Of a DNA stretch of 64,000 nucleotides, positions 1 to 64,000 are shown piece by piece. The position numbers and the translations under genes are program-made. How positions within the stretch are numbered: position 1 is the stretch's first letter; every line of letters begins with the position of its first letter. The notes beneath the pieces are model-generated. The model did no database searches. It saw only the letters and a program-made list of their open reading frames with translations, and was not told where the DNA came from. Origin of the DNA: Opitutaceae bacterium (lineage in GTDB: Bacteria > Verrucomicrobiota > Verrucomicrobiia > Opitutales > Opitutaceae); the NCBI GenBank assembly GCA_028284235.1, contig JANQSC010000009.1, forward strand, positions 62,001-126,000. The letters run 5' to 3'.

Positions 1-831
1 GCTGGAGTTGAGGAGAACGCGAGCGCCGATCGGTCGCGAGTGCTCATCGTTGAGGACAATTCGGATTCGAGGCATTTCCTCGAAACGGAATTGTCGGACA
101 CTTACCGGGTTTTGACAGCTGAGGACGGGGAAAGCGGATTCGAAGTCGCTTTGAAACGGCTGCCAGACTTGATCGTGACCGACTTAATGATGCCCCGGGT
201 GGATGGCTTGGAGATGTGCGGCCGTCTCAAGACGAATGCGGAAACGAGCCATATCCCGATTTTGATGCTCACCGCGCGGGTGTCGGACGAGTATCGCTTG
301 AAGGGAATTGCCAACGGGGCGGACGACTATTTTGCCAAGCCGGTCAATTTGGCGGTGCTGCGGGCTCGCATCGAGAGCTTGCTCGAGTCGCGTCGACGAT
401 TGCGCGAGCAGTTCACGCGTCAAATCATCGTGCAGCCGAAGGAGATCACGGTGACTTCGGCGGACGAGCGCATTTTGACCCGCGCCGTCGAGATCGTCGA
501 GGAGCACATGCACGACGAGGATTTCGACATCGATCGATTTGCGGAGCTGATGGGTATGGCCCGGGCGTCGTTGTACCGTAAACTGAGCGCGATCGTCGGA
601 CAGCCTCCGTTTAAATTCATCCGGTCCATTCGCTTGAAGCGGGCGGCGCAGCTGCTCGAGTCGGGCAGCTTGAATGTGAGCGAGACGATGGAATTGGTCG
701 GGATTTCCGGGATCAGCTATTTCGGCAAGATTTTTCGGGACGAGTACGGCGTTTCGCCGTCGGAGTACCGGAAGCGTTTCGACAAAAGCGGGTCGGAGTC
801 GGTCGGTTCGGCCGCGATGGAAAGCCACTAG
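1..831 (+). CDS. Hybrid two-component regulator, C-terminal part (receiver + AraC HTH), cut by the window edge
   Basis: The frame is open from base 1 through the GTG at 40, so this is the end of a longer protein, not a gene starting at 40. Counting from base 40, a receiver domain spans about residues 1-117. It has the acidic pair in LIVEDN, the phospho-acceptor Asp48 in IVTDLMMPRVDG and the conserved Lys100 in YFAKPVN. An AraC-type helix-turn-helix follows (about 145-250; LYRKLSAIVGQPP and RLKRAAQLLE are typical). Receiver plus AraC at the end of a longer frame is the layout of hybrid two-component systems that sense oligosaccharides and switch on nearby utilisation genes; the sensor and kinase parts would lie outside the window. 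It precedes the sulfatase/fucosidase genes in the same direction and probably controls them (inference). Confidence 0.88.
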   Translation, partial: AGVEENASADRSRVLIVEDNSDSRHFLETELSDTYRVLTAEDGESGFEVALKRLPDLIVTDLMMPRVDGLEMCGRLKTNAETSHIPILMLTARVSDEYRLKGIANGADDYFAKPVNLAVLRARIESLLESRRRLREQFTRQIIVQPKEITVTSADERILTRAVEIVEEHMHDEDFDIDRFAELMGMARASLYRKLSAIVGQPPFKFIRSIRLKRAAQLLESGSLNVSETMELVGISGISYFGKIFRDEYGVSPSEYRKRFDKSGSESVGSAAMESH

Positions 832-1065
832 CGGGAAATCGTCGCGAACCTCGATGAAAAAATGGACTCCTGAGTTTCAAACCGACCCGCCCGCGGACCC
901 TGTCTCCATTCGCAACCTACAGTGTAGCAAGAAGATGAACCATTGGGAACGTACGCGTCGATATTTGATACGTGAGTGATAACGGAATGGCGGAATATCG
1001 ACTAGTATGGGAACGCTGATTCGTTGGCTGATCCGAAATCAGAACGCGGGGCGACCCGACCCAAA

Positions 1066-2844
1066 ATGAATTTCAAGACGTTTTTCTTAGTTGTTGTAAG
1101 GTATATAATAGGCTGCTCGGCGGTGTTTGCCGCCGAGCAGCCGAATGTCGTATTCGTGATTTCAGACGATCAAGGGTACGGGGATCTGTCAGCGACCGGG
1201 AATCCGGTTTTAAAGACTCCGGGGATCGACGCCTTGTACGACGAGAGCGTTCGACTGACGGATTATCACGTGAGCCCAACCTGCTCGCCGACTCGAGGGG
1301 CGTTGATGAGCGGCCACTACTCGAATCGCGCGGGGACTTGGCACACGATCATGGGACGCTCCCTTCTGAAGGAAGGCGAAACGACGCTCGGCGAAGTGTT
1401 CGCCGACAACGGGTATGCTACCGGACTTTTCGGCAAGTGGCACTTGGGCGACAACTTTCCGTTTCGACCCGAGGACAGAGGGTTTCAGGAAGTCGTTCGC
1501 CACGGCGGCGGCGGAGTCGGTCAGACGCCTGACTTTTGGGACAACTCGTACTTCGACGACACGTACTTCCACAACGGCGTCCCCAAAAAGTACCAAGGGT
1601 TTTGCACGGATGTGTTTTTCGACGAAGCGATGCGATTCATTCGCGAAAGCGCCGCCCAGGAAAAGCCGTTTTTCGCGTTTGTATCCACGAATGCTCCTCA
1701 CGGCCCGTTTCATTGCCCGGACGAGTACTGGAAACCTTACTTGAAGAAAGGTGTTACCGAGCGGGAGGCGATCTTCTTCGGCATGATCGCTAACATCGAC
1801 GAGAACGTGGAGCGAATGCGAAAGGAACTCGACGAAATGGGAATCGCGGACAACACGATTTTCATTTTCACGACCGACAATGGCACTGCGTCGGGACAGG
1901 CCATTTACAACGCGGGGATGCGCGGCATTAAAGGCAGCCCTTATGACGGCGGCCATCGCGTGCCCTTCATCATGCACTGGCCTAATGGCGGATTGGATAC
2001 GGGTCGGGACGTCGACCGTCTCAGTGCTCATATCGACGTGCTTCCCACTTTGATCGATCTGTGCGGATTGGACTACCCGATGGACTACCAGTTCGACGGG
2101 AGATCGCTGGCGCCTTTGATTTACGAAATGCCCACAACGTGGCCGGATCGCGTGATCATCACCGATTCCCAGCGAGTGGTCGACCCCTTTAAGTGGAGAG
2201 CCTCGGCGGTGATGACCGACCGCTGGAGGTTGATCAACGGAATTGAGCTGTACGACATGGATAAGGACTCGTCTCAGGGTAAGGATGTTTCCAATCGTTA
2301 TCCCTCTGTCGTACAGCGCTTACGTTCTGAATACGAGCAGTGGTGGGACAGCATCTCGCCGACCTTCAAGGAGACAGCCCGGATTCGACTCGGGAACGAG
2401 GCGGAAAACCCGACCTATCTCACTTGTCACGACTGGTTGAACGACAACGGCGGCATTCCTTGGAATCAAGGGTATGTACGTACCGGATACCCTGGAATGG
2501 GCGTTTGGGCGGTGCATGTCGACGAGCCCGGTCGCTACGAGGTGCTGTTGCAACGCTGGCCGACGGAATTGAATCGCCCGATCCGCAGCCCCTTGAAGCC
2601 AGGCGAACCGGTACCGGGACTCGAGGCGATGCGGGAGAAGCCAGGCCGAGCAATCGAGGCGGACAAGGCGGTCTTGTATTTTGGAGACTATTCGGGCGAG
2701 GTGCTGATCGGCAAAAAAGACGTCGCTGCTCGATTTGTCGTAGATTTGGAGGCCGGCGACCAGCGTCTAAAAGGGTATTTCAAAATGCCCAATGGCGAAG
2801 GCAAGTCGGTTGGCGCGTTCTACGCGATTATCACGAAACTGTAG
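1066..2844 (+). CDS. Exported type I (S1 family) sulfatase
   Basis: Formylglycine-dependent sulfatase that removes sulfate esters, probably in the periplasm. Start chosen at ATG 1066 because it begins a clean signal peptide (MNFKTFFLVVV, cleavage after AVFA); an in-frame TTG at 1024 only adds a charged tail. The metal-binding Asp pair is in FVISDDQGYGDL, and the Cys converted to formylglycine is Cys73 in CSPTRGALMSG. Further active-site segments are GKWHLGD and FTTDNGT. With 592 residues it is longer than a minimal sulfatase; about 120 residues after the catalytic domain look beta-rich and could be an accessory module. It is 29 bp upstream of the DUF1080 gene and first in a tight + strand run. 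The exact sulfated sugar cannot be read from sequence; the fucosidase downstream suggests a sulfated fucan. Confidence 0.93.
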   Translation: MNFKTFFLVVVRYIIGCSAVFAAEQPNVVFVISDDQGYGDLSATGNPVLKTPGIDALYDESVRLTDYHVSPTCSPTRGALMSGHYSNRAGTWHTIMGRSLLKEGETTLGEVFADNGYATGLFGKWHLGDNFPFRPEDRGFQEVVRHGGGGVGQTPDFWDNSYFDDTYFHNGVPKKYQGFCTDVFFDEAMRFIRESAAQEKPFFAFVSTNAPHGPFHCPDEYWKPYLKKGVTEREAIFFGMIANIDENVERMRKELDEMGIADNTIFIFTTDNGTASGQAIYNAGMRGIKGSPYDGGHRVPFIMHWPNGGLDTGRDVDRLSAHIDVLPTLIDLCGLDYPMDYQFDGRSLAPLIYEMPTTWPDRVIITDSQRVVDPFKWRASAVMTDRWRLINGIELYDMDKDSSQGKDVSNRYPSVVQRLRSEYEQWWDSISPTFKETARIRLGNEAENPTYLTCHDWLNDNGGIPWNQGYVRTGYPGMGVWAVHVDEPGRYEVLLQRWPTELNRPIRSPLKPGEPVPGLEAMREKPGRAIEADKAVLYFGDYSGEVLIGKKDVAARFVVDLEAGDQRLKGYFKMPNGEGKSVGAFYAIITKL

Positions 2845-2873
2845 TTGAGGGCTGGATGCTTGGAGCGCGAGCG

Positions 2874-3908
2874 ATGATTCGAGTTTTGGCATACGCGTCT
2901 AGCGCCGCGGTTGCGCTGGCGATTGGAGTCTCCGCGCTAACCGCCCAATCCATGCCCTGGGGCGGTTTTGGAACGGGTCAGCAGGTGGAGTCCGACGCGT
3001 TTCAAGGCGACTGGTCTGGCCAGTGGGAAACCGGCCGTTCGGTGGCCGCTCAAGTCGTGTCGCGCGGAAATGGGAACTATCAGGTTCGGATTCAGGATTC
3101 CTTTGATCAGAGATACGCTCCCTATATCGTCGCTACGGCTCGCCTGGAAGACGGCTCGTTGCGCTTGGAGGAGGGGAGCTGGCTGGGCGTTTTCAAAGAC
3201 GGCCGGTTTGAAGGCCGCGGGGATTTTCGAAATGGCGACATCCAAAATCTGACCCTAAGCAAGACGACATATCTGTCGTCGACTCTCGGATTGGAGCCGC
3301 CTGAGAACGCTGTCGTTTTGTTTGACGGGTCTGATCTCGACGAATGGGAGTCCTCTCGTGGCGATGGAAAAATGGAGTGGAAGCTCGTCAATTCGGGAGC
3401 AATGGAAATCGGGATGGACGCGAATCGGAAAGGGCATGGAGCGCAGACGCGAAAGGCGTTCAAAGACCTAACGCTGCACCTTGAATTTCGACTTCCACTG
3501 CTGCCGTTCGACAGCGGGCAAAAACGGGCGAATAGCGGTCTCTTTATCGATGGATACGAAATCCAAATACTGGACTCGTATGGACTGGAAGGATACAATA
3601 ACGAATGCGGCGCCTTCTACAAGTTCAAGGCGCCTTCGGTGAACCGTTGCGCTCCGCCTCTCCAATGGCAGACCTACGACGTCACCTATCGCGCCGCCCG
3701 ATTCAATGCGGACGGCTCAGTAGAGGAGTGGCCACGTTTCACCGTGCGGCACAACGGGGGCGAGATTCACCGCGATTTGCCGATGACGAAAGCGGTGTAT
3801 GACAAGTCGGGCGCCTTGCGTTTGCCGGCTCGCGAGCCGAAGCCAATTTCGCTTCAGTTTCATGGAGCCCCCATTCAATTTAGGAATATATGGGTAGTTG
3901 CGGATTAG
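2874..3908 (+). CDS. Exported DUF1080 (3-keto-disaccharide hydrolase-like) protein
   Basis: 344 residues starting at ATG 2874; a second in-frame ATG at 2856 is possible. The much longer open frame upstream is the shadow of the sulfatase gene. Signal peptide at residues 1-25 (ALAIGVSALTAQS). Residues 40-140 form a beta-rich segment I cannot assign. The DUF1080 domain runs from about 146 to the end, with the usual opening AVVLFDGSDLDEW, the central RANSGLFIDGYEIQILDS and the ending APIQFRNIWV. Members of this concanavalin-like family act on 3-keto glycosides made by Gfo/Idh/MocA oxidoreductases (family knowledge); two such oxidoreductases are in this window. Two bases separate its stop from the fucosidase start, so the two are probably translated together. 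Confidence 0.88.
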   Translation: MIRVLAYASSAAVALAIGVSALTAQSMPWGGFGTGQQVESDAFQGDWSGQWETGRSVAAQVVSRGNGNYQVRIQDSFDQRYAPYIVATARLEDGSLRLEEGSWLGVFKDGRFEGRGDFRNGDIQNLTLSKTTYLSSTLGLEPPENAVVLFDGSDLDEWESSRGDGKMEWKLVNSGAMEIGMDANRKGHGAQTRKAFKDLTLHLEFRLPLLPFDSGQKRANSGLFIDGYEIQILDSYGLEGYNNECGAFYKFKAPSVNRCAPPLQWQTYDVTYRAARFNADGSVEEWPRFTVRHNGGEIHRDLPMTKAVYDKSGALRLPAREPKPISLQFHGAPIQFRNIWVVAD

Positions 3909-3910
3909 TG

Positions 3911-5443
3911 ATGAAGAGGTGTGAAAAAACTCTGTCGAAGGGAATGCGGGCTGCTGGCGCGATTCTGGTGTTGTCAACGCTGCCGCTTCTACAGTCGGAG
4001 CAAAGCGAGGATCTGTTCGACCCCACTTGGGAGTCACTCGAACGCTACGAGACGCCGGAGTGGTTTCGGGACGCCAAGTTCGGAATCTACGTGCACTGGG
4101 GGATCTATTCCGTTCCGGAGCGCGGAGAGTGGTATGGCCGCTGGATGTACATGGAAGGGCGCAACCACTATCGGTATCACGTCGAGAATTTCGGCCACCC
4201 ATCGGAATTTGGATACAAGGACTTTATTCCCATGTGGAAAGCGGAACGCTTCGACCCGGATGAGTGGCTGGCCTTGTTTAAGGAAGCGGGAGCCAAATAC
4301 TTTACGCCTTGCGCGGTGCACCACGACGGATTCGATTTGTGGGACTCGAAACACAATCCGTACAACGCGGCGCGCATGGGGCCGCAACGCGATTTGATCG
4401 GGCTTATGAAAGAGGCGACGCAGCGAGCGGGCTTGCGTTGGGGAGTGACGACTCACGTGGCCCGCGCCTACAATTGGATGCAGTACAGCCATTTGTCCGA
4501 CAAGGAAGGGCCGTACAAGGGGATTCCTTACGACGGGGCGAATCCCGAGTATGAAGGTTTCTACCACAAGCCTCACGGAAACTTCGAGCAATGGTATCCA
4601 AAGGATTCGTCGCCAGAGTGGAAGAAAGCGTGGCTCGACCGGCTAACGGATCTGGTCGACAACTACGAGCTCGACTTCCTCTATTTCGACGGGGCCATTC
4701 CGTTTAGCGACGATGACGCTCTGGCTGGCCGCACGCTATTGGCTCACTACTACAACGAGAACATGCAGCGTAACGGCGGGCGAATGGAAGGCGTGATGGC
4801 TATCAAGAACAAGGAGATGGAGACGACCGTTTATCGAAAGAAAGACTACACGGGACGGGACCATGGGGTGTATCGACCGGGGGTGGCCACTCTGGACTTG
4901 GAAAACGTGAAGTTCGACGCGCTGAAAAGGGACCCGTGGCAAACCGACGACTCGATCGGTCCTTGGGGATACAATTCAAATCCAAATACCAAATACAAAT
5001 CGGTCGACTATATCGTAGACAAGCTCGTCGATATCGTCAGCAAGAACGGAAATCTCCTTCTCAATGTTCCCCCTCGCGCGGACGGCTCTCTCGACGAGGA
5101 AACCGTATCCATTTTAAAGGGAATTGGAGCTTGGATGAAAGTAAATGGCGAATCGATCTACGGGACTCGCCCCTGGGTCGTCTTCGAGCAAGGCGATATT
5201 CGATTCGCCCAGAACAAGACGGGCGATACGCTCTACGCTACTTTGCTCGAATGGCCGGAAGCGTCTTTGGTGACGATCGACTTACTGGGATTGAAGAGTG
5301 GCGCGAAAGCGGTAAACTCGGTTTCGTTTCTGGGATCGCCCGAGCGAGTTAGCTGGAGGCAAGATCAAGCGGGCCTCACGGCGCGATTGCCCGAAAACCC
5401 GTTCGGTCAACATGCCCACGTGATCGAAATTACTTTCAGGTAG
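3911..5443 (+). CDS. Exported GH29 alpha-L-fucosidase
   Basis: Retaining alpha-L-fucosidase that releases terminal fucose. Start taken at ATG 3911, two bases after the DUF1080 stop; the alternative ATG at 3890 would overlap that gene and spoil the signal peptide. Residues 1-30 carry a basic start and a hydrophobic stretch (AAGAILVLSTLPLL). The catalytic TIM barrel shows the family signatures KFGIYVHWGIYS, VHHDGFDLWDSKHNPYN and LDFLYFDG, where the last Asp (about 260) is the expected nucleophile. After the barrel, a small beta domain follows IVSKNGNLLLNVPPRADG, also typical. 510 residues is a normal length. Neighbouring sulfatases imply that the substrate carries sulfate. Confidence 0.95.
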   Translation: MKRCEKTLSKGMRAAGAILVLSTLPLLQSEQSEDLFDPTWESLERYETPEWFRDAKFGIYVHWGIYSVPERGEWYGRWMYMEGRNHYRYHVENFGHPSEFGYKDFIPMWKAERFDPDEWLALFKEAGAKYFTPCAVHHDGFDLWDSKHNPYNAARMGPQRDLIGLMKEATQRAGLRWGVTTHVARAYNWMQYSHLSDKEGPYKGIPYDGANPEYEGFYHKPHGNFEQWYPKDSSPEWKKAWLDRLTDLVDNYELDFLYFDGAIPFSDDDALAGRTLLAHYYNENMQRNGGRMEGVMAIKNKEMETTVYRKKDYTGRDHGVYRPGVATLDLENVKFDALKRDPWQTDDSIGPWGYNSNPNTKYKSVDYIVDKLVDIVSKNGNLLLNVPPRADGSLDEETVSILKGIGAWMKVNGESIYGTRPWVVFEQGDIRFAQNKTGDTLYATLLEWPEASLVTIDLLGLKSGAKAVNSVSFLGSPERVSWRQDQAGLTARLPENPFGQHAHVIEITFR

Positions 5444-5445
5444 AT

Positions 5446-5481
5446 TCAAATAATTTGCCAATGGTATCCAAAATTATTTGA
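5446..5481. repeat. Perfect 11-bp inverted repeat between fucosidase and esterase genes
   Basis: TCAAATAATTT (5446-5456) and AAATTATTTGA (5471-5481) are exact complements around a 14-base loop. It begins three bases after the fucosidase stop. It is AT-only in most of the stem and has no following T run, so it is not a standard intrinsic terminator. It could be an mRNA-stability hairpin or an operator between two parts of the locus. Confidence 0.6.
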
Positions 5482-5523
5482 GATTCTGTAATCCACTGGG
5501 ACTTCACAACCAACAACTAGGAA

Positions 5524-8013
5524 ATGAAAGCACAACTCTGTATCATGGCCGCATTGGCGGCATCGCTTCCGTCGTCACTCGCGGAAGAGCGAGACTACAA
5601 ATTGGAGGGCGGATTATATGCCGGCTCCACCAGCGCGCGTTCCGCGGGACGTTCGGCGGTCTATGGCGACCCCATTACCTCCGCCTATGCTAACGGAACT
5701 TTGACCGCTCCGAAGCTGGGAGAACTCGCAGGCGTGAATACTCGAGGCGAGGAGCAACATTGGCGCGGGCTCACGCTCGATGCGGACGGCGTCTTGCAAG
5801 ACGACGAACTGCGCGGGGGAGTCGCTTTTTTCACCTACGAGTCACCGAAATCGGAAGTCGCGATTCTGCAAGCGAGCGGTAATTCCGAAACAATCGTGAA
5901 CGGTGTTTTGCGCGGGGGCGATGGATACGGTAAAGGCTGGATGATTCTGCCGGTCGAGCTGAAGCGGGGAACGAACGAATTTTGGTATCGGGTTTCTCGC
6001 GGCCGCAACAAGTCGATCACGCTGAGCGCTCCTCCCAAGGACTATTATCTTACCGACGTGGACGCGCTCGTGCCCGACTTCCTTACCGATGAAGTCGGCG
6101 ACAAGTGGGCAGCCGTTCGCATCGTCAACGCGACGTCGAAAACGCTCGATGGATTTCGCATTGTCGCCGAGTCGGGCGGGCAGAAACGATCCACGGATTT
6201 GTCCGGAAGCGTTATGCCGATGACAACTCGGAAGATGCCGTTTACCGTGTTCGACGGCGACACTCCAGAAGGGGAGGAAGTCGTAAAAGTGAGCCTCTAC
6301 CGCAATGACCAATTAGTGGATACGATCGACCTTACGGTTGAAGTTAAGCCTCCTTCGAAGAACTACCGGATCACGTTCATTTCCGACATCGATGGCAGCG
6401 TCCAGTATTACGCCGTACGCGAAGGCGGTTCGGAGCCGGGCAAAAAACCGGCTCTCTTCGTCAGCACGCACGGAGCGGCGGTGATGGCGATCCGCCACGC
6501 GGGAAGCTACCAGTCGAAGGACTGGGGCCACTTGATCGCTCCGACCAATCGGCGCGAGTTTGGATTCGATTGGCAGGAATGGGGGATGTGGGACGCTCTC
6601 GAAGTGATTCGTCACGCGGAGTCGCGCTACGAAACGGATCCGGACCGCACGTATTTGACAGGTCACTCCATGGGAGGGCACGGCGCTTGGTACCTGGGAG
6701 CAGTCTTCCCTGATCGCTGGGGGGCGATTGCTCCCAAAGCGGCTTGGCGTTCGTTCTATTCGTACGGGGGAAAGCGCGAGGAAGGCGAAGAAGGCCGGGA
6801 TCCGACCCCGATGGAAACCTTGTTCAATCGCGCTTCCAACCCGAGCCGAACCCTTGAGATGAGCAAGAACTACCTGCAGCACGGGGTCTACATCGCTCAT
6901 GGCGATTTGGATAACAACGTGCCGGTGGAGCAAGCCCGATTCATGCACAAGCATTTGGCGGAGTTTCATCGCGACATCGCTTATCGCGAAGAGCCGGGTG
7001 GGGGGCATACCTTTGGCAACGACCGCCCGCCTATTTTCAATTTCTTCCGGGACCGCCCGCGCAAGGACATTCGCGACTTGGGCGTTATGCATTTCCGGAG
7101 CGCTAGCCCGGGGTTGTCCTCAACCAGTCGATACATTACGCTGTATCAACAAGAGGAGTCATACGAGTTTTGCGGAGTCGTGGCTACGCAGTCGATTCGG
7201 ACGCGGAGACAGCGGCGCAACAACGAAGATATCGACGAGCGGACCATCTCCATCGAGACGGAAAACCTCAAAATCTTCAAGGTAGACCTGGAGCATTGCG
7301 CTCACATGAAAACGCTGGCGCTGGAAGTCGACGGGCAAGCAATTTCGGATCTCGCCTGGCCGGGAACTTCCGAGGTGTGGCTGGAGAAAGAAGCGGATCA
7401 ATGGAGCATTGTCGAAACGCCGACCGATACGACTCAGAAGAATCCAGTTCGGTATGGAGGATTCAAGGACGCTTTCCAGCATCGCATGGTATTCGTTTAT
7501 GCGACCGGTGGAAATCAGGCCGAAAACCAATGGGCGATCAACAAGGCGCGGTTCGACGCTGAAACATTCTACTACCGAGGAAATGGCTCCATCGACGTGA
7601 TTCCCGATACGGAGTTCACCTTGAACGGCTATCCGGATCGATCGGTGATCCTCTATGGAAACCGGACCACGAACAAGGCGTGGAAAACGCTCTTGTCGGA
7701 TAGCCCCGTGCAAGTTAGTCGCAACCGAATCGAAGTGGGCGATCGTGTTCTCAAAGGCGACGATCTCGGCATCTACTTGATTCGCCCGCGGGCCGACAGC
7801 GCCATCGCTTCGGTCGGCGTCGTAGCGGGCACTGGATCCAAAGGCCAATGGGCGGTGGACCCGAATCGCTATTTCGTGTCTGGAACGGCGTATCCAGATT
7901 TCATGGTCATAACGCCTGAGATGTACACCAAGGGTATGTTGGGAATCCCGGTTGCCGGCTATTTCGATAATGATTGGAATTTGGATGAATCGAATACAGT
8001 TTGGGCGGAGTAA
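5524..8013 (+). CDS. Large exported alpha/beta-hydrolase (esterase/prolyl-oligopeptidase type)
   Basis: 829 residues with signal peptide MKAQLCIMAALAASLPSSLA. Residues 25-275 are a beta-rich N-terminal part of unknown family. A serine-hydrolase core lies at about 280-520: the nucleophile Ser382 is in the elbow GHSMGGHGAW, the acid is probably Asp463 in HGDLDNNVP, and the histidine is His495 in GGGHTF. The last 300 residues are again unassigned. The fold is related to feruloyl/acetyl esterases and prolyl oligopeptidases. Its place between a fucosidase and a sulfatase suggests removal of ester groups (for example acetyl) from a sulfated glycan, but a peptidase is not excluded. The stop shares one base with the next start (TAATG), so the two are translationally coupled. 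Confidence 0.85.
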   Translation: MKAQLCIMAALAASLPSSLAEERDYKLEGGLYAGSTSARSAGRSAVYGDPITSAYANGTLTAPKLGELAGVNTRGEEQHWRGLTLDADGVLQDDELRGGVAFFTYESPKSEVAILQASGNSETIVNGVLRGGDGYGKGWMILPVELKRGTNEFWYRVSRGRNKSITLSAPPKDYYLTDVDALVPDFLTDEVGDKWAAVRIVNATSKTLDGFRIVAESGGQKRSTDLSGSVMPMTTRKMPFTVFDGDTPEGEEVVKVSLYRNDQLVDTIDLTVEVKPPSKNYRITFISDIDGSVQYYAVREGGSEPGKKPALFVSTHGAAVMAIRHAGSYQSKDWGHLIAPTNRREFGFDWQEWGMWDALEVIRHAESRYETDPDRTYLTGHSMGGHGAWYLGAVFPDRWGAIAPKAAWRSFYSYGGKREEGEEGRDPTPMETLFNRASNPSRTLEMSKNYLQHGVYIAHGDLDNNVPVEQARFMHKHLAEFHRDIAYREEPGGGHTFGNDRPPIFNFFRDRPRKDIRDLGVMHFRSASPGLSSTSRYITLYQQEESYEFCGVVATQSIRTRRQRRNNEDIDERTISIETENLKIFKVDLEHCAHMKTLALEVDGQAISDLAWPGTSEVWLEKEADQWSIVETPTDTTQKNPVRYGGFKDAFQHRMVFVYATGGNQAENQWAINKARFDAETFYYRGNGSIDVIPDTEFTLNGYPDRSVILYGNRTTNKAWKTLLSDSPVQVSRNRIEVGDRVLKGDDLGIYLIRPRADSAIASVGVVAGTGSKGQWAVDPNRYFVSGTAYPDFMVITPEMYTKGMLGIPVAGYFDNDWNLDESNTVWAE

Positions 8014-9443
8014 TGCGACTCTCGACTGCTAGATTTATCCGAAGCTGCGTGGCGATCTGTTTCGTGGGGTTGGCCGCGCTCAAGGCGTCGGATCGCCCGA
8101 ATGTCGTGTTTTTCCTCATCGACGACATGGGCGTGATGGATCTGGCTTGCTACGGAAGCTCCTTTCACGAAACGCCGGAGATCAATCGGCTCGCGCGCGA
8201 AGGAATGCGGTTTACCAACGCCTACGCGTCACACGCGGTCTGCGGGCCGTCGCGCCAAGCGATCATGACCGGGCGGACTCCGGCGCGTCTTGAGATTGTG
8301 GCTACGACCGGTAGGTTGAGGGAAGAGGATTTTGTCTGGCCGAAGTTGCTCCAGGACAATGGCTACAAGACGCTCTTTGCGGGTAAGTGGCATCTGGGCG
8401 ATTCCGAATCGGTTTACCGCTTTGGGTTCGATGTGAATGTGGCGGGCGGAAAAATGGGTCAGCCGGCGGATTTTTACTATCCCTACAAGTCGCATGTGAA
8501 ACGCACGACATTCGATGTGCCTGGAATGGAAGATGGAAAGCCGGGTGATTATCTTACGGACGCGATCACGACAAAGGCCTTGAAGTTCATCGATGAGAAC
8601 AAGGATGATCCGTTTCTGCTTTATCTTTCTTACTACGCGGTCCACAAGCCAGGCATTCCGGGAGTTTGGGCGCAGGGTAAAAAGGAGCATACCGAGTATT
8701 TCGAGGAGAAGCTCGCAAAGCAGGCGCCATTCGAGGGCCCGACGGATCGAGAGGTTACGCACGGTCCTTCGACGACAACTGAGTCTCTGGTTCAGAACAA
8801 CCCGGAATTCGCGTCGCAGGTTAAGGTTGTGGATGAGAATGTCGGTCGCGTAATGGCGAAACTGAAGGAGCTGGGTATCGAAAAAAACACGATTGTCGTT
8901 TTTACTTCGGACCAGGGGAGTGTGACGAATTCACAGCAAAGGATCAGCTCGGCCCAACCCTATCGTATGGGGAAATCATGGCTCTTCGAGGGCGGCATTC
9001 GGGTTCCATTGATAGTGAGCTGGCCGGGACGAATTCCAGCGGGCGCTGTATCGGATCTACCCACGTACAATACGGATCACTTTGCGACCATGATAGACCT
9101 TCTTGGAATGCCGCTCATGCCCGAGCACCATGTTGATAGTGTGAGTATAAAGGACGAGCTGCTGGGGAACCCCATGGAGTTAGAGCGCCCATACTATTGG
9201 GTGTACACGAGTCATCAAATGGAGCGTCAGGCCTACCGTTGCGTCGCGTATCGAGATGGGAAATACAAGTTAATCTACTGGTTTTTGAATGAGCACATGG
9301 AGTTGTACGATCTTGAGGCGGATATTGGCGAAACGAACGACATCGGATCAGAGTATCCGGAGATTCAGAACAGATTGCTTGGCGAGCTGCTCAGAAATCC
9401 GCATGTAGCGAAGGTCATGGAGGCGCGCTATGAAAAAAGGTAG
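8013..9443 (+). CDS. Exported type I (S1 family) sulfatase
   Basis: Start at ATG 8013, overlapping the upstream stop by one base; the TTG at 8001 would only add four residues. Signal peptide reaches about residue 26 (FVGLAALKAS). Formylglycine precursor Cys77 is in CGPSRQAIMTGR, the metal site in FFLIDDMGVMDL, and further conserved parts are FAGKWHLGDS and FTSDQGS. 476 residues, a usual size for an N-acetylglucosamine- or arylsulfatase-like S1 enzyme. It is one of two sulfatases in this + strand run and overlaps the next gene by 14 bases. Substrate unknown; a sulfated fucan is the best contextual guess. Confidence 0.93.
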   Translation: MRLSTARFIRSCVAICFVGLAALKASDRPNVVFFLIDDMGVMDLACYGSSFHETPEINRLAREGMRFTNAYASHAVCGPSRQAIMTGRTPARLEIVATTGRLREEDFVWPKLLQDNGYKTLFAGKWHLGDSESVYRFGFDVNVAGGKMGQPADFYYPYKSHVKRTTFDVPGMEDGKPGDYLTDAITTKALKFIDENKDDPFLLYLSYYAVHKPGIPGVWAQGKKEHTEYFEEKLAKQAPFEGPTDREVTHGPSTTTESLVQNNPEFASQVKVVDENVGRVMAKLKELGIEKNTIVVFTSDQGSVTNSQQRISSAQPYRMGKSWLFEGGIRVPLIVSWPGRIPAGAVSDLPTYNTDHFATMIDLLGMPLMPEHHVDSVSIKDELLGNPMELERPYYWVYTSHQMERQAYRCVAYRDGKYKLIYWFLNEHMELYDLEADIGETNDIGSEYPEIQNRLLGELLRNPHVAKVMEARYEKR

Positions 9444-11370
9444 TTTACTGTTTCGAAGCCCGCGGTGGATTTTGGCAGGGGCGCTGCTGGCGTTTGTGGG
9501 TTCAATCAGCGCGTCTGAGCTTCCTTGGCCCGAGAGGCCGGGGCTGGATTCGGCGGTTGTGGGAGAGTGGTGGGAGATCGAGCACGAGGGCAACAACGCC
9601 TGGTTGAATGGTCTGAAGGTTCCGCGAGACGAAGTGGTTGCGTTCGCTTTGTACACCCATCATCGGGGGGTGCTGAAAATGACGTCTCAGTTGTACCCGC
9701 TCTATCCGGATGAGGATCAATCGGCGCGGCTAGAATTGAAGCTGTACGGGAAGTGGACGGAGGTCGCGTCCGCTCCGGTGATGCCGTTTGGCTGGTCGGC
9801 TCACTTTCGTTTGGAGAATTGGAACAGCGGCGAAGATTTTCAGTATCGCGTCAGGCACGGGGAGAAAGCTGTATTTGAAGGGACGATACGGAAGGATCCC
9901 GTCGACAAGGATGAGATCGTGGTCGCATCGTTGTCTTGCAACGCGAAGTTCGATCGGGGGGACCGTGACGAGTATGTTCGAAACTTGAAATACCACGATC
10001 CCGATTTGCTGTTTTTCGCGGGGGATCAAACCTACGATCATGCGCAGCATACTGCAGGGTGGCTGTTGTTCGGAAAACAATTCAAAGAGGTTCTTCGGGA
10101 CCGACCGGTGGTGACGATTCCGGACGATCATGATGTGGGCCAGGCCAATCTCTGGGGGGAAGGCGGTATCGCTCCGACGGACGGCGCTCCGTCGGGAGGG
10201 TACGCCTATCCGGTGGAATACGTGAAAATGGTGGAGCGTTGTCAGACGTGGCACCTTCCCGACCCATTTGATCCGACTCCGATTGCCCGCGGGATTGGCG
10301 TTTACTACACCTCGCTGAATGTGGGGGGAATCGACTTCGCTATTTTGGAAGACCGCAAGTTCAAGAGTGGCCCGAAGGGAAAAGTGTCCAGCGATACGAA
10401 GCGACCGGACCATATCGTCGGCTCGTACTTCGATCCGAGCGAAATCGATCTGCCGGGTCTCGTCTTGCTCGGGGAGCGTCAATTGGAGTTTCTGGATAGC
10501 TGGAGTCAGGACTGGACGCATACAGAAATAAAATGCGTTCTTTCCCAAACCAACTTCGCGGGCGCGGTTCATCTGCATGGCTACCATCGCAATCGACTGC
10601 GGGCGGATCTCGACAGCAACGGCTGGCCCCAAACGGGTCGCAACGCCGCGTTGCGCGCGATCCGCCGCGGATTAGCCTGTCACTTGGCGGGAGACCAACA
10701 TCTTGCCGTTGTGACCCAGCACGGGATTGACGCGTATCGCGACGGCCCGTTCACGTTCGTCAACCCGGCGATTGTGAACGAAATTTACGGACGCTGGTGG
10801 TGGCCTTTAGACGAGGAGCCGGGAGACCGGCCCATTCCCGGGAGTCCGCTTCCTTGGACTGGAGACTATCGGGATGGTCTCGACAATCGGATTACGATGT
10901 ACGCATACGCCAACCCGGAGAGCGATAATCTTTACCGCCGCGACGACAACGACGTCGTTCCGCCGGACAACACGGGGGACGGCTACGCGATCGCTCGCTT
11001 CATCAAGTCGGAACAGCGAATCGTATTCGAGTGCTGGCCGGGGAAGTCGAACGCGTCGCTGGGGGATTCCGAACAGTACCCAGGCTGGCCGATCGCCATC
11101 GACATGGAGCAGAACGACGGTCGATCGCCGGTGGGCCATCTTCCGAAATTGAAATTCGCGGATGGGCAGCGACCCGTGGTGCAGGTTGTAAATGAAAATT
11201 CGGGCGAAGTGCTCTATACGCGACGCGTATCCGGTTCTTCGTTTCAACCTCCCGTGTACGCGAACGGCAAATATACCGTTAAAGTCGGCGACGATTTGCC
11301 GGATCAAGCGCTCTATTCGGGATTGTCTATAGACGATGAAAGCGCAAACGAAATCGTGGTCGAATACTGA
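9430..11370 (+). CDS. Exported PhoD-like metallophosphatase
   Basis: Signal peptide at residues 1-29 (ILAGALLAFVGSISA). The PhoD-type metal-binding pieces are present: LSCNAKFDRGD, LLFFAGDQTYDHAQH, TIPDDHDVGQANLWGE and the late histidine in LAGDQHLAV. 646 residues is long for PhoD; residues 30-170 form an N-terminal beta domain and about 130 residues follow the catalytic part. PhoD enzymes are phosphomono/diesterases dependent on calcium and iron (family knowledge). Because it overlaps a sulfatase gene and is followed by a Gfo/Idh/MocA oxidoreductase, it more likely acts on a glycan or sugar ester than in general phosphate supply (inference). Confidence 0.88.
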   Translation: MKKGSLLFRSPRWILAGALLAFVGSISASELPWPERPGLDSAVVGEWWEIEHEGNNAWLNGLKVPRDEVVAFALYTHHRGVLKMTSQLYPLYPDEDQSARLELKLYGKWTEVASAPVMPFGWSAHFRLENWNSGEDFQYRVRHGEKAVFEGTIRKDPVDKDEIVVASLSCNAKFDRGDRDEYVRNLKYHDPDLLFFAGDQTYDHAQHTAGWLLFGKQFKEVLRDRPVVTIPDDHDVGQANLWGEGGIAPTDGAPSGGYAYPVEYVKMVERCQTWHLPDPFDPTPIARGIGVYYTSLNVGGIDFAILEDRKFKSGPKGKVSSDTKRPDHIVGSYFDPSEIDLPGLVLLGERQLEFLDSWSQDWTHTEIKCVLSQTNFAGAVHLHGYHRNRLRADLDSNGWPQTGRNAALRAIRRGLACHLAGDQHLAVVTQHGIDAYRDGPFTFVNPAIVNEIYGRWWWPLDEEPGDRPIPGSPLPWTGDYRDGLDNRITMYAYANPESDNLYRRDDNDVVPPDNTGDGYAIARFIKSEQRIVFECWPGKSNASLGDSEQYPGWPIAIDMEQNDGRSPVGHLPKLKFADGQRPVVQVVNENSGEVLYTRRVSGSSFQPPVYANGKYTVKVGDDLPDQALYSGLSIDDESANEIVVEY

Positions 11371-11408
11371 ATACTAATCGATTAACTGACTAGACTGATA
11401 AACGCAAA

Positions 11409-12761
11409 ATGAACCGTAGAGAATTTTTAACGCAAACGAGCGCCGCGGTCGCGGCCGCGTCGATCTTCCCTCGATTCGCCATCGGAAGTTCGGGCCCGTC
11501 GGCCAACAGCAAACTGAATGTCGCCTTCATTGGCGCGGGTGGTCGCGCCGGTGGTCTTATCGGAGGACTGACGAAGGAAAATTTCGTGGCGTTTTGCGAC
11601 GTGGACGACGAGCGGGCATCGTCCACCTACAAAAAGTATCCCGACGTACCGCGTTTTAAGGATTTCCGGAGAATGCTGGACGCGTTGGACAAGGAAATTG
11701 ACGCGGTATGCATCGCCACTCCCGACCATACCCATTTTGTGGGTACGTACGCTTCGATGGAGCGTGGATTGCACGTGCTGACCGAAAAGCCGCTCACGCA
11801 CAACATCTGGCAAGCGCGCACGCTTCGCAAGGCGGCAAAACGCTTCAAGGTGATCACGCAAATGGGCAACCAGGGCCACGCGACGGAGGGAATCCGTTAC
11901 GTGAAGGAATGGTACGAATCGGGCGCCATTGGGGACGTCAAGGAGATCGTGGCCTTAAATGGCGGGCCGAATTTCGGCCCTACGCGCTTGTTTAACAAGC
12001 CGACGCGTTTTCCGCCGACGTCCCAAGCCGTGCCGCTGCATTTGAACTGGGACCTTTGGAAGGGGCCAACGGTCGAGGATGTTAAATACAACGAAGTCTA
12101 TCTTCCGGCTTCTTGGAGAGGATTCTATCAGTTTGGAAACGGACAGTTGGGCGACTGGGTCTGCCATACATTGGACGCGCCGTTCTGGGCCCTGAACCTC
12201 GGTTCGCCTACGGCTGTGGATTGCATCCACAAAGAGCAGCGAACGCTCGAGGGGATCGCTCCCGAGAGCTCGGCGATTCGCTTCGAGTTTCCCAAACGCG
12301 GAAAACTGCCCGCGGTGACAATGACCTGGTACGAGGGCGACTGGCCAGATGTTCAGCCCGAGTGGGGATTGGACGAGTGGGGCGATACGCGCATGCTGAT
12401 GATCGGCGAGTCCGGATCCATCGCGACGGGAGCCCGCCCGAATAGTCCGCGGCTGTATCCGGAAAACATATGGCAGGACTTCCGGCGCAACCTCCCAGAG
12501 AAGCGCATTCCGCGCATCAAGGGCACGCATATCAGCGAATGGGTCGACGCCATCAAGGGGGACGGTCCGCTTCCGGGTTCGAACTTCGAGTACGCGTCGC
12601 GTTTGACGGAGATGACTTTACTGGGGGTTTTGTCGCAGCGATTCGGTCGCCGCATCGAGTGGGACGACAAGCGCATGCGCATCACCAACGACGACGCGTT
12701 GAACCAATTCGCGCGCGAGCCCGTCCGCCGTGGATGGGAAATGGGCGACGCCGTTTGGTAG
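11409..12761 (+). CDS. Tat-exported Gfo/Idh/MocA family oxidoreductase
   Basis: The start MNRREFLTQTSAAVAAAS is a twin-arginine signal, so the protein is folded with its nucleotide before export. A Rossmann fold begins at about residue 36 with VAFIGAGGRAGG; the catalytic-site segment is the family's EKPL (HVLTEKPLTHNIW), and MGNQGH follows. 450 residues. Members use tightly bound NAD(P) to oxidise and reduce sugars; several exported ones act like GH109 enzymes or make 3-keto sugars. It lies 38 bp after the PhoD-like gene, the same order as at 30478-33359. With DUF1080 in this locus it may start an oxidative cleavage of glycosides (inference). Confidence 0.9.
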   Translation: MNRREFLTQTSAAVAAASIFPRFAIGSSGPSANSKLNVAFIGAGGRAGGLIGGLTKENFVAFCDVDDERASSTYKKYPDVPRFKDFRRMLDALDKEIDAVCIATPDHTHFVGTYASMERGLHVLTEKPLTHNIWQARTLRKAAKRFKVITQMGNQGHATEGIRYVKEWYESGAIGDVKEIVALNGGPNFGPTRLFNKPTRFPPTSQAVPLHLNWDLWKGPTVEDVKYNEVYLPASWRGFYQFGNGQLGDWVCHTLDAPFWALNLGSPTAVDCIHKEQRTLEGIAPESSAIRFEFPKRGKLPAVTMTWYEGDWPDVQPEWGLDEWGDTRMLMIGESGSIATGARPNSPRLYPENIWQDFRRNLPEKRIPRIKGTHISEWVDAIKGDGPLPGSNFEYASRLTEMTLLGVLSQRFGRRIEWDDKRMRITNDDALNQFAREPVRRGWEMGDAVW

Positions 12762-12864
12762 AATTCCGCCATAAACCGCGAAAAGTACAAAAAGAAGGCA
12801 ATTCTCTCCATCGCCGGGGGGTTGACTGTCTACTTTGCTAATCCGATTTTAATATCGAACTCGA

Positions 12865-13017
12865 CTAAGAGAGTGTCTAGTGAGTCGGAGTTAAATGGGT
12901 TTTTTCGTAGGGCCTTCGCTTGCGAAGCGCCGCGTAGCTTAATTTTTCAGCGACATTCGCGGCATGGCGCAAGCGCCAGCCCTACGTTTTCGACTTACTA
13001 GACACTCCCCCTCTTAG
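12865..13017. repeat. MITE-like inverted-repeat element
   Basis: The ends CTAAGAGAGTGTCTAGT (12865-12881) and the complement at 12998-13017 match apart from a CCCC insertion; the 17-bp inner part GAGTGTCTAGTGAGTCG (12871-12887) pairs with 12991-13007 with one mismatch. Inside, a second inverted repeat (12906-12934 with 12958-12986) starts with CGTAGGGC. The 12958-12986 arm is an exact complement of 49300-49328. No coding frame is inside. It lies between the oxidoreductase and cytochrome genes, which are in the same direction. The structure resembles a small non-autonomous transposable element or a REP-type palindrome. Confidence 0.7.
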
Positions 13018-13048
13018 GGACTATCGATAATTGATTGGATTGCAGGCC

Positions 13049-16000
13049 ATGTGGAAACGATTGCGAGCTGTACTACCCCTCCGCAGCATTGTCGGGGGAA
13101 TCGCGCTGCTGATCTTGAGCGGCTGCGCGCCTGAGGAGTCTATTGTCTCTGAGGCGGAAGTGGCGGCGCTGCCCGATCGCGTCGATTTCAACTTCCACGT
13201 GCGGCCGATCCTTTCGGATCGCTGTTTTCACTGTCACGGCCCGGATCGGGAAACCCGCGAAGCGGGATTGCGCATAGACAATCCGGAAGGCGGATTGGAG
13301 CATATTCTCGACTCTGGCGGTCGGGCCTTTGTCGCCGGGAATGTGGGTGCCAGCGAAGCGTACGGGCGAATCACGACGGACGATCCGGACGACGTCATGC
13401 CGCCTGCCAGTTCCAATTTGGTCCTGTCGGACTATGAAAAAGCGATCATTCGGAAGTGGATCGAGCAGGGCGCGGAATACAAGAAGCACTGGGCCTACGA
13501 AGAAATTGTTCGTCCGGAGATTCCGGGCGCGACGGATCTCGAGGAGAACCCGATCGACGCGTTTGTCGCTGCAAGTCTCGTTCGCGAGGGATTGGCGCTA
13601 TCCGAGGAAGCGGACAAAGAGAGCCTCATTCGGCGTGTGACCTTCGACCTGACGGGTCTGCCGCCGACCGTTGAGGAAATCGACGCGTTTCTGGCCGACG
13701 ACTCGCCGAACGCTTACGAGTCGCTCGTGGACGATCTGCTGGCGCGATCAAGCTACGGCGAACGCATGGCGGTCGAATGGATGGACGTCGCCCGCTACGC
13801 GGATACGCATGGCTACAGCATGGATCGCTACCGGGACATGTCGCCTTGGCGCGATTGGGTCATCCAGTCGTTCAACGAGAACAAGCCGTTCGACGAGTTT
13901 GTCGCCTGGCAACTGGCGGGTGACTTGCTGCCCGACCCGACGATAGAGCAACGCTTGGCGACGGCGTTCAATCGCCTCCATCCGCAAAATGGCGAAGGCG
14001 GAATCGTCAACGAGGAGTTTCTCGTCGAGTACGCCGCAGACCGTGTCCAAACCTTGGGTACGGCGTTTTTGGGGGCGACGATGGAATGCGTCCGTTGCCA
14101 CGACCACAAGTACGACCCGATTCTGCAGGAGGAATTCTACAGTTTGAGCAGTTTCTTCAACAACGTCGACGAGTCCGGGCAAATCTCCTTCGACGTGAAC
14201 GACATGCCGGTGCCGACGATGCTCCTGCCACACGATGCTGAAAAGGCCCGTCTCGACGCTCTGGAGGCGACGGCGCGATCGAAACTTCGCGCGGTCGAGT
14301 CGCTTCGCGATGCAAGCGATCGAGCATTTGAGGATTGGAAGGGGACGATCGAGCTTGCGGAATTGGATTTCAATGGAGGGGACGCGCTTTTGGCTCGTTT
14401 CCCATTGATGAAGGACGACACCAGCAAACGGATACGCAACTATTTCGAACCGGAGTCTCCCGGACGGGTGTTGTTCGGGGCGAACTTGAAAAGCGAGGAC
14501 GGGCCGGAGTTGGAAACGTTGGTCGAAGGGTCGCGCGAGGTGGTCCGATTGAACGGGGACGATCCGCTCTACTTTCCGAGCGCGACTGGGTTCGAGCGCG
14601 GAAAGCCGTTTTCCGTGAGTATTGAAGCGTGGATACCGGAAGCCCTCAAGGAAGGCGCTTTGTTCCACTACAACAAAGCAGGCATTCTCTATAACTACAA
14701 GGGTTTTGAAGTGTCGCTTTTGGACGGGCGATGGGATGTGCGACTCGCCCATACGTTTCCCTACAATTCGATTCACTTGGAGTCGGTCGATCCGGTCGCG
14801 AAGGAAGTTTGGCAACGCGTGACCCTGACGTATGATGGTTCGTCCAAGGCCGCGGGCGTGACGTTGTGGGTGGACGACGCTCCGGTTGAAATGGTGGCGC
14901 GGCGCGACAACTTGTATAAGGAATTCAAGCCCGGCAAAGAAGACGTGCTCAAGGAGATCGCGATCAAAGTCGGCGGTCGCTGGCGAAGCAAAGGGCTACC
15001 GGGAGCGCTTGTTGACGAGTTGAGAGTTTACCGCCGAGAGTTGAGCCCGTTGGAGGTGGCGTGGCTTGCGAAGGGAGACGCGGTATTGGACGGGGTCTCG
15101 GACGCGGATTGGCGGGAGTACTACGCGGCCCGCTATAATGAAGCCCACCGGGACGGTCTCGTGGCGTTGGCGGAGGCGCGGTCGGAATGGAACGCGTTGA
15201 GCGAGACGATTCGCGAAGTGATGATCATGGACGAGATGCCGGAACCGCGGCAGGCTTACCTTCTCAGTCGCGGTTTGTACGACGCTAAACTGGATCCGGT
15301 CGAAAACGGGACGCCGTCGGAAATCCTGCCGTTCCCGGAGGATTTGCCTACGAATCGACTCGGCTTGGCTCAATGGCTGACAAGTCGGGAGCATCCGCTG
15401 ACGTCGAGAGTGACGATTAACCGCTATTGGCAGTTGTTTTTCGGTAATGGAATCGTGGGCACGCCTGAGGATTTTGGAAGCCAGGGAAGCTTGCCCTCGC
15501 ATCCGGAGCTTCTCGATTGGCTCGCGGCCGAGTTTATGGAGTCGGGATGGGACGTCAAAGGAATGCTTCGCTTGATTGCGACCTCCGCCACGTATCGCCA
15601 GAGCTCGAAAGGGGACGCGTCTTTGTTGGCCATGGATCCGGAAAATCGTCTTCTGGCCCGCGGTCCCCGGAAGCGATTAACCGCGGAAATGATTCGGGAC
15701 AACGCCCTCGCGGCGAGCGGGTTGCTTGTATCGAAAATTGGAGGACCGAGCGTTTATCCGTATCAGCCGGAGGGGCTTTGGAAGATGAACAGCGGCACTT
15801 ATGAGCAAGGTTCGGGCGAAGACTTGTATCGCAGGAGTTTGTACACGATTTGGAAACGGAGTGTTCCGCCGCCCATGATGAACGGCTTCGACGCCCCCAC
15901 GCGGGCCTACTGCGTGCCCAAGCGGCAGCAGACAAGCACGCCGTTGCAGGCCTTGAATTTGATGAACGATCCGCAGATCGTCGAAGCGGCCCGCGTCTTG

Positions 16001-16282
16001 GCGGAGCGAACGATGGGCCGGAGCGCGGATTCCGAAGAGCGGCTGCGGTACCTGTATCGCTCGCTCACGAGTCGTTTTCCGTCGAGCGGGGAATTGGCGG
16101 CGTTGAGTTCCGTGTACGAGAATGGATTGAAGTCGTTTGGCGATTCCTCGGAGAAGGTGGACGCGTTCCTTACGGTTGGCGAGCGGCCGGTCGGGGAGGG
16201 CGTGAATCGAGTTGAGGTCGCGGCCTTGGGAGTCGTGGCGAACATGGTAATGAACCACGACGCGGTGGTCACTAAGCGTTAG
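13049..16282 (+). CDS. Lipoprotein with planctomycete cytochrome C, DUF1549, LamG-like and DUF1553 domains
   Basis: Start at ATG 13049; the TTG at 13031 adds six residues before a good lipoprotein signal with the lipobox LLILSGC (Cys26). Residues 45-150 are a planctomycete-type cytochrome domain with heme motif CFHCH (Cys59, Cys62, His63) and a late Met in DDVMPP as possible axial ligand. DUF1549 follows (about 170-380), holding a second CxxCH motif, CVRCH. Residues 460-670 look like a concanavalin/LamG sugar-binding domain, then DUF1553 from about 760 to 1040. 1077 residues. It pairs with the DUF1501 gene 52 bp downstream, as at 41901-46960 and 50216-54500. The biochemical role of such pairs is not established; glycan binding plus electron transfer is a reasonable reading. 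Confidence 0.9.
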   Translation: MWKRLRAVLPLRSIVGGIALLILSGCAPEESIVSEAEVAALPDRVDFNFHVRPILSDRCFHCHGPDRETREAGLRIDNPEGGLEHILDSGGRAFVAGNVGASEAYGRITTDDPDDVMPPASSNLVLSDYEKAIIRKWIEQGAEYKKHWAYEEIVRPEIPGATDLEENPIDAFVAASLVREGLALSEEADKESLIRRVTFDLTGLPPTVEEIDAFLADDSPNAYESLVDDLLARSSYGERMAVEWMDVARYADTHGYSMDRYRDMSPWRDWVIQSFNENKPFDEFVAWQLAGDLLPDPTIEQRLATAFNRLHPQNGEGGIVNEEFLVEYAADRVQTLGTAFLGATMECVRCHDHKYDPILQEEFYSLSSFFNNVDESGQISFDVNDMPVPTMLLPHDAEKARLDALEATARSKLRAVESLRDASDRAFEDWKGTIELAELDFNGGDALLARFPLMKDDTSKRIRNYFEPESPGRVLFGANLKSEDGPELETLVEGSREVVRLNGDDPLYFPSATGFERGKPFSVSIEAWIPEALKEGALFHYNKAGILYNYKGFEVSLLDGRWDVRLAHTFPYNSIHLESVDPVAKEVWQRVTLTYDGSSKAAGVTLWVDDAPVEMVARRDNLYKEFKPGKEDVLKEIAIKVGGRWRSKGLPGALVDELRVYRRELSPLEVAWLAKGDAVLDGVSDADWREYYAARYNEAHRDGLVALAEARSEWNALSETIREVMIMDEMPEPRQAYLLSRGLYDAKLDPVENGTPSEILPFPEDLPTNRLGLAQWLTSREHPLTSRVTINRYWQLFFGNGIVGTPEDFGSQGSLPSHPELLDWLAAEFMESGWDVKGMLRLIATSATYRQSSKGDASLLAMDPENRLLARGPRKRLTAEMIRDNALAASGLLVSKIGGPSVYPYQPEGLWKMNSGTYEQGSGEDLYRRSLYTIWKRSVPPPMMNGFDAPTRAYCVPKRQQTSTPLQALNLMNDPQIVEAARVLAERTMGRSADSEERLRYLYRSLTSRFPSSGELAALSSVYENGLKSFGDSSEKVDAFLTVGERPVGEGVNRVEVAALGVVANMVMNHDAVVTKR

Positions 16283-16334
16283 GCTGCGGTTGCGTTTTGA
16301 GTTTGGAGAAGTAGGTTAGAAAAGGACGGTTCCA

Positions 16335-17783
16335 ATGAACGAATTTCAAGAAAAGTGCAGCCATTTGAATCGGCGTCAGTTTTTGTCGCAAACGTCGATG
16401 GGACTGGGCGCGGCGGCGTTGTCGATGCTGACGGGTTCCGCTTTGGGAACGACGGGGCCGAAAACTGCGGGGCTGGGCGTGTTGGGAAACCCGCATTTCG
16501 CTCCGAAAGCGAAGCGCGTCATTTACTTGTTTCAGAGCGGCGGCCCGTCTCAGCTGGAGCTTTTCGACTACAAGCCCACCTTGTCGCAGCTGCACGGCCA
16601 GGAATTGCCAGACTCGGTGCGGCAGGGGCAGCGGTTGACGGGAATGAGCTCAAACCAAAGTTCCTTGCCGATGGCTCGTTCGATTTTCGACTTCAAGCAG
16701 CATGGCCATTCGGGGGCCTGGGTGAGCGAGTTGATGCCGCGCACTGCGGAGATCGTGGACGACTTGTGTTTTATCAAGTCTATGAATACGGACGCGATCA
16801 ACCACGATCCGGCGATTACCTTTTTCCAGTCGGGCTCGCAAATTACGGGTCGCCCCAGCATGGGCGCTTGGCTCAGTTACGGACTTGGCAGCGGCAACGA
16901 CAATTTGCCGACGTTTATAACGCTTGTATCCAAAAATGGCAGTGGCCAGCCCTTGTACGCCCGCTTGTGGGGCAACGGGTTTCTCCCGTCGGAGCACCAG
17001 GGCGTCCAGTTTCGGGCGGGCAAGGATCCGGTTCTCTTTTTGAGCAATCCTCCGGGAATGGACGATCACGATCGCGAGCAGATGATGACTTATCTGAAGC
17101 AGCTGCACGAATTGCAGTACGATTCATGGGGCGATCCGGAAATCCAGTCGCGCATCGCTCAATACGAGATGGCCCATCGCATGCAGATGTCGGTTCCCGA
17201 AGTGAACGACTTGTCGGACGAGCCGGATTCGGTGTTCGAGATGTACGGGGAGGATTCCCGCGATCCGGGCACCTACGCGGCGAATTGTTTGATGGCCCGT
17301 CGGTTGGCCGAGCGAAACGTCAAGTTCATCCAGCTTTTCCACCAAGGCTGGGATCAGCACGGAAATCTCCCCAGCGGCATCAAACGGCAGTGCGAGAATA
17401 CGGATCAGGCCTCCGCGGCGCTCGTCAAGGATCTGAAGCAGCGAGGACTGCTGGAGGACACGCTGGTGATTTGGGGCGGGGAGTTTGGCCGGACGAACTA
17501 CTCGCAGGGCAAATTGACGGCGGACAACTACGGTCGGGACCACCACCCGAACTGCTTTACGATTTGGATGGCGGGAGCGGGCGTGAAGCCTGGATTTACC
17601 TACGGGGCGACTGACGATTTCGGCTACAATATCACCGAGAACAAGATCCACGTGCACGATTTCCACGCGACGCTCATGCACTTGCTGGGGATCGACCACG
17701 AGAAGTTGACCTTCAAGCACCAGGGGCGGCGGTATCGGCTGACCGATGTTCACGGCCACGTGGCCCACGATATCTTGGCCTGA
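16335..17783 (+). CDS. Tat-exported DUF1501 protein
   Basis: The N-terminus has a twin-arginine signal (LNRRQFLSQTSMGLGAAA) and a clear Shine-Dalgarno AAAGGA ten bases before ATG 16335. The rest is DUF1501, a sulfatase/alkaline-phosphatase-fold family: AKRVIYLFQSGGPSQLELFD at the start, [11 protein letters not shown] in the middle, and [13 protein letters not shown] plus GRDHHPNCFTIWMAGAG near the end supply the conserved acidic and histidine residues. 482 residues. DUF1501 genes are regularly adjacent to cytochrome/DUF1553 genes; here it directly follows one. Exact reaction unknown. Confidence 0.92.
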   Translation: MNEFQEKCSHLNRRQFLSQTSMGLGAAALSMLTGSALGTTGPKTAGLGVLGNPHFAPKAKRVIYLFQSGGPSQLELFDYKPTLSQLHGQELPDSVRQGQRLTGMSSNQSSLPMARSIFDFKQHGHSGAWVSELMPRTAEIVDDLCFIKSMNTDAINHDPAITFFQSGSQITGRPSMGAWLSYGLGSGNDNLPTFITLVSKNGSGQPLYARLWGNGFLPSEHQGVQFRAGKDPVLFLSNPPGMDDHDREQMMTYLKQLHELQYDSWGDPEIQSRIAQYEMAHRMQMSVPEVNDLSDEPDSVFEMYGEDSRDPGTYAANCLMARRLAERNVKFIQLFHQGWDQHGNLPSGIKRQCENTDQASAALVKDLKQRGLLEDTLVIWGGEFGRTNYSQGKLTADNYGRDHHPNCFTIWMAGAGVKPGFTYGATDDFGYNITENKIHVHDFHATLMHLLGIDHEKLTFKHQGRRYRLTDVHGHVAHDILA

Positions 17784-18019
17784 AACGCTCGATTTTTTAC
17801 ACAATTTCCGCCCGATCGGCGCATTCGGAACGGTAGGCGATTCGTCGCCGTTGCAAGCCTCCGCATCTGCTAAGAAATCGATAATGTTACAGTAAGTTGA
17901 TTTACGGGCGTTTTTGCGCTTACGTAGGTGTCCAAATTTACCGTTTCATTGGGTACCTTAGCGAATTCACGCCGGGGTTTCGGAGTGGCTGGGCGCGAGC
18001 GGCTTCGGGAGGAAATATT

Positions 18020-20518
18020 TTGAAAAGCGCGAGCGACATTAGTTTTAGGATGAGTTCATCGAATTTTAGAATCACGCGATTGCGGCTCCTGGCGGCAGGT
18101 TTTCTGCTGGGGTGCCTTGTTTCGTCTGGGCTGAGCGCGAAGCTGGCGGACGAGCAAGAGCAGAAGGAGTCGAGTTCGAACGATAGCGAAGCGATCGTCA
18201 GTGAAAAGGACGAGGTGCAACTGGTGGAGGATTCCAGCGTGCGCGAAGCGATTAGCCGGCGGCCGGATTTGTCATTCGCCAATGTGACGATCGACGGCGA
18301 GGGCTCGCGTCAGTCTTTGGATGACATTTCAGCGGAAGCGGTCGAGTCCGTGGAAGTGATGAAAGCGGTCACCCCGGACCAAGACGCGGACTCGCGAGGC
18401 GGATCGATCCGTTTGAAAACCCGCCCGTCTTATTTGCAGGAGAAAACCGTGACCAAGGTCAGCCTCCAGTCGGACTACGAGTCGCTCGTGGGCGGCATTG
18501 GATACGAGGGAAGCCTCTCGATCGGGGGAGCCCTCAATGAAAAGCGTAATTTGGGCGGCCGATTTTCCGTTTCCTACGAAAACGAGCACGAAGGTACCCA
18601 ATATATTAACAAGGACTGGTTCCGCCGGAACGTGAACGGCGAATCGCGCATCGTCCTCAAGGAGCTCCGCGTGTTCGACATCGAGGAGCGCAACACGGAT
18701 CGGGACTTGACTGCCTCGCTGGACTTCAAGGCGAGCGAGTCGCTGCGCTTCTTCTGGAAGGGCAGCCACAGCTTGTATCGCAACAGCGAGGTATTGCCGC
18801 ACTTTGAGTATCGTTTTAATCAGGGGAGCTACGTATCGGCAGACGATTCGGGCGCGACGATTGAATCGGCCGAGGTCGAGCGTGGCCTCTACGAGTTCAC
18901 GACCGAATACGAAGTGGCGGAAACTTCGCTCGGAGGCGAGTGGACCGAAGGCGACTGGGAAGCGGATTTCCGCATCATGTACCAGGACGACCAAAGTTCG
19001 CCCCTGGACTATCTCAATGTCGATTTCGTGATGTCCGACGCGGATCTGGCTTACACGTTGGACAGCTACACCTTTCCCGAAGTCACTGCTCTGGACGGGA
19101 CAAATCTGTCCGACCCGAGTGGCTATCTCTTCGAGGATTTCACTTTGCGACAGCGAGCGCGGATGGAGACCGACTCGATCACGTCGGCGAATTTCAAGTG
19201 GAGCAACGCCTTCGGCAACGAGCGCCTGTCGCTGCGTTCCGGCGTCAAGAGCCGCGTTCGCGACAGCTCCACGGACAACCAGTCCAACTACTACGATGGA
19301 TTCGAGGGGGCGGACCCGTTCACCCTGTCCTCGACCCTTTCGAGCGCCGGCGAAAAGAGCCTCCTCGCGGGACTGTACGGCCTCGGGCCGACGCCTGACC
19401 GGAATCTGCTCGATGGATACATTGAAGACAATTTCGACGATTTCATCTTCAACGAACGCCGTTCGCGCGAGAACACGGATTCCTTGTCCTACGATGTGGA
19501 AGAACGTGTCGACGCCTACTACGCGATGGGCGACTATAGCGTTGGAAAATGGCGAGCTATCTTGGGTATGCGCCAGGAGAATACGACCATCGACTTTACG
19601 GCGAACGAAGTGCTGCTCGGGCCGGATACGGCGGACAAAGACGGCGACGGCAACTTTGACGAAATCGTCTATCTGGACACCAATCCCACTTCCGGTTCTT
19701 CCAGCTACGGCAACGCCTTCCCGAATGCCCATGTTCGCTACATGTGGAATGATCGGACTACCGTGATCGCTTCGTTCACGAATACAATCAAGCGCCCGGA
19801 ATACGGCGATGTCGTTCCCTATCGTCGCGTCAATCTCGAGGATCGCGAAATCGAGGAGGGCAACCCCGGCCTCGATCCGACATTGTACACGAACATCGAC
19901 ATGTCCGTCGATTTCAAGGTGGGCGATGAAGGCCTGCTGTCCTTGGAGCTGTTCGATCGGAAATTGGACGACTATATTTTCAGCAACGAGTCATTCGTTT
20001 CCGGCGGTATCTACGACGGCTTCGAACTAGAGCGTCAGGAGAACAGCTCGAGCGCTCAATTGCGTGGCGTGTCCATGACCTGGAGCCAACCGCTGCGTTT
20101 ACCTTTGGTGAACGACGGCCTTTCAGTCAACGCGAACTACACCAGCAAAGAGTCGGAACTCGAGTACCCGACCCGTCCGGGCGAAGTGCTCCCGCTGCCA
20201 CGTGTTTCCGACAACGAAGTGAATGTGGCCTTCACCTATCAAAAGGAGAAACTGTTCGCCCAAGTGAAAATCCAGGCTGAGGACGACAACGTCTATCGCG
20301 TCGCCAACAATGCCGAAAGCGACCGCTACTTCGCTCCGCGCAGTCGGATCGACTTGGCTCTGAGTTACAAGATGCAGGACAAGTCCCGCGTATTCGTGGA
20401 ATGGGACAATATCACCAACGAGCCTTATCTCGACATGTACGAAGGGGAGTCTCTCTACTCCACCTACTATCGTTTGCGGCCTTGGAGCTTGACCACCGGA
20501 GTGAGGTTCGAACTGTAG
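18020..20518 (+). CDS. TonB-dependent outer-membrane receptor with short plug
   Basis: Imports oligosaccharides or metal complexes across the outer membrane using TonB energy. The start is probably TTG 18020, because GGGAGGA (18007-18013) sits six bases upstream; ATG 18050 has only a weak AGG. Either gives a signal peptide (LLAAGFLLGCLVSSGLSA). The plug is recognisable from VREAISRRPDLSF and SVEVMKAVTPDQDADSRGGSIRL, but the stretch normally lying between the first helix and the NVTIDGE strand is missing, so the plug is unusually short. The rest is a beta-barrel ending in WSLTTGVRFEL with a terminal hydrophobic residue. 832 residues. No SusD-like partner is near. It follows the polysaccharide genes, so uptake of their products is likely. 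Confidence 0.88.
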   Translation: MKSASDISFRMSSSNFRITRLRLLAAGFLLGCLVSSGLSAKLADEQEQKESSSNDSEAIVSEKDEVQLVEDSSVREAISRRPDLSFANVTIDGEGSRQSLDDISAEAVESVEVMKAVTPDQDADSRGGSIRLKTRPSYLQEKTVTKVSLQSDYESLVGGIGYEGSLSIGGALNEKRNLGGRFSVSYENEHEGTQYINKDWFRRNVNGESRIVLKELRVFDIEERNTDRDLTASLDFKASESLRFFWKGSHSLYRNSEVLPHFEYRFNQGSYVSADDSGATIESAEVERGLYEFTTEYEVAETSLGGEWTEGDWEADFRIMYQDDQSSPLDYLNVDFVMSDADLAYTLDSYTFPEVTALDGTNLSDPSGYLFEDFTLRQRARMETDSITSANFKWSNAFGNERLSLRSGVKSRVRDSSTDNQSNYYDGFEGADPFTLSSTLSSAGEKSLLAGLYGLGPTPDRNLLDGYIEDNFDDFIFNERRSRENTDSLSYDVEERVDAYYAMGDYSVGKWRAILGMRQENTTIDFTANEVLLGPDTADKDGDGNFDEIVYLDTNPTSGSSSYGNAFPNAHVRYMWNDRTTVIASFTNTIKRPEYGDVVPYRRVNLEDREIEEGNPGLDPTLYTNIDMSVDFKVGDEGLLSLELFDRKLDDYIFSNESFVSGGIYDGFELERQENSSSAQLRGVSMTWSQPLRLPLVNDGLSVNANYTSKESELEYPTRPGEVLPLPRVSDNEVNVAFTYQKEKLFAQVKIQAEDDNVYRVANNAESDRYFAPRSRIDLALSYKMQDKSRVFVEWDNITNEPYLDMYEGESLYSTYYRLRPWSLTTGVRFEL

Positions 20519-20538
20519 CGGACCCTGCCAGTTGGTTG

Positions 20539-20822
20539 TTTTGGACATCGCCCCGACTGCGTCGGGGCTAAGATCCCCGTCTCAGCCACCGACAAAGTCG
20601 ATGGCTACGCGGGGCCAGGATCGCCTTCGGCGGCAGGACTTTTTATAGATGATGTCGAAGGGATAAACTTATAGATTTACTCAGCTAAAAAAGAAAGTCC
20701 TGCCGCGGATACCGCAACGCGGTAGGAGCGATCCTGGCCCCGCCCGAAGGGACGGGGGTCTTAGCGACCGAGTCCCGCGTAGCCCGCAAGGCGAAGCGGG
20801 AGGGACGAGCGATGTCCAAAAA
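20539..20822. repeat. Palindromic repeat element A (two inverted arms, no gene)
   Basis: Begins TTTTGGACATCGCCCCGAC and ends GATGTCCAAAAA. The left arm (20539-20645) and right arm (20690-20822) are imperfect inverted copies; each is itself palindromic (CCCCGACTGCGTCGGGG at 20551-20567) and carries the shared modules GGGGCCAGGATCG and GGCAGGAC. An AT-rich core of about 45 bases separates the arms. Related elements are at 27795-28028 and 33434-34106. It fills the 331-bp gap between the convergent receptor and methyltransferase genes; nothing else is seen there. Confidence 0.85.
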
Positions 20823-20849
20823 TAACACACAACTCGCGAATAGTAGTCT

Positions 20850-21596
20850 CTATCGGGGTTTCCGAAACACGAGAAAGTGCTGCCACGGGAGGTCGTCTTT
20901 CGTCTCCACCCATTCGAAGCCGACGTATTCGAGCTCCTTTCTCGCCTGAGCCTCGCTCATCTTGTGTAGCGGTTTGATGGGTACTCTGGGATTTTCCGCT
21001 CGGTATTCCAGCAGGTAGACGACTCCGCCCGGACGGAGAGCGTCGAGTATCGATGTCATCATCTCATACGGATGAGAGAACTCGTGATAGGCGTCCACGA
21101 ACAGGACAGCGTCGATCGAGTTCTCCGGGAGTTCGATACTGTCGATCGATCCCAAATGCGGGCGCACGTTGTCCACGCCGAGCGCGTCCGCCTTGTTCTT
21201 CACGAAGTCCAGCATTTCTTGCTGGATATCGACGGCGAGTACTTGCGATTCTGGAAATCTAGCGGCGATGCGAAAGGAATAGTATCCCGAGCCCGCTCCA
21301 ATATCGGCGAGCGTCTGGCCGGGCTCCAAGTCGATCAAGGCGATCGCCTTGGAAGGAGCTTCCTCCGCTTCCCGCTCGTCTCGTTCGAGCCATCCGATCC
21401 CTTGGTGTCCCATCACCTGGGCGATTTCGCGTCCCAGATAATACTTGCCGATGCCGTCGCGGGTGCGCGTTCCCTCGCTGTAGTGGGAGTGTTCAGCAGA
21501 AGAGTCTTCCACCGCGAGTGAAACGGGAAGAGGCAACTCGGCGAAGACGACTATCGACGCTAGAAAAATGAGTACGGTGCGATCTTCCACGGCCAT
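20850..21596 (-). CDS. Exported class I SAM-dependent methyltransferase-like protein
   Basis: A hydrophobic N-terminus (VLIFLASIVVFAELPLPVSLA) suggests a signal peptide or membrane anchor. The segment YYLGREIAQVMGHQGIGWLE before the catalytic part is typical of a family of small exported methyltransferases of Planctomycetes, Verrucomicrobia and Proteobacteria. The Rossmann motif I is LADIGAGSGYYSF (about 97-109), followed by VLAVDIQQEML and the post-II motif VLFVDAYHEFSHP. 248 residues. The substrate is unknown, and how a SAM enzyme works outside the cytoplasm is unclear; the N-terminus may instead be a poorly placed start. It stands alone, with element A downstream. Confidence 0.82.
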   Translation of the reverse strand: MAVEDRTVLIFLASIVVFAELPLPVSLAVEDSSAEHSHYSEGTRTRDGIGKYYLGREIAQVMGHQGIGWLERDEREAEEAPSKAIALIDLEPGQTLADIGAGSGYYSFRIAARFPESQVLAVDIQQEMLDFVKNKADALGVDNVRPHLGSIDSIELPENSIDAVLFVDAYHEFSHPYEMMTSILDALRPGGVVYLLEYRAENPRVPIKPLHKMSEAQARKELEYVGFEWVETKDDLPWQHFLVFRKPR

Positions 21597-21798
21597 AAAT
21601 AACAGAACTTAGCGCCATTGTATACGATTGCGCGAGTGATATTTAAAATGGATTATATAATCCGGTCTCATTTTTGAGTTTACAAGCGGGGCTAGGGTAT
21701 ATACGTAAATTTAACCGGCATCCTTCTTATATATCCTATTTCAGGGTGCATCTTACTCCTACTCCCGACCACCCGATCCCTGTCTTTGCTCGATTTTC

Positions 21799-21840
21799 GA
21801 TTAAGATTAGGAGTATGATTAGGATTAAGACTAGGAGTAC
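21799..21840. repeat. TTAGGATTA-type short tandem motif
   Basis: GATTAAGATTAGGAGT at 21799 is followed by GATTAGGATTAAGACTAGGAGT at 21819, so one unit of about 20 bases is present twice with small changes. The same words recur at 57349-57432. The likely start codon of the following gene (21815) lies inside it. Confidence 0.6.
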
Positions 21841-22246
21841 GACAGTAAACTCACAGAAAGACTCCACTCAATTGCCCGAAGAAGTCATATTGGACCAGGA
21901 ACATGGACTCATCCGAATCAAATCGATCGGCGATGTGCCGACTTCGGAATGGAGAAAATCGATGGAGAAGGTGCTGGAGTTGAAAGAGAAACACCGGATC
22001 AATCGCTTGCTTATCGACTCGAAAGAACAGTTGAGCACTTCTGGATACAGCGAGATTTTCGAGTTCGCCAAATGGTTCCCGAAAGATATCAAATTGGCCT
22101 TGCTAGTGGAGGATGCGACTGGGGGTAGAGTGTTGTCCACCGAACCGAAGCAGCGATTTCTCGAAGCGATTGGCTTGCAGGAGAATATAGATGTCAAGTC
22201 GTTCGTAGACGAAGAGGAAGCGATGTCGTGGCTGGGGAATCAGTGA
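21815..22246 (+). CDS. Small SpoIIAA/STAS-like protein
   Basis: 143 residues from ATG 21815; an in-frame TTG at 21674 would give 190, but the extra 47 residues look non-coding. The conserved-looking part begins at PEEVILDQEHGLIRIKSIGD and runs through an alpha/beta pattern (IDSKEQLSTSGYSEIFEFAKWFPKDI in pieces, IKLALLVEDATGGRVL). The size and the strand-helix order resemble the SpoIIAA-like/STAS-like family, which binds small hydrophobic molecules or partners, but no catalytic residue is evident. It is more AT-rich than its neighbours. Its start lies in a repeated TTAGGATTA motif, so the true start is uncertain. No operon partner. Confidence 0.62.
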   Translation: MIRIKTRSTTVNSQKDSTQLPEEVILDQEHGLIRIKSIGDVPTSEWRKSMEKVLELKEKHRINRLLIDSKEQLSTSGYSEIFEFAKWFPKDIKLALLVEDATGGRVLSTEPKQRFLEAIGLQENIDVKSFVDEEEAMSWLGNQ

Positions 22247-22284
22247 ATCGATGTGTAACCGCGAGTTTGGATCTGTGAATTTGG

Positions 22285-22362
22285 AACCGCGAATTCACGC
22301 GAATAGACACGAATCAAATCCAGTATTTTAAAATTCGCGTCTATTCCCGTTCATTCGCGGTT
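22285..22362. repeat. 29-bp imperfect inverted repeat in a convergent gap
   Basis: AACCGCGAATTCACGCGAAT... (22285-22313) pairs with the complement at 22334-22362 with a few mismatches around a 20-base AT-rich centre. It fills most of the space between the STAS-like gene (+) and the LarA-like gene (-), both of which end here. It may act as a two-way terminator or be a dispersed palindrome. Confidence 0.65.
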
Positions 22363-22376
22363 TGTCCGAACCCGAA

Positions 22377-23705
22377 TTAGCTGCCGCGTTTTGTCGGCCA
22401 GGTTTGATTGCCGTCCGCGTCGAAGGTGATGGGCTGGGAGTCGCCATCGATCTCTAGATCGTCGCGGGATTCGATTTCGGGGAGATATGCGGTAGACATC
22501 CAGATTCGGTCGATTTCTTTTGTATTGGCGATTTGGATTATTTTGGCGCTGGCGTAGTCTTCTTGAATTACGCTTCGACAGGCGATCTCAATCGCTTGCT
22601 GATCCGATTCCGCGACGAGCGGAATTTTGGCGACGTTTGCGGTCCGGGCCGTGAGAGCGTTTGTGTAGGTACTGGAGAGATTTATTTTCTCGGCAGCGCG
22701 ACGCGTAATGACGTCCGCATTCCCGATACCAATGGCGTTTCCCTCGGTTGCACCGGTGAGGTCGCGGACGAGTATTTGTCCGATCTCGGGCGTGTAGTCG
22801 CGCTCGACGCCTGTAGCGGATCGACCGGTCACGTTGGAGTCCATGCCGCCCCCGCTCACGTCTTTTCCAATAGCGTCGACGATCAGGAGATCGACTTGAG
22901 GGACGAGAATGCGGCCCATGAGTCGTTTCGAGTAGACCAGCAGCTCTTTCTCGCGGTCGAAAAAGGAGGAAGCTGGGATCGCTTCGACTTTCGCCACTCG
23001 ATTGTAGGCGTTCTCGACGATGGCGATTCCTAGGAGGATCGGGGCTTTTTCAAGCGTGATCGCGGCGACTTCGGGGAGCACTTCGTGGAATCGATGAAAC
23101 CCGAGCTTGTGGACGCCGGAGGTGCCAATGTGTTTTCCGAGCCCGATCATGAGCATCTTGAGCAGACCGCTTTCGTAGTCGGCCGCGAAAGCGGTGTGGG
23201 CTTTGATGCGATTGCAGACGATAATGCCGTCCGACTCGAAGGCGAGCCGGTCGCAGCAGACTCTCGTTCCGCCTTCGACCGCGCCCAGCTCCACGACTTC
23301 CATGGAGGAACGGATGGGGGCTCCGAGACTTTCCTCAGTGAGGCCGAGGCTGGCGAGGACCGCGACTTGGCCGTCCGCGGTGGCGCCTCCGTGACTGCCC
23401 ATGGCGGGAACGATGAAGGGTTGGGCGCCCCATTCTTTGAGACGTTCGATCGTTTGTTTGAGAATTTGGACTTGGCCTTTTATGCCGCGGCTTCCCGCGG
23501 CGATGGCAATGCGCTTGCCGGTCCAATCATGGTTGGCGAACGGCTCGAGCTGTTGGCTAATTGCTGTATCCAGATCCGCTTCGACCTCTTCGGGGAAGCG
23601 TTGTCGGATCGGTATCAGCTCGGGCAGGACAAAGGGTTTTGTATCCGCGATTTTGGGCGCGATGTTCGCGAGAGTGAGACTAGTCTTATACGGTTTGTCG
23701 GTCAT
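22377..23705 (-). CDS. LarA/DUF2088-like protein (lactate racemase N-terminal domain family)
   Basis: 442 residues, cytoplasmic. The N-terminal half shows the nucleotide-binding-like signature IAIAAGSRGI and IVPAMGSHGGATADG, which mark DUF2088/LarA-type proteins; later segments ILVPQVDLLIVDAIGKDVSGGGMD and the conserved ICNRIKAHT-like piece (VCNRIKAHTAF) fit the same family. True LarA racemases need a nickel-pincer cofactor made by LarBCE, none of which are in the window, so racemase activity is not shown. The start ATG overlaps the aldolase stop by one base. Its place last in the glucarate operon suggests epimerising or oxidising a hydroxy-acid intermediate such as tartronate or glycerate (inference). 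Confidence 0.82.
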   Translation of the reverse strand: MTDKPYKTSLTLANIAPKIADTKPFVLPELIPIRQRFPEEVEADLDTAISQQLEPFANHDWTGKRIAIAAGSRGIKGQVQILKQTIERLKEWGAQPFIVPAMGSHGGATADGQVAVLASLGLTEESLGAPIRSSMEVVELGAVEGGTRVCCDRLAFESDGIIVCNRIKAHTAFAADYESGLLKMLMIGLGKHIGTSGVHKLGFHRFHEVLPEVAAITLEKAPILLGIAIVENAYNRVAKVEAIPASSFFDREKELLVYSKRLMGRILVPQVDLLIVDAIGKDVSGGGMDSNVTGRSATGVERDYTPEIGQILVRDLTGATEGNAIGIGNADVITRRAAEKINLSSTYTNALTARTANVAKIPLVAESDQQAIEIACRSVIQEDYASAKIIQIANTKEIDRIWMSTAYLPEIESRDDLEIDGDSQPITFDADGNQTWPTKRGS

Positions 23706-24481
23706 TAAGCGGAGGCGCTGGCGTCCTTGCTTGCAGCGACGAGCGCGTTCATTCCATTGGCGACCATGCCCCCGTCGGATCCCACCGCGACAAAGGTGTA
23801 GCCTTGTTGATAGAGGGTTTGAATTTCGTCCAGGGCGAAGCCGAGGATGCCGCAGGCTTTCCCGTGACGAGCGGCGGCTTCTCGCGTTTTCTTCGTGGCT
23901 TCGACGTATTTCGGATGGTCGAATTGGCGGGGTATGCCGAGCGACACGGACAGGTCCATGGGACCGATAAAGAGGACGTCGACTCCATCGACCGCGGCGA
24001 TCGCGTCGACGTTCTCAATCGCGGTGGGCGATTCGATTTGGGCGACGATGAGCGTGTTTTCGTGGGCGGATTCGAGTCGTTCCGCGAACTTGGCGCCGTA
24101 GCGGGCGCTTCGGTTCATGATGGCGACTCCGCGCGTTCCGTGGGGCGGATAGCGGGAGTAGGAAACGGCAGCCCGGGCTTCCTCGGCGTCGCTGATATTG
24201 GGAATCATGATACCGTGGACGCCGAGATCGAGAGCGCGTTTAAAATAGTCTGCGTTTAGCGATGAAACGCGTACGACCGGCGCGGCGCCCGTGCCTTCCA
24301 GGGCCATGAGTTGCTGGGCGAGCATTCCCCAGGAGCCGGAGCCGTGTTCCATGTCGAGTTGGCACCAGTCCAATCCGGATTGACCGGCGACTTCGGCGAG
24401 GAGAGGGGAGCCGGTGTTGAGAAAGGTGCCGATCAGCCGTTCCTTGGCCAGGGCGCGTTTTCTGAGAGCGAGTTCATTCAT
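23705..24481 (-). CDS. HpcH/HpaI-type class II aldolase (2-keto-3-deoxyglucarate aldolase-like)
   Basis: Metal-dependent pyruvate aldolase. The family signatures are CQLDMEHGSGSW, the substrate-site Arg in APVVRVSSLNADYFKRALDLG, GIMIPNISDAEEA, the metal-ligand Glu in IVAQIESPTAIEN and the Asp in LFIGPMDLSVSLG. 258 residues is the usual length. In context, after a glucarate dehydratase, it most likely splits 5-keto-4-deoxyglucarate to pyruvate and tartronate semialdehyde, as GarL does; other 2-keto-3-deoxy acids are possible. It is the middle gene of a three-gene - strand operon, with a 49-bp gap before it and a one-base overlap after it. Confidence 0.9.
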   Translation of the reverse strand: MNELALRKRALAKERLIGTFLNTGSPLLAEVAGQSGLDWCQLDMEHGSGSWGMLAQQLMALEGTGAAPVVRVSSLNADYFKRALDLGVHGIMIPNISDAEEARAAVSYSRYPPHGTRGVAIMNRSARYGAKFAERLESAHENTLIVAQIESPTAIENVDAIAAVDGVDVLFIGPMDLSVSLGIPRQFDHPKYVEATKKTREAAARHGKACGILGFALDEIQTLYQQGYTFVAVGSDGGMVANGMNALVAASKDASASA

Positions 24482-24530
24482 GAGGGGGTAGATCGCAAAG
24501 GATTTGAAAAATAGTGTATTTTAATTGTAA

Positions 24531-25814
24531 CTACCAACGGGTCGCTTCGAATTTCCATCCGGGTTCGATTTTCTGCATCTCGGCTTCGTCGTTGCGAAAC
24601 TCGAGCCCGCAGCGGAGGTAGTTCTGGTGGAGGCGTTCCAGGGCGTCGGTATCGATGGCGACGCCGATGCCGGGCGCGTCGGGGACGGCGATCGCCCCGT
24701 TTTCGAATTTCAGTTGTCCGCCCGCGACGATCTCTTCGGCCTGCCAGGGGTAGTGAGTGTCGAGGTCGTAGTCGAGCTGGGGGATGCAGGCGCCGAGGTG
24801 GACCATGGCGGCGAGGGAGATGCCGAGGTGGCTATTGGAGTGCATGGAGATGCCGCGACCAAATGTTTGGCAAATGCGGCACAGATCGAGACAGGGCTTG
24901 AGACCGCCCCAGTAGTGATGGTCGGTCAAAATGACGTCCTCGGAGTGGAGCGCGACCGCTCGCGGAATGTCGTCGAAGGACGTCGTGCACATGTTCGTGG
25001 CGAGCGGCGACTCGATGGCTTTTCCGACTTTGGCCATGGCTTCCTGTCCTCTGACCGGATCTTCGAGGTATTCGAGGACGGAATCGAGTTTCGTTCCGAT
25101 GCGAATTCCTGTCTCGATGCTCCAAACCGCGTTGGGATCGAGGCGCAGCGGCACGTCCGGGCCGAATGCGTCGCGGAGGGCGAACATTGCGGCGGCTTCT
25201 TCGTCGGGAGGGAAGACGCCGCCTTTGAGTTTGATCGACTGAAACCCGAAGGCGTCGATCATGGCTTGAGCTTGGGCGACGACGCCTTCCGGCGTTTTCG
25301 CTTCGAGTTGCCGGGCGGCGTCCCAGCCAGTGGCGTTGGGGTCCGTATCGAATTCGAGGGGACCGCCGGCGCCGCGCTCTTTATAGAAAAGGTAAGCTCC
25401 GAAAGGAACGCGCTCGCGGACGGCGCCGCCGAGGAAATCGCATACGCGCACTTCGAATCGCTTGCCCAGATAGTCGAGACAAGCGACTTCCAGCGCGCTG
25501 CGGAGGTGCACCCACAGTCGCTGGTCCCAGGGGCTGTCGCCGCGTTGCTCGTCCGGGGTTTCCAGCGCGTTCTGGGCAGCTTCGAGAAGTTGAGTCAATT
25601 GCAGCGGTTCGGAGCCGAGCAGTCGATCGCACAGGTGGTTGAGCGACTCGACCATCCCTTGCGGGCAAGGGGATTCGCTGATGCCGGTGAGCCCGTCTTC
25701 GCAGGCGATTTCGAGAATGACGCGCAGGGCGTAGGGAGCGTGCATGCCCGACGCGGCTCTCAATGGCGGGTCGATAGTGGCGATGGGGGTAACCGTGTAG
25801 TGGGTAATCTTCAT
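24531..25814 (-). CDS. gudD: Glucarate dehydratase (enolase superfamily)
   Basis: Dehydrates D-glucarate (or idarate) to 5-keto-4-deoxyglucarate. The protein follows the GudD pattern along its length: the acid/base Lys pair in FQSIKLKGGVFPPDEE, metal ligands in PLRLDPNAVW and LEYLEDPV, the TNM segment LATNMCTTSFDDI, and the His of the His-Asp pair in MHSNSHLGISLAAMVHLGA. 427 residues against about 446 in E. coli. It is the first gene of the operon with the aldolase and the LarA-like protein. A related dehydratase for another uronic-derived acid cannot be ruled out. Glucarate could come from oxidised glucuronic acid of polysaccharides. Confidence 0.85.
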   Translation of the reverse strand: MKITHYTVTPIATIDPPLRAASGMHAPYALRVILEIACEDGLTGISESPCPQGMVESLNHLCDRLLGSEPLQLTQLLEAAQNALETPDEQRGDSPWDQRLWVHLRSALEVACLDYLGKRFEVRVCDFLGGAVRERVPFGAYLFYKERGAGGPLEFDTDPNATGWDAARQLEAKTPEGVVAQAQAMIDAFGFQSIKLKGGVFPPDEEAAAMFALRDAFGPDVPLRLDPNAVWSIETGIRIGTKLDSVLEYLEDPVRGQEAMAKVGKAIESPLATNMCTTSFDDIPRAVALHSEDVILTDHHYWGGLKPCLDLCRICQTFGRGISMHSNSHLGISLAAMVHLGACIPQLDYDLDTHYPWQAEEIVAGGQLKFENGAIAVPDAPGIGVAIDTDALERLHQNYLRCGLEFRNDEAEMQKIEPGWKFEATRW

Positions 25815-26314
25815 AAAGGAGCAGAGTCACGTTGGGCGAAGTCGCGGGAAGGAGCGAGTAGAAAACTGAATACGGTCGGGAGGGTGTGCCTTTAGTGCAT
25901 CGCATATCGCGCTGACCCGCATAAACCACTGAAGCCACCCATCGCCTGTCTGCCTTTTAAGATTCGCGACAACGCAGAGTCCTTGAATCCAGGAAGAGCT
26001 TCATTCCGCGAAAAAACTGTACACGAAGACAGCGTCCCGAGACCCACTCAGGGCCAACCCTCCTTTGAAAATCCCCACTTAACTTTCCAACCTTGGAAAG
26101 TAAAGTGGGGATACGAGGGTTGGCAGTGACCGGCGATGAGCCAGGCCAAGCGCTCCGAACTATCGGAAGTCACCTGAGTGCATTAGGAGGATCAGGTCTG
26201 GGATTCGTTTTGAAATGAAGCCGCATCAAACGACACTTTAAAACACACCCCGGTTGGGAGGCGGGCGCTCATTTGGATTGCGAGCGCGGCAGAGAGCGGT
26301 TCAGATCGGTGGCC
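25815..26314. other. 500-bp divergent intergenic region with a long hairpin
   Basis: Lies between gudD (-) and a sulfatase gene (+), so both promoters should be here; I see no convincing -35/-10 pair. It contains a long hairpin (listed separately). No reading frame here looks coding: the only sizeable frame is the complement of gudD extended into the gap. Confidence 0.5.
26054..26123. repeat. Long imperfect hairpin
   Basis: CCAACCCTC (26054-26062) pairs with GAGGGTTGG (26115-26123); inside it, ATCCCCACTTAACTTTCCA (26071-26089) pairs with TGGAAAGTAAAGTGGGGAT (26094-26112) with one mismatch around a four-base loop. The stem is about 30 pairs with an internal bulge. It has no T run and lies in a divergent region. 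It may be a dispersed palindrome or a regulatory structure. Confidence 0.75.
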
Positions 26315-27781
26315 ATGATACTCCGATATTTTGCCATTGCCGCGCTTTTGCTTGCCCCGAATTTAAACGCGTCGCCAAACGTGGTTTTCTTTATCGCCGA
26401 CGATGTGAGCTGGAACGATTTCGGCTGCTATGGCAACGAAGGCGCTCGGACGCCGAATATCGACGGGCTCGCAGAGAACGGGATGCGCTTCACAAACGCG
26501 TATCTCACCGCTAGCAGTTGCAGTCCGAGCCGGGCGAGTATCGTGACGGGCCGGTATCCGCACAACAATGGCAAAGCGGCCGAGCTGCATCTGCCTATTT
26601 CCGATCACCTCCCTTGGCTCTCGGAAGTGCTGCGGGAGGGTGGCGACTACTACACGGCGCTCTCCGGCAAGTATCATATGAAGCGAGTGAATCCGCGCGA
26701 TACGCCGCCCTTTGATCACGTAGACGGCGGCCGCGTGGAGGGAAACCGCGGCGGCCACGCGAATTGGGTGTCGGTCACGCGGAACCGACCGAAAGATCGG
26801 CCGTTCTTCTTCTGGTTCGCCGCGAGCGACGCCCATCGCGGTTGGGACGCGGACGCGGATTGGCGACCGGACGAGTACGGTCCCAAGATCGATCCGCGCG
26901 TGGTGACGGTGCCGCCGTTTTTGGTCGACTCGCCGCAAACGCGTTCCGACTTGGCGTCGTACTACAACGAGGTGACCCGGTTCGACCATTTCATCGGAAA
27001 AGTCGTCGACGAACTCGATGACCAGGGTGTTTTGGAGGATACTCTGATCTTCGTGCTGGCGGACAATGGCCGTCCGTTTCCGCGGGCCAAAACGCGGCTG
27101 CACGATTCGGGAATGAAAACGGCGCTGGTGGCCCATTGGCCGAATGGAATCAAATCGCCCGCAGTTTCCGATTCGCTGGTGAGCGTGATCGATCTGGCCC
27201 CGACGGTGATCCGAGCAGCGGGCCTGAAAGTGGAGCCGACCTTTCAAGGCGTGGATTTGGGGCCGATTTTTTCCAATTCGGACAAGGACGTGCGTCGGTA
27301 TGCGTTTTCCGAGCACAATTGGCACGATTTCGAGGCCCTGGCCCGGAGTGTGCGTACGCAGACGCATCTCTATATTTTCAACGATCGTCCCGCGTTCGCC
27401 TGGGAAGGGCCGGCGGATTCGGTGCGATCGCCGTCGCACAAGGACTTGGTAGCGGGGCGCGACGCGCGGTCGCTCACGGCGGCTCAAGCGGAGGTGTTTC
27501 AAGCGCCGCGACCGGAGGTTGAATTGTACGATATCGCGAACGACCCGCATCAGTTGTACAACCTCGCGGGTCGGGAGGAGGTGTCGCTGGTGGAACGGAA
27601 GCTGGCCCGCGTCTTGGGACAATGGCGGAGAGCGACCGGGGATTCGGTGCCGGACAAAATTTCGGTGGACGAGTTCAGTCGCGAGACGGGGACTCGGGTG
27701 GTTGAGAACGGCGCGTTTCGCGGAGAAACCCCCGGCGAGTCGAAGGGCGCGGATCGGATCAATCGCTCGGGACCGAGGTAG
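26315..27781 (+). CDS. Exported type I (S1 family) sulfatase
   Basis: ATG 26315 is chosen over an in-frame upstream start at 26273 because MILRYFAIAALLLAPNLNA is a proper signal peptide. Formylglycine precursor Cys69 is in CSPSRASIVTGRYPHNNG, which together with SGKYHMKR resembles heparan N-sulfatase (sulfamidase)-like S1 enzymes; the metal site is FFIADDVSWNDFGCYG. 488 residues. The C-terminal VELYDIANDPHQLYNLA is also typical of the family. It is a single-gene unit converging on the ThuA gene with repeat element B between. Substrate not determined. Confidence 0.92.
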   Translation: MILRYFAIAALLLAPNLNASPNVVFFIADDVSWNDFGCYGNEGARTPNIDGLAENGMRFTNAYLTASSCSPSRASIVTGRYPHNNGKAAELHLPISDHLPWLSEVLREGGDYYTALSGKYHMKRVNPRDTPPFDHVDGGRVEGNRGGHANWVSVTRNRPKDRPFFFWFAASDAHRGWDADADWRPDEYGPKIDPRVVTVPPFLVDSPQTRSDLASYYNEVTRFDHFIGKVVDELDDQGVLEDTLIFVLADNGRPFPRAKTRLHDSGMKTALVAHWPNGIKSPAVSDSLVSVIDLAPTVIRAAGLKVEPTFQGVDLGPIFSNSDKDVRRYAFSEHNWHDFEALARSVRTQTHLYIFNDRPAFAWEGPADSVRSPSHKDLVAGRDARSLTAAQAEVFQAPRPEVELYDIANDPHQLYNLAGREEVSLVERKLARVLGQWRRATGDSVPDKISVDEFSRETGTRVVENGAFRGETPGESKGADRINRSGPR

Positions 27782-27794
27782 TGTAGGTTGAGGG

Positions 27795-28028
27795 TTTTGG
27801 GGACATCGCCCCGACACGGCCGGGGCTAAGATCCCCGTCCCTGCGGGCGGGGCCAGGATCGCTCCTACCGCGTTGCGGTATCCGCGGCAGGATTTTGTTT
27901 CAGGACAAAAAATTGAAAATCTTCACTCAACTTCGCCGGGGTCCTAGATGAGAGTCTTGGCGCCGAAGGCGATCTTGGCCCCGCCCGCAGGGACGGGGGT
28001 CCAGCGAGGAACGAGCGATGTCCAAAAA
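27795..28028. repeat. Palindromic repeat element B (two inverted arms, no gene)
   Basis: Begins TTTTGGGGACATCGCCCCGAC and ends GATGTCCAAAAA. The left arm carries GGGGCCAGGATCGCTCC and TACCGCGTTGCGGTATCCG, a stretch that is the near-exact complement of the right arm of element A (20700-20740). The right arm starts near 27960. The core between is short and AT-rich with no gene. It fills the gap between convergent sulfatase and ThuA genes. Confidence 0.85.
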
Positions 28029-28051
28029 CCAACTCGCCAATCGAATCCTGT

Positions 28052-28798
28052 CTACAATCGTCCGGCGGCCCAGAGCATGCCGCGGCTGACGATTTCCTGG
28101 AACTGGGGATTGGCGATGGTTTCGTTGGTGTGGCCGAAGGTCGTACCGAATACGCGGGCGTCGCCGTATTCATTTACCCAGAACACTGGGTGTGACTTGC
28201 CGGTTTCTTCGCTGGTGCCGGTCGCCAGGGCTTCGGCGTTGGGCCAGAGTTTGTCGATGATGTAAAGCTCGTCCATGGGGGACACCCAGTCGGACGGGAA
28301 GTCTTGCATGATGGGATGGTCCGACTGCGTGACGGTGACCGGATAGTTGCTTTGGTGGTCGTGGCGGCGAGTGGTGACGCCAAGAAACTCGCGCCAGTCG
28401 TCGACTTCGGCGGCGCGGTAGGTGTGCATGGCACAGTGTATCACGACTGCGGGTACGCCTTGCTTGTGGGCGTCGACGATTTTCGCGATGTAGGCGGGAT
28501 CCTGGGTGTTGGCGAAGCACTGGTTGTGGACGACGACGTCGTATTCGGCGGCCCAGTTGGGGTTGTTGAAGAGCTTGGACTGGAAATCCTTGGAGTCGCC
28601 GCCTTCGTGGACGATGGACCAGGAAACGTCCGCGTGCTGGTCGATTCCGGTGGTGAGTTCTTGTTTCTGGTAGTCGTAGTCGTGGCAGCAGCCGCCGGTG
28701 ATGAGGAGGGCATTGAGCGGCGCGTCCGGTTCGGTTTGGGCGCAGCCCGCCAGGAAAAGGGCCGCGACGGCTAGGGTGAATTTTTCGGAGAGTTTCAT
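28052..28798 (-). CDS. ThuA-domain lipoprotein
   Basis: Lipoprotein signal with lipobox AALFLAGC (Cys about 19). The remaining 230 residues are a ThuA (class I glutamine-amidotransferase-like fold) domain: NALLITGGCCHDYDYQK, YDVVVHNQCFANT, VVIHCAMHTYR and RVFGTTFGHTNETI. ThuA proteins are tied to trehalose and other sugar use, but their chemistry is not settled. The usual catalytic triad of amidotransferases is not obvious. It is 19 bp downstream of a sulfatase gene on the - strand, so the two form an operon; a role in handling a desulfated sugar is likely. Confidence 0.85.
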   Translation of the reverse strand: MKLSEKFTLAVAALFLAGCAQTEPDAPLNALLITGGCCHDYDYQKQELTTGIDQHADVSWSIVHEGGDSKDFQSKLFNNPNWAAEYDVVVHNQCFANTQDPAYIAKIVDAHKQGVPAVVIHCAMHTYRAAEVDDWREFLGVTTRRHDHQSNYPVTVTQSDHPIMQDFPSDWVSPMDELYIIDKLWPNAEALATGTSEETGKSHPVFWVNEYGDARVFGTTFGHTNETIANPQFQEIVSRGMLWAAGRL

Positions 28799-28817
28799 AA
28801 TGTATAGAGAAACGGGA

Positions 28818-30287
28818 TTATTTCGATTCGAGCCAGTCTCTTTGGCGTTCGATAAAGTACGGGTTGATGTCGTAGGAGGAGCCGGGCGCGAGCGGCGCGG
28901 CTTTATTGGGAATGTGGGCTTTGTGCGCTTCGATGATTTCTTGTAGGTCCGTTCTGTGGGAGAGATTGGTCCATTCGTTGGGATCTTCGATCATGTCGTA
29001 CAGTTCTTCCGATCCGTCTTCGTATCGAGTGTAGCGATACCGCTCGGACCGAATCGAGTAGTTGACCGGCCCGTAGGCGATTATGGCCGGGCCCTCGGTG
29101 GGCGTGGATACGTCGTTGAGCTGCGGAACGAGGCTGCGCCCTTCGTTCATCGTATTCTCGGGTAGACCGCACAGCTCCACCATCGTGGGATACATGTCGA
29201 TGAGTCCAACCGGCTGGGCGCAGCGGCGATTGGGCTCGATGCCAGGGCCGGCGATGATGAGCGGAACACGGGTGTTGCGCTCCCAGATTGCTTGCTTGGC
29301 GAATCGGTTTTTTTCCCCGAGGTGATAGCCGTGGTCGGACCAGAGAACGATGAAAGTGTTGTCGGCGTAGGCGCTGGACTCGAGGGCGTCGAGCACTTTG
29401 CCGACTTGATGGTCCACCCAGGTGATGCAAGTGAGGTAGGCTTGCACGGCCCGTTTCCATTCGCCGCTTTCGATGAGCTCTTCGGTGGTGGGCATCATGG
29501 GGACGTCGGCGACTCGTTGGCCCATCTCGGAAATGTCGTCGAAGTCATTTCGCTTGTAGGGCGGTGTTTGAATTGTATCCAAAGGATGGTGTTTGAACCA
29601 ATCGGGAGGCGTGTACCAGGGCACGTGCGGGCGGAGGAATCCGACGGCGAGAAAGAAGGGTTTGTTTTGCGGGTGGCCGAGTTTTTCCACGGCCCAAGCG
29701 GCGACGTTGTGATCGGTCATGGCCTCGTCGTTGTCGGGGTAGGCGCCCCAGTCGGTTTGGGTGCCGCCGATTTTGTGGTCGTACCAGTCGGGATCGAATT
29801 TGAAGCGTTTTTCGGGTTTGGGGCCGAACCAGGCGAAGCGGCCGCCGTATTCGTCGAAGGTGTTCATAGCGTCGCCACCGTGGTAGAGTTTTCCGACGCC
29901 GAGCGTGCGGTATCCGTGTGACTCGAAATAGTCGGGAATGAGGGCACATTTCTCGGTGAGCGGGTGGCTCGACTTCAAGTCCTGATCGTTGATCTGAAGG
30001 TAGATTCCGGTCGATGCGGGGTAGAGGCCGGTGAAGATCGAGGCACGGCTGGGACCGCAGATCGGGGCTTGGCAATGGGCGTTTTCGAAGAGGACGCCTT
30101 GGGCGGCGAGCCGGTCGATGTTGGGGGTTTTGGCATTGGGGTGGCCATCGAGGCAGCCGAGCCAGTCGTTCAAGTCGTCGATGGCGATGAAGAGGACGTT
30201 GGGTTTGGCGTTCTGGGCGAAGGCGAGCGGAATGCTCGCAGCGAGGCAAAGCGTGGCGAAGAGGCGGCCGAGAGAGCGTTGTTTCAT
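28818..30287 (-). CDS. Exported iduronate-2-sulfatase-like type I sulfatase
   Basis: Signal peptide at residues 1-24 (LFATLCLAASIPLAFA). The opening NVLFIAIDDLNDWLGCL and the formylglycine site Cys77 in CGPSRASIFTG, plus YPASTGIYLQINDQD, GVGKLYHGGD and VGFLRPHVPWYTP, place it with iduronate-2-sulfatase-like (S1_7 type) enzymes. The second metal ligand pair is in LWSDHGYHLGEK. 489 residues. It is the first gene of a two-gene operon with the ThuA lipoprotein and diverges from a PhoD-like gene. Enzymes of this group remove 2-O-sulfate from uronic acids or fucose; which one applies here is unknown. Confidence 0.93.
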   Translation of the reverse strand: MKQRSLGRLFATLCLAASIPLAFAQNAKPNVLFIAIDDLNDWLGCLDGHPNAKTPNIDRLAAQGVLFENAHCQAPICGPSRASIFTGLYPASTGIYLQINDQDLKSSHPLTEKCALIPDYFESHGYRTLGVGKLYHGGDAMNTFDEYGGRFAWFGPKPEKRFKFDPDWYDHKIGGTQTDWGAYPDNDEAMTDHNVAAWAVEKLGHPQNKPFFLAVGFLRPHVPWYTPPDWFKHHPLDTIQTPPYKRNDFDDISEMGQRVADVPMMPTTEELIESGEWKRAVQAYLTCITWVDHQVGKVLDALESSAYADNTFIVLWSDHGYHLGEKNRFAKQAIWERNTRVPLIIAGPGIEPNRRCAQPVGLIDMYPTMVELCGLPENTMNEGRSLVPQLNDVSTPTEGPAIIAYGPVNYSIRSERYRYTRYEDGSEELYDMIEDPNEWTNLSHRTDLQEIIEAHKAHIPNKAAPLAPGSSYDINPYFIERQRDWLESK

Positions 30288-30477
30288 GCGTGGAAATCTG
30301 GGGTAAGCGGTTGCGCGCGGGATTCGGATCGGCGCGGTGGCAATGGCTCAATTGATGGGTGTGGGCGCGGATGGGAGCAATTCTATTGTGACGCTCTCAT
30401 GAAATTTGAGATTGCCCTCTGGGGCGAATTGGGGAGCCTTTGGATTCTCAGTTTTCGCCCGCATCCCCCTCTTTAAA

Positions 30478-31893
30478 ATGAAATCCTTCTCTCTCATTCT
30501 CCTCGCGAGCGCTGCTTTGGCGGCGACCTCGTGCGCCCAGCAACCCGACGGCCCCCGCATGGCGAACGGAATCAAGATTGGAGAAGTCGATCAAGATTCC
30601 GCTATCGTTTGGATGCGCTTGACGCAAAACGAGACCTATCGGCTCGACGGCGAAACGTGGAGCAAGGACGACGAAGCGGTTCCGGACGGGCTCACGCTCG
30701 GGGACATGCAGCACAGCGCCATGGGAGCGGAGGGCGAGGTTCGGGTAACGTATTGGCCGGAATCGAATGAAAGCGCGACCCGCTCCACGGATTGGATTCG
30801 TGTCACGCCCGCCCGCAACTTCAGCGCGGCGGTGACGCTGGAGGATTTGTCTTCATGGACGGAGTATACGCTCAAGGTGGAAGGTCGGCCCGTCGGCGCG
30901 TCTCGGCCGAGCGTGGAACTGGCGGGTGGATTCCGCACGGCCCCGCGTCCGGATCAGGCGGAGCCGGTACGCTTCACGCTGGTGACCTGTCACGATTTCC
31001 CGCGGCGGGATGACTTGATCAACGGGCATTACATCTATCCGGCGATGCTGGAAGCGGTCGACCCGGACTTCCTGGTCGCGGCGGGCGATATCGAGTACTA
31101 CGACAAGCCGTTTCCCTGGGCGAAGACGGAGGAGCTCGCTTACTACAAGTGGGATCGCTTGTTCGGCCTGCCCAATTTTCGGGAGTTCTATCGGCAGGTG
31201 CCGGGCTACTTCATGAAGGACGACCACGATCTCCTCAAGAACGACTGCAACCCAGGGGATACCTATGGCGAGCTGACTTGGGATCGAGGAATCGAGATTT
31301 TCAATGAGATTTTCCCGATGGGTGAGCTGCCTTACCGGACCGTTCGCTGGGGCTCGGATTTGCAGATATGGATGATGGAGGGGCGCGATTACCGGACTCG
31401 TGTCGAGGTGCCGGATGGTCCGGACAAGTCAATTTGGGGAAAGACTCAGAAAGCCTGGTTCTATAAGACGTTCAATGAATCGGACGCGGCATTCCGAATC
31501 CTAATCAACCCGAATCCCGTGGTCGGTCCGGACCGGGAGAACAAGAAGGACAATCATGCAAATAAACCCTACACTCACGAAGGAGACGAGATCCGGGCAT
31601 TCATGGGCAAGCAGAAGAACGCTTTCATGCTCAACGGCGATCGTCACTGGCAGTATGTGACTGTGGATCGCGAAACGGGCGCTCGCGAGTACTCGTGCGG
31701 GGCGGGGTCGGACATTCACGCGGGTGGATTCAAATACGAGCTGCGCACGGACGAGCATCGATTTCTCCGGATCAAAGGCGGGTTTCTCAGTGTCAGCGTC
31801 GATCGCAATGAAAACGGGAAGCCCCGAATCGCCCTCCGCCACCACGACGTCCACGGCGACGTGGTCAACGAGGACATTTTCCTGGCGGAGTAG
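30478..31893 (+). CDS. PhoD-like metallophosphatase, predicted lipoprotein
   Basis: ATG 30478 is chosen over 30406 because MKSFSLILLASAALAATSC is a lipoprotein signal with Cys20. An N-terminal fibronectin-like part (about 25-145) precedes the PhoD catalytic domain: FTLVTCHDFPRRDD, DPDFLVAAGDIEYYD, GYFMKDDHDLLKNDCNPGD and the late MLNGDRHWQYV give the metal ligands. 471 residues. A sulfatase gene diverges from it and a Gfo/Idh/MocA gene follows, repeating the order at 8013-12761. A role in glycan or sugar-ester breakdown is more likely than phosphate starvation response. Confidence 0.88.
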   Translation: MKSFSLILLASAALAATSCAQQPDGPRMANGIKIGEVDQDSAIVWMRLTQNETYRLDGETWSKDDEAVPDGLTLGDMQHSAMGAEGEVRVTYWPESNESATRSTDWIRVTPARNFSAAVTLEDLSSWTEYTLKVEGRPVGASRPSVELAGGFRTAPRPDQAEPVRFTLVTCHDFPRRDDLINGHYIYPAMLEAVDPDFLVAAGDIEYYDKPFPWAKTEELAYYKWDRLFGLPNFREFYRQVPGYFMKDDHDLLKNDCNPGDTYGELTWDRGIEIFNEIFPMGELPYRTVRWGSDLQIWMMEGRDYRTRVEVPDGPDKSIWGKTQKAWFYKTFNESDAAFRILINPNPVVGPDRENKKDNHANKPYTHEGDEIRAFMGKQKNAFMLNGDRHWQYVTVDRETGAREYSCGAGSDIHAGGFKYELRTDEHRFLRIKGGFLSVSVDRNENGKPRIALRHHDVHGDVVNEDIFLAE

Positions 31894-31997
31894 ACGGGCC
31901 GAGTCTGAAAGGGCGGAGAAATCTTGTCCAAATCTCTCCGTTGACGTCGGAAATCCCAACTAGAATTACCCAAACACACCTAAAACTCTAACAATAC

Positions 31998-33359
31998 ATG
32001 AATAGAAGAAACTTCGTAAAAGGGAGCGCCGCGGCTGCGGGCTTCATGGTACTGCCCAATTGGGTAATTGGAAACGCGCCGTCGCCCAACGGCAAATTGC
32101 GCATGGCTCAGATTGGCGCGGGCGGGCGTGGCTCTGCTCACTTGGCGGGCTACGCGACAGAGGATATTGTCGCCCTGTGCGACGTCGACGATGTCCGGGC
32201 GGCGAAAGCCTACGAGAATCACCCGAACGCCAAGCGTTTCAAGGACTACCGAAAGATGTTCGACCAGTTGGCGGGCAAGATCGACGCGGTTTCGATCGCG
32301 ACTCCCGACCACATGCACTATCCGATCGCCAAATGGGCGCTCGAGCAGGGCATCCACGTTTATTGCGAAAAGCCATTGGTCCGTACGATTTGGGAAGCGC
32401 GCGAGTTGAAGAAAGCGGCGGCCAAGGCGGGCGTTGTCACCCAGATGGGCAACCAAGGCCACACGCACGAAGGATTGCGCTACATCAAGGAATGGACACG
32501 GGCCGGCGTGATTGGCGACGTCGTCGAAGTGCTGCACTGGACGAATCGCCCGATCTGGCCGCAAGGGGATATCAAGCGCCAGAATCAACCCGTACCCGCG
32601 ACGCTCGACTACGATCTCTGGCTCGGCGTGGCTCCCAAGAAATCCTTCGACAGCAAGATTGTTCCCTTCGCCTGGCGGGGCTGGAAAGACTACGGCTGCG
32701 GCGCGGTCGGCGACATGGCTTGCCACATTATGGACTCGTCTTTCTCGGGACTCGATCTCGGCATTCCGGTCGAAGTGGAAGCCAGCGCTTCAGGCACGCA
32801 CGCGGAGACCTTTCCTAAGGCGAGCACCATCGACTTCGTGTTTGCCGACAAGAAAGGTAAGAAAGCGCCGAAAGTCACTTGGTACGACGGCGACCGGGCT
32901 CCGGACCTCGCCAAGATCAACGGCGTTGAAGAGGACTTTTTTGGAATGGAGACGATGTCGAATGGACGCAAACGTCAGAAGAATTCCAGCGGCACCTTCA
33001 TTATCGGAGAAAAAGGCACGATTTGGACGGATACCTACAGTTCGTCGATTCGCGTGTATCCAGACGACTTCTTCAGAGAGCTTCGCTCGAGCAAGGCCCT
33101 GCCGCCAAAAACGCTGGAGCGCGTCAAAGGCGGGCCATTCAAGGAGTTCACCGAAGCCATCAAAGCGGGCAAACAAGCGGGATCGGACTTCAGCTACGCT
33201 GCCGACTTTACGGAAACGGCATTGCTCGGACTGGTCGCGATCCAGGCGGGCGAGCGCATCAAGTACAACGCCAAGAAGATGCGCGTGACCAATAGCAAGG
33301 AAGCGAACAAGTATTTGACGACTCAATACGACTACAAGAAGGGATTCATCCCCTCCTGA
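31998..33359 (+). CDS. Tat-exported Gfo/Idh/MocA family oxidoreductase
   Basis: Starts MNRRNFVKGSAAAAGFM, a twin-arginine signal. Rossmann motif MAQIGAGGRGSAHLAG, then ALCDVDD, IATPDHMHY, the active-site CEKPLVRTIWEARE and MGNQGHTHEGLRYIKEW. The last two segments are nearly the same as in the copy at 11409-12761, so the two are paralogues. 453 residues. Family members oxidise or rearrange sugars with bound NAD(P). It is 104 bp after the PhoD-like gene and is closed by an intrinsic terminator. It probably acts on sugars released by the neighbouring sulfatases. Confidence 0.9.
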   Translation: MNRRNFVKGSAAAAGFMVLPNWVIGNAPSPNGKLRMAQIGAGGRGSAHLAGYATEDIVALCDVDDVRAAKAYENHPNAKRFKDYRKMFDQLAGKIDAVSIATPDHMHYPIAKWALEQGIHVYCEKPLVRTIWEARELKKAAAKAGVVTQMGNQGHTHEGLRYIKEWTRAGVIGDVVEVLHWTNRPIWPQGDIKRQNQPVPATLDYDLWLGVAPKKSFDSKIVPFAWRGWKDYGCGAVGDMACHIMDSSFSGLDLGIPVEVEASASGTHAETFPKASTIDFVFADKKGKKAPKVTWYDGDRAPDLAKINGVEEDFFGMETMSNGRKRQKNSSGTFIIGEKGTIWTDTYSSSIRVYPDDFFRELRSSKALPPKTLERVKGGPFKEFTEAIKAGKQAGSDFSYAADFTETALLGLVAIQAGERIKYNAKKMRVTNSKEANKYLTTQYDYKKGFIPS

Positions 33360-33387
33360 TCGGAAGAACAGTCGAGATAATTTTCAC

Positions 33388-33419
33388 GGGGATCGCGGCA
33401 AGCGGTCCCCTTTTTTTTT
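33388..33419 (+). terminator. Rho-independent terminator after the oxidoreductase gene
   Basis: GGGGATCGC (33388-33396) pairs with GCGGTCCCC (33402-33410), with one G-U pair and a five-base loop, followed directly by nine T residues (33411-33419). It lies 28 bp after the stop at 33359. Confidence 0.9.
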
Positions 33420-33433
33420 GATTAGAATTTGGG

Positions 33434-33510
33434 TTTTTGGACATCGCCCCGACTGCGTCGGGGCTAAGATCCCCGCGTTGCGGGGCCAGGATCGCCTGCG
33501 GCGCCAGGAC
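33434..33510. repeat. Left arm of element C
   Basis: Contains TTTTTGGACATCGCCCCGAC, the palindrome CCCCGACTGCGTCGGGG, GGGCTAAGATCCCCG, GGGGCCAGGATCG and GGCGCCAGGAC, in the same order as the left arms of elements A and B. Confidence 0.85.
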
Positions 33511-33615
33511 ATTGAACAGGTGAACGGCAAATTTGGTGGAAAATCCTCTCTCTAGTTGTCGTCCTGATCCCTTGATTCTTCTGGAAGGGAGTCGAGCGGA
33601 CTGTAATATGCAATC

Positions 33616-33987
33616 ATGGAAACCAACAAATTAACTGAATTGATCATTAAGGCTGCATACCAGGTTCACAATGAGCTGGGTACTGGATATTCCGAGAAAG
33701 TGTACGAAAACGCCATGGTGATTGCACTTGGCGATCTAAATCTCAAAGTGGATCAGCAAGTACCGCTAAAGGTCCGTTTTCGGGGCAAAATTGTAGGAGA
33801 CTATATCGCGGATATTATTGTTTCGGATACAGTTGTTGTCGAACTGAAGACCGTGGGAGCACTGATATCGGAACATCAGGCTCAATTGATAAATTATCTG
33901 AAAGCGACTCGAATGAACACTGGTCTACTCGTCAACTTCGCTAAGAAACGACTCGAGATCAAACGAGCCTTCTCAAATTTCCATTGA
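33616..33987 (+). CDS. GxxExxY protein (PD-(D/E)XK nuclease-like)
   Basis: 123 residues, cytoplasmic. The naming motif is Gly24-Glu27-Tyr30 in LGTGYSEKVYENA. The nuclease-like core is Asp66 in YIADIIV followed by Glu77 and Lys79 in VVVELKTV, then EHQAQLINYLKAT and GLLVNFAKKRLEIKR, all typical of this family (PDDEXK_3 type). The biochemical role of GxxExxY proteins is not established. The gene is intact, AT-richer than its surroundings, and bounded on both sides by inverted copies of a palindromic repeat that elsewhere in the window has no gene. It ends six bases before the right arm. Confidence 0.9.
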   Translation: METNKLTELIIKAAYQVHNELGTGYSEKVYENAMVIALGDLNLKVDQQVPLKVRFRGKIVGDYIADIIVSDTVVVELKTVGALISEHQAQLINYLKATRMNTGLLVNFAKKRLEIKRAFSNFH

Positions 33988-33991
33988 ATCA

Positions 33992-34106
33992 GAAAAGGTC
34001 CTTGCGGCGCAGCCGATCTTGGCCACGCGGAGCGTGGATCTAGCCCCGATCCCGTTAGGGACCCCGACGGAGTCGGTGGCTATGTCGGGGCGATGTCCAA
34101 AAAAAA
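33992..34106. repeat. Right arm of element C
   Basis: Reads as the complement of the left-arm type: GTCCTTGCGGCGC, CGATCTTGGCCACGC, GATCTAGCCCCGAT, CCCCGACGGAGTCGG and finally GTCGGGGCGATGTCC with a following A run. It is longer than the left arm because it keeps the extra AGCCACCGAC-type module also present in element A. Confidence 0.8.
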
Positions 34107-34133
34107 CCGTTTGTCTAAGTCTCATTTCCGGCG

Positions 34134-35702
34134 CTACCGCCTATTGCCGGTGTTTTCCCACCAGCCTCTGGGCGGGGCCCAGTTTTCCTCGAGAAATTCG
34201 GCGTGGCTTTTCTCCAGTTGCGGCATGTCTACTTCCCGAATTTTGACTTCGTTTTTGGCATGCTCGATGGCGTCGTAGTTGGGATTCGCGTACGGGTAGG
34301 TAGCGCCGACTTCTTCGAGCCAGTCATCGAGCTTGGCTTTGAGCGATTGAGCGAGATCCGGGTAGATGGAAACGATGTTCGTTTGCTCGGTCGGGTCGTT
34401 GGAGAGGTTGTATAGCTCGCTTCTGCGGTCTTCGTAGTAGTAGATGTACTTCCAGTCGCCATCGCGAATGATGGACGAGGGCTCGCCGCCTTGGTTCCCG
34501 TAGTGTGGATAGTGCCAGTAGAGATTCCGCTCCGGGATGGAGCCGCCATTGAGGAGAGGGGCGAGGCTGACGCCGTCGAGATGCTGTTCCGGCAATAGCG
34601 GAAGTCCCGCGAGTTCGAGCAATGTAGGGAAAAAGTCGTTACCGATCACGGGCGTATGCGACACGGTTCCCTGGGACGGCGAGCCGGGCCATTTGATGTA
34701 GAACGGCTCGCGAATACCACCCTCCCATTGTCGGCCCTTGCCGCCGCGGAGGGGAAGATTGGAGGTCGCTTTACCATCGCCGGCGGAGACGCCGCCGTTG
34801 TCGGAAGTGAAGACGACGATGGTGTTGTCCTCCAATCCGAGTCGGTCGAGGGTATTGAGCACGATTCCGACGGCGTCGTCCATCGCCTCGACCATGCCGG
34901 CGTAGAGCGGGTGGTCCTGGACTTGGCGGACGGGAGTGGTACGGTCGACGATGAAGCGGGCTTGGGCGACGGGTTCAGCGGTCGCTTTGGCGCGGTACTT
35001 TTCCCAAAGGGCTTTGGTGGTTTGTATGGGAGCGTGGACGTTGTAGAAGGACAGGTAGGCGAGGAAAGGCTCGTCATTGTGAGACTCGATGAAAGCGGCG
35101 GTTTCTTCGCCGAGGCGGAGCGGTAGGTATTCACCGACCGGACCGTCTTCCATTTTCGGGTTTTCGTAAGGCGAGAAGAAGCCGCCTGGAGGGCTGCCTC
35201 GATGATGTCCGCCGACGTTGATGTCGAAGCCGTGGTCTTCGGGGAAGGAACCTTCGCCACCGAGGTGCCACTTGCCGGCGAAGAAGGTCTTGTAGCCGGC
35301 GTCTTTGAATGCTTCCGCCAAAGTAGTTTCGTCGTGAGGGAGGCTTCGGGCGTAGGCGGGCGGGAGGAGTTTCGTATTGCGTTTCCAGTCTTCGCGTTCA
35401 GGGGCGCCGATGTAGTTAGAGATGTCGACGCGGGCGGGGTACTTGCCGGTCATGAGGCTGGCTCGCGAGGGACTGCACACTTGGCAGGTAGCGTACCCTT
35501 GCGTGAAGCGCGTTCCCTCGTTGGCGATTCGGTCGATGTGCGGACTTTCGTAGAATGGACTGCCTTCGACGCTGAGATCCCGCCAGCCAAGGTCGTCGGC
35601 AAGGATGAAGAGCACATTGGGTTTGCGTTCTTCGGCGAGGGCTCCGCAAAGGGAGCCGAGCGTGGCGAATACAGCGAGAGTACGGGTAAGTCGGGGACGC
35701 AT
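34134..35702 (-). CDS. Exported type I (S1 family) sulfatase
   Basis: Start set at ATG 35702 where MRPRLTRTLAVFATLGSLCGALA forms a signal peptide (in pieces: basic start, then hydrophobic core); the open frame continues upstream to 35828 through a palindrome and is not likely translated. Metal site LFILADDLGWRDLSVEG; formylglycine precursor Cys76 in CSPSRASLMTGKYPAR; GKWHLGGEG and FTSDNGGVSAGDG complete an arylsulfatase A-like active site. 522 residues. It converges on the oxidoreductase gene with element C between them. No operon partner; upstream of it is a strong palindrome that ends the pilin operon. Confidence 0.93.
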   Translation of the reverse strand: MRPRLTRTLAVFATLGSLCGALAEERKPNVLFILADDLGWRDLSVEGSPFYESPHIDRIANEGTRFTQGYATCQVCSPSRASLMTGKYPARVDISNYIGAPEREDWKRNTKLLPPAYARSLPHDETTLAEAFKDAGYKTFFAGKWHLGGEGSFPEDHGFDINVGGHHRGSPPGGFFSPYENPKMEDGPVGEYLPLRLGEETAAFIESHNDEPFLAYLSFYNVHAPIQTTKALWEKYRAKATAEPVAQARFIVDRTTPVRQVQDHPLYAGMVEAMDDAVGIVLNTLDRLGLEDNTIVVFTSDNGGVSAGDGKATSNLPLRGGKGRQWEGGIREPFYIKWPGSPSQGTVSHTPVIGNDFFPTLLELAGLPLLPEQHLDGVSLAPLLNGGSIPERNLYWHYPHYGNQGGEPSSIIRDGDWKYIYYYEDRRSELYNLSNDPTEQTNIVSIYPDLAQSLKAKLDDWLEEVGATYPYANPNYDAIEHAKNEVKIREVDMPQLEKSHAEFLEENWAPPRGWWENTGNRR

Positions 35703-35800
35703 AGTCAATTGGGATTCAAGTGAGAGTTCGCTACCACTCTCTCCCAAATCCGCGCGATTGAAAGCTTTTTTGGTTTTTGCGTACGGGCGCTCGACAGGGG

Positions 35801-35880
35801 AAAAACGCGCCGGGACGTCGCGTTCCACCTTTGTCTTCCTGAGGCGAGGGTGGAACGCGACGTCCCGGCGCGTTTTTTTT
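35801..35880. terminator. Perfect 29-bp inverted repeat with T/A runs at both ends
   Basis: AAAAACGCGCCGGGACGTCG... (35801-35829) and its exact complement (35849-35877) flank a 19-base loop, and the right arm runs on into eight T residues. On the - strand it lies 25 bp after the last gene of the pilin operon and ends in T residues, so it fits an intrinsic terminator working both ways. The stem is much longer than needed, so it may also belong to a dispersed repeat family. Confidence 0.7.
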
Positions 35881-35905
35881 GTAGGGAGGTCGCTCTTGCT
35901 GACCC

Positions 35906-36589
35906 CTAGGAGTCTTTCTCGAGATTCATCCTCGTCAGAAGCATGTTGTGGCTTCGGCGTAGGGCGTCGATCTTGTCCTTGTCGCCCGAAAAAACGAATA
36001 CAAACAGTTCGCCTTCGATAAAGGCGAATATTTCCCGGGTTTTTCCAACTCTGTCTTCACCGAGTGGATACTCGTACTCGACTTTTCGGGTCCAAGCGGT
36101 GAGCACGTAAGGGGCGGCCCGGCGGGTGCCTGTGTAGTGCTCATAGGTGATGGTTTTCGGGATTACGTCGTTTTCGATCGATCGAATGTACGGCAGCCAA
36201 TCTTCTTCCGAAAGGCTGGCGAGGAACTCGTCTGGACCAAATCGGGAGACGCCGAAAGTAAGGTTCGGGTCGTCTCGATTCTCCATGAGAACTGAATAGC
36301 GCGGCGTTAGGGATTTGCGGAACTTCCAGGTTCCATTGTCCTCGAAAATAAAATACAACGATCCGCTTTGGATGCTAAACCGTTTCTCGACGGGCCCGTC
36401 GATCTCGACGCCGAAGTACTTGCCTTCCATTCTTGGACGGCGTTCTTCGGGCCATTCGATGACGGTCAGTTCCTCCTCCGCGTCCTGGGTGGGAACTGCA
36501 GTGACGTCTGGTTCTTGGGCGAATGCTGTGACGGGCAGAAGCGCGCCCAGCAGAGTGATCGCGGCGAGTCGTATGCGAGTGTCGGTCAT
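35906..36589 (-). CDS. Exported protein of unknown function in the pilin operon
   Basis: I do not recognise a family. 227 residues starting at ATG 36589, with signal peptide LAAITLLGALLPVTAFA. The mature protein has many charged and aromatic residues and alternating beta-like segments (LYFIFEDNGTWKF, YVLTAWTRKVEYEYPLG, ELFVFVFSGDKDKID), no Cys pairs and no membrane segments. The upstream part of the open frame (to 36826) is out-of-frame shadow of the pilin gene. The start shares one base with the stop of the PilX-like gene, so the two are co-translated. It may help pilus assembly or be a periplasmic partner. The palindrome downstream ends the operon. Confidence 0.75.
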   Translation of the reverse strand: MTDTRIRLAAITLLGALLPVTAFAQEPDVTAVPTQDAEEELTVIEWPEERRPRMEGKYFGVEIDGPVEKRFSIQSGSLYFIFEDNGTWKFRKSLTPRYSVLMENRDDPNLTFGVSRFGPDEFLASLSEEDWLPYIRSIENDVIPKTITYEHYTGTRRAAPYVLTAWTRKVEYEYPLGEDRVGKTREIFAFIEGELFVFVFSGDKDKIDALRRSHNMLLTRMNLEKDS

Positions 36590-38601
36590 TAGAGTCCGGA
36601 GGTGAGGGTGTTGAATTCGGAGGCGTTCAAGTCCTGGAAGTTGTCGCGTCGATACGTGCGCAGGAGCGGCGTGCCCGGAGGGTAGGTGCCGTCTTTGAAC
36701 AGATTGTTGAATCCGTATCCACGATTTGGAGGATTGTAGTAAGAGGTACTCCATGTGGAGTCGTCCACTTCGCACTCGTAAAGGCAAACCATCGATCCGC
36801 GCAGGTAGAACGTGTCGCTGGTCCAACTTTCGAGAAATCGAGGAAAGTTGTGGGCGCCTCCGCTGTAAGTGTCGTCCCCTTGCTTGTCCGGCGGGCGAAT
36901 GCCGGATACCGCGGCGGCGGAAACTTCGGTCGTGGCCGCGTCCGGCTCGAGCGTGTCGCCGTGCGCGTCGGTCCAGTTGCGAGAGAGGAAGGTGATGGAG
37001 TCTCCCATGATGGCGACGGGTACCTCGCCGGTTTCCGGCTCGTAGGAGCTGGCGGAGGAGGAAACGCCGTCGGCGTTGAAGTTTCCTTGGATGTAGAGGG
37101 CGTTGTTGGTGGCGAAGGTCATGCCGGGGTCGGTGCCGCGGCTGGGGATGCCTTCTCCGGTCTCGTCGGTATCGCCTCCGATGAGCCGGATGCCGGTCAT
37201 GTTGAGCTCGGAGGCGGCGGTGGCGTCGGAATCGGTGCTGTAGGCCTGGAAGTAGACGACGCCGTTCCAGTCGGTAGCCGGGTCGTAGCCGCCGATGTGC
37301 TGTTCAACGTCGCCGGTGTTGGGGCTTTCGATGAGCTGCTTGAGCTTGCCCATGTGAATGTTGATGGTGGGGATGTAGTCGCCTCGGCGCCGGTCGTAGA
37401 GCGTGCCGTCGGTGAGTTCCCAGAGTCCGCCTCCGTCCTGGTCGAGGTCGGAGATATCGAGCAGGTTTCCGTCGCCGTCGTAGGCTTTCAGGTCGATTGG
37501 ATTGGTGCTGGGGTCGCCGGTTCCGGTGGTGGTGTCCCACTTGAAGTAGAGTCCCGCTTTATTGGACATCTTTTGGTCTTCGATTTCGGTATTGTAGTCG
37601 GAATGCGAGGACGGGAGCGGCGGTTCGATAATAGCCCGTCCCGAGTTTACTGGATCGTAGGCCGGGGTGCTCGTGTCGTCGGGCTCGTAGTCGGCGAAGG
37701 CGACCGGCTTGTAGTGGCTAATGCCGTGGGCCTCGGTTTGAAGATTCCCTTTCCAGCGATTGGACGCGTAGGAGCGGAAGTCGTCGGAGATCGATCCGGT
37801 TCCCATTTTCGAGTCTTTCCATACACTGTCCACGTACATGGTTTGCAGCGTGTCGGTATCGTCGGGAATGTAGACGTGACCCGTTCGGGAAGTGCTTTTG
37901 TGTTCGTACTGGTGGAGGACGTGTCCGGCGGTGGAAACGGTGTCGTGAAACTTGAGGTAGTTGTAGGGGGCGAGGCGGATGTCCTCGTTGGAGTGCACGG
38001 GACCGCTGATGTCCATGTCGGGTCCCGGGTGGATGTCGAGATCGAGATTGTAGAAGATAGCGTGCGAGAAGAGCGGCGAGTCGCGCACTTGGAATCGCTG
38101 TCCGATATAGGACGTGATGTCGGGGCCGCCGTTGGGGTCGGTCACAGTCGCTTTTCCGTACAAGTTGACTTCGAAGGCGCGGACGTACTTCCCTTTGAGC
38201 GGGTCGAAAAGGTTGTCGGGCTCAGCGGGGTCGATGTAGACGAGCGAGCTGCTGGGGACGGCGCTAGCGAACAGGGCGACGTCGCTGTACTTGATGTTGG
38301 AGCGGAGTCGGCCAACGGGCGGTTTGGAGAGTGCTCCGGCGCCGCTGGAGGCGAAGGTGTTGCTGGCCACGACCGTGGCGTTGTCGAAGGTGTGCGACAG
38401 CTGGGCGAATCCGTATTCCACGACGGCTTCGGCAGTGTTGTCGGCCTGGGTTCGCAGCATGTGGCGGTGGTTTATCTTACGTTCGCCGATCGAGGATCGG
38501 AGAATCGCCGCCAGGACTACGGAAAGGGCTCCGACGAGCAGGATGGTCGTGATCAAGGTGGAGCCGCGCTTGAGGGCGCGTTCGTTTGTCAGTCTTCTCA
38601 T
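36589..38601 (-). CDS. PilX-like pilus assembly protein, unusually large
   Basis: ATG 38601 gives LTNERALKRGSTLITTILLVG at the start: a short basic leader, Gly before the hydrophobic helix (about 17-38), then a long amphipathic helix (RKINHRHMLRTQADNTAEAVV), as in PilX N-terminal domains. The remaining about 600 residues are a large extracellular part rich in Gly, Asp, Ser and Thr, with short Asp-rich stretches (DLDQDGGGLWEL, AYDGDGNLLDI) that could bind calcium. At 670 residues it is three to four times the usual PilX size. It is preceded by PilV- and PilW-like genes with a 322-bp gap. It may cap or decorate the pilus tip. Confidence 0.78.
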   Translation of the reverse strand: MRRLTNERALKRGSTLITTILLVGALSVVLAAILRSSIGERKINHRHMLRTQADNTAEAVVEYGFAQLSHTFDNATVVASNTFASSGAGALSKPPVGRLRSNIKYSDVALFASAVPSSSLVYIDPAEPDNLFDPLKGKYVRAFEVNLYGKATVTDPNGGPDITSYIGQRFQVRDSPLFSHAIFYNLDLDIHPGPDMDISGPVHSNEDIRLAPYNYLKFHDTVSTAGHVLHQYEHKSTSRTGHVYIPDDTDTLQTMYVDSVWKDSKMGTGSISDDFRSYASNRWKGNLQTEAHGISHYKPVAFADYEPDDTSTPAYDPVNSGRAIIEPPLPSSHSDYNTEIEDQKMSNKAGLYFKWDTTTGTGDPSTNPIDLKAYDGDGNLLDISDLDQDGGGLWELTDGTLYDRRRGDYIPTINIHMGKLKQLIESPNTGDVEQHIGGYDPATDWNGVVYFQAYSTDSDATAASELNMTGIRLIGGDTDETGEGIPSRGTDPGMTFATNNALYIQGNFNADGVSSSASSYEPETGEVPVAIMGDSITFLSRNWTDAHGDTLEPDAATTEVSAAAVSGIRPPDKQGDDTYSGGAHNFPRFLESWTSDTFYLRGSMVCLYECEVDDSTWSTSYYNPPNRGYGFNNLFKDGTYPPGTPLLRTYRRDNFQDLNASEFNTLTSGL

Positions 38602-38923
38602 GGTCTGGTCTTTTATTCGCAAACTCAGGCAGCGGCGCACGGGTCCTCCGCCTATTCGGGTTATTCGATTAATTTACGGTGGAGTGACCTGAATATTTAT
38701 TCATTTTAACCCAAATGAGGGAAACTCGTCGCCAAGGGTCGCGCGGGGGGTGAGGCTCCTCTTGGCCTCTTAGGGCGATTGTGAGCGGGGCTGAGGCGAG
38801 GCGCCTAGGGGAGGCGTGAGCGCTTTCCGCTGTCGGGCGTGGGCGCGGGGCGTCTGATACTCGGTCGGAGCTGATCGGGGAAACGGGCGCGCTCGAATTC
38901 GCGCCCGTCTTGATATTCGGGAG
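38602..38923. other. 322-bp gap within the pilin cluster
   Basis: GC-rich, with no coding frame that looks real. A GC hairpin, ACGGGCGCG (38883-38891) with CGCGCCCGT (38900-38908), lies just after the PilW-like stop on the - strand and is followed on that strand by only three T residues; it may partly end transcription. A separate promoter for the PilX-like gene may lie further on. Confidence 0.5.
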
Positions 38924-39553
38924 TTACCCGCGCGGCGAGATGGTGAAGTTGTAGGTATTGGTGACCTGTTCGCCGGTGGCGCCGTCGTGGAGGATTTCGC
39001 CTCGAACGACGATGCTGCGGTCGTAGAAATTGTAGAAGAGCTTGCCGTCGCTAAGGCCGTTGGAGAGTTCGATCACTTCTCCGTGTGTTCCGTTAACGCC
39101 GGTGGCGGGGAGAAGGTCTGCGAGGGCGCTGCTGGAGCTCGGGGAGTAGGTGGTGTCGAACATGAGGACGGGGCCTTCGGTCTCGGTGTCGGTGGTGTAG
39201 CGGTAGTAGCCGATGATGCGGCTGATCTTGTTGTTGTCCGAGATGTCGCGGTGCACGAGTACAAGGAAGTCTCCGGAGCCGCCGTCGTTAACTTCGGTAC
39301 GGTCGGTGAATGAGGTGTAGGTCTTGAAGTAGTCGGCGTAGCGGGCGTTTTCGACCATTTCGTTGGTGAAATTGCGAATGTCCCGATTGATAAGCAGCCG
39401 GCCGGTCCCGGTAGCGGCGGTCGACGATCCCAGGAGGAACACGGAGATGGATCCGCCCAGGACGACGAGGGAAATGGTCATCCCCACGAGGAGTTCTACG
39501 AGCGTGAAGCCGCATCGCTGGCGTTTCGAGAATGGATTGCGTCTCGTATTCAT
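38924..39553 (-). CDS. PilW-like type IV prepilin
   Basis: ATG 39553 gives a short basic leader followed by the prepilin peptidase site RCGFTLVELLVGM: Gly(-1)/Phe(+1), with Glu at +5 and a hydrophobic helix to about residue 38. 209 residues. The soluble part contains RDIRNFTNEMVENARYADYF and a beta-rich C-terminus ending NTYNFTISPRG. Size and position after a PilV-like gene (four-base gap) suggest the PilW minor-pilin role in priming pilus or pseudopilus assembly. An upstream in-frame start at 39598 is less likely, because it would lie inside the preceding gene. Confidence 0.87.
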   Translation of the reverse strand: MNTRRNPFSKRQRCGFTLVELLVGMTISLVVLGGSISVFLLGSSTAATGTGRLLINRDIRNFTNEMVENARYADYFKTYTSFTDRTEVNDGGSGDFLVLVHRDISDNNKISRIIGYYRYTTDTETEGPVLMFDTTYSPSSSSALADLLPATGVNGTHGEVIELSNGLSDGKLFYNFYDRSIVVRGEILHDGATGEQVTNTYNFTISPRG

Positions 39554-39557
39554 GAAA

Positions 39558-40118
39558 TCAGTAGGTTGGCACGTCGGAGCGAATCGCGTAGAGCACATCG
39601 CTGTTGGAAATGGTGCGGTTGCCGTCGGCGTACGAGTACTCGTATCGTATGATGATGCGGCGGGCGTCGCCGATACCGGCGGCAGCGTCCGTTATGTCTT
39701 GGATGTAGACGTAGATACTCATGCCCATGTCGTCGCTGGTGTCTGTCGGCGTGTTCTTAATGTCGATCAGTTTGGCGTTGACGATGTCGGTGGTGGAGTC
39801 GCCAACGGTTGGGTCGGACGGGACGGGTGAAACGGTCAATGTGTCGGCTGCCCCTTCGTGGAAGAGAGTCGGGAGCACGGCTTCGTCGAGGGAGGCGAAC
39901 TCCATGTTCTTCATCTGTTCGATGTAGCCTTGGGCGATGGTCAGGGCCGTGTTTTCGCGGATGGCGAGTTCGGTGTAGCGTCTCGCTTGCATGAGCCCGC
40001 TGAGGAGGGCGAGGGCGGAGAAGCCCAGGATGACCATGGCGACCATGATCTCCACGAGAGTGACTCCCGCCTTGCTGGGGCGCCGTTTCGGGTTTCTGTT
40101 TGAAAGTCCGTGTATCAT
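39558..40118 (-). CDS. PilV-like type IV prepilin
   Basis: Leader MIHGLSNRNPKRRPSKAG, then the processing site G/VTLVEIMVAMVILGF with Glu at +5 and an N-terminal hydrophobic helix; the following RRYTELAIRENTALTIAQGYIEQMKN is typical of PilV/GspI helices (shown in part: AQGYIEQMKNMEF). 186 residues, exported and cleaved by the prepilin peptidase. It is first in the - strand cluster, followed after four bases by the PilW-like gene. The core pilus machinery is not in the window. Confidence 0.87.
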   Translation of the reverse strand: MIHGLSNRNPKRRPSKAGVTLVEIMVAMVILGFSALALLSGLMQARRYTELAIRENTALTIAQGYIEQMKNMEFASLDEAVLPTLFHEGAADTLTVSPVPSDPTVGDSTTDIVNAKLIDIKNTPTDTSDDMGMSIYVYIQDITDAAAGIGDARRIIIRYEYSYADGNRTISNSDVLYAIRSDVPTY

Positions 40119-40322
40119 TTAATGCTCTTTTAATGTACCGAGTCGTTTCTGGGAACGGCGGTATGGACGATCATTGAAGCCGTTTTCGCTCGATTGAGTT
40201 GGATTAGTCCCCGGGATGCGGGTTCGGTGAAGTGAATTACCTACGGGCGTGCGTCACTCTTGAGCGTGTTCAAACCGCGAGCGCGAATTGGGCGACTAAT
40301 CCCTCGAGGGAGCCCTATGCTT

Positions 40323-40339
40323 CTGTCTGATTCAGACAG
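40323..40339. promoter_or_regulatory. Perfect 8-bp palindrome upstream of the pilin genes
   Basis: CTGTCTGA and TCAGACAG face each other around a single T. It lies about 205 bp before the PilV-like start (- strand) and 68 bp after the end of the cytochrome/LRR gene. The shape fits a dimeric repressor or activator site, but chance is not excluded. Confidence 0.35.
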
Positions 40340-40406
40340 TCCCCTAATTTAATGACTATCCAAATACAGTCAGTCAGTTCGTTGGAAACTCGGATCAAAG
40401 ACGCGT

Positions 40407-41897
40407 CTATTGAAATGAGTCGGTATCCAGGAATTCGATTGAGCAATTGGGGAGCGACTTCCTTAGCTCGGCGACGGCGGAGGCCGAGTAGAGCTCGGTC
40501 TGAAACACGAAGAGTCGCTTGAGTTGATCTAATTCAGCCAACTGGGAAACTTGATCGTTCGAAATCGACGTGCCGTACAAGTTCAACGTTTCAAGGGAGG
40601 TGATGGACTCGAGAGCGCTAAGGTTGCTGCCCGTGATGTTCGTCTTGCTTAGGTTCAGGGACTCGAGATTGCGGAACTGAGCGAGGACGGGTATCGCTTC
40701 GTCGGTGATCGCGGTTCCGCTCAAATCAGCCTCCACGATCGAGTGGGCGTAGGGCGCGATTCGCTCGAGCGTTGCCAGGTCGAACTGCTTTTGTATGGAA
40801 AAGGTGTCGAGGACAAACTCTCCGGATTCGGGCGCTTTGGGAGTGATGAGGATACCGAGCTCCTCGTTGAGGGCGGCGAGACTGCTGTAGAGCGCTTGTT
40901 TCTCCTCCAGCAGCGCCTCGATCTCTTCGGGGGACCGCATGCTTTCGAAAATCGACTGCGTATAGGCGACGACTTGATCGGAGGCCTCATTGTGGTCGGC
41001 GACGGTGTCGGTTGGCGATGCGCCGGATTCGATCCACCAGACAAGCGTCGCGACTTCCGTGGGCGTGAGTGGCGTCTTGCCGTCGGGGGGCATGAATTCG
41101 TCGTCGTCTTCCGGCAGAGTCACACGGAAAATGAGTTCGCTGTTTTCGGGGTCGCCTTGCACTACGGCAGGGCCGAGGTCTCCGCCTTTGAGGTGCCCGT
41201 CGTAGGTTTCCAGGTTGAGATCGCCCTTGAGTTTGTCGGGATTATGGCAGGAGACACAGTTTTGCTCGATTATGGGTTGTATTAGGTCGGTGTATACAAC
41301 GAGTTCCTGCGGAGACGTGGCGTTGCTCGTCGGTTCGACGGCGAGACCGAATACGGGGCGAATGGCGTTCGGCATGTATTTGGTCAGATAGCCTCGCCCG
41401 TGCGTCAGGGTGCCGCCGTCGTGGCTCGCGGAGGCGAGCAGTCCTAGACTAACGAGAAGAAGAACCCGGTAGGAGGCTACGGCCGTCTGGCTTTCCCAGA
41501 AAAGTTTGAGGGCGCCCATGGCCAGTACAACGACAGCAAGAAAGAGGCTGGTCCGCATGTGCTCCTGCACGAGCGGCTCGTTGGCGCCGCTTGCGTAGGC
41601 AAGGAAGAAGCCGGTAAACACCGCTGTAAGGACAGACAGGATACACAAGCTGAGCACGAGTGGAATGGAGGCGCTGAGCGAGGAAAAACGCCGGTTCATC
41701 GTCGCGAACTCCAGGATTGCGAGCAGAAGCAGGAAGGCGATCGGCGTGTGGAGAATGACAGGGTGGAAGCGCCCGAGGAAGTGGAGGAAGTCGCTCTTTG
41801 GCTGTCCGTCGAGCGGGTTGGCGAATAGGAGTCCGAGCAGGGCGGCGCAGGCCGTCCCGCACAGGGCCAGCAGAATGAAACGCGTGGGTTTAGACAT
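40407..41897 (-). CDS. Membrane protein with DUF2231-like segment, planctomycete cytochrome C and leucine-rich repeats
   Basis: 496 residues. The first 165 hold four to five membrane helices; HFLGRFHPVILHTPIAFLL and SHDGGTLTHGRGYL carry histidines of the kind seen in DUF2231 membrane domains and may bind heme. A planctomycete-type cytochrome domain follows (about 195-300) with the heme motif CVSCH (Cys214, Cys217, His218) and a Met in DEFMPPDG as possible sixth ligand. A helical linker leads to four short leucine-rich repeats (about 385-480: SLNLSKTNITG, TLNLYGTSISN). It is the last gene of the sigma-cytochrome operon, three bases after DUF1501. It could pass electrons between the membrane and the exported partners. 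Confidence 0.85.
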   Translation of the reverse strand: MSKPTRFILLALCGTACAALLGLLFANPLDGQPKSDFLHFLGRFHPVILHTPIAFLLLLAILEFATMNRRFSSLSASIPLVLSLCILSVLTAVFTGFFLAYASGANEPLVQEHMRTSLFLAVVVLAMGALKLFWESQTAVASYRVLLLVSLGLLASASHDGGTLTHGRGYLTKYMPNAIRPVFGLAVEPTSNATSPQELVVYTDLIQPIIEQNCVSCHNPDKLKGDLNLETYDGHLKGGDLGPAVVQGDPENSELIFRVTLPEDDDEFMPPDGKTPLTPTEVATLVWWIESGASPTDTVADHNEASDQVVAYTQSIFESMRSPEEIEALLEEKQALYSSLAALNEELGILITPKAPESGEFVLDTFSIQKQFDLATLERIAPYAHSIVEADLSGTAITDEAIPVLAQFRNLESLNLSKTNITGSNLSALESITSLETLNLYGTSISNDQVSQLAELDQLKRLFVFQTELYSASAVAELRKSLPNCSIEFLDTDSFQ

Positions 41898-41900
41898 AGG

Positions 41901-43373
41901 CTAGGAAGCGAGGATTTCTTCGACGACGCGGGCTTCTTCGACTCCGGTGAGCTTCAGATCCAGTCCTTGGTGCTTGAACGAGAGTTGCTGGTGGTCCACG
42001 CCGAATCGATTGAGGATGGTCGCGTTCAAGTCGCGAATGTGGACGGGGTCCTGCGTAATGTTGTAGCTGAAGTCGTCCGTCTCGCCGTACACTTGCCCGC
42101 CTTTGACGCCGGCGCCGGCGATCCACTTGGTGTAGCAGCGCGGGTGGTGGTCGCGGCCGTAGTTGTCTTCGGTTAGCGTGCCTTGGCAGTAGATGGTGCG
42201 GCCGAACTCGCCGCCCCAAACGACGAGCGTGTCGTCGAACATGCCGCGCTGTTTGAGATCGGTGATCAGCCCGTAGCAGGCCCGGTCGATGTCTTTGCAC
42301 TGGTTGGGCAGATCTTTGGGCAATACGTTGTGCTGATCCCAGCCCCGGTGGAATATCTGTGAAAAGCGAACGCCTTTCTCCGCGAGTCTGCGGGCCATTA
42401 GGCAATTATAGGCGAATGTACCGGGCTTTCGCGAATCCGGGCCGTAGAGATCGAAAATGTAGTCGGGCTCGTCGGATAGGTCGGTCAATTCGGGCACGGA
42501 CGCCTGCATGCGGAAGGCCATTTCGTATTGGGAAATGCGAGCATGCGTCTCCGGGTCTCCAAAATCCTCGTACAGCTCGTGGTTAATTGCGTTGACGCCG
42601 TCGAGCATGGCGCGGCGCATATTGCGATCCACTCCATGTGGGTCGGTCAGGTAGAGCACGGGGTCGCCGTCGGAACGCAAGGCCACGCCCTGGTGCTGCG
42701 AGGGCAAAGGGCCGGAACCCCAGAGGCGCGAGAACAAGGCTTGGGCTTCTTTGCGGCCGGTCCAAGTGGAATTGAGAATGACGAAAGTCGGCAAGTTCTC
42801 GTTGAGACTGCCAAGTCCATAGCTGAGCCAGGCTCCCAGGCTGGGGCGTCCGGGGATCTGATTGCCGGTCTGTATGTAGGTGATGGCGGGATCGTGATTG
42901 ATGGCCTCGGTCCACATCGATTTGATGATGGCGATGTCGTCGGCGATCTTGGCGGTGTTGGGCAGCAATTCGCTGATCCATGCTCCCGACTGCCCGTACT
43001 GCTTGAAATTGTATATAGTAGGAGCGACGGGGAAACGCGCCTGGCCGGAGGTCATGGTCGTCAGACGCTGGCCATTGCGTATGGATTCCGGCAGGTCTGT
43101 GTCGTAGAGCGCTTTCATCCGCGGCTTGTAGTCGAACATGTCGAGCTGGGAGGGCGCCCCCGACATGAACAGGTAGATGCCGCGCTTGGCTTTAGCGGGA
43201 AAGTGCGGGCTTCCCAACGCTCCGGATCCGAGGCGTTGGAATGACGAGCCTGTGGCGGCCCGGGCGGCGTTGCCGACGATGGACGACAGGGCGGCGATTC
43301 CCAGGCCTTTGGCGGCCTTGCCGAGGAATTCGCGGCGCGTCTCGAGGTTTACGTATTGATCGATCGGGTTCAT
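41901..43373 (-). CDS. DUF1501 protein with Tat-like N-terminus
   Basis: Begins [21 protein letters not shown], a twin-arginine-like signal. DUF1501 signatures: [50 protein letters not shown] and [17 protein letters not shown]. 490 residues. It is about the same length as the copies at 16335 and 50216 and shares their main blocks, so all three are paralogues. Third gene of the unit that starts with the sigma factor, 50 bp after the fused cytochrome protein and three bases before the membrane cytochrome. Function not established. Confidence 0.92.
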
Positions 43374-43423
43374 TGGAGAATGGTGAATTGTGAGGGGTGA
43401 ATGGTGAATTGGGCGGGGCGTCT

Positions 43424-46400
43424 TCAGTATTTGTTGATGAAACTGTCCAGGTTCATGATCTGGTTGGCGACCATGGTGAGGGAGGCGAGTTCGACTGGGT
43501 TCGCGTTCCCGAGCGCGGGCGAGTCGCCGATTTCGAGTAGATCTTTGGCTCGAGAGGAGTCTTCGCTAAACGAGTATCTAAATTTAGAATACGATTCTTC
43601 GAGAATCTCCTGATGCGATTTTGGCGGATTGGAACCGAAGGCGAAGCGGTACATGGCCTCGATGGAGTCGATGGCTTGGCCGTCGGTATGCTTCCAGGCG
43701 CGCTGGGCAAGCTGGCGAGCCGCTTCCACGTATTGGGGGTCGTTCATCAGAGTGAGCGCTTGTAGCGGAGTATTGGTGCGTACGCGGCGAACCGAGCAAT
43801 TCTCGCGCGACGGCGCGTCGAAGACGATCATATTGGGCGGCGGCGCCGTGCGTTTCCAGAAGGTGTAGATGCTGCGGCGGTAAAGGGCCTCGCCTTTGTC
43901 TTCCTTGTAGAAGCGCGTGTTGCTGCCGGAATAGGCCACGGCGTTCCAAATGCCTTCGGGCTGATAGGGATGCACGGGTGGTCCACCGAAGTCTTTGTTG
44001 AGCGATCCACTGACGTAGAGAGCTTGGTCGCGCAAGGTTTCGCCGTCGAGACGGTAGCGCGGTCCGCGGGCGAGGAGGCGGTTTTCGGGGTCGATTTCCA
44101 GCGCGTCGCCGCGAATGCGCGAGTCTTGCTTGTACGCGGCCGAGGTGACGATTTGGCGGATGAAGCGCTTGTGGTCCCAACCGTTTTCCTGGAAATCGAT
44201 GGCGAGCCAATCGAGCAGTTCCGGATGGCTTGGATTCGAGCCCATGATGCCGAAGTCTTCTGAGGTTTCGACGATGCCGGTGCCGAAGAAGTTCTGCCAG
44301 ATGCGATTGACGGTCACTCGAGCGGTGAGCGGGTTGGAGGGGTCGACAAGCCATTGGGCGAGGCTTAAGCGGTTTTGGGGCGCGTCGGGGGCGAGCGAGC
44401 CGAGCGCTTTGGGCAGGGCGGGGAACACTTTTTCGCCTGGCTTGTCGTACTCGCCGCGCTCGAGCATGTGGGCGAATGCAGGCTCGTCTTTTTCTTTCAT
44501 GACAAGCGAAACCGTGGCTTGATCGTAGTAGTAGCGATAGCGCGTTTCCGATCGGGCGAGCTCGTTTTGCAGGGCGCTGGTTACCGGGTCGACGATGGCG
44601 AAGTAGAATTCGCGCAAAGTCTCTTTCTCGTTCCTGCGCGCGTCTTCAAATTTCTCGTAGACTTTCTTTCGCTCGTCGAGCGCGAGCAGGTGATTGACGA
44701 GGTGTAGGGGAACTTCGGATGCGAAGAAGGTGAGGGCTTCGACCTGCCCATTGGACGGTTTTGGCTGCGCAACGGCTTCGTGGAGTTGAAGCGGGGCATC
44801 CGTTTCGAAGCTTCCGCTCAAACGGTCGACGACGGAATGTTTGTCAATGACCTGGCGTCCGGGCGCGCCGATGGTTACGCCTTCCGCCTTCCCCGAGCCG
44901 TCGTAGGCGAGGGAGAATTTGATGCTTCTGTCTGGAGTGGGGTTACCGCGTCGAGACGCCTTGGTCGTGATGGAAATTAAATCGTTGTTTCTCAGAGATC
45001 TGATTAGTTCGACGCGTACACGGTAGCGATCGAGCAGACGGTCGTCGCCGCCTATTAGATATAGGCGCCAGCCGCGATCGCCGTCGAACTTTGACATGAT
45101 TGGCACGACCTGGTGTGGCTCGATTTGCGGAGTCTTGTAAGTGAATGCGATCGTAAATGGATCGCCGTTACCGAGACGATCGAAGGTGTCTGGGAGGACG
45201 ACCATTTCCCCCATTTTGAAACGAGATTGCTCCGTTTCGTTTGCGGCATCTGGTTTTTCCTCGCCTTCCGGTATCAGCGTGTAGGATACATCTTCCAAGG
45301 GGTTGGCGAACGTGGCTTCGCCGGACTCGAGCCACGCGTCGAATGCGTCGGAGCGATCTTCCTTGGCTTTGTCGAACTCCTTTTTCGCCGTTTCGAAGAT
45401 GGGCTGGATTGCTTCCCAGTTCGCTTCGTGTCCTTGGAATGGTATTACAGCGACGGGTTCGGTGTCGTAGGCGTTGCGGTCCATGATGGGGCCGTCGATG
45501 TTGTTGAAGAAGGCTGAGAATCGGTAGAAGTCTTCCTGGTCGATCGGATCGAACTTGTGGTCGTGGCAGGAGGCGCAGCCCATAGTCAGGCCGAGGAACA
45601 CGGTGGCGGTGGTTTCGACGCGGTCTTTGGCGTAGATGGCCCGGTACTCGTCGTCGATGGCGCCGCCTTCGCTGGTGGTCGGGTTGCAGCGGTTGAATCC
45701 GGTGGCGATTTGCTGCTCGAGCGTCGATCCGGGAAGCAGGTCGCCCGCGATCTGCTCGACGATAAAGTCGTCGAAGGGTTTGTTGTCGTTGAAGGCTTCG
45801 ATGACCCAGTCGCGGTAGGGCCAAATTTCGCGATAATTGTCGAGGTGCAGGCCGTGGGTGTCGGAGTAGCGCGCGGCGTCCAGCCAGAAGCGGGCTTGGT
45901 GTTCACCAAACGCCCGGCTGTCGAGGAGGCGGTCGACTAGTTTGTCGTAGGCGTCGCCGGACGAGTCGGCTGTGAATTGGTCGAGGGCGTCGGGGTTGAG
46001 CGGCAGTCCGGTCAGGTCGAGGGCCAGACGGCGGGCCAAGGTGGCTTTTTCCGCTTCGGGGCTCGGTTCGAGTCCGGCTGGTTTCATTTTAGCGAGCAGG
46101 AACGAGTCGATAGGTCCATTGCCCCAGCCCGATGCGGGGACGGGGTGGTTTTTCGGCTGCATGAAGGACCAGTGGGCTTCCCACTCCGCGCCTTCCTCGA
46201 TCCACTGGCGAACTTTGTCTTTCTGTTCCGCGGTCAGCGTTTTGTGCGACTCCGGCGGCGGCATGATGTCGCTTTTCAGCGTGCTGGTAATGCGCTGGTA
46301 GAGGGGGCTGTTTTCCGGATCGCCGCGAACGATAGCGGGTTCGTAGTCGCCGTGGGCGGAAAAGGCGTTGGCTTCGATGTCGAGGCGAAGGTCCGCTTCG

Positions 46401-46960
46401 CGCGTGTTGGCGTCGGGGCCGTGACAGTGGTAGCAATTGTCGGAAAGGATGGGTCGGATGTCGCGATTGAAGCTGACGGTTTTGTCGTCGCTTTGGGCGG
46501 TGATGGTGGCGAAGTTCGTTGGCGGGCGCTTGAGATTGCCCGACTCGGGGAAGTCGGCTTGCTCGTACGCTTCTTGCGGCGAGAGTGGGGGCGCTTCGCT
46601 GATGACGGGATTGGCGATTTCGTCGCTTGTTTGCAAATCGAGGAAGGCGATAACGCCGACGAAGCTGATGGCTACCGAGGCGGCGATTATGCCGAGGGTG
46701 GAGGAAAGCGAACGTGAGTTGCCGCGCGCGGGAAGATCGGTTTCGTTCGCGTCGGATTCGTCGAAATCGATGGGTGTCTCCGCTTGGATCGCAGTTTCGA
46801 GGTTATTGTCGAGGGAGAGGCGGGCGTGAAGCTGGCATTGCTCGGCGTATATGCGGCGGGCGTCCGGTTCGGTTTCTAACAGGAATTGAAGTTTCTTTGC
46901 CTCGCTGGCCGTGAGTCGGTCTTCGAGCATCGAAGTAATGAGTAGGTGCAGTTCATTCAT
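43424..46960 (-). CDS. Anti-sigma-like N-terminus fused to cytochrome C/DUF1549/LamG/DUF1553 protein
   Basis: 1178 residues. Residues 1-60 ([28 protein letters not shown] in pieces) resemble the cytoplasmic part of FecR-type anti-sigma factors. One membrane helix follows (about 86-107, [20 protein letters not shown]). Outside it are a planctomycete cytochrome domain with CYHCH (Cys176-His180), DUF1549 with a second CxxCH ([11 protein letters not shown]), a concanavalin-like region and DUF1553 near the C-terminus. Its start overlaps the sigma factor stop by eight bases, so the two are co-translated. The design suggests that an outside redox or ligand signal frees the sigma factor, which probably switches on this operon (inference). 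Compared with the copies at 13049 and 51660, only this one has the cytoplasmic part. Confidence 0.87.
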
Positions 46961-47480
46961 GGTTGTCTGTCTCCCGCTGGGTAATGCATTGAAAAAGGGC
47001 TTTGCGGGCTCGGAAGAGCACTTGGGCGACGTGGTTTGGTTTCAAGGCGCGATTGGCGGCGATCTCCTTCACCGATTGATTCTCGTAGTAGTAGTCGCTG
47101 ACGATGGTTCGAGTCCTGTCCTGTAGCTGGCCGAGGCAGCGCTCGAGTCGGTTGAGCTGGCTTTCGATTCGAGCGTCGGTTTGTTCCGTTTCGTCCGCCA
47201 ATGTCTGCAAAAGTTCGTCGTTGAAGGAAAGACGGCTTCGATTGCGTTTTTGCAGGAAGGACAGGCTTTGGTAGTAGCCAATGCGGTAGGCCCATGCGTC
47301 GAATTTCTCGGATTTCTCAAAACGGTCGATCTTGGCTAGGATAACGCGGTTGCTTTCTTGAAGCACGTCTTTGGCGTCGTTGGGGCTTGCGACGAGCGAC
47401 AGGATGTAGCCGTAGAGACGCGGCTGAAGCTGCTTTAGCAGCTCCTCGTAGAAGTTGATCGGTTGGGGGTTTTCGTTCAA
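46953..47480 (-). CDS. ECF-type RNA polymerase sigma factor (Rhodopirellula/Verrucomicrobium type)
   Basis: 175 residues with only the two ECF regions. Sigma2 (about 13-80) shows LYGYILSLVASPNDAKDVLQESNRVI and FDAWAYRIGYYQSL in pieces; sigma4 (about 108-165) shows RLERCLGQLQDRTR and the helix-turn-helix SVKEIAANRALKPNHVAQVL. The ASPNDAKDVLQE stretch is typical of the sigma factors common in Planctomycetes and Verrucomicrobia. The stop overlaps the start of the fused anti-sigma-like protein by eight bases. It is the first gene of a four-gene operon and likely drives it and perhaps the other cytochrome/DUF1501 pairs. Confidence 0.92.
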   Translation of the reverse strand: MNENPQPINFYEELLKQLQPRLYGYILSLVASPNDAKDVLQESNRVILAKIDRFEKSEKFDAWAYRIGYYQSLSFLQKRNRSRLSFNDELLQTLADETEQTDARIESQLNRLERCLGQLQDRTRTIVSDYYYENQSVKEIAANRALKPNHVAQVLFRARKALFQCITQRETDNHE

Positions 47481-47658
47481 AAGAAGGGCAGTTTTCGATT
47501 TGGGAGCAGCGCGCTCGCGCTAGTTTATATATGCGGAGGGCGGAAAATATTACAATAAAAGCGCGTGTTTTTTCATTTGGCGGGAGATTTGTGACGTTCG
47601 CGTTATAGGGCGGGCTGTGATTTGACAGTTGCCGCCCTGGGCTCTAGGAACTGTCGCA

Positions 47659-49236
47659 ATGCAGAATCCCCACTATCAATTCACGGAATCGGGTGGCGTC
47701 AGTCGCCGCGCGTTCCTCTTTGGAACCAGCTCCCTCGCAGCCGCCGCATTGTGGTCAAGCCGGTCTGTCGGGGCCGTGGTTGCCGCGCCGCGATTCAAGG
47801 ACTATCCGTTTTCTTTGGGAGTCGCCTCCGGGGATCCCGCTGCTGACGGGTTTGTTATATGGACACGTCTGGCCCCGGAACCGCTTACTGGAGGGGGAAT
47901 GCCAGGCGAATCGGTCGAAGTTTCGTGGATGGTGGCGGATGACGAGCGAATGTCCAAAGGCGTGCGTAGAGGCAAGACGGTCGCCCGACCGGACTGGGGG
48001 CATTCCGTGCATGTGGAGGTGGAAGGCTTGAAGCCGGATCGCTGGTATTGGTATCAGTTCAAGGCGGGCAATCAGGTGAGCCCGAGAGGCCGAGCCCGAA
48101 CCATGCCTGCGGCCAACGCCATGCCCGATCGGCTCAATTTCGCCTTCGCCTCCTGCCAGAATTTCGAGCAGGGCTATTACACCGCCTACGAACACATGAC
48201 GCGTGAGAACCTCGATTTGGTCATACACCTCGGCGATTATATTTATGAATACGGAGGACGCGACAATCGAGTGCGGAAGCACACCGGTTCGGAGATTTTC
48301 TCGGTGACGGACTACCGGAATCGCTACGCCCTCTACCGAAGCGATCCCGCGTTGCAAGCAGCCCATGCGATGGCCCCGTGGCTGGTGACTTGGGATGACC
48401 ACGAAGTCGATAATAACTACGCGGACTTAATCTCGGAAGAATTGGATGTCGGCGTTGAGGCCTTTCGGAGGCGTCGGGCGAATGCCTACAAGGCTTACTA
48501 TGAGCACATGCCGTTGCGACGGTCTTCGCTGCCGGTCGGTCCGGACATGCAATTGTATCGCGACGTTAACTTCGGACGGCTAGCGGATTTCTTCGTACTG
48601 GATACGCGGCAGTACCGCAGCGACCAGCCCTGCGGAGACAAACGCGGGGTGGAGTGCGACGAGGTGATGAATCCGGACAACACGCTTCTAGGCGCGACGC
48701 AACGGGATTGGCTGAAAAGGGGCCTGTCCGGATCGAATTCCGAGTGGAATATCCTCGCCCAGCAAGTGATGATGGCCCGGGTCGATCGCGTGGCGGGAGA
48801 GAAAGTCGCCTACAGCCTGGACCAATGGCCGAGCAGCGAACTGGAGCGTCGGGATTTAGTCCGATACATGGGGCGTCCGGATGTGAGTAATCCAGTTGTA
48901 TTGACTGGGGACATACACTCCAACTGGGCGAACGAGCTTTGGGTGGACTTCGATGGTTTGGACTCGGAATCGGTCGCTACGGAATTTGTGGGAACTTCGA
49001 TCTCGTCGGGTGGCGACGGCGTGGACAAACGCGACGACCATGGGTCTTTGCTGAATGAGAATCCCTTTGTGAAATTTCAAAACTCCCAGCGCGGCTACGT
49101 GGCTTGCTCGGTGACGAAAAAGGAATGGACCACGCGCTATCGAGTCGTGGATTATGTGACGCGCCATGGTTCGCCTATTCGCACACGAACCAGTTTCGTA
49201 GTGGAAAACGGGAGACCTACTTTGAACGAAGTGTAG
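47659..49236 (+). CDS. Tat-exported PhoD-family alkaline phosphatase
   Basis: Start at ATG 47659, with TAGGA nine bases upstream; a GTG/TTG-type start at 47629 adds only ten residues. Twin-arginine signal SRRAFLFGTSSLAAAAL. An N-terminal PhoD domain (about 40-130: FSLGVASGDPAADGFVIWTRL) precedes the metallophosphatase domain with FAFASCQNFEQGYYTAYEHM (in pieces), HLGDYIYEYGG, VTWDDHEVDNNYAD and VVLTGDIHSNW. 525 residues. This is the most typical PhoD of the three in the window and probably a true phosphodiesterase/monoesterase. It stands alone and diverges from the sigma factor operon. Confidence 0.93.
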   Translation: MQNPHYQFTESGGVSRRAFLFGTSSLAAAALWSSRSVGAVVAAPRFKDYPFSLGVASGDPAADGFVIWTRLAPEPLTGGGMPGESVEVSWMVADDERMSKGVRRGKTVARPDWGHSVHVEVEGLKPDRWYWYQFKAGNQVSPRGRARTMPAANAMPDRLNFAFASCQNFEQGYYTAYEHMTRENLDLVIHLGDYIYEYGGRDNRVRKHTGSEIFSVTDYRNRYALYRSDPALQAAHAMAPWLVTWDDHEVDNNYADLISEELDVGVEAFRRRRANAYKAYYEHMPLRRSSLPVGPDMQLYRDVNFGRLADFFVLDTRQYRSDQPCGDKRGVECDEVMNPDNTLLGATQRDWLKRGLSGSNSEWNILAQQVMMARVDRVAGEKVAYSLDQWPSSELERRDLVRYMGRPDVSNPVVLTGDIHSNWANELWVDFDGLDSESVATEFVGTSISSGGDGVDKRDDHGSLLNENPFVKFQNSQRGYVACSVTKKEWTTRYRVVDYVTRHGSPIRTRTSFVVENGRPTLNEV

Positions 49237-49299
49237 CGTATATTCGTTTGCGAGTTGGCGTGTTTTAAACCGTAGAGGACGGTTTAGCATTTGTTTTTT

Positions 49300-49367
49300 C
49301 GTAGGGCTGGCGCTTGCGCCATGCCGCGTTTGCTGTGAAAGCCTCTTGGCTAAAGCGAAGGCCCTAC
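49300..49367. repeat. Palindromic repeat related to the 12865-13017 element
   Basis: CGTAGGGCTGGCGCTTGCGCC (49300-49320, continuing identically to 49328) is the exact complement of 12958-12986. The right side (49352-49367, ending AAGGCCCTAC) pairs back imperfectly. The outer GTGTCTAG ends of the other copy are absent here. It lies between the convergent PhoD and mtfA genes. Confidence 0.75.
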
Positions 49368-49404
49368 ATTAGAATCGATGTGCTCTTGCCGTTTTGGAGC
49401 GATG

Positions 49405-50181
49405 TTATGACCACTCTAACGGATCGAAGCGGTAGTAGTCCCTGAGGGTATCGTACAGTTCGGGATGCCTTTTGCTCATTTGTCGCGGCTTCTCGATGAA
49501 GCACTCGGTGGCGACCGCGAAGAACTCCGCCTGATTAGTGGCCCCGTATTCATCGAATACTGACTTCTTGCCGCGTTCCACTTTGTCGAGTAGCGACTCG
49601 TATCCGTCGCTCAATACTTCCGCCCAGGTGTGGTAGGCTTCGGTGGTGTGTAGGAAGGGCGTTCCGTCGCCGTGGTCGTTTTCCTGATCGAGCTGGTGGG
49701 CGAATTCGTGGAAGGTCACGTTTTGCCCGTCGAATAGGTTGCGGGCGCCGCTTTCCACGGAGTCCCAGGCGAGAATGACGGTGCCGTCGCTCCAGGATTC
49801 ACCTAGCCGCGTGGTGCGTTCCTCGGTGACATTTCCCAGTTCGTCGTATTCTTCTTGAACCGAGCTGAACGCGCTGGGGTAGAGTAGAACTGCCCGCAAG
49901 TTTGGATAAGGAGGGCCTTCGTGGTTGACGATCAGCGTGCAGGCTTGGCCGGCGACGGTGAGGATCATTTCGTTGGTGAGCTCCAGACCGCCGCATCCTT
50001 CGAAGAATGTGGTGGCGACAAACTGGGAGATTTTCTTGTGGACCTTGAGCTTAAGCTCTTCCGGAAATTTTGAATACAACGGGAGATTCTGCTCCAGGAT
50101 TTCCGCCCACTCGGGCTTGAACGGGACGCTGGCGGGTTCGCCGCTCGTAAGGAACTTTTTTAGTCTCTCCCAGATGGACAT
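49405..50181 (-). CDS. mtfA: MtfA-family zinc metallopeptidase
   Basis: Cytoplasmic peptidase. The zinc site HEFAHQLDQENDHGDG gives His158, Glu159 and His162, and a third ligand is probably Glu219 in NQAEFFAVATE. Other family features: WERLKKFLTSGEP near the start, LPLYSKFPEELKLKVHKK, and WSDGTVILAWDSVESGARN. 258 residues is the usual length. In E. coli MtfA binds the repressor Mlc and so affects sugar uptake through the PTS; whether it does the same here is unknown. It is 34 bp upstream of nothing obviously linked: the DUF1501 gene ends beyond its start. Confidence 0.9.
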   Translation of the reverse strand: MSIWERLKKFLTSGEPASVPFKPEWAEILEQNLPLYSKFPEELKLKVHKKISQFVATTFFEGCGGLELTNEMILTVAGQACTLIVNHEGPPYPNLRAVLLYPSAFSSVQEEYDELGNVTEERTTRLGESWSDGTVILAWDSVESGARNLFDGQNVTFHEFAHQLDQENDHGDGTPFLHTTEAYHTWAEVLSDGYESLLDKVERGKKSVFDEYGATNQAEFFAVATECFIEKPRQMSKRHPELYDTLRDYYRFDPLEWS

Positions 50182-50215
50182 AGACGCGTTCGATTGCAGC
50201 CTGGGGATAGGCTGC

Positions 50216-51658
50216 CTAAGCGAGGATGTCTTTTACGACGCGCGCTTTTTCAACTCCGGTCAACTTCTGGTCGAGTCCTTGGAAGGGGAATACGAGTTTG
50301 TTGTGGTCGATTCCCAATTGATGGAAAATCGTCGCATGCAAATCGCGCACATGTACGGGATCTTTGACTACATTGTAGCAAAACTCGTCGGTTTCACCGT
50401 AGCTGATCCCGCCTTTGACGCCACCGCCGGCCATCCAGGTTGTGAAGCAGCGCGGATGGTGGTCGCGACCGTAGACGGTTCGGTCGTTTGGGTTCAAGTT
50501 TTGGGCGTAGGTGGTGCGTCCGAATTCGCCCGCGAATACGACGAGCGTATCGTCGAGCAGGCCGCGTTGCTTGAGATCGGTGAGGAGTCCCGAGATCGGT
50601 TGATCGACATCTTGGGCTTGTCCGCGCAAGTGGGTGGGCAAGGCAGTGTGATGATCCCAGCCGCGATGGAACAACTGGACAAATCGAACGTCGCGCTCGG
50701 CCATGCGGCGGGCGAGCAGGCAGTTGCGAGCGAAGGATCCGGATTCGCTCACTTCGGGGCCGTATAGGTCGAGGGTGGCTTGGCTTTCCTTGCTCAGGTC
50801 AGTGAGCTCGGGCACGGAAGTTTGCATGCGGAAGGCCATTTCCTGCTGGGCGATGGAAGTTTGGATTTCCGGATCGCCGGAGATTTGGGCTTCCTCGGCG
50901 TTCACTCGCTCAACGAAGTCAAGCATCTTGCTGCGCGCGTTTCGGTCGACTCCCTTGGGATTGGAGAGGAAGAGCACAGGATCGCCCACGGACTGGAACG
51001 CGATTCCCTGGTGCTTTCCGGGCAGGAAGCCCGTTCCCCAGAGACGGCTGTACAGCGCCTGCACGTTTACCTTGCCGGACCAGAACGCGGAAGTGAGAAC
51101 GACGAAGTTGGGCAGGTTCTCGTTGAGCGAGCCGATTCCGTAGCTGAGCCAGGCTCCCATGCTGGCCCGGCCGGGCATTTCCGATCCGGTACAGAAGAAG
51201 GTTTTGGCGGGGTCGTGGTTGATGGCTTCGGTGTGCGTGGACTTGATGAGACAGAGGTCGTCGGCGTGCTTGGAAAGGTGGGGCAGGAGCTCGCTCATAA
51301 CGAGTCCGGATTGTCCTTGGGGCGCGAACTTGAAGATAGAGGCGCAGATTTCCTGCTTCTTCCCGAGAGTCATCGAAGTGACGCGCTGGCCGCGTGAAAT
51401 CTCGGGGGGAAGCGGTTGTCCGTGGAGACGTTCGAGACCGGGCTTGTAGTCGAAAAGATCGAGCTGACTGGGGGCTCCGGCCATGAAAAGGAAGATCACG
51501 CGTTTGGCTTTTGCCGGAAAGTGGAGGCCGGGCTGGGTGGCGGCGGCGATGGGGAGACTGGAGCCATTCAGAGCGGCGACTCCGAGCCCGATGGAGGCTC
51601 GCTTGATGAATTGCCGACGGTTGAGCGTGTCACAGAATTGTTGATACGATGGATCCAT
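50216..51658 (-). CDS. DUF1501 protein with Tat-like N-terminus
   Basis: Starts with [21 protein letters not shown], a twin-arginine signal. DUF1501 signatures [51 protein letters not shown] and [17 protein letters not shown]. 480 residues. The start is one base after the stop of the cytochrome/DUF1553 gene, so the two are coupled. Same pair order as the other two sets in the window. Confidence 0.92.
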
Positions 51659-51659
51659 T

Positions 51660-54500
51660 TTATCTTCTTACTTTTGCGAGTTCCAGATTGAATAGGCTGT
51701 GGGTGATCATGGTCCAAGCGGCCAGATTGGACCGATCGTCGATAGAGGCTCCTTCGAGTTCGGGCGTCATCGATCGAGCGAGTTCGGGGTCCGACTGGTA
51801 CAAGTCTTTGAACTCGTCGAGCGTGGTCGCCATGAGCGCGAGGCGATTGGCGTCGGGCAAGTGCGAAGTGATTTTCTCGTAGGCGAGGCGAAGGCCTTCG
51901 TCGGTCGACGGATTTTGGGCGAGGATGTTCTTCGCCGTTTCTTTGGCCGCTTTGAAGTATTCCTCTTCGTTCATGAGGAGGAGGGCCTGCAGGGAGGTGT
52001 TGGTCCGCTCGCGGCGGGCGACGCAAAATTCCCGTGAAGGGGCGTTGAGGATGGTCATTTGCGGCGGCGGGATACCGCGTCTCCAATAGGTGTAGAGGCT
52101 GCGCCGGTAGATGTCTTTGCCGGTGTCGGCGACGTAGGTAAAGGGGGCGGCCATGCTAACCATTTCCCAAAGTCCCGGCGGTTGGGGCGGTTTGACGCTT
52201 TTTCCGTAGCGCTCCGTGTTGAGCTGGCCGCTGACTGCGAGGATTTGATCGCGGATCGCTTCGGCGTCGAGCCGGTATCGAGAGCCGCGGCTGAGGAGCC
52301 GGTTTTCCGGATCGCTCTTGTATTCTTCTATGGTCGCGTCGGAGGATTGTCGGTAGGTTTTGGACACGACGATCTCGCGTATGAGCGCTTTAACATCCCA
52401 ACCGCTCTCGACAAAGGAGACGGAAAGGTAGTCGAGCGCTTCGGGGTGACTGGGCCATTCGCCTTGGGCTCCGAAGTCTTCGGAGGTTTTAACGAGTCCG
52501 ACTCCGAAGAGTTGCTGCCAAAATCGATTGACCGCGACGCGGGCGGTCAGCGGATGCTCGGGATCGACGAGCCAGTCGGCCAGGTCTTTACGAGAGTAGC
52601 GTTGGTCCTTTTGAGGAAGAGCTGGGAGGAATGCGGGGGTTCCGCGTTCGACGGGTGCTCCGGGAGCGTCGTAGGCTCCTCCGGTGAGAATGTACGTCGG
52701 CCGCGGCGGCTCGCGTTCGGCCATGATCATAGCGCCAGGAACCTCTTCGAGGAAGGCCTTTTTGTCGTCGACGTATGACTGGATTTCGCGGGCCATTTCG
52801 AGTTGCTGGATGGACATTGGTTCGACCGTCCATTTGTCGGTCAGCTTAGGCTTTGATAGCGTCTTTGCGGGGGTCCAAGGCGTGTTTGGGTTTTTGCGAG
52901 CGAGCCAATTGTCGCTCGTATCCCAGCTTTTGGTTTCACCTTCGTATTTGGAATCCAAGCGCAGTCCAAATCCGGGGCTGCTACCGGAGACTTTGGCGGA
53001 AATTTTATTGACGCCTTGGTTGAGGAAGTCGCTTATCTCGGCGGCGCCTCCGTTTTCCTGGGCGCGAACGGTTCCGATTGATATGCCGTTTACGAGAAGT
53101 TCTACGGAAGAGGCGGCGTTGAAGCGGACGACGGCCGAGTCGGGTTTTCGGTCGAGATCAAGCGTGGCTTTGAATTCTATCTTCTCCGAATCCGTTTTGG
53201 CGTCGACCCAGAGGTAGGGAATGGAAACCTCGTCGAACGACTCCGGCCACTTCTCGGAGAGGCTTTGCTTGCGATCGAGCGCATCCCGGCGGATTTCCGC
53301 GTCTTGTATCCGCGCGTCGAATTCGGCGAGCTTCTGTTCTTGGCGGGGCGTGGTGAGGTTGATGAAGGGGGGTTGAAGTCCGCGCTCCGGCTTGCGAACG
53401 GTTTCGGGACCGCCCGCGAAGTTGTTGAAGAAGGCGTAGAGCTGGAAGTAGTCTTTTTGCGTGATGGGATCGTATTTGTGATCGTGGCACTGGGCGCACT
53501 GGACGGTGAGTCCGAGGAAGGCGGTGCCGAAGGCTTCGACGCGATCGATGATGTTCTTGTGCAGGCTTTCTTCCGGGAGGGCGGTGCCTTTGTCGATGAT
53601 CATGTGGAGCCTATTGTATCCGGAGGCGACGAGGTGGTCGCGGGTAGGCTCGTCGTATTCGTCTCCCGCGAGCTGGTAGGAGACAAACTGGTCGTACGGG
53701 AGGTTGTTGTTGAACGAGCGGATGAGCCAGTCGCGATAGGGGGAGAACTCGCGATGAAAGTCCTTGTGCATTCCATTGGTGTCGCCGAGTCGGACGAGGT
53801 CTGCCCAGTAGCGGGTCATGTGCTCGCCGTAGGCGGGTTTCTTCAGGAGGCGATCGACGAGCTTCTCGTACGCGTTGGGGCTGGTGTCGTTGAGAAACGT
53901 ATTGATTTCCTGGATGCTTGGCGGGAGGCCGGTAAGGTCGAATGACAAGCGTCGGATGAGGGTGCGTCGATCGGCTTCTTTCTTGGGCTCGAGGCCTTTT
54001 TCTTGCAAGGACGCGTAGACGATTCGGTCGAGGGAGTTTTGGTTCCAGTCGGCGTAGTCGACGGAGTCGGGCGTGGCTTTTTCTGGAGGAACGAACGCCC
54101 AGAAGTCCTCGTATTCGCCGCCTTCTTCGATCCAGCGAGTGACGAGGTCGATTTCCTCCTCGGTGAGGCGTGGCTTGTGGGACTCCTCGGGCGGCATGAG
54201 TTCGTCTTCGTATTCGGACGTAATGCGATACCAGAGTTCGCTCTCGTCGGGTTCGCCGGGTTTAATGATGAAGTAGTCGTCGCGCGGAGTGAGCGGCCCG
54301 TATTTGCCGTCGGGGATGTCGAGTCGGAGGTCCTCCTTAATATCGTGTTCGTCGGGGCCGTGGCACTGGAAGCACTTGTCCGACAGGATCGGGCGTATGT
54401 CCCGATTGAAATTAACGGATTTTTCAGCCGCGAGCGAGCCGAACGCGAACGTCGCGCTGGCGAGGGAAATAGCGGTCTTGATCAATGGGGTAGAATACAT
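51660..54500 (-). CDS. Exported planctomycete cytochrome C/DUF1549/DUF1553 protein
   Basis: 946 residues with signal peptide [15 protein letters not shown]. Cytochrome domain at about 28-130 with heme motif CFQCH (Cys43, Cys46, His47) and a Met in [12 protein letters not shown]1549 follows (about 155-370), with a second motif [12 protein letters not shown] beta-sandwich of unclear family (about 430-560) and DUF1553 (about 630-900, [17 protein letters not shown] and [13 protein letters not shown]) complete it. It lacks the lipobox of the copy at 13049 and the anti-sigma part of the copy at 43424, so it should be periplasmic. First gene of a two-gene unit with DUF1501. Confidence 0.9.
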
Positions 54501-54657
54501 CGCGATTTGTGGCTGATAGGTATAATGGGGATTCCGCCGCCGTAAAGCTTTTGGACGCTTCGATTTTGAATAGGGATTCGGATGAGGTTAAGCTGGCGGT
54601 TAGATTAATGTTGAGTGAATAGGGGGTTTGGAATACTCTTTGTGACCCTTTCTTCCT

Positions 54658-57339
54658 GTGTTTGTGTTCCCCGCCCGTTTTCGCGCTGCTGCGGCAGTTC
54701 TTTTTTGCGCGCCCGTCTGCGTCTGGGTGTGCCTTTCGGTCGAGCCGGCGAATCCGCAGGTTGAGCGGACTGAGGACCGGAACATCCGACTCGACTGGGA
54801 GGATGCAGGGGAGGACTACGGCTATACTGTCGAAACCAGCGAGACTTTGGAGCCGGACAGTTGGGAGCCGAGTGAAGGGGAGTGGCCGATCGTGGAATCG
54901 GAATGGACGAATCCTGGCACGCTTTCCGAGGGGGGCCGCTTTTATCGAGTCATCACCGCTCTCTTGAATCCGCCATTTTTATCAGCGGACGAATTGGAAG
55001 ACGGTGACGAGGACGGATTGAGCGACTTTCGCGAGGCTCAGCTCGGAACGGACCCGACGAAGGCGGACACCGACGGGGACGGGCTGCTGGACGGTTACGA
55101 GGACTTTTTGATCAACCATCCCGACTATGCGGAACTGGCGTTAGACCCGCTGGACCCCGACAGCGACGGGGACATGATCAACGATTTCCTGGCAGTCGTG
55201 CTTTTCTTCGATTCGGGTCCACTGACGGGGGCGGCCGATGCGGACGAGGATGCGGATGGGCTGACGGATCGGCTTGAGGCGTTTTTGGGCCTGGATCCAG
55301 GAAACGCGGATACGGATGGCGATGGCGTTTCGGACAAGGACGAGCGCGATGCGGGGACCAATCCGTTCGACGCCATCGATGCGGGCGATCCCGAGTTCTA
55401 CGCTCCATTCTCGATTCCGGAACAATTCGACTATCTGGCGAATCCGGACTTGATCGGAGTCGAGTTCGACGCGTTTTTCGAAGTGTTCGGTTATGAGGAA
55501 CCCGTCCCTCCAAGTTCGGTTTCTGGCGGCGGCATCTCGATTCTAAATGACGAGGGGGCGACCCCGAGCGCAGAGGGGAATACGCCGATTGGCACCGGTG
55601 ACGGCGGTCGGAGCATCTATATGGCGCATGTGGTGGAGACGAAGGACGGGAGGAACGCGGTTAGGGTTCCGACGACGATTTGCGCCTCCGGGTTTATCCT
55701 CGTCAAGGAAGGCCAGACCATTCAGGAGGAAGTGGTGACTCGGATTGGGACCGGCGAGACATTCACTATGAGGACGCTGATCCCGTTCGATCAACTGACG
55801 CCTCAAGTGATTAACAACTGCTGTGTACAACAGGACTTGATTGACCCGGCGACGGATCCGCTGCTGGCGGAATTGGCCGAACTTTTCGGCGACGAGCTGG
55901 ACGTCTTGCGCGTCGTGACGCAGTATGTGCTCGCCCATGGGCTCATGGTGTTCGATTTGCAAGACGCGGAGCGGTTTTACCAGACTCGCGACAAGCTCGT
56001 TCGTTGCTGTGGGTACACGAAATCGGAGGCGACGGCGATATCCATGGCGATCATGGTGTTCGTCAATCTGGACTCGATCGGACTCGAGTTTCTCCTCGGA
56101 GCCTTGCCCTTCAAAATTGGCGACGCGATTAGCTTGGTCGATCGAGAGTTTTTGGAGAAGAGTATCGGGAATTATGCAGACGGATTGATCGACGACGCGG
56201 AGATTACGCAAACGATCTGCGACATCATTCTCTGGAACGTTTGCCGCAAATTCTTGCGGGAGAACGAAACCGCGGGTTGTCCTACTTTTGACGATACAGA
56301 TTTGTTGGAAGCGGCCACAGAAGGGCGAAACGGGGACAGCGGAGAAGGGCGCCCTGGAGACGACGACGACGGCAATCCAGACGCCGAGAACGTGGGACGA
56401 AGCGTACCGGTAAACTACGGGCGGACGGATCCGCCGGAAAACAATCCCCAGGGGAATCAACCACCTCCGGGAGGCGCTGCGGACGTGGAGGAAGGAAAGC
56501 GTGTCGGGGACGGTCGGCCATTCCGCGGCGATGGAAATCGCAATGGCGGGATCGACGGCAAGCCTGGCGGCGAAAACGGTGGAAACGACGAGGACGGCAA
56601 AGACGGCAAGCCGGGAGGGGGACCGAAGGGCGGAACGCCGGGCGGACCGCTGCCCGTTCCGGAGATTCCGCCGGACGATCCCCCACCCGAGGGCTGGGTG
56701 TTCGAATTTGGGGATGCGCCCGACGAAGATTTAAGCGCGGCGTATCCAGCGCCCAACGACGCGGTAGTCGGACGATTTCCCACGATTTTCAACACGACTA
56801 ATTCACGATACTCCTTGCCCGGAGCCCACATTCTCTACCCAGGATACCTTTGGCTGGGTCGGCGGTATTCTATGGAAACGGACGCTACGATTGGCGACAC
56901 GGACGACGAGACGAATCTAAATCTGCCCTTGGGGCTTTCCAATCGCGACTACTTCGACGATGGCTTGGCTCTTCCATTGAACGCTAATCCGTGCGGGTTG
57001 ACGCCGATGACCGTGGCCATAGACAGCTGGGCGGGAATCGACGTCGAGTATGTCTACGTGAATGTGTTGGTCGATTTCAACCGCGATGGCGTCTGGGCGG
57101 GAGCGGTCGAGGGCGCGGACGAATGGGCCGTGAAGAACTTCAAAGTCGCTCTGGACAAGGGGACGGAGCAGATCGTCGGCCTGCCTCCGTTTCAAACTCC
57201 CTGCGAACCTTACCCGGCGTGGACGCGCGTGCTGTTGAGCGACATTCCGGTGACCCTCGAGTTCTTCTCCACCGACGAAGGTTGGGATGGCAGCGGCTAT
57301 TTCAACTTCGGGGAAGTGGAAGACTACTATATAAAATAG
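54658..57339 (+). CDS. Large secreted protein with TSP3 calcium repeats and C-terminal GEVED domain
   Basis: 893 residues from GTG 54658, with a hydrophobic N-terminus (AAAAVLFCAPVCVWVCLS) as signal. Residues 115-240 contain thrombospondin type 3-like repeats (DGDEDGLSDFREAQLGTDP, DTDGDGLLDGYED, DTDGDGVSDKDERD) that bind calcium. A Cys-containing helical region (about 390-540: NNCCVQQD, RCCGYTKSEA) has no known match. A Gly/Pro/Asp-rich linker (about 560-675) leads to a GEVED domain: FEFGDAPDEDLSAAYPAP at the start and FNFGEVEDYYIK at the very end. GEVED and TSP3 domains are found on surface or adhesive proteins. No sorting tag is seen after GEVED. Confidence 0.85.
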   Translation: MFVFPARFRAAAAVLFCAPVCVWVCLSVEPANPQVERTEDRNIRLDWEDAGEDYGYTVETSETLEPDSWEPSEGEWPIVESEWTNPGTLSEGGRFYRVITALLNPPFLSADELEDGDEDGLSDFREAQLGTDPTKADTDGDGLLDGYEDFLINHPDYAELALDPLDPDSDGDMINDFLAVVLFFDSGPLTGAADADEDADGLTDRLEAFLGLDPGNADTDGDGVSDKDERDAGTNPFDAIDAGDPEFYAPFSIPEQFDYLANPDLIGVEFDAFFEVFGYEEPVPPSSVSGGGISILNDEGATPSAEGNTPIGTGDGGRSIYMAHVVETKDGRNAVRVPTTICASGFILVKEGQTIQEEVVTRIGTGETFTMRTLIPFDQLTPQVINNCCVQQDLIDPATDPLLAELAELFGDELDVLRVVTQYVLAHGLMVFDLQDAERFYQTRDKLVRCCGYTKSEATAISMAIMVFVNLDSIGLEFLLGALPFKIGDAISLVDREFLEKSIGNYADGLIDDAEITQTICDIILWNVCRKFLRENETAGCPTFDDTDLLEAATEGRNGDSGEGRPGDDDDGNPDAENVGRSVPVNYGRTDPPENNPQGNQPPPGGAADVEEGKRVGDGRPFRGDGNRNGGIDGKPGGENGGNDEDGKDGKPGGGPKGGTPGGPLPVPEIPPDDPPPEGWVFEFGDAPDEDLSAAYPAPNDAVVGRFPTIFNTTNSRYSLPGAHILYPGYLWLGRRYSMETDATIGDTDDETNLNLPLGLSNRDYFDDGLALPLNANPCGLTPMTVAIDSWAGIDVEYVYVNVLVDFNRDGVWAGAVEGADEWAVKNFKVALDKGTEQIVGLPPFQTPCEPYPAWTRVLLSDIPVTLEFFSTDEGWDGSGYFNFGEVEDYYIK

Positions 57340-57348
57340 CTTCAGCTC

Positions 57349-57432
57349 ATAATCTTAATCCTAATCCTAATCAAAAAAATCGAACGGGCTTGGGGGGTGT
57401 AATTTTGATTAAGATTATGATTAGGATTAGGA
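57349..57432. repeat. TTAATCCTAATC-type inverted repeat
   Basis: Two arms, 57349-57372 (ATAATCTTAATCCTAATCC...) and 57407-57432 (GATTAAGATTATGATTAGG...), use the same 12-base words in opposite orientation but in swapped order. The same words occur at 21799-21840. It lies between the convergent GEVED and sucB genes. Confidence 0.7.
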
Positions 57433-57441
57433 CTGTGTCTG

Positions 57442-58548
57442 CTAGATATCCAGCAGCAGGTGCAGCGGGTTTTCCAGAGTCTGTTTTAGGTTGACCAGGA
57501 AGGTGACCGCTTCCCGTCCGTCCACGATTCGATGGTCGTAGGAGAGGGCGAGGTACATCATCGGACGGATGACGACTTGGCCGTCGACAGCGATTGGCCG
57601 GTCTTGGATGGTGTGCATTCCAAGGATGGCGCTTTGAGGGGCGTTCAAGATGGGAGTCGACAGCATGGAGCCGAAAACGCCGCCGTTGGTGATGGTGAAT
57701 ACGCCGCCTTGTAGATCCTCGAGGCCGATTTTTCCGGCGCGCGCTTTTTCCGCGTAGTCTCGAATCCCCTTCTCGATGCCGGCGAGGCTGAGCGTTTCGC
57801 AGTCGCGCAACACGGGAACCATCAGTCCTTTTTCTGTGGATACAGCTATACCGATATCGTAGTAGTGGTTCTGGACTATGTCCGTCCCGTCGACGAGAGC
57901 GTTGATCGCCGGTACCTTTTGCAGGGCTTTGACGGTGGCTTTGACGAAGAAGGACATGAATCCCAGTTTGACTCCGTGCGTCTCGACGAAGGACTCTTGG
58001 TTTTCCGCCCGAAGGGCTTTGATAGCGGAGAGGTCGACCTCGTTGAAAGTCGTGAGCATGGCGGCTTCTTGTTGGGCGGCCACGAGGCGTTCGGCGATTT
58101 TTTGGCGCAACGGGCTCATTCGTTTGCGCGAGGTTCTGCCTTCGCTGGAAACGCTCGGCTTTGAATTGACCGCGGGCGCGGGAGCGACCGGAGGAGGCGC
58201 GGTTTGCTCGGGAGGAGGAGCCACAGGCTCGGGCTCGCTCGGGCGTTCGGCGGGAGCGCTAGCAGGTTCGGGTTCGGGAGTTGGCTCGGGCGTTCCTGAG
58301 CTCGGAGGCGCGGCGGATTCGTCGATTTCCGCGACAATTTGACCGATCTCGACTTCGTCGCCTTCTTCGGCCTTGAGGGAAATGGAACCGGCGACTTCGG
58401 CCAGGCCTTCGGAAGTGATCTTGTCCGTCTCGAGCTCGTAGATTACCTGGTCTTTCTGGACGAAGTCGCCTTCTTTGACGTGCCAGGCGGCGATGATTCC
58501 GCTGGTGATTGATTCGCCCAAGGCGGGGACTTTTATTGAAGTGGCCAT
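57442..58548 (-). CDS. sucB: 2-oxoglutarate dehydrogenase E2 (dihydrolipoamide succinyltransferase)
   Basis: Transfers the succinyl group to CoA in the TCA cycle. One lipoyl domain at residues 1-77 with the lipoyl lysine in [11 protein letters not shown] Pro/Ala/Glu-rich linker runs from 78 to about 137. The catalytic domain starts at [20 protein letters not shown] and ends with the active-site [18 protein letters not shown] (His and Asp). I see no peripheral-subunit-binding domain between linker and catalytic part, which normally holds E3; the length of 368 is correspondingly short. It is 34 bp after sucA on the same strand. No lpd gene is in the window. Confidence 0.92.
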
Positions 58549-58582
58549 GCGTAGATTGAAAGGTGGAAAGAGGGAGCGAGCG

Positions 58583-61324
58583 TCATACGAGCGATCGGGA
58601 GAAGGCGACTTGAAGGAAGGTCTCGAGTTCGCTCTTGTGGAGAGTCATGGTGCCGACGGCGGGGCTGGCGCTGGCGCCGCGTCCTGCGTAGATCGGCTTC
58701 TTTTCGAGGACTTCTTCGATGAGCGGCGCTATGTAGGACCAGGCTCCCATATTCTTGGATTCCTCTTGGCACCAGATGATCGTTTTGGCGGAGGTGTAGC
58801 GCGATACGATTTTTTTAAGCAAATCCTTGTTTAGTGGATACAGCTGCTCCACACGGATGATTGCCGCGTCGTCGATCTTGTTGAGGGTTCGATGATTGAT
58901 CAAGTCGTAGTAGACCTTGCCCGAGCAAAGGATGACGCGTTTTACCTTTTTGGCATTCGCGGCGGGGTCGTCGAGGATTTCGCTGAAGGCGTCGTTTTCG
59001 AATGCGGACCAATCCGAGGCGGCGGCCTTGTTGCGTAGCAGGGATTTCGGGGCCATGATCACCAGCGGTTTGCGAAACTCGCGCATCATTTGGCGTCGCA
59101 GGACGTGGAAGTACTGGGCGGGGGTAGTGAGGTTGCAGACTTGGATGTTCTCTTCGGCGCAGGACTGTAGAAAGCGTTCGAGTCGCGCGGACGAGTGCTC
59201 GGGGCCTTGGCCTTCGTATCCATGGGGGAGGAGCATCACGATTCCGCTGACGCGTCCCCATTTGGATTCGCTCGAGGTGATGAATTGGTCGATGACGACT
59301 TGGGCGCCGTTGGCGAAGTCGCCGAACTGGGCTTCCCAGATGCAGAGCATTTTCGGGTAGTCGATGGAGTAGCCGAAGTCGAATCCGAGCACGCCGGCTT
59401 CTGATAGAAGGGAGTTGTAGACGCAGAACTGGGCTTGATCATCCGAGAGGTTCAGCAGGGGCACGTAGCGGTCGCCGGTATGCTCGTCGTGGAGGACCGC
59501 GTGGCGCTGGCTGAATGTACCGCGTTCGCTGTCTTGACCGGAGAGTCGGACGGGAGTGCCCTCCATGAGAAGCGACCCGAATGCGAGGGCTTCCGCGTAG
59601 GACCAGTCGATTGGCTTTCGCTCGTCGAAGGCTTTGCGGCGCTGGGCAAGGAAGCGTTGGATTTTCTTGTTGAACTGTCCGGTTTCGGGGATGCCGGTCA
59701 AACCGTGGACGAGTCGCTCCAGTTTGTTGGCGCTTATGCTCGTGGGGACGGGGTCGAATGAGTACTTGGCTTGGAACTCGGCGGTGGATCCGGCGAATTG
59801 GTTGCGGCCCCGGATGTTCACTTCGGAGGCCTTTTTGACGCGTTCGAGGGACTTCTCGAGGGAGTCCTCGTATTCTTTTCGCATGGCGTCGGTTTCCGCC
59901 TGGGTGAAGGTGCCGTCTTCGACGAGCCGCTTGGTCAGGAGTTCGCTGACGGCGGGGTGCTTGGCGATCCGGTCGTAGAGTTCCGGATTGGTGAACATGG
60001 GCTCGTCGCTTTCGTTGTGGCCGTGCTTGCGGTAGCAATACATGTCGATGACGACGTCGCTTTGGAAGGCCTGCCGAAACTCGATGGCGAGTTGGGTCAC
60101 GAACACGACTGCTTGGGGGTCGTCACCGTTGACGTGGAAAATCGGCGCTTCGATCATCTTGGCGATGTCGGTGCAGTAGCGGGTGGAGCGGGCTTCTTTT
60201 GGCGTGGTGGTGAAGCCGATTTGGTTGTTGACGATGATGTGGAGCGTGCCGCCGGTCCGGTATCCGGGGAGCTGGGAGAAGTTGAGGACTTCGGCCACGA
60301 CTCCTTGTCCGGCGAAAGCGGCGTCGCCGTGTATCAAAACAGGCAGGACCTTTTTTCGCTCGGTGTCGCCGAGGATGCGCTGTCGGGCGCGGGCTTTGCC
60401 TTCCACGACGGGATTGACGATCTCCAGGTGGGAGGGGTTGGAGGCGAGCCGGATTTCAACTTGATCGCCTTCTTTCGTCTCGATGACCTTTTCGTATCCA
60501 AGATGGTATTTCACGTCGCCATCGCCGGCGACGGTGTCGGGCACGTAGTTGTCGCCGAATTCCTCGAAGATGAAATCGTAGGATTTCTTTAAGGTATTAG
60601 CGAGGACGTTGAGTCGACCGCGGTGGGCCATGCCCATGACGATTTCCTTGATGCCGAGTCGGCCGCAGTGCTCAAGGGCGTTGTCGAGGCAGGGGATGAG
60701 CGTTTCGCCGCCTTCGAGCGAGAATCGCTTTTGTCCCGAGTAGCGGGTGTGGAGAAAGCGCTCGAAGGCTTCCGCGGCGAACACTTTGCGAAGTATCCGG
60801 TTTTTGGTTTTAACGGGGAATTCGATGCGTCCTTGCAGAGGCTCGATCTTGGACTGGATCCAGCGTCGGGCCTCGGTGTTCTGCATGTGGATGTACTCGT
60901 AGCCAATATTGCCGCAGTAGGTTTTGCGCAGGGCGTCGATCAGCTTGCGGAGCGAAATGGCGCTTCCCTCGAGGAAATGACCGGAATCGAACGTTTGGTC
61001 GAGGTCGTTCTCGGCGAGGCCGAATCGCTCGAGCTCCAAATCGGGATTCGCGGGTGGCGGTCCCGTTAACGGGTCCAAGTCCGCCTGAGTGTGGCCGATG
61101 CTGCGATACCGGTAGATCAAGCTCGACACGTTCATCTGCTTGGACGCGGAATCGGAGCGAGCGGCGCCGTTTTTGCCGTGCGTTTTGGGCGGACGCGTCA
61201 GGGCGAGTTCGAAGCCTTCGAAAAAGGCGGCCCATTGCGTGTCGACCGCCGAAGGGTCGTTCTTCCATTTCTCGTAGTTCTCGTCGATTAGATCGGCGTT
61301 GGAGCGCGTGGCGATCGTCAGCAT
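58583..61324 (-). CDS. sucA: 2-oxoglutarate dehydrogenase E1 (thiamine-dependent)
   Basis: Decarboxylates 2-oxoglutarate and passes the succinyl group to E2. 913 residues, usual length. The N-terminal E2-contact motif is [15 protein letters not shown]. Thiamine-site parts are [21 protein letters not shown] and [15 protein letters not shown]; the C-terminal half includes [20 protein letters not shown] and [17 protein letters not shown], ending [14 protein letters not shown]. First gene of the sucA-sucB operon. It diverges from the small gene at 61540. Confidence 0.96.
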
Positions 61325-61539
61325 GTCAGCATTCTTTGCGTGGAAATGGAATTGATTGTTAAGGCAAAAATTGTCTTGGTTAACAATGAATTGGCCTCTA
61401 TAAAACCGTTAGGGCTCTCGGCTGCGCGAGTAAAGCAAAAGGCGACTTAGGAGGTCAGTTATTTGGGCGAGCGCAATTGGTTGCTGAAAAGGGTAGCCAA
61501 AGGCGGCGGGATTGGTAGAAACGGAGTTTTTCGGAAATC

Positions 61540-61773
61540 ATGGTACATGAATCTATCAGAGCGGCGCTTCTTTCGGTTCAAGAGGGAATCCGCGACTCGG
61601 AATCGACTAAAGTGGTGGACGGATTGAAGTCGCTGGACGCGTTGTTGGCGACGCATCGAAGCGAACTGGATCCACAGCTGGTTCATTTTTTGTCCCGCCG
61701 GAGCTACGAGAAGGCTTTGATGTTCTTGGACGGGGAAGGGAACATTCCTAAAGGCGTTTGCGGCGGGCGTTAA
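61540..61773 (+). CDS. Small helical protein of unknown function upstream of a SUI1-type factor
   Basis: 77 residues, soluble, mainly helical (ESIRAALLSVQEGIRD, LKSLDALLATHRSELDPQLVHFL). No family recognised. It ends GVCGGR. It starts at an ATG with only a distant GGAG upstream and stops 14 bp before the SUI1-type gene, so the two probably share a message. Coding is supported by the intact frame and the operon position, not by homology. Confidence 0.6.
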   Translation: MVHESIRAALLSVQEGIRDSESTKVVDGLKSLDALLATHRSELDPQLVHFLSRRSYEKALMFLDGEGNIPKGVCGGR

Positions 61774-61787
61774 CTGAGGAGCGAACT

Positions 61788-62189
61788 ATGGGAAAGCGAA
61801 AGCGTCGCGTGGATACGGACGGAGGCGATTCCCCATTTGGGGCGAACCCGTTCGAAAACTTGAGCGGAGCCGGGCTGCCTGAGCAGCCGCGTTCGGAGCA
61901 ACAACCAGAGGCGAAACGAGTCGAGTCTGCGCCGCAACGAAAGAACCGGGGTCGAGTGGACGTGGTCCGCCAGCGATCGGCGGGCGGGGGCGGCTGGATG
62001 ACGGTCGCCAAGAATTTCGTGGGAATATCGATCGAGGAGAAAACGGCGCTCAAAAAGTCGATACAGAAGCGCTGTGGCGTAGGCGGATCGCTGAAGGCGG
62101 GGAATATCGAGATTCAGGGAGACAAACGCGAAGAAGTGAAGGCGACCTTGGAGGCGGCGGGTTTCCGAGTGGTTTTCGCCGGGGGGTGA
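61788..62189 (+). CDS. SUI1/eIF1-like translation factor (YciH family)
   Basis: ATG 61788 is preceded by GAGGAG; the in-frame GTG-like start at 61758 would overlap the small gene. Residues 1-55 are a charged, disordered tail (MGKRKRRVDTDGGDSPFG). The SUI1 domain (about 58-133) shows NRGRVDVVRQRSAGGGGWMT, the CGVGGSLKAGNIEIQGDKRE loop and the C-terminal AAGFRVVFAGG. The GVGGS loop is the usual mark of eIF1/YciH proteins, thought to affect start-codon choice and tested for translation of leaderless messages. 133 residues. Confidence 0.9.
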   Translation: MGKRKRRVDTDGGDSPFGANPFENLSGAGLPEQPRSEQQPEAKRVESAPQRKNRGRVDVVRQRSAGGGGWMTVAKNFVGISIEEKTALKKSIQKRCGVGGSLKAGNIEIQGDKREEVKATLEAAGFRVVFAGG

Positions 62190-62203
62190 GTCTCGACAAA
62201 CGC

Positions 62204-62224
62204 GGCTCGCTCGGCGATCGAGCC
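62204..62224. terminator. Short hairpin between convergent SUI1 and metF genes
   Basis: GGCTCG (62204-62209) pairs with CGAGCC (62219-62224) around nine bases, 14 bp after the SUI1 stop. No T run follows, so terminator function is weakly supported. Confidence 0.3.
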
Positions 62225-62252
62225 CTACCATTAGCGACTGCGTGGACAATCG

Positions 62253-63140
62253 CTATGCGAGACGCGAGCGGGCTTCGTTTATGAGTTGAATGGCGGATTC
62301 CGCTTTGTTGAGGGCGTAGATATGCACTCCGGGGGCGCCACGGTCGAGGAGCTCGGCGATTTGGTCGCTCGCCCATTGGACGCCGATTTCGCGAACAGCG
62401 GCAGGGTTGTCTTCGACTTGGCTCAATTTGGACTCGAGCGAACGCGGCAGTTCGGACTGGCAAAGCTGGGTGATGCGCTTGATTTGCTTGAGAGCGAGCA
62501 CGGGCATGATGCCTGGGACCACGGGCAGGTCGATACCGCGTTCGCGCACTTTCTCGACGTAGTCGAAGTAGGCGTCGTTTTCGAAGAAAAGCTGAGTGGT
62601 GATGAAGGAAGCGCCGGCGTCAGTCTTGATTTTCAGAGCGTCGAGGTCCGACTCGAGCGAGGTTGCCTCGGGATGTTTTTCGGGGTATCCGGCTACGCCC
62701 ATGCAAATGTTGGGGTAGCGTTGCTGGATGAATGCGACGAGGTCGCTGGCGTATTTGAATCCGCCTTTGGTGACGGGGAATTCGGTCTGGCCCTGCGGGG
62801 CGTCGCCGCGGAGCGCCATGATGTTGCGGTAGCCTTCGGCGTAAAACTCGTCGATGATGTCGCCTAGCTCGGCGCGATCGGATCCGACGCAAGTGAAATG
62901 GGGCATGACGTTCAGGCCAACCTCGTTTTTCATGCGTCGACTGACCGTAGCGGAGAGGTCGCGCGTGCTGCCGCCGGCCCCGTAGGTGACGGAGACGAAA
63001 TCGGGATCGCAGGCGGAAATCCGCTGGGCCGCGTCGATCAGCGTGTCGACCGACTCCGCGGACTTCGGAGGGAAAAACTCGACGGAAAGCAGGGGTCTCC
63101 CCGCGCTCAGCAAAGTCGTTATGGGTTCTTGGTCGGACAT
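62253..63140 (-). CDS. metF: 5,10-methylenetetrahydrofolate reductase
   Basis: Flavoprotein reducing methylene-THF to methyl-THF for methionine synthesis. 295 residues, the usual bacterial size. MetF signatures: SVEFFPPKSAE (the catalytic Glu), DPDFVSVTYGAGGSTRD, PHFTCVGSDRAEL, NIMALRGDAP and ASFITTQLFFENDAYFDYV. Near the end, GAPGVHIYALNKAE is also conserved. It follows the rlmN gene on the same strand with about 100 bp between; one transcript is possible. Confidence 0.96.
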   Translation of the reverse strand: MSDQEPITTLLSAGRPLLSVEFFPPKSAESVDTLIDAAQRISACDPDFVSVTYGAGGSTRDLSATVSRRMKNEVGLNVMPHFTCVGSDRAELGDIIDEFYAEGYRNIMALRGDAPQGQTEFPVTKGGFKYASDLVAFIQQRYPNICMGVAGYPEKHPEATSLESDLDALKIKTDAGASFITTQLFFENDAYFDYVEKVRERGIDLPVVPGIMPVLALKQIKRITQLCQSELPRSLESKLSQVEDNPAAVREIGVQWASDQIAELLDRGAPGVHIYALNKAESAIQLINEARSRLA

Positions 63141-63241
63141 CTGATATCAACGTATGCGGATTTGTTGATATGTAAAATTAAATTGGCGATGCAATCCAAA
63201 AATGAGGCGTCGTCTCAGATTCTTACTCGTAAGGCACGCTG

Positions 63242-64000
63242 TTACGCGGCGGGCTCGGTCTTGAGTTTGAGTTGCCCGCAGGCGGCGGCGATGTCGTGGC
63301 CTTTTTCGCGACGGATTGTGGCGGAGGCTCCGGATCGTTTGAGCCGTTGGTAGAAACTCTCCTGTCGGGTGATGCTGGGGCGTTTCCATTCGAGGCCGGG
63401 CACGGTGTTGTAGGGGATGAGATTGACGTGGGCGTTGAGGTCGCGAGCGATTTGGCTCAGGGCGTCGGCTTGTTCGAAACTGTCGTTGATGGAGTCGATG
63501 AGGATGAACTCGAGGGTGATCATGCGGCCCTTGGTTTGGGCGTAGGCCTGGATGGCGGGGAGGAGCGCTTCCAGAGGGTAGCGTTTGTTGATGGGCATGA
63601 TTTGCTCGCGAACGGCGTTGGTGGCCCCGTGGAGGCTGACTGCGAGCCGGAATTGTTCGGGTTCTTTGGCGAGGGCGAGGATTTTGGGGACGACGCCGGA
63701 TGTGGAGACGGTGATGCGGCGGGCGCCGAAGTTGAGGCCCCAGTCGGCGTTGAGGATGCGGAGGGCGGGGAGGAGGTTGTCGTAGTTGGCCATCGGCTCG
63801 CCCATGCCCATGACGACGATGTTGTCGAAGGAGGCGATCTCTTCTTTGGCCCGGGTAGTGGTGGCGTCTTCCTGGTGACAGACGTGGATGAGCTGGGCGA
63901 CGATTTCACCGACGCTTAGGTCGCGTTTCCAGCCCGCGAGACCGGAGGCGCAGAACTTGCATCCGTAGGCGCAGCCGACTTGGGTGGAGATGCAGATGGT
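63242..64000 (-). CDS. rlmN: 23S rRNA/tRNA adenine C2-methyltransferase RlmN, N-terminal part beyond window
   Basis: Radical-SAM enzyme methylating A2503 of 23S rRNA. The frame is open to the window edge; the 252 residues seen include the iron-sulfur motif CAYGCKFCASG (the first Cys ten residues from the edge), VMGMGEPMANYDN, TVSTSGVVPKI and the substrate-site piece LAVSLHGATN, ending with SGASATIRREKGHDIAAACGQL, which holds the second catalytic Cys. The missing part would be about 100 N-terminal residues. It probably shares a transcript with metF. Confidence 0.95.
   Translation of the reverse strand, partial: TICISTQVGCAYGCKFCASGLAGWKRDLSVGEIVAQLIHVCHQEDATTTRAKEEIASFDNIVVMGMGEPMANYDNLLPALRILNADWGLNFGARRITVSTSGVVPKILALAKEPEQFRLAVSLHGATNAVREQIMPINKRYPLEALLPAIQAYAQTKGRMITLEFILIDSINDSFEQADALSQIARDLNAHVNLIPYNTVPGLEWKRPSITRQESFYQRLKRSGASATIRREKGHDIAAACGQLKLKTEPAA

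Follow-up and report, generated by a model that had tools for sequence, protein, structure and literature searches.

GxxExxY genes are usually carried between inverted arms built from a short repeated word, or iteron, and this arrangement recurs in many phyla. The arms and the gene are one unit, and gene-less inverted pairs with the same words are dispersed through genomes that carry the matching protein. Because different branches of the protein family have different words, the pattern suggests that the protein reads the repeats, which it may help to spread or keep.

The window, the whole 64,000-nt stretch of Opitutaceae DNA analysed here, holds one gene-carrying element and two gene-less relatives, with the following features:

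33434..34103, + strand: whole gene-carrying element, with a 20-nt perfect terminal inverted repeat and an inverted-flank score of 64
33434..33510, unstranded: left arm, read from the sequence, which pairs with the right arm
33616..33987, + strand: GxxExxY (PDDEXK_3) gene, a 123-aa ORF, assigned from profile matches, alignment and an AlphaFold2 model
33998..34103, unstranded: right arm, whose conserved blocks match the left arm in reverse complement, with the end GCGATGTCCAAAAA
20539..20822, unstranded: gene-less element with the same ends as the window element, TTTTGGACATCGC ... GCGATGTCCAAAAA
27795..28028, unstranded: gene-less element with the same ends, the final GCGATGTCCAAAAA lying at about 28028
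Conserved residues of the window protein: E24, D63 and E73-x-K75, in the numbering of alignment A1

The perfect complementary pair joins 33434-33453 to 34084-34103, 630 nt apart, and weaker pairing extends inward from it to 33510 and 33998. The left arm runs TTTTT, GGACATCG (33439), CTAAGATC (33464), GCCAGGATC (33485) and GCCAGGAC (33503), with mini-hairpins between the blocks. An earlier note on this DNA had described the gene as enclosed by inverted copies of a palindromic repeat and had pointed to two elements in the window with the same ends but no gene. The enclosure is borne out: in gapped local alignments of 450-nt flanks, the window gene (64) is the sole one of 37 non-overlapping window ORFs with an inverted-flank score of at least 34. 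Both gene-less elements are likewise present, and GGACATCGCCCCGAC occurs in the window at exactly four places, 20543, 27801, 33439 (+) and 34084-34098 (-). The description of the arms holds only in part; they are truly inverted, but each consists not of one palindrome but of short blocks (GGACATCGC, AAGATC, CAGGATC and CAGGAC) separated by mini-hairpins that vary among copies. In this element, the iteron spacers would have grown into the mini-hairpins. Folding of the 673-nt stretch 33434-34106 as single-stranded DNA gave z = -11.6 relative to 20 shuffles, and a search of window positions 20000-35000 against Rfam (E 0.1) returned no match. The neighbours of the element are two convergent ORFs, one oxidoreductase-like (31998-33359) and one sulfatase-like (35828-34134), both named by inspection.

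Throughout the 6.13-Mb genome, the end sequence that marks the window class, TTTGGACATCGC, is found at 19 places and the reversed pattern at one. By eye, 17 of the 19 ends fall into about 11 elements, one of them with a gene, and the other two (L144, L145) are without a partner in the stretch inspected. The reading of a gene-carrying element with gene-less derivatives, as put forward in the earlier note, is supported. The window also contains a stretch of ≈380 nt (25873-26257) with further copies, 78-91% identical, on several contigs of the same genome, and within it a 20-nt inverted pair encloses a loop of 2 nt.

The window protein contains the GxxExxY motif and matches TIGR04256 (GxxExxY) at 137.3 bits against a cut-off of 35 and PF13366 (PDDEXK_3) at 134.3 bits against a cut-off of 22; NCBIfam and Pfam (E 0.001) gave nothing beyond these two families. 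The putative catalytic residues are nearly invariant among 167 GxxExxY proteins, with E24 and K75 present in all, D63 in 166 and E73 in 163. The AlphaFold2 model has a pLDDT of 96.9, and its best PDB match in Foldseek is SSO0001 (4ic1; E 2.6e-4, TM 0.56 by query), which we take to be a Cas4 protein. The GxxExxY protein shares the PD-(D/E)XK nuclease fold with this nearest PDB structure, and it has a weak Cas4 match in PADLOC (E 0.0053). Cas4 nucleases have an Fe-S cluster. Unlike Cas4, GxxExxY proteins are 113-123 aa long, and the window protein has no cysteine and thus no Cas4-type Fe-S cluster.

Six PF13366 genes are found in the source genome, four of which sit within one inverted arm pair, each pair differing in sequence. 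Besides the window locus (L005), these are L001, with CACGAAA words, L003, with ACAGGAT and TTGAT words, and L006, with a 35-nt perfect pair that contains three CGCGAAT words. The remaining two genes (L002 and L004) are flanked, by eye, by complete gene-less palindromic copies in direct orientation without a single enclosing arm pair; their inverted-flank scores are 25 and 35, the latter value coming from a palindromic stretch.

The same arrangement is common beyond this genome. Among 61 genomes of the source family, Opitutaceae, TIGR04256 is present in 52, and 43 of the 52 have two or more matches among the matches listed. Inverted arms (score of at least 34) enclose 74 of 92 distinct GxxExxY genes from the source genome and the family. 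The same score is reached by 0.6% of dinucleotide shuffles and 4.7% of cross-pairs, and by 3 of the 33 other ORFs of these loci. This set of 92 comprises the six source-genome genes and the best-scoring places among the matches listed, a choice that favours intact genes. Excluded from it were L036 and L076, each with a short flank, L099 and L101, which lack the G..E..Y/F motif, L009-L011 and L039, which are duplicate extracts of the L005 and L002 loci, and identical proteins. In public GTDB genomes from many phyla, 48 of 75 scored genes have arms at the same threshold (mononucleotide shuffles, 0.3%; cross-pairs, which share motif classes, 9.6%). These loci are the best 80 of 586 confirmed, less five with a flank under 200 nt, and, having been found by the single peptide pattern LGPGLLES[AV], they represent one subfamily. 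Their titles include Chloroflexota, Planctomycetota, Acidobacteria, Bacteroidota, Proteobacteria, cyanobacteria, a Methanosarcinales archaeon and others; the archaeal loci scored 43 (L182) and 19 (Methanothrix, L159). Below the threshold lie 18 of the 92 genes and 27 of the 75. The expectation that GxxExxY genes elsewhere would have the same arms is thus only partly right, as the genes have arms of their own but the sequence class differs. Decayed gene copies, some with internal stops, also occur in the genus.

A de novo search recovered the words independently of any class. At 135 of 167 genes it found a 7-mer that recurs on either side in inverted orientation; 0.12% of mononucleotide shuffles reach this level, and the same test read in direct orientation gave 27 of 167. 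None of the 37 window ORFs passed; the window gene itself fails (score 6.6) because hairpins separate its blocks. Each arm is an array of a 7-8 bp word, usually with three per side and a period of mostly 8-10, and the words mostly fit CRCNRAN (CACAGAG, CACGGAG, CACGAAG, CACTAAT, CACTGAT, CGCGAAT, CGCGGAA, CACGAAA and others). At least two CRCNRAN words stand on each side of 113 of the 167 genes, and 142 of the 226 arms of these genes have three. When the outermost arm sequences are compared, iterons agree at 95% and spacers at 54% within an element, and at 75% and 35% between elements, so the iteron is kept more than pairing alone would ask. In the megaplasmids of two strains of Pseudoalteromonas shioyasakiensis (L359, L360), CACAGAG elements occur in repeated tandem-like copies.

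The identity of the word follows the protein tree. For the 121 of 167 genes that carried a CRCNRAN label, the last base required 6 changes on the tree, compared with a mean of 27.5 with shuffled labels (minimum 22). Position 4 required 24 changes (48.7 when shuffled) and position 5 required 16 (30.5), and position 2 showed no tree signal, with 23 changes compared with 26.2. The tree was a quick one without a mixture model, and the test also scores as agreement any class that genes have in common by descent. Since arms and gene are inherited together, the agreement shows first that both form one unit.

Gene-less pairs provide a comparison at the level of whole genomes, in which a triple array counts twice. 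The CACTRAT pair, CACTRATNNNCACTRAT, occurs 595 times in the 61 family genomes and its reversed control once. The 14 genomes with the cognate clade hold 540 of these pairs, none of them being at zero, and the 47 other genomes hold 55, with 34 zeros and 28 of the 55 in one 67% complete genome. The clade was delimited at 139 bits to a CACTAAT-class protein (L084), a cut chosen after both lists were seen; the genomes next under it (G000 at 135 bits, G044 at 127 and G020 at 121) have zero CACTRAT pairs. The CACRGAG pair, CACRGAGNNCACRGAG, occurs 1620 times (control, 9). The earlier note had allowed that arms spread equally in genomes lacking the gene would make the association one of chance; instead, the nine genomes without TIGR04256 contain 9 CACRGAG pairs and the 52 with TIGR04256 contain 1611. 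Ten of these 52 are without any CACRGAG pair, as expected if they hold other classes. The source genome has zero pairs of either kind, its genes having other classes. Compared with the other 38 gene-bearing genomes, the 14 CACTRAT-clade genomes have somewhat more CACRGAG pairs as well as more CACTRAT pairs (one-sided p 0.046 and 5e-8, respectively), so part of the CACTRAT signal may be general repeat richness. A made-up CACAGAG pair had no match in 5,426 E. coli genomes (E 0.01).

Elements are present in some genomes and absent from others at the same place between conserved genes, which shows insertion polymorphism; presence and absence were read from gene order, with intergenic divergence blurring the junctions at base level, and the comparison fits gain or loss alike. 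An element between atpG and atpA (named by inspection) is common to G000 and G069. The corresponding interval is just 48-62 nt, with no gene, in G048, G061, G062, G066 and G067, and it contains a different insert of 424 and 427 nt in G063 and G068; this comparison left out G064 and G065. The site of the window element in G062 is 226 nt long and has no GxxExxY gene, and the gene-less element at 20539 is absent, by eye, from its site in G069, G048, G061, G062 and G063. At the site of 20539-20822, G066 (L321) and G064 (L322) have a different insert with palindrome-like ends. Outside the family, a GxxExxY element separates fabD from fabG in a Sphingomonas record but not in S. paeninsulae. In Bacteroides finegoldii, such an element lies between radA and a gene for an FAD-dependent protein; Parabacteroides lacks it, and the Phocaeicola site contains another ORF. 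A gene-less pair between fcl and gmd is common to B. ovatus and B. finegoldii and absent in Phocaeicola. The B. finegoldii and Phocaeicola records filed as plasmids (NZ_OY725952 and sisters) carry radA and housekeeping genes and look like chromosome contigs. The comparison of strains envisaged in the earlier note thus yielded element-free sites by gene order but not target duplications, which in 118 elements were not above cross-pairs, one element having 6 identical bases.

The atp element also allows its parts to be compared between genomes. The genes of G000 and G069 differ by dN 0.059 and dS 1.09; in the left arm, 26 of 26 iteron bases are identical, compared with 1 of 4 spacer bases, and in the right arm a few iteron bases have, by eye, changed too. 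At this site, then, the spacers drift, whereas words and protein are conserved. Other orthologue pairs gave dN and dS values of 0.004 and 0.012 (L027/L048), 0.004 and 0.16 (L093/L095), and 0.13 with saturated dS (L016/L049). Gene-less copies of one class have their iterons in common but, by eye, usually not their loops; they thus give no instance of an iteron pair newly copied, and no transposition event was observed. In G033 (L264-L277), a MITE-like repeat with ≈20-bp imperfect ends (by eye) has an iteron palindrome inside it, mostly of the CACAGAG class with one to three iterons per side, and of other classes at about the same place in L275 and L276. We considered these near-identical copies as recent copying of an iteron pair and rejected this, as the repeated unit is the larger MITE-like sequence around the palindrome.

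Of the known systems, REPIN/RAYT is the closest in arrangement. In both, one enzyme gene lies beside its own class of inverted repeat and gene-less inverted pairs are dispersed elsewhere, and several repeat classes occur per genome, each with its own enzyme, as REPINs are described in excerpts of PMC3116915. The RAYT enzyme, however, is a Y1 (HUH) transposase, whereas the GxxExxY enzyme belongs to a PD-(D/E)XK nuclease family. This agrees with the distinction from REP/RAYT drawn in the earlier note, the matches being TIGR04256 and PF13366, with no Y1 (HUH) transposase. The repeats differ as well, a REPIN being made of REP palindromes and the GxxExxY repeat being an array of 7-8 bp iterons. REP palindromes have a conserved tag such as GTAG (abstract of PMC3733652), and no palindrome with a GTAG-like tag was seen in the arms, which read by eye as CRCNRAN or GGACATCGC/CAGGATC blocks. 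By analogy, GxxExxY elements appear to work like REPIN/RAYT systems, but they are not members of that group, their enzyme being unrelated. Inverted ends and the coexistence of gene-bearing and gene-less forms, together with presence and absence at orthologous sites as in mobile elements generally, recall insertion sequences and MITEs. Unlike insertion sequences, however, the elements have neither a DDE nor a HUH transposase among their Pfam/NCBIfam matches, they give no sign of target duplication and their gene-less interiors are, by eye, unconserved; we rejected a classical DDE insertion sequence or MITE on the target-site result for the 118 elements. In the open-access literature searched, we found no account of a GxxExxY gene with its own iteron arms; GxxExxY is mentioned there just incidentally, the iteron strings appear only in unrelated work, and nothing was found on PDDEXK with inverted repeats and MITE, on PDDEXK with extragenic palindromic, or on PDDEXK_3.

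A further parallel is the intervening sequence (IVS) of 23S rRNA, in which a small gene lies between inverted terminal repeats (428 nt in Coxiella) and which is discussed as a possible transposition remnant or mobile element (excerpts of PMC4990558). GxxExxY elements likewise frame a small gene with inverted terminal repeats. The IVS with its S23/IVP gene, however, is located in 23S rRNA and encodes a four-helix-bundle protein, whereas the GxxExxY elements examined are flanked by protein genes and their product has a nuclease fold; the window element stands between protein ORFs, and its gene is PF13366, not PF05635. The different inserts of G063 and G068 occupy the same atp intergenic site as the GxxExxY element of the source genome. 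In G068 (L240) an intact 23S_rRNA_IVP gene (PF05635, 64.8 bits) lies, by eye, between inverted GGAAGT-type iterons, and in G063 (L235) a frame-broken 23S_rRNA_IVP-like gene has inverted GGAAGT-type iterons; by eye, the atp site of G062 resembles a remnant of the IVP insert without its gene. PF05635 is present in 51 of the 61 family genomes, and it is absent in 7 of the 9 without GxxExxY but in only 3 of the 52 with it. Among 30 IVP loci (L323-L352), of which the 9 without the motif used were left out, 13 of the 21 scored have inverted arms (mononucleotide shuffles, 0.16%; cross-pairs, 4.3%), built of repeated short words of kinds other than those of GxxExxY. The inverted arms of IVP genes thus tie the architecture to the 23S rRNA intervening sequences.

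We think it probable that GxxExxY elements form a partnership like that of REPIN and RAYT, in which a PD-(D/E)XK nuclease is coupled to its own inverted iteron arrays and acts in trans on gene-less pairs. That the protein recognises its own iterons is strongly implied by the patterns in the sequences; that it moves the gene-less pairs in trans is a step we infer. The nuclease would bind its own iterons, would cut or nick at inverted iteron pairs and would act in trans on the gene-less pairs, which would be copied to new intergenic sites or kept, a role that would parallel the one thought for RAYT enzymes on REPINs. The missing target duplications, the unrelated loops and the strong purifying selection count against the step from recognition to movement. 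A wider proposal, possible but held more tentatively, would make these proteins sequence-specific nucleases with an evolvable code, in which residues that vary among clades would set CRCNRAN positions 4, 5 and 7, and each clade would maintain inverted iteron pairs throughout its genomes and mobilise them in trans. The unrelated four-helix-bundle IVP family would be a parallel system, and one-gene iteron elements would make up a large unrecognised class of repeats in bacteria and archaea.

Binding useful to the host would account for part of the same evidence. The arms and gene-less pairs would then be operators, terminators or chromosome-organising sites, spread by MITEs, gene conversion or slippage. 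The atp site favours this, with a dN/dS of about 0.05 and iterons that are conserved, and purifying selection with vertical inheritance there means that a host function fits as well as a selfish element; the pairs inside another repeat in G033, the variation from 1 to 3 iterons per side and the tandem copies in Pseudoalteromonas point the same way. We nevertheless regard it as unlikely, given nearly invariant nuclease residues, whole gene-bearing elements that are present or absent between conserved genes, and decayed copies in the genus, some with internal stops. A selfish element acting at the level of RNA, like the 23S rRNA IVS, whose arms would pair in the transcript and be tolerated or processed by RNase III while the protein was dispensable for spread, seems rather improbable to us. 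Several elements do sit between co-directional genes (atp, fab, radA and fcl-gmd), although the window element is between convergent ORFs, and the IVP-like genes with their own inverted iterons at the atp site, one intact and one frame-broken, and the arms at 13 of 21 scored family IVP genes would suit it. Stem pairing, however, would need both iterons and spacers to match, whereas they do so at 95% and 54%, and the iteron class tracks the protein clade. Very improbable is a common intergenic repeat that merely happens to lie beside the gene. Cross-paired flanks do score above shuffles, so motif classes are common near GxxExxY genes, and a score of 34 is likewise reached by 3 of the 33 other ORFs at these loci; against this stand the inverted repeated words at 135 of 167 genes, arms at 0 of 36 other window ORFs, the CACAGAG pair without a match in the E. 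coli genomes and the class specificity.

Its own iterons give a testable partner to a family that is annotated by motif alone and that occurs across many phyla, often with several genes in one genome. The partnership with a nuclease would also explain the dispersal of inverted repeats such as CACAGAG, CACGGAG, CACTAAT and CGCGAAT, on which the open-access literature searched gave us no explanation. If the protein reads its iterons, the members of this family would be small sequence-specific nucleases that come, as a natural series, with their targets.

Two proteins had no match in PHROGs (E 0.01), and one query protein had none in 50,697 phage records (E 1e-5). The control genomes of Corynebacterium glutamicum, Lactococcus lactis and Sulfolobus acidocaldarius have matches above the PF13366 cut-off and below that of TIGR04256. 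In viral contigs, three loci (L353-L355) encode GxxExxY relatives, with inverted-flank scores of 51, 48 and 92 from flank sizes that differ from those of the main test and have no control of their own.
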